From Flavobacteriales bacterium 32-34-25 (GTDB lineage: Bacteria > Bacteroidota > Bacteroidia > Flavobacteriales > Flavobacteriaceae), in assembly GCA_002280815.1 (NCBI GenBank), contig NCET01000007.1:1-36811 (forward strand): a DNA stretch of 36,811 nt, read 5' to 3'. The position numbers and the translations under genes were made by a program. The notes under the pieces were generated by a model that saw only the letters and a list, made by a program, of their open reading frames with translations, was not told the DNA's origin and ran no database searches. Within the stretch, counting starts at the first letter, position 1; each line of letters opens with the position of its first letter. Of the stretch, positions 1 through 36,811 are shown piece by piece.

Positions 1-1552
1 AATAATTTTAGCGAATTACTTTGACTGTTTTGGAGAGAATTTAGAAACTGTTTTAGCTTTACCAGTTCATACGCTACACTTGGATTTGGTACGTTGTTCT
101 TCACAACTGGATGATATTTTAGATTCAGGAAAATTAGCTGACAACGTAAATCTTTCCCTTGGAGTGGTTGACGGAAGAAACATTTGGAAAAATGATTTCA
201 AAAAATCTTTGGCAACCATTAAAAAAGCGACTGATGCTTTGGGTAATGATCGAATTTTGATTGCACCGTCTTGTTCATTGATTCACAGTCCGTGTGATTT
301 AGATTTGGAAACTAACGATGCAACATTAACGCCTGAAATCAAGCAATGGCTGGCTTTTGCTAAACAAAAAATAGAAGAAATTATATTGCTTCAAAATTTT
401 GCTTTAGATGAAGTAAGTTTAGTAGATTCTGTATCATTTCAACAAAATACAATTGCTAACGAAAACCGAAAAACCTCGAAATTAATCCATAATGAAGGAG
501 TTAAAAATCGTGTTGCGAGCATTACAACTGGCGATGATCAAAGAGAAAATACTTTTGCAAAAAGAAGAAAAAGCCAAATTGAAGCTTTGAATCTTCCTTT
601 GTTTCCAACCACAACAATTGGTTCTTTTCCACAAACCGCTGAAGTTAGAAGCTGGAGAGCAAAGTTCAAAAGCGGCCAATTGACGCAACAACAATACGAT
701 GATTTACTTCAAAAAGAAACCGAAGAAACCATTCGTTTTCAGGAAGAAACTGGAATCGATGTTTTGGTTCACGGAGAATTTGAACGTAATGATATGGTGG
801 AATATTTTGGGGAGCAATTAGACGGATTTACCTTTACCAAAAACGGCTGGGTTCAAAGTTATGGTAGCCGTTGTGTAAAACCTCCAGTTATTTATGGCGA
901 TGTTTCTCGTCCAAATCCAATGACTGTAAAATGGGCTGAATTTGCACAATCACTTACGCCAAAATGGGTAAAAGGAATGTTGACTGGCCCAGTAACTATC
1001 TTGCAATGGTCGTTTGTTCGTAATGATCAGCCGCGTTCTGAAACCTGCACTCAGATTGCACTAGCTATTCGTGATGAAGTGGTGGATTTAGAAAAAGCGG
1101 GAATCAAAATTATTCAAATTGATGAGCCAGCTATTCGTGAAGGATTACCGTTGCGTAAAGAAGAATGGGCTAACTATTTGGATTGGGCGATAAAAGCTTT
1201 TAGAATTTCGGCTTCTGGTGTAAAAGATGATACGCAAATTCACACGCACATGTGCTACAGCGAATTCAACGATATTATTCAAAATATTGCCGATATGGAT
1301 GCCGATGTAATCACTATTGAGTGTTCACGTTCGCAAATGGAGTTATTGGATGTTTTTGCTGACTTTTCACGAAATGAAATGTTGCATTTATTAGAAAAAG
1401 CATCCGTCGTTGTTCCTGTAGATCAACTTTGGGTAAATCCTGATTGTGGTTTAAAAACCAGACATTGGGATGAAACAAAAAAAGCTTTAATCGAAATGGT
1501 CGCTGCCGCACAACAAATGCGAGTTGCCGTTGAGAATACTGTAACAGTATAA
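1..1552 (+). CDS. metE: Cobalamin-independent methionine synthase, 3' part (5' end outside window)
   Basis: This enzyme transfers a methyl group from 5-methyltetrahydropteroyl-triglutamate to homocysteine, the last step of methionine synthesis, in the cytoplasm. The frame is open from base 2 through the window edge, so the gene is truncated by the window. About 517 residues remain of a family length near 770. The C-terminal catalytic barrel is complete. The zinc ligands are visible as the His and Cys of THMCYSEF (near base 1245), the Glu of TIECSRS (near 1320) and the Cys of NPDCGLKTR (near 1445). The linker start of the C-terminal half reads LPLFPTTTIGSFPQT. A TTG at base 80 could be mistaken for a start, but coding sequence (YFDCFGENLETV) lies upstream of it. 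A strong terminator follows the stop. Confidence 0.96.
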   Translation, partial: IILANYFDCFGENLETVLALPVHTLHLDLVRCSSQLDDILDSGKLADNVNLSLGVVDGRNIWKNDFKKSLATIKKATDALGNDRILIAPSCSLIHSPCDLDLETNDATLTPEIKQWLAFAKQKIEEIILLQNFALDEVSLVDSVSFQQNTIANENRKTSKLIHNEGVKNRVASITTGDDQRENTFAKRRKSQIEALNLPLFPTTTIGSFPQTAEVRSWRAKFKSGQLTQQQYDDLLQKETEETIRFQEETGIDVLVHGEFERNDMVEYFGEQLDGFTFTKNGWVQSYGSRCVKPPVIYGDVSRPNPMTVKWAEFAQSLTPKWVKGMLTGPVTILQWSFVRNDQPRSETCTQIALAIRDEVVDLEKAGIKIIQIDEPAIREGLPLRKEEWANYLDWAIKAFRISASGVKDDTQIHTHMCYSEFNDIIQNIADMDADVITIECSRSQMELLDVFADFSRNEMLHLLEKASVVVPVDQLWVNPDCGLKTRHWDETKKALIEMVAAAQQMRVAVENTVTV

Positions 1553-1553
1553 A

Positions 1554-1594
1554 CAAAAAAGTCCTAGTTCTTTGATTTGAACTAGGACTTTTTT
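1554..1594. terminator. Bidirectional terminator between metE and the RDD gene
   Basis: A perfect 12-bp stem (AAGTCCTAGTTC at 1559-1570 with GAACTAGGACTT at 1579-1590) has an 8-nt loop. It is followed by a T run on the plus strand and flanked by an A run on the other side. It should therefore end both metE (plus) and the convergent RDD gene (minus). Confidence 0.9.
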
Positions 1595-1599
1595 CAATT

Positions 1600-2097
1600 T
1601 TAAAACTGAACAACAGTTTCTAAAGCACCGTTTTCTTTTCTCTTTTTGATTAATTCTCCTTTTCTAACCACAAATGTTTTAGAATATTCATCGTGTAAAC
1701 CCAATCCATTTTTTCTTAAAAAAGTAAAAGCTTCAAAAGGAATAAAACGACAACAAGTTCGAATAAAAACACTTCTTTTAGACGGTTTCGTTCCATTCGC
1801 ATTAACAACAATAGTATGCGTTAACAATTTTGCAATAGTGCGAGAGAAATAAACTTCGGTAATATAATAATACAAAAAGGAAACTATAACCGTATAAAAA
1901 CCAATTTCAACAGCACTTAAGTTGGTTACCCAATTAGAAAGCTCAAAATTATTGACTGATAAAGCAACCAAAATAATAGTTGTTCCTAAACTTAGCACCA
2001 GAATATAAATAAACATCAAGTCGATACTAAGATTAAAAAAACGCTGAAACTGTGTTGCCAGCAAATTATCTGTTATTGTAAACTCTTCATTTTTCAT
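1600..2097 (-). CDS. RDD family membrane protein
   Basis: A small integral membrane protein of about 165 residues. Two long hydrophobic segments (around residues 22-45 and 62-84) precede an RDD-like C-terminal region with the pattern FSRTIAKLLTHTIVV...KRSVFIRTCCRFIPFEAF...GLHDEYSKTFVV. The family function is poorly defined; some members are linked to ion or envelope homeostasis. An in-frame ATG lies 18 bases upstream (2115). I prefer the ATG at 2097, which starts MKNEEFTITDN, because 2115 leaves almost no leader after the likely promoter at 2132-2139. The gene converges on metE and shares its terminator. Confidence 0.75.
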   Translation of the reverse strand: MKNEEFTITDNLLATQFQRFFNLSIDLMFIYILVLSLGTTIILVALSVNNFELSNWVTNLSAVEIGFYTVIVSFLYYYITEVYFSRTIAKLLTHTIVVNANGTKPSKRSVFIRTCCRFIPFEAFTFLRKNGLGLHDEYSKTFVVRKGELIKKRKENGALETVVQF

Positions 2098-2131
2098 AAC
2101 GATTATTTTTAGCATTAAAAATCAACTCTCT

Positions 2132-2139
2132 CAAATATA
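2132..2139 (-). promoter_or_regulatory. Bacteroidota -7 element for the RDD gene
   Basis: TATATTTG on the minus strand matches TAnnTTTG exactly. It lies about 35 bases before the chosen start. No clear -33 TTG was seen. Confidence 0.5.
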
Positions 2140-2190
2140 GCAAATTATAAGCTAAAAACCGAGAGAAATTTTAATTATACATTCTGATTA

Positions 2191-2228
2191 AAACAAAAAA
2201 AAACAGCTACCAAAATTGATAGCTGTTT
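2191..2228 (-). terminator. Terminator of the nrdBA operon
   Basis: The arms 2201-2211 and 2218-2228 form an 11-bp stem with one G-U pair and a 6-nt loop. A long A run on the plus strand (2194-2203) gives a U tract on the minus transcript. It lies 24 bases after the nrdA stop. Confidence 0.9.
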
Positions 2229-2251
2229 GCTTTTTATTCTATTTTCTAGAT

Positions 2252-4648
2252 TTACGCTCCACACATTTCGCAATCCTCCGGACCACCTGCCTGAGCTTGT
2301 AGAATCATGGCTTTGTATTCATTAATATCAATTGATTCCGTTTTTACTTCTTCGGTAGCAGCAGCCGGTTGTTCTTTCTTGTCATTATTTAGAGTAAACT
2401 TAATCGCATCTACTGCTGATTTTGTTCTCAAATAATACATTCCTGTTTTCAATCCTGATTGCCAAGCATAGAAATGCATCGAAGTTAATTTAGCATAATT
2501 AGCATCTTGCATAAACAAGTTCAATGATTGCGATTGGTCAATAAAATATCCTCTTTGACGAGACATATCAATAATATCCTTCATTGACATTTCCCAAACT
2601 GTTTTATACAATTCTTTCAAGTCTTCCGGAATCACATCAATATTTTGAACAGAACCGTTGTGACGCATGATTTCTTGTTTCAAACTTTCGTTCCACAATC
2701 CGCGCTCTACTAAATCATGCAATAAATGTTTGTTTACCACAATAAATTCTCCAGACAATACACGACGCGTATAAATATTAGAAGTATATGGTTCGAATGC
2801 TTCGTTGTTTCCTAAAATTTGAGAAGTAGAAGCAGTTGGCATTGGAGCAACTAATAAAGAGTTACGAACTCCATGTTCCATCACTTCTTTTCTTAATCCA
2901 GCCCAGTCCCAACGTCCTGATAAATCTTCGTCTTTTAATCCCCACATATTGTGTTGGAATTCTCCTTGAGAAATTGGAGAACCTGGATAAGTTAAATAAT
3001 GACCTTCTTCTTTAGCCATTTCCATAGAAGCGGTTACGGCAGCAAAATATAAAGTCTCAAAAATTTCCTGATTTAATTTCTTAGCTTCCTCACTTGTAAA
3101 CGGCATACGCAACATAATGAAAGCATCGGCTAATCCCTGTACTCCTAAACCAATTGGTCTATGACGAAGGTTAGAATTTTCTGCTTCCTGAACTGGGTAA
3201 TAATTTCTATCAATTACCTTGTTTAAGTTTCTTGTTACACGTTTAGTTACGTTAAATAAAGCTTCGTGGTCGAATTTTCCGTTATCAACAAACATTGGTA
3301 ATGAAAGTGAAGCCAGGTTACAAACTGCAATTTCATCCTTAGAAGTGTACTCCATAATTTCGGTACACAAGTTAGAAGAACGTATCACTCCTAAGTTCTT
3401 TTGGTTTGATTTACGGTTAACAGAATCTTTATATAACATGTATGGCGTTCCAGTCTCAATTTGAGATTCCAGGATTTTTTCCCATAATTCACGAGCTCTG
3501 ATCGTTTTTCTACCTTTTCCACGGTTTTCATAATCAACGTACATGGCTTCAAACTCATCTCCGTACACATCATACAATCCAGGGCATTCGTTAGGACACA
3601 TTAAAGTCCAGGCTGCATCCTCCTGCACACGTTTCATGAATAAATCAGAAGTCCACATCGCAAAGAATAAATCTCTTGCACGCATTTCTTCTTTTCCTGT
3701 ATTCTTTTTCAAATCTAAGAATTCGAAAATATCAGCATGCCAGGTTTCGATATAAATAGCAAAACTACCTTTACGTTTTCCACCACCCTGATCTACATAA
3801 CGAGCCGTATCGTTAAATACTCTCAACATAGGAACAATTCCGTTTGAAGTTCCGTTTGTTCCACGAATGTAAGAACCTGTAGCACGAACGTTATGAATAG
3901 AAAGTCCAATTCCTCCCGCTGATTGCGAGATTTTAGCCGTTTGTTTTAAAGTATCGTAAATTCCATCAATACTATCATCCTGCATTGCCAAAAGGAAACA
4001 AGAAGACATTTGAGGTTTTGGTGTTCCTGCGTTAAATAATGTTGGAGTTGCATGCGTAAAGAACTTTTTAGACATTAAGTCGTAAGTTTCTAAAACTGAT
4101 TGTAAATCATCTAAGTGAATCCCAACAGCTACACGCATTAACATATGTTGTGGTCTCTCGACAATTTTCCCGTTTATTTTCAACAAATAAGAACGCTCTA
4201 AAGTTTTGAAACCAAAGTAATCATAATTAAAATCTCTGGTATAAATAATATGAGAATCTAAGAAAGCTGCATTTTCCTGAATTACTTTAAATACTTCATC
4301 TGAAAGTAAAGGAGCATCCTGACCGTTTCTTGGATTCACATAGTGATACATTTCGGTCATAGTTTCCGAAAATGATTTTTTTGTATTCGAATGCAAATTC
4401 GAAATTGCAATTCTCGCTGCTAACTGTGCATAATCTGGATGCGCAATAGTCATCGAAGCTGCAGTCTCGGCTGCTAAATTATCTAATTCTGACGTAGAAA
4501 CTCCATCATACAATCCTTCAATCACGCGCATTGCCACTTTTACGGCATCCACTAAATCATTTAAACCATAGCAAAGTTTTTTAATTCTTTCTGTGATTTT
4601 GTCGAACATTACTGGCTCTTTGTGGCCGTCTCTTTTTACTACGTACAT
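2252..4648 (-). CDS. nrdA: Class Ia ribonucleoside-diphosphate reductase, alpha (large) subunit
   Basis: The catalytic subunit reduces ribonucleoside diphosphates to deoxy forms. It is 798 residues, normal for the family. The N-terminal ~90 residues ([18 protein letters not shown]...) are an ATP-cone, the allosteric activity site. Active-site residues are visible: Cys217 (SSCFLL), Asn426/Cys428/Glu430 (SNLCTEIM), Cys443 (AVCNLAS) and the radical-transfer tyrosines 738-739 (GMYYLRT). The C-terminal tail ends CEMCGA, giving the Cys793/Cys796 pair that is re-reduced by thioredoxin or glutaredoxin. It lies 149 bases downstream of nrdB on the same strand, so it is probably the second gene of an nrdB-nrdA operon. 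The ATG at 4648 begins the conserved ATP-cone. Confidence 0.97.
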
Positions 4649-4797
4649 AAGTTTTGAGGTTTTTAAAACAGAAAATCCCTTCGCTGTTTTTAGTTATTTG
4701 TAATCTTTGTTTTTTGCCCAGTAGGCGGCACTAAAGCACGAGGCTTTGTTATTTTTACTCGAAAACGAGTCTTTTATTTATAATTTAGAACTAAATA

Positions 4798-5787
4798 TTA
4801 AAAATCAGCATCGAAAGAAATTTTCTGCGCATCAGTATCATTATTTGTACCGCTGTTTAAAACTCCTGATTTTTGATATTCAGATACTTTTTTCTCAAAG
4901 AAATTTGTTTTTCCCTGAAGCGAAATCATGTCCATAAAATCAAATGGATTTGCCGTGTTGTACACTCTTTCGCATTCTAATTCTACTAATAATCTATCCG
5001 TAACAAACTCTAAGTATTGTGTCATCAAACCTGAATTCATTCCTATCAAACTCACCGGAAGCGACTCAGTGATAAATTCTCTTTCAATATTCAAAGCATC
5101 AACAATAATTTCTTTGATTCTTTCTTTAGACACTTTGTTTACCAAGTGATGATTGTGCAAATGCACTGCAAAATCACAGTGAACTCCTTCGTCACGAGAA
5201 ATCAATTCGTTAGAAAAAGTCAATCCTGGCATTAAACCACGTTTTTTCAACCAGTAAATAGAACAGAATGCTCCTGAAAAGAAAATTCCTTCTACCGCTG
5301 CAAAAGCAATCAATCTTTCAGCAAAAGAATCTGATTCGATCCATTTTAAAGCCCAATCTGCCTTTTTTCTAATAGCTGGAAAAACGTCTAATGCATTGAA
5401 TAATTCGTCTTTTTCTGTTTCGTCTTTTACATAAGTATCAATCAAAAGCGAATAGGTTTCACTATGAATGTTTTCCATCATAATTTGGAAACCATAGAAA
5501 AATTTAGCTTCAGCATATTGCACTTCGTTCACGAAATTTTCGGCTAAATTTTCATTTACAATTCCGTCAGAAGCAGCAAAAAAAGCTAAAATATGTTTGA
5601 TAAAGTATTTCTCGTCCGAGTTTAGCTTGTTGTTCCAATCGTGTAAATCTTGAGACAAATCTATTTCTTCAGCTGTCCAGAAACTAGCCTCCATTTTTTT
5701 ATACCATTCCCAGATATCATGGTGTTTAATAGGAAAGATTACGAAACGATTTTTATTCTCTTGTAAAATGGGTTCAATTTGCGACAT
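4798..5787 (-). CDS. nrdB: Class Ia ribonucleotide reductase, beta (small) subunit
   Basis: This subunit carries the diiron-tyrosyl radical cofactor that starts catalysis in NrdA. It has 329 residues and resembles eukaryotic R2 more than E. coli R2, with motifs such as [28 protein letters not shown] and [11 protein letters not shown]. The metal ligands read as Asp43, Glu105, His108, Glu166, Glu200 and His203. The radical tyrosine is Tyr112, so this is a conventional tyrosyl-radical enzyme and not a Tyr-less variant. The C-terminal tail SFDADF is the acidic peptide that docks on the alpha subunit. It is first in an nrdB-nrdA operon. A DnaA-box-like inverted repeat lies in the region upstream. 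Confidence 0.97.
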
Positions 5788-5846
5788 CGGTATTTTTATT
5801 TTAATGAGATTTAAGGATATTTTTTGCTTTTTGAAGCTTTACAAAG

Positions 5847-5890
5847 ATTGTGAAATATTGCGGGAATTAAAAGTCAAACTTATTCACAAT
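5847..5890. promoter_or_regulatory. Inverted repeat with a DnaA-box-like sequence upstream of nrdB
   Basis: ATTGTGAA (5847-5854) and TTCACAAT (5883-5890) are perfect 8-nt inverted arms 28 bases apart. The right arm includes TTATTCACA (5880-5888), an exact match to the DnaA box form TTATNCACA. The left arm read on the other strand, TATTTCACA, has two mismatches. In E. coli nrdAB is DnaA-regulated; a similar role here is only inference, since a 9-mer match can occur by chance. Confidence 0.3.
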
Positions 5891-5925
5891 ACCTCCTAGT
5901 TTTTAACAAAGACAGAAAAGGTATT

Positions 5926-5933
5926 CAAATCTA
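5926..5933 (-). promoter_or_regulatory. Possible -7 element for the nrdBA operon
   Basis: TAGATTTG on the minus strand matches TAnnTTTG, about 140 bases before the nrdB start. No well-spaced -33 TTG is evident, so this is tentative. Confidence 0.35.
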
Positions 5934-6038
5934 TTTCAAAAAACAAACCTTTATAAATCAATCATTTAAAAATTCGAAAACGTTATAAAAAGGCGTAAAA
6001 TATAGGATTTAAATAATATAAAACAAGAAAAAAATATT

Positions 6039-6617
6039 TTATTTTAACTTCGTTTTTTTCCATTCCTGAGCTACTAATTCAAGCTCTAAATACCAATCTT
6101 CACCAAACCTTCTAATCAAGGCTTCTTTGACAAATTTATACACTGGAACTTCTAACTCTTTACCTAAAGAACAGGCGTCATCACAAATATCCCATTTGTC
6201 ATAATTAACAGCTGCAAACTCTGTAAAATCTTTCACTCGAATAGGGTACAAATGACAAGAAACTGGTTTTTTCCAATCCACTATTCCTTGATTGTACGCT
6301 TGTTCGACACCACAAAGAGCAGTTTTTCCATCAAAAATCACATAAGCACAATCTTTATTGTCAATTAGCGGCGTTTCAAGATCACCATCAGTTCCTTTTA
6401 CCCAAGTACCTTGCGCTTCAATTGCAGCAATTCCTTCTTTGCGTAAAAAAGGTTTTACTTTAGGATAGATTTCCTCTAAAATTTTAGTTTCCTCTTCGCT
6501 TAAAGGTGCTCCAGCATCTCCATCAACGCAACAAGCACCATGACAAGCCGATAAATTACAAACAAATTCTTTTTCTAAAATATCTTCTGAAACTATAGTT
6601 TTTCCTAATTGAAACAT
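6039..6617 (-). CDS. DUF3109 family cysteine-rich protein
   Basis: A 192-residue soluble protein of the DUF3109 family, related in motif style to YkgJ-type cysteine-cluster proteins that may bind zinc or an iron-sulfur cluster. The N-terminus has Cys20, Cys25, Cys29 and Cys30 (CNLSACHGACC) followed by VDGDAGAPL. More cysteines occur in NKDCAYVIF, ALCGVEQA, SCHLYPIR and DICDDACSLG. The wide conservation of these cysteines is known for the family; the bound metal and reaction are not established. The gene is transcribed divergently from the small membrane protein at 6894, with about 275 bases between them. No strong terminator separates it from nrdB downstream. Confidence 0.85.
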   Translation of the reverse strand: MFQLGKTIVSEDILEKEFVCNLSACHGACCVDGDAGAPLSEEETKILEEIYPKVKPFLRKEGIAAIEAQGTWVKGTDGDLETPLIDNKDCAYVIFDGKTALCGVEQAYNQGIVDWKKPVSCHLYPIRVKDFTEFAAVNYDKWDICDDACSLGKELEVPVYKFVKEALIRRFGEDWYLELELVAQEWKKTKLK

Positions 6618-6893
6618 GGGTTGTGTTTAATCTAAAAAACAAACCATATCCTACAGCTAAAAATCAGAAAAACAAGAATACAAACCACTAAAAAACAACA
6701 ACTTAATACACTAATCCCGTCTTTTGCTGTTAAATTATAAGCGACTAATGTTAAAGCGCTATTGCTCTAAGCTATTTTTTTATAATTTTACCCCGTAATT
6801 TAGCCTGTAGAAGCAATCTGAATTTTTATACAAAAACAACAGTTTGAATTAAAAAAAGATTTCTTTTTAAAACTACAAGTCAAAATAAATATC

Positions 6894-7097
6894 ATGAAAA
6901 TCTTTACTAACATCTTAGTGTTTCTTGCAGCAGCACTTGTTATTTTCAACATCACTCAATTGGATTTCAACAATCTATTTAAAGAAGATAACGCAGTGGC
7001 TTTTATTGGAATTGCCGCTTCTTGTTGCGCCATCCTAATTCTATTGATTTTTAGAATGTCTAAAAAAATAGATGATAAAATGAACGACAAACTATAA
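6894..7097 (+). CDS. Small two-helix membrane protein
   Basis: I do not recognise a named family. The 67-residue product has two predicted membrane helices (about residues 4-20 and 36-54), a short connecting loop (DFNNLFKEDN) and a Lys/Asp-rich cytoplasmic-looking tail. Only 5 bases separate its stop from the ATG of the FAD oxidoreductase gene, so the two are almost certainly co-transcribed. The coupling suggests, but does not show, a membrane partner for that oxidoreductase. Confidence 0.7.
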   Translation: MKIFTNILVFLAAALVIFNITQLDFNNLFKEDNAVAFIGIAASCCAILILLIFRMSKKIDDKMNDKL

Positions 7098-7102
7098 ACT
7101 AT

Positions 7103-7708
7103 ATGTTTGACGTTTTAATCATTGGCGGTGGAGTTTCGGGAATGTCATGCGCTTTAGTTCTTGGCTCAGCCAAAAACAAAAAATTTGCATCTGATAAAAA
7201 AATCGGCATATTTTCACATCAAAAAGCGTCCTCTCTTCAAGATGCTTTGTTCAATAACGCTTACGGAATTCCTGCGGGAAAACTAGGTTCGGAATTACTT
7301 AGCGAAAGCATCGAACACCTAAACCAAACTTATCCTCACATTACACAAATTCAAAACGAAAAAGCACTTCGTATTGAAGGAGAAATCAATAATTTTACAG
7401 TAGTTACCAATAAAAACAGTTACAAAACTAAAGCTATTGTTATTGGAATTGGTTCTGCCAATACTTTTGATATCGAAGGTTTGATGCAATTTGTTGAACC
7501 TCACAAAAAAGCTTTACCAGAAAAACAGCGTATCCAACTTAAAAATGACGACCACAAAGTTACCGAAGGCATTTACGTTATTGGAACATTAGCTGGATGG
7601 AGAAGCCAACTTGCCATTGCTGCAGGAAGCGGTGCCGCTGTTGCTACCGACATCCTTACTTTATGGAATGGAGGAACTCAAACTCACGCTCACGATAGCA
7701 TTCGATAA
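7103..7708 (+). CDS. Minimal FAD-dependent oxidoreductase (thioredoxin reductase-like fold half)
   Basis: A 201-residue flavoprotein-like polypeptide. It starts with a dinucleotide-binding motif, LIIGGGVSGMSCAL (residues 5-18), and ends with the second FAD motif, GIYVIGTLAGWRSQLAIAAG (from about residue 153). This is the two-part FAD domain of the thioredoxin reductase superfamily. The inserted NADPH-binding domain and the CxxC redox motif of true thioredoxin reductases are absent, which explains the length of about 200 instead of 310. The electron donor and substrate are unknown. It follows a small membrane protein in a two-gene operon and converges on the S41 protease gene with a gap of 22 bases and no visible hairpin. 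Confidence 0.8.
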   Translation: MFDVLIIGGGVSGMSCALVLGSAKNKKFASDKKIGIFSHQKASSLQDALFNNAYGIPAGKLGSELLSESIEHLNQTYPHITQIQNEKALRIEGEINNFTVVTNKNSYKTKAIVIGIGSANTFDIEGLMQFVEPHKKALPEKQRIQLKNDDHKVTEGIYVIGTLAGWRSQLAIAAGSGAAVATDILTLWNGGTQTHAHDSIR

Positions 7709-7730
7709 CAAAACACATTGTTACAATTCC

Positions 7731-9305
7731 TTATTTCTTACTTAAAACCTTCTTAACCATAACATCGTCTTTCAAAACAATATCATAATAGGCTTTTTCG
7801 CCGTACAATTGTTTTGCAAATTCAGCATTGAGATAGCGTTTTACCACCAATTTGCTTTTTTCTAATTGAATTCCTGTTACATGTTTAGAAAGAAATTTTT
7901 CGAAAAGATTAAAATACAAATCAGTTGCATTCATCTTGTTTAAAAATTGCTCAAACGAAAGCGCTTTGAAAGCATTTCTGTTTTTGTCTAATTGCTCAAA
8001 AACAAAATTCCCTACAATGCCCGATTCCATTAAGTAAGCAGTTGCTTCATCGGCTTTTTCAAATTCGATTGGAACAAAGACATCAGGAACGATTCCGCCA
8101 CCACCGTAAACAATTTTACCCTTTGGTGTTTTGAACTTCAAACTATCTGCTAATTTTATACTGTCTTTATCGTACAATTCGCCATTTCTAAACCGCAATT
8201 CCGATTCTTTAAAATATTGCTCTGTTCCTTTAACATAAGGTTTTTGAATCGATCTTCCTGTTGGCGTATAATAACGAGCTACAGTCAACCGAACCGCCGA
8301 TCCATCTTCAAAACCCATTTCGCGCTGCACTAATCCTTTTCCAAAAGAACGTCGTCCCACAATAGTTCCTCTATCATTATCCTGAATTGCTCCCGCCAAA
8401 ATCTCACTAGCTGAAGCCGAATTTTCATTGATTAAAACAAACAATCTACCACTTTCAAAATCACCTTTTTTAGTAGCAAATGTTTTCTCAATCCTTCCTT
8501 TTTTGTTTTTGGTAAAAACAATCAACTTTTTATCTGATAATACTTCATCAGCAATAGCAATGGCTTCTTCCATATAACCGCCTCCGTTATCGCGAAGATC
8601 AATCACTAATGATTTCGCACCTTGACTTTTAAGTCGGCTCAAATTAGACTTAAATTCCTTGTAAGTGGTCTCAGCAAAACGATTGATTTTAATGTAAGCT
8701 GTAGACGAATTTAACATCAAACCCGCATCAACACTTTTAAGCGGAACAACGCCTCGTTTTATGGTAAACTTGATGTTTTTATTTTCAGATTTTCTATAAA
8801 CAGTCAAAACCACTTTAGAACCTTCTTTCCCTTTTAGTTTTGTAAACAAAGAATCAGTTGGTAGTTTTCGTCCAAATAATTTTGTCCCATCAGCATACAA
8901 AATTCGGTCTCCGGGTTTGATTCCTGCTTTTGCCGAAGGTCCATTTTCTATAGATTGAATAATAGCAACCGTATCTTTAAAAACATAAAAACGCACGCCA
9001 ATACCCACAAAATCGCCTTTCATGTTTTCAGCAACTTCTACTTGCTCACTTGGCGGAATGTAAACCGAATGCGGATCTAATTGGGCTAAAATATTATCGA
9101 CTGTTTTATTGACAATCGAATCGGTATCTAGTTCATCAACATATTCGTTGTCTATAAAATCAATGAGTTGATTCAGTTTTGCCTTAGAATTATTCGAATC
9201 CGAAAATTCATTTTGCCTAAAAAAACTAAACGATCCACCAATAAATATTCCTATCGCCAGAATAATGCTAATGTAAACGGGTATGTATTTGTAATTTATT
9301 TTCAC
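7731..9305 (-). CDS. S41 family C-terminal processing peptidase with PDZ domain
   Basis: A tail-specific serine protease of the CtpA/Prc group, anchored in the inner membrane by an N-terminal signal anchor (PVYISIILAIGIFIGGSF) and acting in the periplasm. It has 524 residues. A PDZ domain lies at about 85-185 (DFVGIGVRF...AGIKPGDRILYADG). The peptidase core contains NENSASASEILAG and RRSFGKGLVQ; Ser298 and Lys323, 25 residues apart as in Prc, form the expected catalytic dyad. A C-terminal extension of about 130 residues follows. The start is GTG, placed one base after the stop of the dCMP deaminase gene, which implies translational coupling in the HupE-deaminase-protease operon. Confidence 0.93.
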   Translation of the reverse strand: MKINYKYIPVYISIILAIGIFIGGSFSFFRQNEFSDSNNSKAKLNQLIDFIDNEYVDELDTDSIVNKTVDNILAQLDPHSVYIPPSEQVEVAENMKGDFVGIGVRFYVFKDTVAIIQSIENGPSAKAGIKPGDRILYADGTKLFGRKLPTDSLFTKLKGKEGSKVVLTVYRKSENKNIKFTIKRGVVPLKSVDAGLMLNSSTAYIKINRFAETTYKEFKSNLSRLKSQGAKSLVIDLRDNGGGYMEEAIAIADEVLSDKKLIVFTKNKKGRIEKTFATKKGDFESGRLFVLINENSASASEILAGAIQDNDRGTIVGRRSFGKGLVQREMGFEDGSAVRLTVARYYTPTGRSIQKPYVKGTEQYFKESELRFRNGELYDKDSIKLADSLKFKTPKGKIVYGGGGIVPDVFVPIEFEKADEATAYLMESGIVGNFVFEQLDKNRNAFKALSFEQFLNKMNATDLYFNLFEKFLSKHVTGIQLEKSKLVVKRYLNAEFAKQLYGEKAYYDIVLKDDVMVKKVLSKK

Positions 9306-9306
9306 T

Positions 9307-9738
9307 TTATTCTTCTAATTCTGGAATATGATCCACAATTACACCTGCTTTTTTTAAAAATTGAATTCCCGAATCATCGCGATATCCGTTTTGATACACT
9401 ACTCTTTTTATACCTGATTGATGAATTAATTTACTGCATTCTTTGCAAGGAGAAAGTGTGATATAAAGCGTTGCTCCTTCGCAGGATTGTGTTGATCTTG
9501 CTACTTTAAGAATTGCATTGGCCTCGGCGTGCAAAACATCCCATCTTGTTAAACCTTCTTCGTCTTCGCAACAATTATCAAAACCAGAAGGTGTACCGTT
9601 ATATCCATCAGAGATAATCATTCGGTCTTTTACAATAATAGCTCCTACTTGCTTGCGTTTGCAGTATGACAAAAGTCCCCATTCCTTAGCAATACGCAGA
9701 TAAGCTTTGTCGTATTTATTTAATTTTCTTTGTTCCAT
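9307..9738 (-). CDS. dCMP/cytidine deaminase family protein
   Basis: A zinc-dependent deaminase of the deoxycytidylate deaminase (ComEB) type, converting dCMP to dUMP for dTTP synthesis. It is 143 residues from the chosen start. Zinc ligands are His70 (LHAEANAI) and Cys98/Cys101 (SPCKEC), with Glu72 as proton shuttle. The GYNGTPSGFDNCCEDE segment is typical of dCMP deaminases. An ATG 15 bases upstream would overlap the preceding gene. The ATG at 9738 leaves a 2-base gap after the HupE/UreJ stop and begins MEQRKLNKYD, which fits the family better. The one-base gap to the protease gene downstream points to one operon. Confidence 0.92.
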   Translation of the reverse strand: MEQRKLNKYDKAYLRIAKEWGLLSYCKRKQVGAIIVKDRMIISDGYNGTPSGFDNCCEDEEGLTRWDVLHAEANAILKVARSTQSCEGATLYITLSPCKECSKLIHQSGIKRVVYQNGYRDDSGIQFLKKAGVIVDHIPELEE

Positions 9739-9740
9739 AA

Positions 9741-10334
9741 TTATCTTAACCAAATTTCATTTCCTATAATAATTGGCAAAACTACTCCAATAATAAATGC
9801 CGACATAACCAAAGTCCAATCTCTTTTAGAAAATCTAAAAACCGTTTGAACAATATAAGCTATAATTAAAACAACAAGAACCACAATTAATTGAGCTGCT
9901 TCGATACCCAGTGCAAATTCCAGCACAGCTAACAACTTAGACGTTGAAGTTCCGTGATGGATGGATTTAAAATTATTCAAAAAGCCTAAACCATGTATAA
10001 TTCCAAAGAAAAGCGTAATAAAGAAAACTAAATTAATACTTTCCTTCTTGCCTGACTTTCCTGCTGTAAAAAGATGAAACAAGGCTACAATTAAAACCGT
10101 AATAGGAATCAACAATTCAACCACAGCTACTTTGACAGCAATAATGCCGTAAATTGACAATAACAAAGCCACGGTATGACCAATGGTGAATGTAGTAACC
10201 AGCAATAAAATTCGTTTCCAATCTTTAAAAGTAAGCGGAATTATCAATGCAATTAAAAACAAAATATGATCGTAGGAATAGATATTTAAAATATGTTTTA
10301 ATCCTAATTGAAAGTAGATTAAAAATTGGGACAT
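9741..10334 (-). CDS. HupE/UreJ family membrane protein
   Basis: A polytopic inner-membrane protein with about six hydrophobic helices over 197 residues. The family signature is the opening QLGLKHILNIYSYDHILFL, with more His residues in FTIGHTVAL and FFGIIHGLGFL. HupE and UreJ relatives are proposed nickel or cobalt permeases, but no hydrogenase or urease gene lies here, so the metal role is uncertain. The frame is open to an ATG at 10394. I chose the ATG at 10334 (MSQFLIYFQ) because homologous proteins begin close to that segment and the extra 20 residues look non-coding. It leads a tight operon with a dCMP deaminase and an S41 protease. Confidence 0.82.
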   Translation of the reverse strand: MSQFLIYFQLGLKHILNIYSYDHILFLIALIIPLTFKDWKRILLLVTTFTIGHTVALLLSIYGIIAVKVAVVELLIPITVLIVALFHLFTAGKSGKKESINLVFFITLFFGIIHGLGFLNNFKSIHHGTSTSKLLAVLEFALGIEAAQLIVVLVVLIIAYIVQTVFRFSKRDWTLVMSAFIIGVVLPIIIGNEIWLR

Positions 10335-10487
10335 CATTGTATTATTTATTGATATAAGGAATGTAAACTTACGATTAATTTTGAAACTCCTCAATCCAAC
10401 ACCTCAAATCCTTAGGATATTTTTAACTTATATTACATTTTGCGTTAAATAAAATTCAAAAGAAAATTAATAATTTAAAAATTGAAT

Positions 10488-10495
10488 TATCTTTG
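10488..10495 (+). promoter_or_regulatory. -7 element for the TerB-like gene
   Basis: TATCTTTG matches TAnnTTTG exactly and sits 23 bases before the ATG at 10519. No convincing -33 TTG was found at the expected distance. Confidence 0.5.
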
Positions 10496-10518
10496 TCTTA
10501 TAAAAAAACACAATAATT

Positions 10519-10950
10519 ATGTCATTTTCAGATTTATTTGATAGCGAATTTAAACAAAGAAATAAAGGTCATTTCTCTGCGATTGTTCGTGTTGCTCTAG
10601 CTGATGGTATTGTTTCTGATGAAGAAAAAGCTTTCTTAGATAAATTAGCCACAAAACTTGAAATTGCTCCTTCAGAATATGAAGAGATTTTAGAAAACCC
10701 AACAATTAATCCTATCAACCCACCTTATTTGTACACTCAAAGAATAGAGCGTTTGTTTGATTTAGCTAGAATGGTTCATGTGGATCATCAATTAGGCGAC
10801 AAACAAGAAATACTTTTAAAGAAAATTGGTATCGGATTAGGTTTTACTCCTAGCAATGTCAATTATATTATTGCAAAAGCATTGTCATTAGTAGACAAAA
10901 AAGTAGATTTTGACACTTTTGCTTACGAAATGCAAAACATGCACAAGTAA
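10519..10950 (+). CDS. TerB family (tellurite resistance B-like) protein
   Basis: A 143-residue, mostly helical cytoplasmic protein of the TerB-like family. The diagnostic acidic motif VALADGIVSDEEKAFL lies at about residues 26-41, and a similar metal-binding-style segment (HVDHQLGDKQEILLKKI) is near residue 96. TerB-like proteins bind Ca2+ through such acidic loops and are linked to stress responses. No other ter genes are nearby, so actual tellurite resistance should not be assumed. It is monocistronic: an exact -7 element precedes it and a strong hairpin terminator follows. Confidence 0.82.
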   Translation: MSFSDLFDSEFKQRNKGHFSAIVRVALADGIVSDEEKAFLDKLATKLEIAPSEYEEILENPTINPINPPYLYTQRIERLFDLARMVHVDHQLGDKQEILLKKIGIGLGFTPSNVNYIIAKALSLVDKKVDFDTFAYEMQNMHK

Positions 10951-10970
10951 TTTTTACTTATACAAATATC

Positions 10971-11008
10971 AAAAAAAGCTCTTGAAATCAAAATCAAGAG
11001 CTTTTTTT
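10971..11008 (+). terminator. terB terminator; first copy of a 38-nt repeat
   Basis: The stem GCTCTTGA (10978-10985) with TCAAGAGC (10994-11001) has an 8-nt loop, seven As before and seven Ts after. The whole 38-nt unit recurs identically and in the same orientation at 20382-20419. Confidence 0.9.
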
Positions 11009-11093
11009 GTATAGTTTACACTATTTACGAAATATAAAAAACAGCAAGCACAAACAATTAAATACTATATCATTTATCATTGCAAATTTATTT

Positions 11094-11125
11094 TTGTGTA
11101 AGCTAAGGTATTTTAATTATGTTTG
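11094..11125 (+). promoter_or_regulatory. Promoter of the ECF sigma-factor gene
   Basis: TTG (11094-11096) lies 21 bases before TATGTTTG (11118-11125), matching the Bacteroidota -33/-7 pattern. The predicted start of transcription, near 11132, leaves a leader of about 37 bases before the ATG at 11169. This promoter rules out the upstream in-frame ATG at 11007. Confidence 0.6.
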
Positions 11126-11168
11126 CCTCAACCTTAATTGCATTATAATTAATTGCCAATCATCTAAT

Positions 11169-11819
11169 ATGAACTCTAATTTGACATCTTCAAATGAATC
11201 TGCTCTTCTATTGCGTATTGCATCTGGCGATGAATTATCCTATACACGTCTGGTTGAAAAATACTGGCAAAAGGTACTACAACATGCTCTCAGCTTTGTA
11301 AAATCCTATCCGATTGCTGAGGAATTAACACAAGATATTTTTATTCAGATTTGGGAAAAACGAAACAAATTATCCGAAGTAAATAGTTTTGAGAACTATC
11401 TTTTTATAGTAAGTCGCAATTTAATTATTAGTCATGTCAGAAAAAAACTGATAGAAACCGATTCACTGAAAGATCAAAAACTACAAGAGCTATTCTTTAA
11501 GCCGGATGAACAATATGAGTTTGAGGAATTAGTCAAAATTTTAAACGAAGGAGCTGCACTTTTGCCAGAACCCAGACGTTCTGTTTTCCTGTTAAGTCGC
11601 ATAGAAGGAAGGGGTACCGACTATATCAGCAAGAAATTAGGTATAGCAACAAGAACTGTTCGCTGGCATTTACTGCAGGCCTTAAACTTCCTTAGGATTT
11701 ACTTACACAATCATTATATCATCAGTCTTTTAGCCCTAATTTTATTAGGGCTATTTTTTTTCAAAAAATTTTCATTTTTCATTGCCACTTTAGTAATCAA
11801 ATCTCGTCTTTATAATTGA
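11169..11819 (+). CDS. ECF (FecI-like) RNA polymerase sigma factor
   Basis: A sigma-70 family factor of the Bacteroidota ECF type that regulates outer-membrane uptake loci. Region 2 spans about residues 25-95 (ELTQDIFIQIWEKRNKL), and region 4 about 120-175 with the helix-turn-helix (DYISKKLGIATRTVRWHLLQAL). An alternative start at 11007 is rejected because the promoter lies inside it. From the ATG at 11169 the product has 216 residues. Unusually, the last ~30 residues are a hydrophobic tail (SLLALILLGLFFFKKF), and the DNA coding for it is a perfect terminator hairpin. Deleting one T from the TTTT run at 11728-11731 would place TAG just before the hairpin, giving 187 residues, a usual family length. 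The gene lies 10 bases upstream of the fecR-like gene. Confidence 0.88.
   Translation: MNSNLTSSNESALLLRIASGDELSYTRLVEKYWQKVLQHALSFVKSYPIAEELTQDIFIQIWEKRNKLSEVNSFENYLFIVSRNLIISHVRKKLIETDSLKDQKLQELFFKPDEQYEFEELVKILNEGAALLPEPRRSVFLLSRIEGRGTDYISKKLGIATRTVRWHLLQALNFLRIYLHNHYIISLLALILLGLFFFKKFSFFIATLVIKSRLYN
11731..11761 (+). terminator. Terminator-like hairpin inside the sigma-factor 3' end
   Basis: TAGCCCTAAT (11731-11740) pairs perfectly with ATTAGGGCTA (11744-11753) across a 3-nt loop and is followed by eight Ts. It is as strong as the other terminators in the window but lies within the open frame, 69 bases before the FecR start. It could attenuate fecR transcription. Confidence 0.7.
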
Positions 11820-11829
11820 AGGACTTTTA

Positions 11830-13023
11830 ATGCCGTTCCCAAAACCTGTATTTATGTATCAAAAAGAAGAATTCAAAGAACTTATGGAGCAGTTTATTTC
11901 AGGAGAGATTACCCCTGAAGGAAAAACAATGCTACTCTCGATGTTGGATAATCCCCAATATTCAGAAGAACTAAATACAATTTTTCGTGAAAATTATGAC
12001 TCTGTAGAAATTCCTACTGTTAGCCCTGAGTCAACCCAAAAATTCATGGATGAACTTAAAAACAAAATGAATGCTTCAAAAGCAAAAGAACCATCTGTTG
12101 TAAGTTTATTCAATTGGAAAAAAATAGCTGTAGCTGCGAGTATTTTGGTAGCGATTGGCATTGGAACTTTTACTCTTTTACAAAAAAAGGATCAGTCTCC
12201 TGTGATGGTAGCATCAAAAACAAAAAACGACAAAGAACCTGGAAAGACCGGAGCAATATTGACTCTTTCCAATGGTTCTAAAATTGTTTTGGATAGCCTG
12301 GGAAATGGATTGATAGCCAATCAAAACAATACCTCTATTACAAAAAAGAATGGCGGACTGGTATATAAAGCTGGTAAGAATACCCAAATAGCATTCAACA
12401 CTATGACTACTCCCAGAGCGCGACAATATAACTTAGAATTATCCGACGGTACAAAAGTATGGCTCAACGCCTCTTCGTCAATTACTTTTCCAACTTCTTT
12501 TGCTGCAAATGAAAGAAAAGTAATCCTACATGGAGAAGCTTATTTTGAAGTAGCCAAAGATAAAAAAAGACCTTTTAGAGTTGCTGTGAATGATATGCAG
12601 GTAAATGTATTGGGAACTCATTTCAATATCAATGCCTATGAAAATGAAGCGAATGTGAACACCACTCTCTTAGAAGGAAGTGTATTAATTACTGAGAAAA
12701 ACCAAAATGTACTGCTAAAACCCGGACAGCAAGCACAAAAACAAAAATCAGGTGCTATTGTTGTAAACAACAATGTAAATCTCGAAGAAGTGATGGGTTG
12801 GAAAAACGGTGTTTTCTACTTTGAAAATGCAAGTATTCAAACAGTTTTACGACAATTAAGCCGCTGGTATGATGTAGATATTGTATTTGAAAAAGGAATT
12901 CCTGAAAGAACTTTTGAAGGAGAAATACAAAGAAATTTACAATTATCACAGGTATTGAAAATTTTAGAAAAAAATAAGGTTCATTTTAAAATTGAAGGAA
13001 ATATTTTAAGAGTAATGCCATAA
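11830..13023 (+). CDS. FecR family anti-sigma factor (DUF4974-containing)
   Basis: An inner-membrane regulator that holds the partner ECF sigma factor and relays a signal from the outer-membrane transporter. It has 397 residues: a cytoplasmic N-terminal segment (1-95), one membrane helix (about 98-117, IAVAASILVAIGIGTFTLL), a periplasmic FecR domain (about 180-280, with LSDGTKVWLNASSSITFP and VNVLGTHFNINAY) and a C-terminal DUF4974 domain (about 327-397). A second ATG at codon 9 (MYQKEEFKEL) is also plausible as start. It lies between the sigma factor (10-base gap) and the STN-containing SusC, the standard order of such trans-envelope circuits. Confidence 0.93.
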   Translation: MPFPKPVFMYQKEEFKELMEQFISGEITPEGKTMLLSMLDNPQYSEELNTIFRENYDSVEIPTVSPESTQKFMDELKNKMNASKAKEPSVVSLFNWKKIAVAASILVAIGIGTFTLLQKKDQSPVMVASKTKNDKEPGKTGAILTLSNGSKIVLDSLGNGLIANQNNTSITKKNGGLVYKAGKNTQIAFNTMTTPRARQYNLELSDGTKVWLNASSSITFPTSFAANERKVILHGEAYFEVAKDKKRPFRVAVNDMQVNVLGTHFNINAYENEANVNTTLLEGSVLITEKNQNVLLKPGQQAQKQKSGAIVVNNNVNLEEVMGWKNGVFYFENASIQTVLRQLSRWYDVDIVFEKGIPERTFEGEIQRNLQLSQVLKILEKNKVHFKIEGNILRVMP

Positions 13024-13082
13024 TTTAGTTTAGAACGGGGAAACCCATTTTTATAAAATATGTATTTGTAATCCATAAAAAA

Positions 13083-13137
13083 AGCCAGCAGATGTTGGTA
13101 GCATTTGCTGGCTTGTTCCTAAAATTAAAAAGGAACA
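13083..13137 (+). ncRNA. Tandem stem-loops in the susC leader
   Basis: Two adjacent hairpins lie in the 181-base gap before susC. Stem 1 pairs 13083-13094 with 13102-13113 (12 bp, one G-U). Stem 2 pairs TGTTCC (13114-13119) with GGAACA (13132-13137) and starts at the next base, so the stems could stack. No U tract follows on the plus strand, so this is unlikely to be a simple terminator of the sigma/fecR unit. On the minus strand stem 1 is followed by seven Us and could end an antisense transcript. A five-codon frame (ATG at 13141, peptide MENR) and an isolated AAGGAG (13167-13172) follow. Role unknown; a cis-regulatory leader is my inference. Confidence 0.45.
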
Positions 13138-13204
13138 GTTATGGAAAACAGATAGATAAACCAAGCAAGGAGAATTTATTATTAACCAAAACCATTTCAA
13201 AAGT

Positions 13205-16200
13205 ATGAAATTATTACCAAAAACCAAGCCAAAAAACCATTGGCCAACCACCAAAACCTGGAAAGTTATGAAGTTAACCTCCGTATTAGTTATTGCGCTA
13301 ACTTTTCAAGTTTCAGCTGCAGTATCCTCACAAACAATTACTTTCTCCGGAAAGAATGTTCCGTTTAAAAAAGTAATATCGGTCATAAAAAATCAGACTG
13401 ATTATGTTTTTTTCTATGACATGGCTATCTTAAAAAATGTGAAGCCAATCACTATTAATGTTGTAAGTACACCAATTGAAAAAGTACTGGAACAAGCTTT
13501 CGCAGAAACACCCATTACCTGGATCATTGAAGGAAAAACAATTTCGTTCATTCCTAAAGTTGAAAAAACCAAAGGATTAACCTTTTTATCATTACAGCAA
13601 AACCTAGTAAAAGGTAAAATTACTGATGAACAGGGAATGCCTCTGCCCGGTGCTACTGTACTTGTAAAAAAATCCAATAAAAGTACCACCACAGATTTAG
13701 ACGGAAATTTTACGATTACCGCTACTGAAACAGATATCTTACTATTTTCCTATATTGGATATACTACCAAAGAAATCACAGTTTCAAACCAAAAAACAAT
13801 TGATGTAAGCTTAAAAGAAGATATATCAGATCTAAAAGAGGTGGTTGTAATTGGGTATGGTACTCAAAAAAAAGAGCAACTAACCAGTGCTGTAGCCAAA
13901 GTATCGGCCAAAGATTTTAACTCTGGTAGTGTTAGTGATGCCGGGCAGCTTATTCAGGGAAAAGTTGCAGGTTTAAGTATTTCGCTACCAAGTGGAGATC
14001 CAACAGCCACTACTCAGGTTCTGTTAAGAGGAAGCAGTACACTTATTGGAGGAAATGCCAATCCTCTTGTTTTGATTGATGGTGTGCCGGGAGATTTCGG
14101 GACAGTACCACCCCAGGATATTGAATCTATTAGTGTACTTAAAGACGGTTCAGCTGCAGCAATGTACGGAACCAGAGGTACAAATGGTGTTATACTGATA
14201 ACCACTAAAAGAGCATCGGGATCCTATAAAAGTTCAATTAGCTACTCAGCTATTTTAAGTACACAGCAAATAAGCAGAAGTTTGAACATGCTTAATGCTC
14301 AGGATTACAGAAATCAAATTGCTGCCGGAAAAAGAAATACAAATGATGATTTAGGAGATGATACTGATTGGCTCGATGCTATCACGCAAACTCCAATTAG
14401 TCACACACACAATCTTACTTTTAGAGGAGGTGATTCTAAAACAAATTATCTGGCTACTTTCAATGTTAGAAAATTAGAAGGGATTTTCCTGAAATCAGAT
14501 AATAATCTTTATACAGGTCGTGTTGATATTAATCATTCTATGTTTGATGATAAACTTCGTTTTAATTTAGGTTATTTAAACCGAAGTGGAAATTATACTA
14601 CAACAGGAGATGGCGCTAGTTTTAACGGATACACCTACAGACAGTCTCTTATAAGAAATCCTACATCGCCTATCCGATATGAAGATGGCACTTGGGATTC
14701 ACCTGGTGATATTGGGAACTTTAATTATGACAATCCATTAGGTAGATTAAATGAATCACAAGGACAAAACAGAAATAATTTTAGTCGTCTTAATACCCGA
14801 ATTGATTTCTTGCCTATTGAGGGATTGAAACTTTCTTCTTTAATCTCTTATTCAAGATACAACGAAACCAGAGGCTATGCAGAATCTAAAAATCATATTT
14901 CAAATACTAGAGGAGGGGTAAATGGATATGTGTCAAACGGAACCAGAGAAACTCAAGATAGATTGGTTGAATTGACTGCTCAATATTCTAAGAAGATCGA
15001 TAATCATGATTTTACAATATTAGGAGGTTATAGTTATCAGGATAATTTTTTTCGTGATTATTGGATGACTAATAATGATTTTCAAACCGATATTTTTGGT
15101 TACAACAATATTGGGTTAGGATTAGGAATCAAAAACGGAAGTACTTTTGCTAATATTGGAGGTAATACTGCCAAAACAAATCTTATAAGTTTCTTCGGAA
15201 GACTTAATTACGCTTTTAATGATCGATATTTATTACAACTTAGTGTTCGACATGAAGCGGCAAGTCAGCTTTATAAAACAGATAAGCCTTGGGGAACTTT
15301 TCCAGCTATTTCTGCTGGATGGAGAATTTCTCAGGAGGAATTCATGAAAAATGTAAAGTTTGTTGACGAACTTAAATTAAGAGCAGGTTATGGTGTTACT
15401 GGCACACCTAATCCTAACGGCTTTGGTGCTGTTGCGTTGTTAGGATATGGTCCAAGTTTTTATTATAATGGAGAGTGGATTCGAACGTTGACTCCTTCAC
15501 AAAATGAAAATCCGCATTTAAAATGGGAAGAAAAACATGAAATTAATTTAGGTTTGGATTTTGAACTTTTCAAGAGTTTTATAACGGGTTCTGTTGATTA
15601 TTATAAGCGTAATATCAAAGATCTATTGTATGATTATGCAGTTCCGACACCTCCAAATTTATATGGAACAACTCGTGCTAACGTGGGAGAACTTTCAAAC
15701 AAAGGACTTGAGGTTTTAGTTAATGTAAATGCTGTAAGAACAAAGGATTTTGATTGGACTTCAAGCGTGAATTTTTCAACAAATACCAGTAAGCTGGCTA
15801 GTTTAACTAATGATATCTATACTTTAAGTTCAGATTATTTTTATACAGGTAATACAGGGGAACCAATTCAGACTTTTACTCATAAAGTACAGGTGGGGCA
15901 ATCAATAGGTAATTTCTATGGTTTTAAAGTTGTTGACATTGATGATCAGGGAAAGTGGATTTATGAAACTCCTGCTGGTGAAAGACAATCGTCAGCTGAT
16001 TTTGCCCGTACTACCGAGAATAAACAATTGTTAGGTAACGGTTTGCCAAAATTTTATGCAGGATTGAATAATAATTTTAGATACAAGAACTGGGATTTAA
16101 GTGTTACCATGAGAGGGGCTTTTGATTATCAGATATTAAACTACGATCGTATGTATCTTGAAAATCCAACAGTTTTGAATTATAACAGGCTTAAGTCTTC

Positions 16201-16504
16201 TGAAGAGAAGGTTTTTGGAAAGACCCAATTAACCGAAACAGCCTTAGAATTTAACAGTCATTATATAGAAAATGGCGATTTTTTGAAGGTTGATAATATA
16301 ACTTTTGGATACAATTTTAAAAAATTAGGAAAAGCAATAAGTTCAGCAAGAATTTATACTTCTGTTTTAAATGCTTTTGTTTTTACAGGTTATAAAGGAA
16401 TTGATCCGGAAGTGGATAGAGGCGGACTTGCTCCGGGTAATGATGGCAGGGATAAATATCCAACCGCTCGTACTTTTAATTTCGGAATTGATGTGTCGTT
16501 TTAA
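13205..16504 (+). CDS. SusC/RagA family TonB-linked outer-membrane protein with STN domain
   Basis: A TonB-dependent transporter importing glycan fragments across the outer membrane. It has 1099 residues. The signal peptide has a long basic n-region and then LTSVLVIALTFQVSAAVSS. An STN domain follows (about 45-118), the part that touches FecR in signalling transporters. Then come a CarboxypepD_reg-like domain (about 133-208, VKGKITDEQGMPLPGATVLV), a TonB-box-like LKEVVVIGYGTQ (about 210), the plug (LIDGVPGDFG, ISVLKDGSAAAMYGTRGTNG) and a beta-barrel ending in NFGIDVSF with terminal Phe. Its STN domain and position after fecR predict that substrate binding activates the sigma factor. susD follows after 19 bases. 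Confidence 0.95.
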   Translation: MKLLPKTKPKNHWPTTKTWKVMKLTSVLVIALTFQVSAAVSSQTITFSGKNVPFKKVISVIKNQTDYVFFYDMAILKNVKPITINVVSTPIEKVLEQAFAETPITWIIEGKTISFIPKVEKTKGLTFLSLQQNLVKGKITDEQGMPLPGATVLVKKSNKSTTTDLDGNFTITATETDILLFSYIGYTTKEITVSNQKTIDVSLKEDISDLKEVVVIGYGTQKKEQLTSAVAKVSAKDFNSGSVSDAGQLIQGKVAGLSISLPSGDPTATTQVLLRGSSTLIGGNANPLVLIDGVPGDFGTVPPQDIESISVLKDGSAAAMYGTRGTNGVILITTKRASGSYKSSISYSAILSTQQISRSLNMLNAQDYRNQIAAGKRNTNDDLGDDTDWLDAITQTPISHTHNLTFRGGDSKTNYLATFNVRKLEGIFLKSDNNLYTGRVDINHSMFDDKLRFNLGYLNRSGNYTTTGDGASFNGYTYRQSLIRNPTSPIRYEDGTWDSPGDIGNFNYDNPLGRLNESQGQNRNNFSRLNTRIDFLPIEGLKLSSLISYSRYNETRGYAESKNHISNTRGGVNGYVSNGTRETQDRLVELTAQYSKKIDNHDFTILGGYSYQDNFFRDYWMTNNDFQTDIFGYNNIGLGLGIKNGSTFANIGGNTAKTNLISFFGRLNYAFNDRYLLQLSVRHEAASQLYKTDKPWGTFPAISAGWRISQEEFMKNVKFVDELKLRAGYGVTGTPNPNGFGAVALLGYGPSFYYNGEWIRTLTPSQNENPHLKWEEKHEINLGLDFELFKSFITGSVDYYKRNIKDLLYDYAVPTPPNLYGTTRANVGELSNKGLEVLVNVNAVRTKDFDWTSSVNFSTNTSKLASLTNDIYTLSSDYFYTGNTGEPIQTFTHKVQVGQSIGNFYGFKVVDIDDQGKWIYETPAGERQSSADFARTTENKQLLGNGLPKFYAGLNNNFRYKNWDLSVTMRGAFDYQILNYDRMYLENPTVLNYNRLKSSEEKVFGKTQLTETALEFNSHYIENGDFLKVDNITFGYNFKKLGKAISSARIYTSVLNAFVFTGYKGIDPEVDRGGLAPGNDGRDKYPTARTFNFGIDVSF

Positions 16505-16523
16505 ACTATTTAAAAAAGAGAAA

Positions 16524-18170
16524 ATGAAAATAAATATATATCGCAGTATTGTCAAAGGATTAACTTTGGCATTAATATTAATTCTAAATTCTTGTACCAC
16601 ATTAGAGAATGAAAATTTCAGCACTATAGTTGCCGAAGATTTTCAACCTACAAATGATGATGTAGCAGCGTTAATTGGATCTGGTTATACCGGATGGCGC
16701 GAGACTTTATTATTATGGAACGGAGTATGGAGAAGTCAGGAAGTAACCGCTGATGAAATCATCATACCAGGAAGACCTAATGGCTGGGTTGATGGCGGAA
16801 TTTACAAAAGAATTCATCAACATGATTGGTATAAAGAAGATGATAATGTATTGCAGGGTTGGAACAGGACTTACAACGGTATAACAAAATGTAATCAGCT
16901 TATTTATCAGGTAGAAACTAATTTTATACCATTAGATGCTACTGCAAAATTGAAAACACTTGCTGAATTAAAAGTTTTAAGAGCGTCATATTATTATATC
17001 TTATTAGATTTATATGGTAATGTTGCCTTAAGTACCGAATTTAATGTACCCGAAGGTTATTTACCTCCACAAGCTACAAGACAGGAAATTTATGATTTTG
17101 TTGTTAGTGAAATTTTAAACAATATTAATGATCTGGATGATTTAAGTGTTTCTTCAAAAACGGAATACTATGGTAGATTCAATAAATGGGCAGCTTATAC
17201 GCTTTTGGCAAAAGTATATCTAAATGCTGAAGTTTATACAGGAACTCCTCGATGGACAGAATGTCAAGCAGCCTGTCAGGCAGTTATAGATTCAGGAAAA
17301 TATTCTTTAGAATCAAATCAGAAAAACGTATTTATTACTGAGAATCAAAATTCCTCTGAAATTATTTTCGGACTTGCTATTGATGGAAAATATACAACAG
17401 AGTGGAATCAGTTTGATATTCATTTGCAGACTTTGCAGCCTTCTAATCAGGCTACTTATAATTTGAAATTGACTCCATGGGGAGGGATGTGTGCAACTCC
17501 TCAGTTCATTGAGAGTTTTGATCCTGATGATAGTCGTTTAAAAGATAATTTTATTTATGGACCTCAATATAGTTCAACTGGAGTTCCTTTAAAGTGTACC
17601 ATGGGGGCTTTTAGTGGTCAGCCACTAAGTTATATCAATGTTGTACCAAGTATTGATGCTTCTGAAGAAATACACGGTTATCGTTTTGGTAAATTTGAAA
17701 TAGCTAAAGGTTCCAACAATATTTTGAGTAATGATTTTCCTTTATTTCGCTACACAGATATTCTTATGATGAAAGCCGAATGTCTGTTAAGAACCAACAA
17801 AGCTAATGAAGCAGCTCAAATAGTAACAGAAGTAAGACAAAGAGCATTTCTAGCTAATCCTGTAAAAGCTTTAGTTACTGGAACACAATTATTAGGAGGG
17901 AGTGTTTATGATTATGGGCGTAGAGATATTAATCAAACTACTAATGAAGGAGGATCCGATATTCAATACGGGCGTTTTCTGGATGAGTTGGCGTGGGAGT
18001 TTAATCAGGAAGGAAGACGAAGACAGGATATGATACGTTTTGGTGTATTTACCACCAAATCATGGTTTTCGCATAATGCAAGTGCCGATTATAGAAAACT
18101 ATACCCAATACCACAGGCAGCCATGTTAACCAATGGAAATCTTGAACAAAACCCAGGTTATATCAATTAA
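16524..18170 (+). CDS. SusD/RagB family outer-membrane nutrient-binding lipoprotein
   Basis: The surface glycan-binding partner that caps the SusC transporter. From the ATG at 16524 it has 548 residues and begins with a lipoprotein signal peptide ending LILNSC, so Cys24 is the lipidated residue. The body shows SusD features: helical repeats (AELKVLRASYYYILLDLYGNV, AAYTLLAKVYLNAEVY), the late segment RYTDILMMKAECLLRTNK, and the C-terminal DELAWEFNQEGRRRQDMIRFG. The frame is open further upstream, overlapping the end of susC, but that stretch lacks a signal peptide. It is the fourth gene of the sigma-fecR-susC-susD-GH127 locus. Confidence 0.95.
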   Translation: MKINIYRSIVKGLTLALILILNSCTTLENENFSTIVAEDFQPTNDDVAALIGSGYTGWRETLLLWNGVWRSQEVTADEIIIPGRPNGWVDGGIYKRIHQHDWYKEDDNVLQGWNRTYNGITKCNQLIYQVETNFIPLDATAKLKTLAELKVLRASYYYILLDLYGNVALSTEFNVPEGYLPPQATRQEIYDFVVSEILNNINDLDDLSVSSKTEYYGRFNKWAAYTLLAKVYLNAEVYTGTPRWTECQAACQAVIDSGKYSLESNQKNVFITENQNSSEIIFGLAIDGKYTTEWNQFDIHLQTLQPSNQATYNLKLTPWGGMCATPQFIESFDPDDSRLKDNFIYGPQYSSTGVPLKCTMGAFSGQPLSYINVVPSIDASEEIHGYRFGKFEIAKGSNNILSNDFPLFRYTDILMMKAECLLRTNKANEAAQIVTEVRQRAFLANPVKALVTGTQLLGGSVYDYGRRDINQTTNEGGSDIQYGRFLDELAWEFNQEGRRRQDMIRFGVFTTKSWFSHNASADYRKLYPIPQAAMLTNGNLEQNPGYIN

Positions 18171-18175
18171 ATATC

Positions 18176-18202
18176 TTATGGCGGGCATTTTGTCCGCCAT
18201 AA
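18176..18202 (+). terminator. Stem-loop between susD and the GH127 gene
   Basis: TTATGGCGG (18176-18184) pairs perfectly with CCGCCATAA (18194-18202) around a 9-nt loop. Only TTATT follows, not a real U tract. It may be a weak terminator or an RNA-stability hairpin lowering GH127 expression relative to susCD. Confidence 0.5.
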
Positions 18203-18271
18203 TTATTAAAAAATTCAATTTGATAACAAATTATTAGATACAAATTATACTATTTAATAAACAAAACAATA

Positions 18272-20275
18272 ATGATAAATTATAAGTACATAGGGATTAC
18301 GGCAATTACTGCGCTGGTAATAGCCTGTTGTTCACAGACAAAAAAAACAACTGAATCCCACACTAAGGACGCAACAGATAAATCAATATTAATTTCGGGC
18401 TATCCAATTGAGCCAATAGCTATCAGTAAGGTGAAAATTACCGATGATTTTTGGTTGCCAATTATAAAAAGAGTACAAGAAAAAACAATAGAGTATGCTA
18501 TACAGAAATGTACAGAAGAAGGTCGTTTTGAAAATTTCCTGATTGCAGGTGGTGTACAAAAAGGAACAGTAAAAGGTAAGATGCCATTTGATGATTCAGA
18601 TGTTTATAAAATTATTGAAGGTGCTTCTAATTCATTGATAAGTTCTCCAAATCCAAAACTTGAAGTTCTTCTAGATTCACTTATCAGTATTGTTAAAATT
18701 GGTCAGGAAAAAGATGGGTATCTAACTACCTGGCGAACCATAAATCCTACTAAACCACCTGCTGACTGGGTTAAGGTCGATAAAGGAGTGCGTTGGGAAT
18801 ATATGAATATGAGCCATGAAGAATATAATGCGGGTCACATGTATGAAGCGGCTGCTGTGCATTTTAAGGCAACAGGAAAACGTAATTTTCTAGACATTGC
18901 ACTTAAAAACGCCGACCTTTTTGTGAAAACCTTTGGTGAGGGTAACGGGCAGATTTTGGCTGTACCTGGTCATCAGATTATTGAAACGGGATTAGTAAAA
19001 TTATATGAAGTAACTGGTAAAAAAGATTATTTAACACTGGCTAAATACTTTTTAGATCATAGAGGAGATCCTAATAAAAAAGATAACTACGGTGAGTATT
19101 CACAAGACCATAAACCGGTAATCCACCAGGATGAGGTGGTCGGTCACGCCGTTAGAGCGGTATATATGTATGCCGGGATGACTGATATTGCTGCTATTTA
19201 TAAAGACAAAAGCTATCGCGATGCTGTAGATAAACTTTGGGATAATATGGTAGAGAAAAAAATATATATTACTGGTGGTATTGGAGCCAAACACGATGGA
19301 GAAGCTTTTGGTAGTAATTATGAATTACCTAATCTCACAGCTTACAATGAGACGTGTGCAGCTATCGGTAGTGTGTATTGGAACAATCGCTTATTTAATC
19401 TTACTGGTGATGTGAAATATAACGATGTATTGGAACGCACACTCTATAACGGTGTCATAGCTGGTATGTCTCTTTCAGGAACAGAATTCTTTTATCCTAA
19501 CCCTATGGAGTCTGACGGGAAATATAAATTTAATATGGGTGCCTGTACACGTTCGGGTTGGTTTGACTGTTCTTGTTGTCCAACAAATTTGATTCGTTTT
19601 ATACCTGCAATACCAGGGCTTATTTATGCAAAAGAAAAAGAAACGCTTTTTGTTAATCTATATATAAGTAATCATGCTGATATAAATCTTGCTAATCATA
19701 AATTGAAAATAAACCAGAAAACAAATTATCCTTGGGATGGAAAGGTAAAACTGGATATTAACCCTGAAAATGAGGCAGTATTTACCATAAAGCTACGAGT
19801 TCCAGGATGGGCAAGAAATGAGGTGATGCCAGGTGGTTTGTACAGTTATAAAGACAAATCCTTTACCTTACCAACATTGGTAATTAATGGAAAAAAACAG
19901 GATGCTAAAATTCTGGATGGTTATTTTGCAATTAATCGCAAATGGAATAAAGGAGATAAGGTTGAGGTTAATTTTCCGATGAGTATTCGTGAAGTGGTGG
20001 CAAGTGACAAAATTGTCGAAGATCAAAACAAAATAGCCTTAGAGTATGGCCCGCTTGTTTATGCAGTTGAAGAGGCTGATAATACTAACGTTGACGCTAT
20101 AGTTTTAAATAGTAAAACTTCGTTAAAAGTTCAGACACAACCTAATTTATTAAAGGGAATTAATGTAATTGAGGGTTTTAATGAAAAAGATACATTTACT
20201 GCAATTCCATATTATACATGGAGTAACAGAGGTATTGGAAAAATGAAAGTTTGGCTTCCTGAAAGCAGCAAATAA
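18272..20275 (+). CDS. Glycoside hydrolase family 127 lipoprotein (beta-L-arabinofuranosidase type)
   Basis: A retaining glycosidase, predicted to release L-arabinofuranose from plant-type glycans. It has 667 residues with a lipoprotein signal (ALVIAC, Cys19), so it is membrane-anchored. By motif comparison with the characterised GH127 enzyme HypBA1, the catalytic parts are present: acid/base Glu344 (HDGEAFG), zinc ligands Glu360 and Cys362 (NETC), and Cys433-Ser-Cys435-Cys436 (FDCSCCPTN), in which Cys435 is the likely nucleophile. The N-terminal (alpha/alpha)6-like part includes EYNAGHMYEAA. It is the only carbohydrate-active enzyme in the locus. Other GH127/DUF1680 members may have different specificity, so the exact substrate is inferred. 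Confidence 0.9.
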   Translation: MINYKYIGITAITALVIACCSQTKKTTESHTKDATDKSILISGYPIEPIAISKVKITDDFWLPIIKRVQEKTIEYAIQKCTEEGRFENFLIAGGVQKGTVKGKMPFDDSDVYKIIEGASNSLISSPNPKLEVLLDSLISIVKIGQEKDGYLTTWRTINPTKPPADWVKVDKGVRWEYMNMSHEEYNAGHMYEAAAVHFKATGKRNFLDIALKNADLFVKTFGEGNGQILAVPGHQIIETGLVKLYEVTGKKDYLTLAKYFLDHRGDPNKKDNYGEYSQDHKPVIHQDEVVGHAVRAVYMYAGMTDIAAIYKDKSYRDAVDKLWDNMVEKKIYITGGIGAKHDGEAFGSNYELPNLTAYNETCAAIGSVYWNNRLFNLTGDVKYNDVLERTLYNGVIAGMSLSGTEFFYPNPMESDGKYKFNMGACTRSGWFDCSCCPTNLIRFIPAIPGLIYAKEKETLFVNLYISNHADINLANHKLKINQKTNYPWDGKVKLDINPENEAVFTIKLRVPGWARNEVMPGGLYSYKDKSFTLPTLVINGKKQDAKILDGYFAINRKWNKGDKVEVNFPMSIREVVASDKIVEDQNKIALEYGPLVYAVEEADNTNVDAIVLNSKTSLKVQTQPNLLKGINVIEGFNEKDTFTAIPYYTWSNRGIGKMKVWLPESSK

Positions 20276-20381
20276 TGCAAAAGACTAAACAAAATCAAAA
20301 TATCCAGACTCAAAATATTTTTTAGCCCAAGAACATCTGTACAAAAGCGTTATTTTCACAGGAATCCCTTTCTAAACCATA
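20276..20381. other. Gene-free stretch between the GH127 gene and the fbp terminator
   Basis: I see no gene, promoter match or hairpin in these 106 bases. They may be the junction sequence of the inserted sugar locus. Confidence 0.4.
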
Positions 20382-20421
20382 AAAAAAAGCTCTTGAAATC
20401 AAAATCAAGAGCTTTTTTTTT
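20382..20421. terminator. Bidirectional terminator of GH127/fbp; second copy of the 38-nt repeat
   Basis: Stem GCTCTTGA/TCAAGAGC with an A run on one side and nine Ts on the other, so it works for the GH127 gene (plus) and fbp (minus). It is identical over 38 nt to 10971-11008, in the same orientation. Confidence 0.9.
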
Positions 20422-20437
20422 GTGTTTTAAATAACTA

Positions 20438-21448
20438 TTACTGCTTTGCTTTTAGCATAAATTCTTCCGCCTTAGTTACCATATTATAGCTTCCGCAGAA
20501 AAATGGTACACGCTCGTGCAATTCAGTTGGTTTAATTTCCATTATTCTTTTAAATCCGTCCGAAGCTTTTCCTCCTGCTTGTTCAGCAATAAAAGCCATT
20601 GGATTGCATTCATACAACAACCTCAATTTCCCTTTTGGTGCTTTTGAACTTGTAGGATAAATATAAATTCCGCCTTTAATCATGTTTCTATGAATATCCG
20701 AAACTAAACTACCTATATATCTTGAAGTATAAGGTCGGTCTTCTTCTTCAGATTGACAATATTTAATATAATCCTTAACTCCTTGTGGAAACTGAATATA
20801 ATTCCCTTCGTTAATAGAATAAATATGTCCGTCTTTAGTGAACTTCATATCAGGATGCGACAGATAAAAAGTTCCAATTGCAGGGTTTAAAGTAAAACCA
20901 TTTACCCCATGACCAGTTGTATAAACTAACATTGTCGATGTTCCGTAGATTACATACCCTGCTGCCACCTGCATGGTTCCTGGCTGAAGAAAATCTTCAA
21001 TTGTAACTGGTGTTCCCACTGGAGTAACACGCCTGTAAACCGAAAAAACTGTTCCTACCGAAACATTCACATCAATATTAGACGAACCATCTAAAGGATC
21101 CATTAAAACCACATATTTGTTCTTGTGGCCTTTGTCATTTCCTTCAACTGTGATAAAATCATCGTTTTCTTCTGATGCTATTCCGCAAACAATTTCACGG
21201 TTTTTTAATGTTTGAATAAAAACTTCATTAGCATATACGTCTAATTTTTGTTGATCTTCCCCTTGAATATTTTGCTCACCAGCTGCTCCTGTAATATCAA
21301 TTAAACCCGCTTTATTCACTTTATAGCTAACCACTTTTGCGGCCAAACGTATTGAATTGATTATTCGAGATAATTCACCAGATGAATATTGAAATGCGTT
21401 TTGATTTTCAATAATAAATTCTCCTAAGGTTTTAGTGCTTTCTTCCAT
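20438..21448 (-). CDS. fbp: Class I fructose-1,6-bisphosphatase
   Basis: The gluconeogenic enzyme hydrolyses fructose 1,6-bisphosphate to fructose 6-phosphate, using Mg2+, in the cytoplasm. It has 336 residues, usual for class I. The metal-site signature [19 protein letters not shown] lies at about 113-131, with the upstream acidic ligands in GIASEEND (about 90-97). The substrate-binding region includes [13 protein letters not shown] and [21 protein letters not shown], followed by [15 protein letters not shown]. The start at 21448 gives [12 protein letters not shown], typical of the family. Transcribed convergently to the sugar locus and divergently from the GNAT gene. Confidence 0.97.
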
Positions 21449-21539
21449 TACGAAATCGATATAATTTGAATTTGAAGTAACAAATATCGCTTTTTTTGTG
21501 ATAATGATTCAATAAAACTTACTTAGTTTATCAGTATTG

Positions 21540-21547
21540 TATATTTG
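21540..21547 (+). promoter_or_regulatory. -7 element for the GNAT gene
   Basis: TATATTTG matches TAnnTTTG exactly, 72 bases before the ATG at 21620. A one-mismatch version on the minus strand (21481-21488, GATATTTG) may serve fbp. Confidence 0.45.
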
Positions 21548-21619
21548 CTAAGGATTTGCAATGGAATAGATTTTTAAAAAGCCTTATTGTTAAATTTCAA
21601 AGCCTAATAATACGAATTT

Positions 21620-22093
21620 ATGAATATTAGAGTAGGTAAAAAGGAAGATATGAAGGCTGTTCTGGCTTTAATTCAGGAATTAGCTCATTTTGAAAAAGAA
21701 CCCGATGCAGTTAAAGTTACTGAGGAAGATTTAATAAGAGATGGTTTTGGGAATCAACCCTTATTTCATGTCTTTGTTGCCGAAATAGAATTAGAAATTG
21801 TTGGCATTGCACTTTATTACTATCGTTATTCTACTTGGAAAGGAAAGATAATTCACCTAGAGGATTTGGTGGTAAAAAAAGAGAGGAGAGGTAAAGGAAT
21901 AGGTTACGCTTTATACTCCGAAATCATCAAGCAAGGTCAAAGAGATAATGTTAGAAGAATCGATTGGCATGTACTGGACTGGAATACTCCAGCGATTGAT
22001 TTTTATAAAAAAACAGGAGCTAAAGTTTTCAATGAATGGCAGCTTGCTCAAATGGATGAAGCTGGAATTGCTAGTTTTATAAAAACAGATTAA
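21620..22093 (+). CDS. GNAT family N-acetyltransferase (SSAT-like)
   Basis: A 157-residue acetyl-CoA-dependent acyltransferase. The acetyl-CoA binding motif is VVKKERRGKGIGYALYSE (about residues 83-100), preceded by the beta-4 segment IIHLEDLV. The C-terminal HVLDWNTPAIDFYKKTGA is the usual second half of the fold. The length and the opening motif (VRKGEDM-like, then ELAHFEKEPDAVKVTEEDL) are closest in style to spermidine/diamine or thialysine acetyltransferases, but the substrate cannot be settled from sequence alone. It stands alone between fbp (divergent) and aspartate kinase. Confidence 0.88.
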   Translation: MNIRVGKKEDMKAVLALIQELAHFEKEPDAVKVTEEDLIRDGFGNQPLFHVFVAEIELEIVGIALYYYRYSTWKGKIIHLEDLVVKKERRGKGIGYALYSEIIKQGQRDNVRRIDWHVLDWNTPAIDFYKKTGAKVFNEWQLAQMDEAGIASFIKTD

Positions 22094-22094
22094 A

Positions 22095-22127
22095 GCCTCA
22101 CCCCGACCCTCTCCAAAGGAGAAGGAG
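22095..22127. repeat. Dispersed-type GC-rich repeat (CCTCACCCC... / ...GGAGAAGGAG)
   Basis: A sharply GC-rich stretch right after the GNAT stop, containing CCTCACCCCGACCCTCTCC followed by AAAGGAGAAGGAG, with a small TCTCC/GGAGA hairpin. Sequences of this kind are, from my general knowledge, scattered between genes in many bacterial genomes, including flavobacteria. No second copy is present in this window. Confidence 0.5.
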
Positions 22128-22220
22128 ATAAAACGGAAATATTCAGGCTTCTTTCTCTTTCAAAAAAAACAATAATTAAAAAATAAAATATACAATAATG
22201 ACTTTAAACTTTTCAGCGAT

Positions 22221-22250
22221 AAATCTGAAATCTTAAGTCTTAAATCTTAA
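22221..22250. repeat. Short degenerate AAATCT repeats before the aspartate kinase gene
   Basis: AAATCT occurs at 22221, 22228 and 22242, with intervening TTAA units, ending 6 bases before the ATG. It may affect translation start or may be simple AT-rich slippage. Confidence 0.35.
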
Positions 22251-22256
22251 TTTAAA

Positions 22257-23513
22257 ATGAAAGTATTTAAATTTGGTGGAGCCTCTGTAAAAGATGCTGC
22301 CGGAATAAGAAACGTATACGACGTTTTACAAAAAGCAGGCTACGAAGATGTATTATTAGTGGTTTCGGCAATGGGAAAAACTACTAATGCGCTGGAATTA
22401 GTAATTAAAAACTATTTCGACAAATCGGCTGAACTTAGTGCATCGGTACAAGAAATAAAAAAGTACCACAATCAAATTTTATTAGATTTATTCGAAGACG
22501 ATAAACATGAAGTATTTGAAGCTGTAAACAATCTTTTTACCGATTTAGAATACTTCCTTTCACATAACAAATCTCCAAATTACAACTTTGTTTACGACCA
22601 AATTGTAAGCTATGGTGAGTTAATTTCGACTACCGTTTTAAGTCGCTTTATGAGTTTTATGGGCATTAAAACCGAATGGATTGATGTACGTAATTACATT
22701 AAAACCAATGCCAACTACAGAGATGCAGAAGTGGATTGGGAATTGACTCAAAAAAATATTGCTAGTAATTTCAAATCGAAAGTATTAAACATCACTCAAG
22801 GATTCTTAGGTTCTGACGAAAACAATTTCACAACTACCTTAGGTCGTGAAGGTTCAGATTATACTGCTGCTATTTTTGCTTATTGCCTGAATGCCGAAAG
22901 TGTAACGATCTGGAAAGACGTTCCTGGAGTTATGAATGCTGATCCAAGGTATTTTGAAAACGCTAGTTTGTTAAACCAAATTTCATATAGAGAGGCAATC
23001 GAATTGGCTTTCTACGGTGCAACAGTTATCCACCCAAAAACATTACAACCTTTACAGAAAAAGGAAATTCCTTTGCATGTAAAATCGTTTATCAATCCTC
23101 TTTTAAAAGGAACAGTTGTAAGTAAAGGAGCGACTCTGGAGCCATTTATGCCTTGTTTTATTGTAAAAAGAGAGCAATTGTTGATTTCACTTTCTTCTAT
23201 TGATTTTTCATTCATTATGGAAGAAAACATCAGTGAGATTTTTGGTTTATTCCATGAATTTAAAATTAAGGTAAACTTAATCCAAAACTCGGCGATTAGT
23301 TTTTCTGTATGTGTCGAAGATAAATTTGGCAACTACAAAGACCTTCTAGCTATTTTAGCAAAAAAATTCAAAGTAGGCTACAACGAGAATGTTACTTTAT
23401 ACACCATTAGACATTTTAACGATACGGCCGCTCAAACAGTGGTTGAAGGAAAAACAGTTCTATTGAAACAATTAGGAACTGAAACGATGCAAATTGTAAC
23501 GAAAGAAGGTTAA
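22257..23513 (+). CDS. lysC: Aspartate kinase (monofunctional)
   Basis: It phosphorylates L-aspartate, the first step toward lysine, threonine and methionine. The protein has 418 residues. The kinase domain opens with KFGGASVKDAAGI (residues 5-17) and VVSAMGKTTNAL, and contains TLGREGSDYTAAIFAYCL and IWKDVPGVMNADPR, the ATP and aspartate-site motifs. The C-terminal ~120 residues (SLSSIDFSFIMEENISEIFGLF...) are an ACT-like regulatory region, so feedback inhibition by an end-product amino acid is likely. No homoserine dehydrogenase domain is fused. It is monocistronic, followed by a strong terminator. Confidence 0.93.
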   Translation: MKVFKFGGASVKDAAGIRNVYDVLQKAGYEDVLLVVSAMGKTTNALELVIKNYFDKSAELSASVQEIKKYHNQILLDLFEDDKHEVFEAVNNLFTDLEYFLSHNKSPNYNFVYDQIVSYGELISTTVLSRFMSFMGIKTEWIDVRNYIKTNANYRDAEVDWELTQKNIASNFKSKVLNITQGFLGSDENNFTTTLGREGSDYTAAIFAYCLNAESVTIWKDVPGVMNADPRYFENASLLNQISYREAIELAFYGATVIHPKTLQPLQKKEIPLHVKSFINPLLKGTVVSKGATLEPFMPCFIVKREQLLISLSSIDFSFIMEENISEIFGLFHEFKIKVNLIQNSAISFSVCVEDKFGNYKDLLAILAKKFKVGYNENVTLYTIRHFNDTAAQTVVEGKTVLLKQLGTETMQIVTKEG

Positions 23514-23533
23514 TCTTTTTTCCATAATTTTAT

Positions 23534-23584
23534 AAAAAGACACTGTTGTTTTCCTAATGAACAACAGTGTCTTTTTTTTTTTTT
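23534..23584 (+). terminator. Terminator of the aspartate kinase gene
   Basis: GACACTGTTGTT pairs with AACAACAGTGTC (23560-23571); the A and T tracts extend the stem to 17 bp. A run of 13 Ts follows. Confidence 0.93.
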
Positions 23585-23649
23585 GCAATACAGATTCAAG
23601 AAATTAAAATAATTTTATATGACTGTTCGCTAAGCGGACTAAAAAAATA

Positions 23650-23752
23650 GGCCACGGATGACACCGATTAAACAGATAAAAACGGATTTTTTTTAGCACA
23701 TTGTAAATTACAATCTGCGATAATCTGTTAAAATCCGTTTCATCTGTGTGCC
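23650..23752. repeat. Long imperfect palindrome built from ACGGATT/ACAGATT units
   Basis: The left arm (23650-23690) and the reverse complement of the right arm (23715-23752) align over about 40 bases (GGCCACGGATGACACCGATT versus GGCACACAGATGAAACGGAT). The centre is a perfect 15-nt palindrome, ATTGTAAATTACAAT (23700-23714). It lies in the ~310-base gene-free gap after the aspartate kinase gene. The form fits a REP-like or small non-autonomous mobile repeat seen in Bacteroidota genomes; no copy elsewhere in this window. Confidence 0.6.
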
Positions 23753-23851
23753 ATTCTCAATAATTGGTACAAGAAACGGATAGTCAAATAAAATACAATC
23801 TGTATCATATTAGGAAATAATAACTTAATAGTTTGATAATTCATAAGGCTG

Positions 23852-23880
23852 TTGACAAAAAATTTGTTTGAGTATTTTTA
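23852..23880 (+). promoter_or_regulatory. Possible promoter of the glycosyltransferase gene
   Basis: TTG (23852-23854) is spaced 18 bases from TATTTTTA (23873-23880), one mismatch from TAnnTTTG, ending 17 bases before the ATG at 23898. Confidence 0.35.
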
Positions 23881-23897
23881 TCAAAAATGATTAAACT

Positions 23898-24983
23898 ATG
23901 AATTTAAATACACCAAGCAAAACCATTTTAGTTGCTCCATTAAATTGGGGTTTAGGACATGCAACACGTTGTATTCCTATTATTAAAGCCTTACAAGAAA
24001 ACAACCACATCCCAATTATTGCTTCAGATGGAATTGCCTTGGACTTATTAAAAAAGGAATTTCCGTATCTAAAATTCCTTGAACTGCCTTCTTACCAAAT
24101 AGAATATGCCAAAAATGGTAAATATTTTAAATGGAAGCTCCTTAAAAATTGTCCTAAAATGATTGAAGCTATTTTAGAAGAAAAAAGATTAGTCAAAAAA
24201 TGGATTAAAAAACACGATATAGACGGCATCATTTCGGACAACAGACTTGGTGTATTCAGCAAAAAAGTGCCTTCGGTATTTATCACACACCAACTGAATG
24301 TAATGACTGGAAATACTACCTGGATAACTAGTTTATTGCATCAGAATATTATAAAAAAATATACCGAATGTTGGGTCCCAGACACTATTGGCACACCTAA
24401 TTTAGCGGGCGAATTAAGTCATTTAAAAAACCCAGAACTAAACATCAAATACATTGGCCCACTGAGCAGAATGCAGCTAAAAAAAGTGGAAAAAAAATAC
24501 GATTTGATGATTATTCTTTCTGGTCCTGAACCACAAAGAGGATTATTAGAAGAGAAACTAAAACAAGAAATTAGGCTTTACAATGGAAATGTTCTTTTTA
24601 TAAAAGGAATTATAGAAAAAGAACAAAAAAAAGAACAAATAGATGGTGTTACTTTTTATAATTTCATGCACAGTCGCCAACTGGAACAAGCATTAAACGA
24701 AAGCGAAATTATCCTTTGTCGTTCGGGCTATACCTCTATTATGGATTTATCAAAACTAAACAAAAAAGCTTTTTTCATTCCTACTCCAGGACAATATGAA
24801 CAAGAATATTTAGCTAAAAAACTAAAAAAAGAAGGCCTTGTTCCCTATATCGAACAAGACCTATTTACTATTAAAAATTTAGATGAAATCAATAACTACA
24901 AAGGACTTTCAGAAATAAAATCCGATTTAAACTGGCCAGAAATTTTTAATGTGTTTTTAAAACAATCAAAATTCCAAGTCTGA
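23898..24983 (+). CDS. GT-B fold glycosyltransferase (GT28/MurG-like)
   Basis: A 361-residue glycosyltransferase-like protein of GT-B fold. The N-terminal acceptor-domain motif NWGLGHATRCIP (residues 16-27) is the GxGHxxR signature of the GT28 group. The C-terminal donor domain has LSGPEPQRG and a UDP-sugar-type region with ILCRSGYTSIMDLSKLNKKAFFIPTPGQYEQEYLAKKL (key residues Gly-Tyr-Thr, Pro-Thr-Pro-Gly-Gln, Glu-Gln-Glu-Tyr). It has no membrane helix or signal peptide and is probably cytoplasmic or peripheral. It is not MurG itself, since no cell-wall genes are near. The sugar donor and acceptor are unknown. Monocistronic. Confidence 0.82.
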   Translation: MNLNTPSKTILVAPLNWGLGHATRCIPIIKALQENNHIPIIASDGIALDLLKKEFPYLKFLELPSYQIEYAKNGKYFKWKLLKNCPKMIEAILEEKRLVKKWIKKHDIDGIISDNRLGVFSKKVPSVFITHQLNVMTGNTTWITSLLHQNIIKKYTECWVPDTIGTPNLAGELSHLKNPELNIKYIGPLSRMQLKKVEKKYDLMIILSGPEPQRGLLEEKLKQEIRLYNGNVLFIKGIIEKEQKKEQIDGVTFYNFMHSRQLEQALNESEIILCRSGYTSIMDLSKLNKKAFFIPTPGQYEQEYLAKKLKKEGLVPYIEQDLFTIKNLDEINNYKGLSEIKSDLNWPEIFNVFLKQSKFQV

Positions 24984-24998
24984 AAATTCCAATATAAA

Positions 24999-25047
24999 AA
25001 ATCCCAAATTCCAATTTTTCTATTTGGAATTTGGGATTTGTTTTTTT
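24999..25047 (+). terminator. Terminator of the glycosyltransferase gene
   Basis: A perfect 16-bp stem: AAATCCCAAATTCCAA (24999-25014) with TTGGAATTTGGGATTT (25024-25039), 9-nt loop, then GTTTTTTT. Confidence 0.9.
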
Positions 25048-25138
25048 AAGTTACTTTTGATACTTAACAGGAGCGTTAACTTCTTTTAAAAACCTTGTTA
25101 ACGTTTAATGGATATGCAAATAAAAACTGCACATTAAG

Positions 25139-26017
25139 TTAAGCTACATTTTTGTAATTAATTTGATTGTTAAATTCTTCAATAGTTGCATAATTCAAAG
25201 CAGAATACCTTCTTTTTCTGTTGCACCAAATTTCAATGTATTCAAAGATTTCCAGCTTCATTTGTTCTTTAGAAACCAATTTATTTCCATAAATTAATTC
25301 AGTTTTTAAGGATTTAAAAAAACTTTCCGCTACCGCATTATCCCAACAATTTCCTTTTCGACTCATACTACGGGTTATTTTTTTATAGGAATCAAGAACA
25401 TTTACAAATCTTTTGCTTGCATATTGGACACCTCTGTCTGAGTGGAAAATCAAACCTTCCTCAACATTTCGATTTTTAACCGCCATATTCCAAGCTCCAA
25501 GCGTAGTTTCATCCGTATTCATTCCATCGCTCAAACTCCAACCTATAATTTTCCTGTCATATAAATCCATAATGGTAGTCAGGTAGATAAATCCCTCTTT
25601 AGTTTGAATATAGGTGATATCCGAAACCCAAACTTTTGAAGGCATTTTAACAATAAACTCTCTGTTTAATATATTTTCGACGATTAAATAATTATGATTT
25701 GAGTTGGTTGTTACTTTGAATTTCTTGCTTAATTTACTTCGTAAGCCTAACTGTTTCATATATTTTGCCATGGTAATTCTTGAAATTTTATAACCAAAAC
25801 TTTGAAGTTCTAATGTTATTCTAGGACTTCCATATCGTTGCTTGGATTCAAAATAAATTAATGTTATCTGTTCTTTTATGGCAATTTTTAGTTGCTGTCT
25901 TGCGGTGATTATTTGTTTTTTCCATCTGTAATAACTTCCACTGCTCACTTGTAGAACTTTGCACATTTTTTCAATCGGGAATAGTTTTTCATTGTTTTTA
26001 ATGAAACTATAAATCAT
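25139..26017 (-). CDS. IS3-family transposase OrfB (DDE integrase domain)
   Basis: The catalytic part of the transposase has 292 residues when read from its own ATG. An HTH_21-like segment (KQRYGSPRITLELQSFGYKI) precedes the rve integrase core. The DDE residues are Asp133 (VWVSDITYI), Asp194 (FHSDRGVQYA) and Glu231 (NAVAESFFKSLK). The ATG overlaps the orfA stop as ATGA (26014-26017). Functional transposase is probably made by -1 frameshifting at a run of seven As in orfA (plus-strand Ts 26047-26053). The shifted frame is open through to orfB and would give a fusion of about 391 residues. Confidence 0.93.
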   Translation of the reverse strand: MIYSFIKNNEKLFPIEKMCKVLQVSSGSYYRWKKQIITARQQLKIAIKEQITLIYFESKQRYGSPRITLELQSFGYKISRITMAKYMKQLGLRSKLSKKFKVTTNSNHNYLIVENILNREFIVKMPSKVWVSDITYIQTKEGFIYLTTIMDLYDRKIIGWSLSDGMNTDETTLGAWNMAVKNRNVEEGLIFHSDRGVQYASKRFVNVLDSYKKITRSMSRKGNCWDNAVAESFFKSLKTELIYGNKLVSKEQMKLEIFEYIEIWCNRKRRYSALNYATIEEFNNQINYKNVA

Positions 26018-26313
26018 CGACCGCTCTTGGAAAAAATGCCGATTGCTTTTTTTAATACATCACGTTCTAACTCGGCATCTTTGAGTTTTTTCTCCAGTTC
26101 ATAAATTTTTTCTTGCTCAGGAGTAAGTTTTAATTTTCCTTTCCCAGGAAAGCTTCCTTCTCCAAACTCTTCGAACTCTTTGCGCCATTTATACAACTGA
26201 GGCGCTGTTATTCCTAATTCTCTGGCGAGTTCTGATATGTTTGTTCTATCATAGCTCAATTGGACTGCTTTCTCTTTAAAAGCTTTGTCATAAATTTTGC
26301 GAACTTGTTTCAT
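26014..26313 (-). CDS. IS3-family transposase OrfA (HTH DNA-binding protein)
   Basis: A 99-residue DNA-binding subunit of the IS3 transposase. The helix-turn-helix lies at about residues 20-45 (RTNISELARELGITAPQLYKWRKEF), followed by a leucine-zipper-like coiled coil (EKIYELEKKLKDAELERDVLKKAI) typical of OrfA. The slippery sequence TTA-AAA-AAA-GC near codons 87-89 allows a -1 shift into orfB. OrfA alone usually acts as a regulator of transposition. Confidence 0.93.
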   Translation of the reverse strand: MKQVRKIYDKAFKEKAVQLSYDRTNISELARELGITAPQLYKWRKEFEEFGEGSFPGKGKLKLTPEQEKIYELEKKLKDAELERDVLKKAIGIFSKSGR

Positions 26314-26452
26314 AGGGTAAAATTAAGATTATTTCTTAACTTTCTGTGATGGCTAAGTTAGCATGTCCACTTAAACCCTTCAAACGAAGGCACAACAGTT
26401 ACTATAGAAATCTATTTTAGACCCAAAAAGTCCTTAATCTAAATATAAAGCT

Positions 26453-27091
26453 ATGCAAAAAGAAATCCTTATAGTCGACGACCATTTAGTAGTGAGAACT
26501 GGTGTTTCAATCATTTTAGAAGAGAAATTAAAAAATATTGCTATCTCAACAACTGAAAACTACAGCGAAACATTAAACATTTTAAAAGAGCAAAAATTCG
26601 ATTTAATAATATTAGATGTCAATATTCCAGGTGGAAGAAATACCTCCATGGTTGAAGAAATTAAAGACATACAGCCCAATGTTAAAATACTAATTTTTTC
26701 AGTTTACGAAGAAGAAACCCACGCCTGTCCTTATATTATTGCTGGTGCCAATGGTTATCTTAACAAACTAAGTGATAAAAAGAAACTAACTGGTGCAGTA
26801 GATAGCATTTTAAAAACGGGCAATTACCTAACTCCAGATATTATTAAAGAACTAGTAAAAGCTTCTTCAAACAAACAAAGTATTAATCCGTTAGACAAAT
26901 TATCCAAAAGAGAAAGAGAAATTTCGGAGTTATTAGTTCAAGGAGATGGAAACATTGAAATTGCCAATAAATTAAGCATCCAACTCACCACTGTTAGTAC
27001 TCATAAAAACAAAATATTCACCAAATTAAACATTAAAAACATTGTAGATCTCATTGGGCTATTTAACAAATCAGTTGGAGTAAACACTTAA
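26453..27091 (+). CDS. NarL/FixJ-type response regulator (receiver + LuxR HTH)
   Basis: A two-domain transcription factor of 212 residues. The receiver (1-120) has acidic residues Asp9/Asp10 (LIVDDHLVV), the phospho-acceptor Asp55 (IILDVNIPGG) and a Ser switch (ILIFSVYE). The C-terminal LuxR-type helix-turn-helix (about 146-205) reads LSKREREISELLVQGDGN and LTTVSTHKNKIFTKL. Its partner kinase is not certain; the GAF kinase gene is convergent and ends 54 bases away, sharing a terminator. The IS3 element inserted about 80 bases upstream, and no clear TAnnTTTG is left between the IS and the start, so expression may depend on the element. Confidence 0.93.
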   Translation: MQKEILIVDDHLVVRTGVSIILEEKLKNIAISTTENYSETLNILKEQKFDLIILDVNIPGGRNTSMVEEIKDIQPNVKILIFSVYEEETHACPYIIAGANGYLNKLSDKKKLTGAVDSILKTGNYLTPDIIKELVKASSNKQSINPLDKLSKREREISELLVQGDGNIEIANKLSIQLTTVSTHKNKIFTKLNIKNIVDLIGLFNKSVGVNT

Positions 27092-27099
27092 AAAAACAA

Positions 27100-27134
27100 A
27101 AAAAGCTACATCTTTTTGAATCGTGTAGCTTTTT
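27100..27134. terminator. Bidirectional terminator between the NarL regulator and the GAF kinase
   Basis: AAAAAGCTACA (27100-27110) pairs with TGTAGCTTTTT (27124-27134), loop 13 nt. A and T tracts on both sides allow use by both convergent genes. Confidence 0.85.
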
Positions 27135-27145
27135 GATTTATAGTT

Positions 27146-28348
27146 CTAATTTAATTTATCTATAGTAAAAACAAACCTTGTCCATTTTCCAATTTCTGAT
27201 TCTACATGAATTGTACCGCCTAAGGCCAATACCAGTTTTTTTACTGTTGCCAAACCAATACCATTTCCGGATTCACCAAATTTATCGTAAGTATCCAGCA
27301 CCTCAAAAATTTCAAAGATTTTATCCTGATTTTCTTTTGAAATACCCTGACCATTATCAGTCACTGAAATTTTATACTGGGATTCATCTTCGATTATTTC
27401 AATTTCAATTACAGCGATCTCTTTATCATTATACTTTACAGCATTACTAACAAGATTAATTAAAATTTGCTCTATGGCTGTTTTATTTGTAAACAAAACG
27501 GGAATATCAGATTTTAACCTAATATCATATTTATTTTTAAAACTAAATAAACTTACAATATCGTCTTTTAAAGTTTTTATGTCTATTTTTTCTTCATCAA
27601 TAATTTTATCAAATTTACTGTATTCAAGTAGTTCGTCAATTAATCCTCTCAATTTAACAGATGACTTACTGATTAATTCTATAATTTCAACAGCTTCAGC
27701 GTCTAAATTTTCGACATAACTTTCAACAAAAAAATGAGTAAGAGCAGCTATGTTTCCTAGTGGCGATTTTAAATCATGGGCAGCTATATATGCAAAGCGT
27801 TCCAGTTCCTGATTTTTCTTTTCAAATTTTTCTAAAGCTTTTTCCAGCTGTTTTTTATTCTTTCTTAACTCCAGTAACTTCATCACCTGATTAGAAAGCA
27901 TTCGTAAAGAATTAATCTGACTCTTTGTTAATTTATTAGGTTTATCATCTATTACACACAAAGTTCCCAGAGGCAAACCATTATTTTCTACCAAAGGAAT
28001 TCCGGCATAAAACACAACATTAGGCTCTTCAACCACTAGCGGATTATCATAGAAACGTTCATCATTTCGGGCATCTTCAATGATAAAAATCTCTTTAGGG
28101 TTAAGTATAGCATGAGCGCAAAAAGCTAATTCTCTAGGAGTTTCAACTGCTACTGTACCATAATGAGATTTAAACCATTGTCTTTTTTCGTCTACAAAAC
28201 TGATTAATGAAATAGGAGTCCCGCAGATTTCAGCAGCCAATTCAGCTAATTGATTATAATCATCTTCAGGAAGAGTATCAACAATAGAATAAGAATCTAA
28301 AGATTTAATCCTTTCTTTTTCTCTTTCAAAAACATCTGGCTTTATCAT
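27146..28348 (-). CDS. Soluble GAF-domain sensor histidine kinase
   Basis: A cytoplasmic kinase of 400 residues without membrane segments. The N-terminal GAF domain (about 15-165) has the pattern ICGTPISLISFVDEKRQWFKS, ELAFCAHAI and LPLGTLCVIDDKP, a version common in GAF kinases and cyclases; its ligand is unknown. A coiled coil (about 165-185) leads to HisKA with His191 in AAHDLKSPLGNI. The HATPase domain shows the N box (LINLVSNAVKYND), G1 (VTDNGQGISKEN) and G2 (GNGIGLATVKKL). It is downstream of a lone CheY-like regulator on the same strand (199-base gap) but has its own likely promoter. Confidence 0.93.
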   Translation of the reverse strand: MIKPDVFEREKERIKSLDSYSIVDTLPEDDYNQLAELAAEICGTPISLISFVDEKRQWFKSHYGTVAVETPRELAFCAHAILNPKEIFIIEDARNDERFYDNPLVVEEPNVVFYAGIPLVENNGLPLGTLCVIDDKPNKLTKSQINSLRMLSNQVMKLLELRKNKKQLEKALEKFEKKNQELERFAYIAAHDLKSPLGNIAALTHFFVESYVENLDAEAVEIIELISKSSVKLRGLIDELLEYSKFDKIIDEEKIDIKTLKDDIVSLFSFKNKYDIRLKSDIPVLFTNKTAIEQILINLVSNAVKYNDKEIAVIEIEIIEDESQYKISVTDNGQGISKENQDKIFEIFEVLDTYDKFGESGNGIGLATVKKLVLALGGTIHVESEIGKWTRFVFTIDKLN

Positions 28349-28394
28349 AATTCTTTTTTTAATACTTAAGTTGAAATCGTATTTATTTACTTAC

Positions 28395-28422
28395 CAAATT
28401 TACAATTTCTCTCTCTTAACAA
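28395..28422 (-). promoter_or_regulatory. Promoter of the GAF histidine kinase gene
   Basis: On the minus strand TTG (28422-28420) is followed after 17 bases by TAAATTTG (28402-28395), an exact TAnnTTTG match, about 45 bases before the start codon. Confidence 0.5.
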
Positions 28423-28547
28423 ACCTTATAAATCTGTTAATTTTTACTACAATTCGATTCGTTTATCAATTGGGTATCAGCACGCAACTTTTTTCACTAA
28501 TTGAAGGACCTACAAATCTGCATTGATTACGGATAATTGGTTAAATT

Positions 28548-28970
28548 TCAAACCCTTTTGGATAGCTGCAACCAAAACTCCTCTATTTTAAGAATTGCCT
28601 TTAGAAACTCATCCATATCAATTGGTTTTACAACATAGCTGTTACTATAATTTTCATAAGCCAAATTAATATCTTTCTTAGCTGAAGAAGTAGTCAATAT
28701 AATTACCGGAATTTTCTTTAACCCTTCGCTATGTTTAATTTGTTTCAGAACTTCATGACCGCTAAATACAGGCATATTAATATCCAGTAAAATCAAATCA
28801 GGTTTTTCAACATCGGTATAAGCTCCTCTTTTAAAAAGAAAATCTAAGGCATCACCCCCGTTTCTTACAACACTTATATCAGTCTTAATTTTACTTTCTT
28901 CAAAAGCATCAAGAGTTAATACAATATCTCCTTCGTTATCTTCAACTAATAAAATGTGTACTGGCTTCAT
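28548..28970 (-). CDS. Single-domain response regulator (Rcp1-like CheY family)
   Basis: A 140-residue lone receiver with no output domain. Acidic pocket Glu10/Asp11 (LLVEDNEGD), phospho-acceptor Asp63 (LILLDINMPVFSG), Thr switch (ILTTSSAKKD) and Lys (YVVKPIDMDEF). The EDNEGD opening and the NGGDALDFLFKRGAY stretch match the Rcp1-type receivers that pair with phytochrome-like and multi-PAS kinases. It starts 78 bases after the large PAS kinase on the same strand with no terminator between, so the kinase is its most likely phosphodonor. Confidence 0.93.
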   Translation of the reverse strand: MKPVHILLVEDNEGDIVLTLDAFEESKIKTDISVVRNGGDALDFLFKRGAYTDVEKPDLILLDINMPVFSGHEVLKQIKHSEGLKKIPVIILTTSSAKKDINLAYENYSNSYVVKPIDMDEFLKAILKIEEFWLQLSKRV

Positions 28971-29048
28971 ACGTTATAATTTTGTGTTTTTTTTTAAAAT
29001 TTTCTCTACAAACCAAGTAAAAAGAAAATATCTAAGCTTAAATACTTC

Positions 29049-32000
29049 TTAGCTGTTTTTGGGAATTGTAAAATAAAAAGTAGTTCCCTTGGCCTCTTCA
29101 GATTCCAGCCAGATTTTGCCTCCCCAGGATTCTATATGCTTTTTAGCTATTGCCAAGCCTATTCCTGTTCCGCTATACTCATTCCTATTGTGCAATCTTT
29201 GAAAGATAATAAATATTTTTTCAAAAAACTGACTGGCGATTCCTATACCATTGTCTTTAATAACAAACAACCATTCTTCTGTTTTGTCTTCCACTTTCAA
29301 CTCTACAATAGGCGAAACACTTTCTGACGAATACTTAATGGCATTATCCAATAAACAATGTAATGTTTGAACCAATGGAACTCTGAAAACTTCGATTATT
29401 GGTAAATGATTAAAATGGATTAAAACCGATTTTTCAGCGATAATTTTACTCCTAAGAATTTTATAATCTTCAACCATATCCGTCAAGTTTACCTTTTCTT
29501 TGTGCTCATCCAGTTTACCCGCTCTTGAATATTCTAATAAATCAAGAATAATTTGCTTCATTCTTTTAGCACCATCTGTTGCATAATAAATATACTGATG
29601 CGCTTTTTGGTCTAAAACGTCACCATATTTTCTTTCCAATTGATTCATGAAACTAGTTATCATACGCAACGGTTCCTGCAAATCATGTGAAGCGATAAAT
29701 GCAAATTGCTCTAACTGTTCATTACTAAGTTCCAGATCATGGGCATATTTCTTTAAGGATTCGTTTGCTTCCTGAAGTTTGACTTCCTGAAATTTCCTTT
29801 CAGAAACATCAGTTACCGCACCAATTATCCGTATCGCTTCCCCTTTATCATTTCTAATAACAATAGCCCTATCAATTACATAAGCATAAGTACCATCTGC
29901 TTTTCTAAACCTGTATTCTCCTTTCAAATTTTGCAATTCAATATCTTTCTCTACTTTTAAAAGATTTTCATGTACCACTTTTAAATCGTCAGGATGAACA
30001 TTTTCTCTCCAAAACTGCATTGTAGGGGTAATTTGATCTAAATCGTATCCAAAAAGTTTTTTAAATCCAACACCCCAATACAAGATATCCTCTACTATTT
30101 TTAAATCCCAAATAGCATCATTAGTAGCTTCAGTTACTTTTTCAAATCGTTCATTAGCCCTTAAAAGTCTTAAATCAGACTGCTTCCTCAAGGTTACATC
30201 TTTAAAATAAACCGAAAGACCATCTGATGATGGATATACAGAAACTTCAAACCATTTATTCAATGTAGTGTAATACTCTTCAAAACTTACATTTCTATGA
30301 GTTTCCATAGCAAAATGATATTGGCGATAAAAATCGGAATCTATAGCATCGGCATATTCTTCCCAAAGATTTTTCCCCATCATCAAGTCTCTTCCTTTCC
30401 CTAAAAGGTTTTCTGCTTCTTTATTCCAATAAGTTACAATCCACTCATTGTTTACCGCAAAAAAAGCATCACCAATACTTTCCAGTATATTATTTCTTTC
30501 TTCATAGGCATCTAATAATTTTTTTCTCAAAGAAATATCTCTAAAAAACACTGTTAGTCCCTCCTCGGAAGGGTACGCATTAACTTCGAGCCAAATACCA
30601 TAATTATCTTCAAAGCTAATAGGCTGTCCAGTTTCCAAAACTCTATGATAATTAGTATAGGAAGGAAGAGAAACAGCATCTGGGAATACATTCCACAAAT
30701 TTTTACCTAAAAGTTGTTCTCTTTTTACACCCAATAATTCTTCGGCAGCTCTGTTCCAATAGGACACAACGAAATTTTTATCCATCGTAAAAAACGCATC
30801 GGCAATACTTTCTACAATGTTGTTTTTCTCCAGATAAGCTTTTTCGAGTTTCTCCCTAGCTAATTTACGTTCATCAATATTTTTAAAATAAACCGAAATT
30901 CCTCCATTAGAAGGATAAACATTTATTTCGTACCATTTGCCATCCCCAGGAAAAAGATATTCAAAAGAATCTGGTTGTTTGAATTTTGCAACATTAAAAT
31001 AAATCTTTTCTAAAGAGGTTCCTATGGCAGCAGGAAATTCATTCCATAAATTCTTACCAATAATATCAACTGCACTTTTTTGAAGGAGATTTTCCGCTTC
31101 TTTATTAAAATAACTAATCTTCCAATCCTTATCAAGAGCATAAAAAGCATCCGAAATACTGCCTAAAATTTCGCTGAATTGAAGTTGTAATATTTTAGCA
31201 TTATGAATATCCTGAAAACTACCATATATACGAACACATTTTCCATCTACCAAATCAGCATTACCTATTACACGTACCCAGCGTTCATTTTTTTTAGCAG
31301 TAATAAGCGCCGCTTCAAAATTAAAGGTCTTACCCTCAAAAATACAAGAATTAATACTTTGCCTAATCATTTCCCTAAAATCCTTTCGATAGAAATTGAT
31401 TCCTTTTACTAAATCAGGAACAAAGGTTTTAGGATTTGTTTCATGCAATTGATGCACCATATCTGTCCAAAAAAATTTATCTTCAATCAAATCAATTTCC
31501 CAACTTCCAATTTTAGCTAATGCTGATGTCTGAACATTGAGTTCACTTAACTTTTTCTCTTTTGTTATATTTTTTGCAGTAGCATAAATTAATCCATCTT
31601 CAAGTTGTGAAGTACACACCCAGCTTAACCAAACAATTTCTCCTTTTTTAGTAATATATCTATTTTCAAACTTAAAAGTAGTTTTATCCTTTCCTATTTT
31701 TTGCAACTCTTGTAGTGAAATATCTTTATCTTCAGGATGTACAAATTCTACACAGTAATGAAAAAGCAATTCTTCTTCTGAATACCCTAATAACTCATAT
31801 CCAGCAGTATTCATTTTAAGAAATCTCCCTTGAAAATCAGCCAAACAAACAATATCTGGAATAGCTTTAAATAAATGATTCAGACTTGATTCAAGCGTTT
31901 TTCTATTTATTTCTGAACCAATAAAAGTCTCCAATTCTTTAAAAACACCGATATAACGACTTAATTGCATACTTTTTTTAGTAGAACCAAAAACCAGCAC

Positions 32001-33524
32001 ACCTACAATTGAATCTTTAAATAATAAAGGAATGCCCGAAACAGCCTGAATACCTGCCTGCAATGCAGCATCTTTCCTAATAATAAAATCCTTTTTATCT
32101 TCTATATCCCAAACAATTGGATTTTTTGTTTTCCAAACCAAACCTGCCAGACCTTCACCAAATTTAAAAGATCTTATTTCCTGTGTTTGAAGGTAAAACT
32201 GTCTAGCAGTATCCGAATTATTATGATAACTCAGCAGTTGAATCAGTGAATTTTCAAGATTGGGAATCCAAACTTCTACAAAATCAAATTGTCCAAAATC
32301 AGCAAATTCAGAACACAACTTACTAGTAGCACTTTTAAGTTCTGTCTCTTCATTAAATATTAAACTTATTTGTCTTAACAGTTTTTGCTCTAATTCACGA
32401 TTCATTTTCTCTGTTACATCCCGCTCAATTGCAATCCAGTGTGTAATACAAGATTTTTCATTAATTATAGGAGTCACAGAAATATTATTCCAAAATTCTT
32501 CTCCAGATTTTTTATAATTGATAATTGTTATTTCGCAAGATTCGCCACTTTGAAGCGCTTTTTTAAGTTTAGCCAGTTGTGTTTTATCCGTTTTGGGTCC
32601 CTGTAAAATTCGTGGACTCTTACCAATAACTTCAGCTGCGGTATAATCAGTCATTTTTGTATAGGCTTCATTCACAAAAACTATACAGGAATCTAAAGGA
32701 TTATAAGGTTCGACCTCAGTAATTAACATAGCATCAAAACTATTGGTAATTACACTTTCCAGCAACATAAGCCTTTGCACTTCTTCTTTTTCAACAGTAA
32801 TATCTCTTACTGTTCCTTCAAAAATTTTGGGTTTACCGTTTTTATCCTTTACTAAGCGTCCTATTTCATGTACCCAACGGATGTTACCGTTTGGCAAAAT
32901 AATACGATGTATAAAATCATGTTCTTTCTCTCCTAAAAATGAAGCATTTTGCTCTATTTCAAAAGTTTCCTTGTCATCGGGATGAATCGTTTGAAAAAAA
33001 TTCTCATAATTTACATCAAAATCTTCTTTTGTTCGACCCCATATTGTATAAACTTCATCAGACCAAGAAAGTGTGTTTGCATCTAGCTCCAATTTCCAAT
33101 ATCCCAACTTTGCAATTGCAGAAGCCGCTTTTAATCTTTTTTCCGATTCTTTTAAATTTCTATACTTTAGTTCCCGCTCAGTTACATCCTGACAAACAAT
33201 CAGCATACCTTTTTTTTGCTGACAATCTATTTGATGTCCGTTGATTTCTATTCGAATGTTTTCCCCATTCTTTTTTTTATGCGTAAAAACTCCAAAATAA
33301 ATAGCTGCTGTGTTTGCTTTTTCCTGAGAAATTGTAAGTAGAATTTTAGAAAAAGCTTCGGCAGGCATCAAGTCCATGATAGTCAACTGGAAAAACTCCT
33401 CTTTATTATATCCATATAATACAACAGCAGCCTCATTTACATCAAGAATTTTAAAGGTATCCAAATCAAAAAAACAATTTGGCAAAGGATTAAAATAGAA
33501 TAAATCACTATAACTTTCTTTCAT
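29049..33524 (-). CDS. Giant soluble multi-PAS/GAF hybrid-sensor histidine kinase (about nine PAS domains)
   Basis: A 1491-residue cytoplasmic histidine kinase with no membrane helices. Reading the repeats gives PAS1 (about 1-115), PAS2 (130-245, LGYWKLELD), PAS3 (250-375, FVNEAYTKMTDYTAAEVIG), a GAF domain (385-545, GEGLAGLVWK), PAS4 (550-665), PAS5 (668-785, IGSWEID), PAS6, PAS7 and PAS8 (790-1125, three similar units each with DAF and GKNLW) and PAS9 (1130-1255). HisKA follows with His1280 (FIASHDLQEPLRM). The HATPase has LLDNAIKYSS, IKDNGIGIA and GTGIGLAIAKKH. There is no C-terminal receiver; the separate CheY-like protein downstream probably takes that role. The many PAS domains suggest integration of several small-molecule or redox inputs, but no cofactor can be assigned. 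Confidence 0.93.
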   Translation of the reverse strand: MKESYSDLFYFNPLPNCFFDLDTFKILDVNEAAVVLYGYNKEEFFQLTIMDLMPAEAFSKILLTISQEKANTAAIYFGVFTHKKKNGENIRIEINGHQIDCQQKKGMLIVCQDVTERELKYRNLKESEKRLKAASAIAKLGYWKLELDANTLSWSDEVYTIWGRTKEDFDVNYENFFQTIHPDDKETFEIEQNASFLGEKEHDFIHRIILPNGNIRWVHEIGRLVKDKNGKPKIFEGTVRDITVEKEEVQRLMLLESVITNSFDAMLITEVEPYNPLDSCIVFVNEAYTKMTDYTAAEVIGKSPRILQGPKTDKTQLAKLKKALQSGESCEITIINYKKSGEEFWNNISVTPIINEKSCITHWIAIERDVTEKMNRELEQKLLRQISLIFNEETELKSATSKLCSEFADFGQFDFVEVWIPNLENSLIQLLSYHNNSDTARQFYLQTQEIRSFKFGEGLAGLVWKTKNPIVWDIEDKKDFIIRKDAALQAGIQAVSGIPLLFKDSIVGVLVFGSTKKSMQLSRYIGVFKELETFIGSEINRKTLESSLNHLFKAIPDIVCLADFQGRFLKMNTAGYELLGYSEEELLFHYCVEFVHPEDKDISLQELQKIGKDKTTFKFENRYITKKGEIVWLSWVCTSQLEDGLIYATAKNITKEKKLSELNVQTSALAKIGSWEIDLIEDKFFWTDMVHQLHETNPKTFVPDLVKGINFYRKDFREMIRQSINSCIFEGKTFNFEAALITAKKNERWVRVIGNADLVDGKCVRIYGSFQDIHNAKILQLQFSEILGSISDAFYALDKDWKISYFNKEAENLLQKSAVDIIGKNLWNEFPAAIGTSLEKIYFNVAKFKQPDSFEYLFPGDGKWYEINVYPSNGGISVYFKNIDERKLAREKLEKAYLEKNNIVESIADAFFTMDKNFVVSYWNRAAEELLGVKREQLLGKNLWNVFPDAVSLPSYTNYHRVLETGQPISFEDNYGIWLEVNAYPSEEGLTVFFRDISLRKKLLDAYEERNNILESIGDAFFAVNNEWIVTYWNKEAENLLGKGRDLMMGKNLWEEYADAIDSDFYRQYHFAMETHRNVSFEEYYTTLNKWFEVSVYPSSDGLSVYFKDVTLRKQSDLRLLRANERFEKVTEATNDAIWDLKIVEDILYWGVGFKKLFGYDLDQITPTMQFWRENVHPDDLKVVHENLLKVEKDIELQNLKGEYRFRKADGTYAYVIDRAIVIRNDKGEAIRIIGAVTDVSERKFQEVKLQEANESLKKYAHDLELSNEQLEQFAFIASHDLQEPLRMITSFMNQLERKYGDVLDQKAHQYIYYATDGAKRMKQIILDLLEYSRAGKLDEHKEKVNLTDMVEDYKILRSKIIAEKSVLIHFNHLPIIEVFRVPLVQTLHCLLDNAIKYSSESVSPIVELKVEDKTEEWLFVIKDNGIGIASQFFEKIFIIFQRLHNRNEYSGTGIGLAIAKKHIESWGGKIWLESEEAKGTTFYFTIPKNS

Positions 33525-33960
33525 TTTTTGATTAATTTTGATAGCTCATTTACAAATAAAACTATATTTTTTTGATTTTATAAATACTAAAAATAAACTT
33601 TTAAGACTGTTTTTTTTTAAAATTTTACTGAAACAAAAGAAACCTATTTTGGCTCTTATCATGCTATACCAATATAATAAAAAAAGGATAAATAACTTAC
33701 AAATTAATTAAATTCCTTAAAATATCATTTTAAAGACTCTTAAATCAAAGTTGAAATTTATGAAAAAATAACTACAAATCATTTGCTTTAATCAATAAAA
33801 AAAAACTAAATTTAAACTTGTACGAACAATTACAATTTAATAAAACATCCGATTATCTGTAGAATTTAAAAATTATTAATTCAATTCTTTAGCAACGATA
33901 GTCTTTAAACATAATACTTTTAAAAATTCAGGATTAAAATCATTTAACTAACAAAAACCT
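33525..33960. other. Long AT-rich divergent intergenic region
   Basis: These 436 bases separate the giant PAS kinase (minus) from the receiver-PAS gene (plus). I see no coding sequence and no exact TAnnTTTG. Near-matches include TACTTTTA around 33917. Long A and T tracts dominate, suggesting bendable DNA, with promoters I cannot place. Confidence 0.4.
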
Positions 33961-34992
33961 ATGAAAGAAAGTCCAGCCTCCTATAAATTTCTTGTTGTAG
34001 AAGACAATCCGGGTGATTTCTTTTTAATAGAGGAATACCTAACGGAAAGCTTTGCTTCATTAAGAATAGAAAATGCAAAAAATTTTACGGAAGCAAAAGA
34101 GTATTTAACCAAATCTCCATCTTGTTTCAATATTATTTTTTTAGACTTAAGCTTACCCGATAAACAGGGAGAAGAACTCATAAAGAACATTTTACAGAAT
34201 GCCGGAGAAATCCCGGTAATTGTACTTACAGGATATAGTGATATTGCCTTTAGTGTTCGGTCATTACACCTTGGAGTTGCCGATTATTTGAATAAAGATG
34301 AATTAAACGCTACTTTACTCTATAAAAGTGTAGTTTATAACATCGAAAGAAAAAGAAAAAAAGACGAATTAGAAGAATCCAAAAAGCTTTATAGCGATTT
34401 ATTTCACCTTAGTCCAATTCCTATGTGGGTTTTTGATTTGGAGACACTCTTTTTTTTAGACGTCAATCAAGCGGCAATTAATCATTATGGTTATTCTTTA
34501 CAGGAGTTTTTGGCAATGACCGTCAAAGACATTAAACCACTTGAGGAAATGACAAAAATGAATCAGACGTTGAATGATAATGAAACTTTATTTAAAGACA
34601 AATTCAAACACACCAAAAAAAACGGAATCCTAATTGATGTAGAAATACAAAGTACTCATATAGAATTTCTGGGTCGCAAGGCAAAATTAATGCTGGTTTA
34701 TGATATTACAGAAAAAATAAAATATCTAAAAACGATAGAAAACCAAAATGAAAATTTAAAAGAAATAGCGCGAATTCAATCTCATGTAGTGCGTTCCCCT
34801 GTAGCAAGAATTTTAGGGCTACTCAACTATATGGAAGAATACGACTTAGATGATGAAGAAAAAAAATTCTTTCAGAAAAGCTTAAAAACATCGGTTCTGG
34901 AATTAGACGACATCATAAAAGACATTACCAATAAAACACAACAATTGAGCCCAGAGAATAATATAAATGGTTCTAAAAACATATTCAAATAA
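33961..34992 (+). CDS. Receiver-PAS-DHp protein lacking a kinase ATPase domain
   Basis: A 343-residue soluble signalling protein. The receiver (about 9-125) has Glu14/Asp15 (VVEDNPGD), Asp62 (IIFLDLSLPDKQG) and Thr in VLTGYSD. A PAS domain follows (about 140-255, WVFDLETLFFLDVNQAAINHYGY), then a coiled coil (about 253-270). The C-terminus is a histidine-kinase dimerisation-like helix pair with His275 in RIQSHVVRSPVARILGLL, and ends about 68 residues later. No N, G1 or G2 boxes are present, so it cannot autophosphorylate as a normal kinase. His275 could act as a phosphotransfer site, or the DHp may only dimerise. A CheY-like gene follows 50 bases downstream. Confidence 0.85.
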   Translation: MKESPASYKFLVVEDNPGDFFLIEEYLTESFASLRIENAKNFTEAKEYLTKSPSCFNIIFLDLSLPDKQGEELIKNILQNAGEIPVIVLTGYSDIAFSVRSLHLGVADYLNKDELNATLLYKSVVYNIERKRKKDELEESKKLYSDLFHLSPIPMWVFDLETLFFLDVNQAAINHYGYSLQEFLAMTVKDIKPLEEMTKMNQTLNDNETLFKDKFKHTKKNGILIDVEIQSTHIEFLGRKAKLMLVYDITEKIKYLKTIENQNENLKEIARIQSHVVRSPVARILGLLNYMEEYDLDDEEKKFFQKSLKTSVLELDDIIKDITNKTQQLSPENNINGSKNIFK

Positions 34993-35042
34993 ATTAAGTC
35001 CGTTTTACAATTATATTTAAAAAACACTTATAGACTATTTTT

Positions 35043-35453
35043 ATGAAAAATGAATTGAAACCCAACTTTGAAAGGATTATGATTATTGATGATAATCAAA
35101 TTGATCTCTATATATTTTCAAAATTACTGACTAAAAATAATTTTTGTAAAAATATTTTACAATACTCCTCTGCCGAAAAAGCACTGAAATACATAACAGA
35201 AAACCAAGGAAACAGCCAGTTAATGCCACAAATCATTTTTCTTGATATTTATATGCCTGTAATGGATGGTTTTGAATTCTTAGAAAATTACAGACAGCTT
35301 TTTAAAAACACAACTCAAAACTGTAAAATAATAATGGTTTCCTCTTCTATAGACAATAGTGATATTTCCCGCGCCAAATTAGACAAAAATGTAGCACTAT
35401 ATGCTACAAAACCAATATCTAAAAATTTATTTGACAATATAACTGCACTCTAA
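35043..35453 (+). CDS. Single-domain response regulator (CheY-like)
   Basis: A 136-residue lone receiver. Acidic residues Asp16/Asp17 (IMIIDDNQID), phospho-acceptor Asp68 (IIFLDIYMPVMDGFEFL), Ser switch (IMVSSSIDN) and Lys (LYATKPISK) are all present, so it should be phosphorylatable. There is no output domain. It is co-directional with the receiver-PAS-DHp gene after a 50-base gap without a hairpin, so the two probably form an operon and may exchange phosphate through His275 of the first protein. Confidence 0.92.
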   Translation: MKNELKPNFERIMIIDDNQIDLYIFSKLLTKNNFCKNILQYSSAEKALKYITENQGNSQLMPQIIFLDIYMPVMDGFEFLENYRQLFKNTTQNCKIIMVSSSIDNSDISRAKLDKNVALYATKPISKNLFDNITAL

Positions 35454-35469
35454 AAACAAAATATCCAAC

Positions 35470-35513
35470 AAAAAAAAAACAGATTCTTCAAAATGAAAAA
35501 TCTCGCTTTTTTT
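35470..35513. terminator. Bidirectional terminator between the CheY-like gene and phoU
   Basis: AGATT-C-TTCA (35481-35490) pairs with TGAA-A-AATCT (35494-35503), with one mismatch and a 3-nt loop. Seven Ts follow on the plus strand (35507-35513) and a long A run precedes it, so both convergent genes can use it. Confidence 0.75.
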
Positions 35514-35533
35514 GTGATAAAAATATTCGATAG

Positions 35534-36202
35534 CTACTGTTTATCATCAAACTTTTCATGTTTGATAATCTTAGCTTTAATCATAAAATGAACATGTTCT
35601 GCAATATTAGTACAATGCTCTGAAATGCGTTCTAAATGTTTTAAAACCATTACCAGATTCATTCCTGAAACTACAGCCTTAGAATTCGACTTCATTTCGT
35701 TCATTAAATTATGAATCGTATCATCAGTCCCTTTTTTGATACTATTGTTTAAAACAAAAATTTCTCCAATAGTCGTTTCGCTTCTATCTAAAAAACATTG
35801 ATTCATTTTTACGGTAATCTCCTCAACTTGTTTGGCCAATTCAGCAACATTGAATTTCACAATCAAATCGTGCTTATCTTTAATGTTTTTCGAATTTTTG
35901 ATAACACTAATAGCCAAATCCCCTATTCTTTCAATTTCATTACTAATTTGCATCGAAGCCATGATAAAACGTAAATCAGATGCTACAGGCTGTTGCAAAG
36001 CAAAGATAGTTTGACAAATCTCATCGATTTTTACATCGAGTTTATCTATTTTTTCTTCCGTTTTTCTCACCTCTTTCTTCTCGGCCATTGGCTCAGAAAG
36101 CAAGGCTTTTACTGCCTCAATTAATTGATTTTCGGCAAGATTTCCTATTTTGATAATTACATTTTTAAGCTTATCTAATTCTATTTCGAAGTGTGATCCC
36201 AT
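35534..36202 (-). CDS. phoU: Phosphate transport system regulator PhoU
   Basis: A cytoplasmic helical protein that links the Pst phosphate transporter to phosphate signalling and moderates uptake. From the ATG at 36202 (MGSHFEIELDKLKNVI) it has 222 residues, near the family norm. Both PhoU three-helix repeats are seen with their metal-binding E(x)xRIGD-like motifs: NEIERIGDLAISVIK in the first and LKHLERISEHCTNIAEHV in the second. An upstream in-frame ATG at 36250 would overlap the end of pstB and is less likely. It lies 44 bases downstream of pstB on the same strand, the usual pst-phoU order. Confidence 0.95.
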   Translation of the reverse strand: MGSHFEIELDKLKNVIIKIGNLAENQLIEAVKALLSEPMAEKKEVRKTEEKIDKLDVKIDEICQTIFALQQPVASDLRFIMASMQISNEIERIGDLAISVIKNSKNIKDKHDLIVKFNVAELAKQVEEITVKMNQCFLDRSETTIGEIFVLNNSIKKGTDDTIHNLMNEMKSNSKAVVSGMNLVMVLKHLERISEHCTNIAEHVHFMIKAKIIKHEKFDDKQ

Positions 36203-36246
36203 TATTTTAATTTTAAAGTTAGCTGATTCCAAATTTGGAACAAGTA

Positions 36247-36811
36247 TCAACCAAATCTTCCTGTTATATAATCCTCAGTTTGTTGTATTGTTGGTTTTGT
36301 AAAAATAGTTTTTGTCTTATCACATTCAATCAATTTCCCCATGTAGAAAAAAGCGGTATTATCACTTACACGCGCTGCTTGCTGCATGTTATGGGTTACA
36401 ATAACAATAGTATATTGATTTTTTAATTCGTGTATCAAATCTTCTATTTTTGAAGTCGAAATTGGATCTAATGCCGAAGTAGGTTCGTCCATTAATATAA
36501 CCGATGGTTGAATGGCCAGAGCACGAGCAATACACAAACGTTGTTGCTGTCCTCCCGAAAGTTCAAATGCCGATTTTTTTAATTTGTCTTTTACCTCACC
36601 CCAAAGTGCTACTTGTTCGATAGAAGTAACTACTCTTTCCTCAATTATATTTTTATCCTCAATTCCATTTACTCTTAAACCGTAAGCCACATTTTCGTAG
36701 ATACTTTTAGGAAAAGGATTTGGTTTTTGGAACACCATTCCTACGTTCTTTCTCAAATCGTCTACATTGGTGTTTTTTTGATAAATATCCTTTTGGTCAA
36801 TTAAAATACTT
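36247..36811 (-). CDS. pstB: Phosphate ABC transporter ATP-binding protein, C-terminal part (5' end outside window)
   Basis: The ATPase of the high-affinity phosphate importer PstSCAB. The frame is open to the window edge, so the N-terminus with Walker A is missing; about 187 residues are present. Visible motifs are the Q loop with [18 protein letters not shown] (typical PstB wording), the ABC signature [15 protein letters not shown], Walker [14 protein letters not shown] and the H-loop [12 protein letters not shown] near 36756 could be taken for a start, but coding sequence ([20 protein letters not shown]) continues upstream. phoU follows in the same operon. Confidence 0.96.

Follow-up and report, generated by a model that had tools for sequence, protein, structure and literature searches.

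How did a five-gene sugar-uptake operon come to stand between terB and fbp, two genes that face each other, with the same terminator at each of its ends? The question is raised by a 36,811-nt stretch of DNA from Flavobacteriales bacterium 32-34-25 (contig NCET01000007.1, assembly GCA_002280815.1), which is called the window here; the genome to which it belongs is G000 in our set. On the sequence comparisons given below, we consider it reasonably probable that a 9.37-kb operon was inserted into the terB-fbp terminator and that the whole stem-loop was duplicated in the process, by a putative agent.

Terminator pair and gene content

The features of the locus are as follows.

10519-10950, plus strand: terB-like gene, left neighbour (TerB domain, PF05099, E 3.3e-8), 3' end toward the left terminator copy; its ortholog adjoins fbp in 73 of 78 relatives
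10971-11008, no strand: left 38-nt terminator copy, composed of A7, 9-bp arm, loop AATCAAAA, 9-bp arm and T7 (fold and scan; unique pair in its own genome)
11009-11072, no strand: left inner edge of the insert, not reliably homologous to either G450 or the fbp-side flank
11073-11168, plus strand: leader of the sigma gene, aligning to G450 from about 11073
11169-11819, plus strand: ECF sigma factor, likely start ATG at 11169 (PF04542, PF08281; TIGR02985 at 111 bits, below the 126-bit cut-off)
11830-13023, plus strand: FecR anti-sigma factor (PF04773, PF16344)
13205-16504, plus strand: SusC/RagA TonB-dependent receptor (TIGR04056, 2.1e-221) with N-terminal STN domain (PF07660, aa 67-118)
16371-18170, plus strand: SusD-like surface lipoprotein (PF07980, PF14322); the start in the ORF list overlaps susC and the true start is probably downstream
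18272-20275, plus strand: GH127 glycoside hydrolase, beta-L-arabinofuranosidase-like (PF07944, 1.9e-108)
20276-20381, no strand: right inner edge of the insert, not reliably homologous to either G450 or terB 3' ends
20382-20419, no strand: right 38-nt terminator copy, between the 3' ends of fbp (minus) and GH127 (plus) (fold and scan)
20438-21448, minus strand: fbp, class-1 fructose-bisphosphatase, right neighbour (PF00316, PF18913, NF006778)

The order sigma-fecR-susC-susD-GH127 between a TerB protein and a fructose-bisphosphatase, as given in a preliminary description of the window, was borne out by profile searches. A SusC-SusD pair combined with a sigma/FecR pair and a glycoside hydrolase constitutes a predicted ECF/FecR-regulated polysaccharide utilization locus, and the GH127 protein suggests arabinofuranosyl or related plant glycans as the predicted substrate; against the NCBIfam aceric acid hydrolase model it reached 454 bits, below the cut-off of 950. 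The TTG start at 11007 that the ORF list gives for the sigma gene falls within the terminator, and the ATG at 11169 is shared by the relative G005.

Sequence comparison showed that the two 38-nt copies are 100% identical and lie in direct orientation, as the same description had noted. It had also read the loop correctly, which is AATCAAAA in both copies, but the stem that it gave as 8 bp has in fact 16 bp, formed by the 9-bp arms AGCTCTTGA/TCAAGAGCT plus A7/T7. Four 50-nt stretches (two copies, two strands) folded as RNA at -20.3 to -22.0 kcal/mol, and for each of them none of 200 shuffles folded as well. A consensus scan listed three of the four copy-strand combinations as terminator-like, namely both strands of the left copy and the plus strand of the right one. 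The copies lie at the ends of terB, fbp and GH127, and with a stable hairpin and a U tract on each strand at these 3' ends, fold and scan predict an intrinsic bidirectional terminator.

A search of the genome for the 38-mer had been named beforehand as a check. Its 26-nt core was found at the two border sites only in the 4.04-Mb assembly, with up to two mismatches allowed, and had no match in genome_contigs or viral_contigs, collections in which the genome's own or very near records may be missing. The idea that the 38-mer is a common genome-wide terminator, placed at the borders by coincidence, draws on the dispersed terminators that do exist in other Flavobacterium, where the hairpin family CCCGACAG has 6 to 47 copies per genome in the seven relatives searched. 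This family has no copy in G000, and with only two copies of the 38-mer core, both at the borders, we regard the explanation by a common dispersed terminator as refuted.

The terB-fbp junction in related genomes

The second check named beforehand was a comparison of this junction in relatives. The search covered 90 relatives from the same genus. A terB ortholog accompanies fbp in 78 of them, and in 73 of these 78 the two genes are convergent and at most 7 kb apart. The gap is shorter than 300 bp in 53 of the 73, and our own hairpin detector found exactly one hairpin in 45 of these 53. Non-adjacency in relatives and a widespread 38-mer had been named as the outcomes that would speak against the proposal; neither was observed. 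In all seven relatives that group with G000, a single hairpin with the same arms is present (G005, G050, G073 and G025, examined at the terB-fbp gap; G450, G378 and G400, examined at the terB locus), and in the first four it was found once per genome. These findings support terB and fbp as ancestral convergent neighbours with one common predicted terminator, as the preliminary description had proposed.

The empty site is directly visible by blastn against four relatives. Alignments to G005, G050 and G073 break off at 11006-11012 and restart at 20378-20384, the alignment to G025 breaks off at 11007 and restarts at 20363, and the overlaps on the subject side amount to only 34-53 nt. A direct repeat thus flanks the insert and is single in the empty site, as in a target-site duplication, and the target, with empty sites in seven relatives, is a stem-loop terminator of the kind used by IS1182/IS1272-type elements. 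Since the grouping relatives have a single hairpin and the neighbours are adjacent in 73 of 78 genomes, the two copies point to a recent duplication. Moreover, the seven relatives have six distinct hairpin loops, none of which equals that of the window, and the two identical loops therefore argue for a duplication after divergence.

Two other histories have to be weighed here. The operon could be ancestral at terB-fbp and have been lost in the relatives by recombination between the repeats, and a precise deletion of this kind would leave exactly the observed empty site. However, junctions with one hairpin are found throughout the genus (45 of 53 short gaps), and G450 carries the operon elsewhere and has an empty junction, which makes such a loss extremely improbable. 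Alternatively, the terminator may first have been duplicated in tandem, by slippage or template switch, and the operon may then have entered between the copies by any route. Two hairpins do occur in 5 of the 53 short junctions of the genus, those in G041 being similar to each other, and the loops of this clade change fast; yet the hairpin is doubled in none of the seven grouping relatives, and in the other four of the five cases the two hairpins are unlike. We give this two-step history only a small chance.

The extent of the duplication was assessed at the inner edges of the insert, where neither terB-side nor fbp-side sequence was found to continue the repeat reliably. When the right inner edge was compared with terB 3' ends in five comparisons, 238, 267, 21, 331 and 100 of 1000 shuffles were as good; the value of 21, one of five tests, is a borderline match to the terB end of G005 and is not relied on. 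The same holds for 18 nt of the right inner edge that match the terB-side flank of G025 (1 in 401, uncorrected, one of 11 tests). The left inner edge gave nothing significant against fbp-side flanks. The matches to G025 and G005 might be traces of a longer segment that was duplicated or recombined. A duplication longer than the hairpin was nevertheless rejected, and as far as can be resolved from the sequence, the duplicated segment coincides with the hairpin.

Origin of the operon

The preliminary description took the locus to have arrived from outside, as a mode of transfer. We found instead that the sister species G450 has the whole operon at 87% nucleotide identity, about 280 kb from terB, with its own terB-fbp junction empty, and that this site is syntenic on both sides with the sigma-fecR site of G005. 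Identity between G000 and G450 is 84.8% on the terB side and 87.8% for sigma-fecR, and two trees place G000 with the same species. A foreign origin had been considered, as GH127 alone pointed to G176 (GH127 82%, SusC 76%, SusD 74%, no sigma or FecR match at that locus), and was rejected when the FecR search gave the whole operon in G450. Plasmid records held no near match of the insert; the GH127 protein was matched in 270 of them, all below 60% and the best at 49% among the matches listed, and 11 in phage records, again all below 60%. Judged by these comparisons, the clade's native location for the operon is elsewhere in the chromosome, and in G000 the operon was presumably either relocated from there or acquired from a close relative.

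A trivial origin would be an assembly chimera, in which an operon contig was joined to a terB-fbp contig at a common 38-mer. The assembly is fragmented (593 contigs) and 90% complete, and a repeat of 38 nt is shorter than a read. Such a join would, however, need the 38-mer at both operon ends, and it is absent elsewhere in the assembly. In G000, terB has a single match, and fecR and GH127 are each represented by a single close match (its other FecR and GH127 matches are all at or below 40% among the matches listed, with 4 of 6 FecR and 4 of 16 GH127 candidates scored), and the GC content of the insert (0.342) compares with 0.340 and 0.313 in the left and right flanks. A chimera is thus very improbable.

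Are terminators general docking sites?

That terminators serve generally as docking sites for such loci was not supported. Among 15 insertion-like differences between G005 and G050, a hairpin was present at the empty site in five and at both insert ends in none. When 400 kb from each of these two genomes were scanned for exact repeats, with no positive control, no repeat with a hairpin emerged. A hairpin-pair detector that misses imperfect stems listed 208 terminator-like hairpins in 1,160 kb from two sister genomes, and one other pair of them within 25 kb was near-identical.

Twenty relatives have 300 bp or more at the terB-fbp junction, and a duplicated unique terminator was found in none of them. 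The hairpin-pair detector, which recovers the window pair and misses imperfect-stem pairs such as that of G048 (one difference), covered 16 of the 20 gaps, and a separate near-repeat test covered all 20. Near-identical border terminators were present in two relatives, G048 and G078 (the G078 pair with two differences by the detector), and belong to a dispersed family with 19 and 47 copies in those genomes. Near-repeats with an inverted repeat occurred in three of the 20 gaps, at the borders in G048 and inside the gap, with another motif, in G015 and G078. In several large-genome relatives the CCCGACAG family flanks inserted genes at the junction.

A further case of a doubled terminator, real and weaker, was found in G050 at xerD-OMP, where a 31-nt terminator is doubled around a gene for a 172-aa OMP and is single in G005 and G073. 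The doubled form is also present in G000, with one loop difference. Because the core is identical in G005 and G025 and the OMP gene lies within an array of OMP genes, tandem duplication with loss fits this case too.

Proposed mechanism

In the reading that we favour, insertion with duplication, one ancestral bidirectional terminator serving convergent terB and fbp would have given rise to both 38-mers. The 9.37-kb operon, native to the clade, would have moved from another chromosomal site into this terminator. Strands would have been opened at both feet of the stem-loop, extruded or otherwise recognised, the block joined there, and the 38-nt single-stranded gaps filled, leaving one copy at each border. 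As an expected consequence, terB and fbp would each keep a terminator and the newcomer would be insulated on both sides, so that the site should tolerate insertion. The direct repeats would also allow precise loss of the operon.

A transposase supplied in trans may have been the agent, enzymes of the IS1182 type being known to recognise such hairpins, or else the repair of a break at a cruciform. The agent is inferred, because the insert yielded neither a transposase nor a terminal inverted repeat: Pfam annotation of its five ORFs gave no transposase and also no integrase, as would mark a site-specific integrative island, the best terminal inverted repeat match at the insert ends was equalled in 143 of 500 shuffles, and none of four IS1182 end words was present there. 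One partial IS1182 gene lies elsewhere in G000. An IS1182 transposase gene is located in the terB-fbp junction of G022, with no direct repeat of at least 14 nt in the region scanned, and the IS1182 element of G005 ends in inverted repeats of 17 nt and is flanked by no direct repeat longer than 11 nt in the stretches compared. IS1182 was set aside as the agent on these two observations. A stem of 16 bp is also on the short side for extrusion as a cruciform, and we count this against the proposed mechanism.

The preliminary description had left open whether the operon entered by duplication or by recombination at the terminator. The duplicated terminator with its empty site stands, and duplication on insertion fits better, though not decisively. 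In the recombination route, a conspecific circular or linear molecule with the 38-mer beside the operon would have crossed over once with the resident terminator through this short homology, and Campbell-type integration of this type likewise leaves perfect direct repeats of 38 nt. Against this, the sequence inspected at the two operon ends of G450 has no hairpin like the 38-mer, the exact core is in no genome_contigs or viral_contigs record and its loop is lineage-specific. The crossover restates the problem, because the donor must already carry the terminator of the same lineage beside the operon, and we consider it unlikely. It is also distinctly doubtful that Flavobacterium harbours an unrecognised operon mover that finds terminator hairpins by their structure and makes exact duplicates of them, with the window and the G050 xerD-OMP case as its products.

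Significance and comparison with known systems

Operon relocation recurs in bacterial evolution and its junctions are seldom preserved. In the present case three sites can be seen: the empty one, the filled one and the likely source. If the proposed mechanism holds, a five-gene operon can enter between conserved genes, fbp included, with all transcription units still terminated. If a structure-recognising mover exists, the terminator between convergent genes admits an insulated operon and leaves the neighbours unharmed. If recombination or tandem duplication was at work instead, the locus is a worked example of why transfer should not be inferred from identical border terminators until empty sites have been compared.

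Target-site duplications of DDE transposons usually comprise a few bp. The locus resembles canonical DDE transposition in having a direct repeat of the target on both sides that is single in the empty site, and differs in that the 38 bp equal the hairpin and no element ends are present. Integrative islands are bounded by att direct repeats of tens of bp at gene 3' ends, which restore the end of the target gene. The repeats here are of similar scale and likewise restore the target's end, but no integrase was found, and none of the other contigs searched contains the repeat core.

Tn7 is not known to duplicate a hairpin. This element inserts at attTn7, downstream of glmS, as outlined in PMC2918618, and shares with our insert a tolerated site that adjoins a housekeeping gene on its 3' side; the window differs in having no Tns genes, and no site specificity is shown for its insert.

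IS1272 and TnSha1 of the IS1182 family are closest in target. They undergo structure-targeted transposition into terminator hairpins (PMC4923244, PMC5678879), and, in the sections of these reports that we draw on, the target is a terminator or other stem-loop without sequence consensus and a metabolic gene may ride along. There, IS1272 events delete or replace the hairpin and do not duplicate it. In the window the hairpin is intact twice, and an exact duplication encloses a five-gene cargo in which we found neither a transposase nor terminal inverted repeats. Among titles and abstract openings in the literature, no operon with an exactly duplicated flanking terminator was encountered. Duplication of the whole stem-loop is, however, drawn as 'pathway b' of the structure-targeted model, hairpin replacement being what the cited part of that paper reports instead (PMC5678879). 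The junction in the window, a whole stem-loop in direct duplication, corresponds to this outcome, which is unreported there for the model's own element.

Finally, bidirectional terminators have been described as one hairpin common to two convergent genes, with conserved stems and variable loops (PMC5381666, as summarised there). At terB-fbp of the window, such a hairpin is doubled around an inserted operon.

Identical terminators border the operon

Two 38-nt sequences in the window are identical and lie in direct orientation. Together with the genes of the locus they are arranged from left to right as follows:

terB, + strand, outside the left copy and pointing toward the locus
10971-11008, left 38-nt copy
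ECF sigma factor gene, + strand
FecR gene, + strand
SusC gene, + strand
SusD gene, + strand
GH127 gene, + strand
20382-20419, right 38-nt copy
fbp, - strand, outside the right copy and pointing toward the locus

Each copy is a perfect 16-bp hairpin, composed of A7/T7 and 9-bp arms (AGCTCTTGA/TCAAGAGCT) around an 8-nt loop (AATCAAAA). As RNA, either strand folds at -20.3 to -22.0 kcal/mol, a stability equalled by 0 of 200 shuffles. Even with up to two mismatches allowed, the 26-nt core occurs at only two places in the 4.04-Mb assembly of the window's own genome (G000), namely both window copies; it is absent from all genome_contigs and viral_contigs records, where this genome is possibly excluded. 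In 1,160 kb of the Flavobacterium relatives G005 and G050, our detector, which recovers the window pair and misses imperfect-stem hairpins, scored 208 hairpins as terminator-like and gave a single further pair that is near-identical and less than 25 kb apart. The terminator pair reported in the preliminary description is confirmed, and it is unusual. The listed start of the sigma ORF falls within the left terminator; the gene likely starts at the ATG at 11169, matching the start in G005.

The empty site in related species

Among 90 relatives of the same genus, fbp was found in all and a terB ortholog in 78, with a weak or no terB match in the remaining 12. Both genes are convergent on one contig, at most 7 kb apart, in 73 of the 78; they lie on separate contigs in four others and far apart in G037. 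According to hand-compiled coordinates, 53 of the 73 gaps are shorter than 300 bp, and our detector found exactly one hairpin in 45 of these, two in five and none in three. The earlier proposal that terB and fbp were once convergent neighbours with a shared terminator holds.

Seven relatives group with the window genome in a 13-row tree, and all have the window's hairpin arms, in one copy per genome in G005, G050, G073 and G025 and once in the terB locus in G450, G378 and G400. They show six different loops, none of which matches the window's. In blastn against G005, G050 and G073, the window alignment stops at 11006-11012 and picks up again at 20378-20384; against G025 the two points are 11007 and 20363. 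On the subject side, the two aligned stretches have only 34-53 nt in common, around the hairpin. Since the relatives have single hairpins with differing loops and the alignments break there, the duplication is younger than the split from these species. On the terB side, the nearest of them has 84.9% nt identity. Within the limits of the comparison, the duplicated segment coincides with the hairpin; the inner insert edges and the opposite outer flanks share no reliable homology, and two of 16 tests came out low and were counted as adverse evidence.

The arms (window 10977-11002 compared with the fetched stretches L033 and L034) are fixed in the seven relatives, and both the length (4-12) and the sequence of the loops differ. 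Compared by eye, the G050 loop (TATTGAAT) is one base apart from the reverse complement of that of G005 (AGTCAATA), which is suggestive of a flipped hairpin.

Source of the operon

A genus search with the FecR query covered 398 genomes and gave relatives at 80-87% identity in G450, G005, G378, G400, G358 and G236. G450 has the complete operon (window 11085-20264 aligned, 87% nt identity; amino acid identities 93 for sigma, 87 for FecR, 92 for SusC, 89 for SusD and 90 for GH127). The operon lies ~280 kb away from the terB gene of that genome, and the terB-fbp junction is empty there. In G450, it extends past GH127 to an MGH1-like glycoside hydrolase gene (L245:15406-17013) that is missing from the window block. 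Synteny between the G450 and G005 sites holds on either side and reaches from a GH97 gene past a weakly SMP-30-like gene; G005 has at this site a sigma-fecR pair with different SusC/SusD (58 and 54%). G378 and G400 also have the SMP-30-like neighbour near sigma-fecR, on the opposite side, and G358 and G236 have only the sigma-fecR stretch in common with G450 (20 kb fetched). G000 has no second FecR or GH127 above 40% among the matches listed. Identity to G450 is slightly higher for sigma-fecR (87.8%) than for the terB side (84.8%), and two trees place G000 with the same species, with inner forks open. On these grounds, the operon was relocated from within the clade or acquired from a close relative, not from afar.

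The blastn matches to the window's sigma-fecR-susC run (window 13205-14215; L244, L246-L256) end within susC, at about codon 76-80 (G017, G328), 115 (G260, G424), 118-122 (G236, G226, G346), 155 (G358, G422) or 337 (G005, G378, G400, with weaker matches past that point). The STN domain of the window SusC reaches to aa 118 and the plug to aa 329; relative to these borders, the match ends look like cassette exchange, in which the sigma-FecR-STN signalling module would be kept and barrel, SusD and enzymes swapped.

G000 also has a second class-1 fbp, 86% identical, in a glycerol-utilisation-like cluster (G000:C187, L072:297-7454) with a DeoR-type regulator, a glycerol-3-phosphate dehydrogenase-like protein, glycerol kinase GlpK and a MIP channel. 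Elsewhere in the window are a two-ORF IS3-family element (25139-26313), with a perfect hairpin (~24998-25039) ~100 bp to its left, and a histidine kinase of 1491 aa with many PAS domains (29049-33524), close to response-regulator genes.

Terminators and insertions in the genus

The terB-fbp junction is an insertion hotspot. Gaps of at least 300 bp occur in 20 of the 73 relatives (471 bp to 6.9 kb; L037-L052, L103, L107, L118, L138) and their contents include an IS1182 element (G022), a four-gene module, small lipoprotein-like genes and a 6.9-kb block. In two of the 20 (G048, G078), each border has a terminator and the two terminators are near-identical, but they belong to a dispersed family with 19 and 47 copies in these two genomes. 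This family, with AACCCGACAG arms, was searched for genome-wide in G078, G048, G090, G082, G015, G056 and G008, which have between 6 and 47 copies each; it is absent from G000.

G005 and G050 were compared over 400-kb blocks, whose syntenic parts show 15 insertion-like differences. The empty site has a hairpin in 5 of the 15, and hairpins stand at both insert ends in 0 of 15. Insertion with terminator duplication is mostly not a habit, and the suggestion that terminators serve as docking sites for glycan loci in general is unsupported. A second candidate was found in G050 (L141:7363-8003 = G050:C1:397363-398003), where two exact copies of a 31-nt terminator, in direct orientation, flank a 172-aa OMP gene; G005 and G073 have a single terminator at the corresponding position. 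The 172-aa OMP gene lies between xerD and another OMP gene, and tandem duplication within the OMP array explains the doubling as well. G000 has the 31-nt terminator doubled with one loop difference (G000:C585, L169:1326-1950).

Mechanism and comparison with known elements

The most likely course of events, which accounts for these facts, is a single insertion into the hairpin that duplicated the stem-loop as a whole. Such an outcome is drawn as 'pathway b' in the model of structure-targeted transposition of PMC5678879. Duplication of the terminator on entry, as first proposed, is well supported. The accompanying proposal of recombination is possible, in that a donor molecule already bearing the 38-mer may have recombined with the resident terminator; it is also possible that tandem duplication of the terminator came first and the operon later.

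Because the five scanned ORFs of the insert include no transposase and the insert has no significant terminal inverted repeat, we infer the agent of this single insertion and do not claim IS1182-group membership. For IS1182-related enzymes, PMC12056078 describes both passenger genes and target duplication as optional. IS1272 is reported in PMC5678879 and PMC4923244 to replace or partly delete the hairpin, whereas the window hairpin is intact in two copies. On this reading, the case is a clean example of structure-targeted insertion and probably a new variant of it, with a presumed agent.
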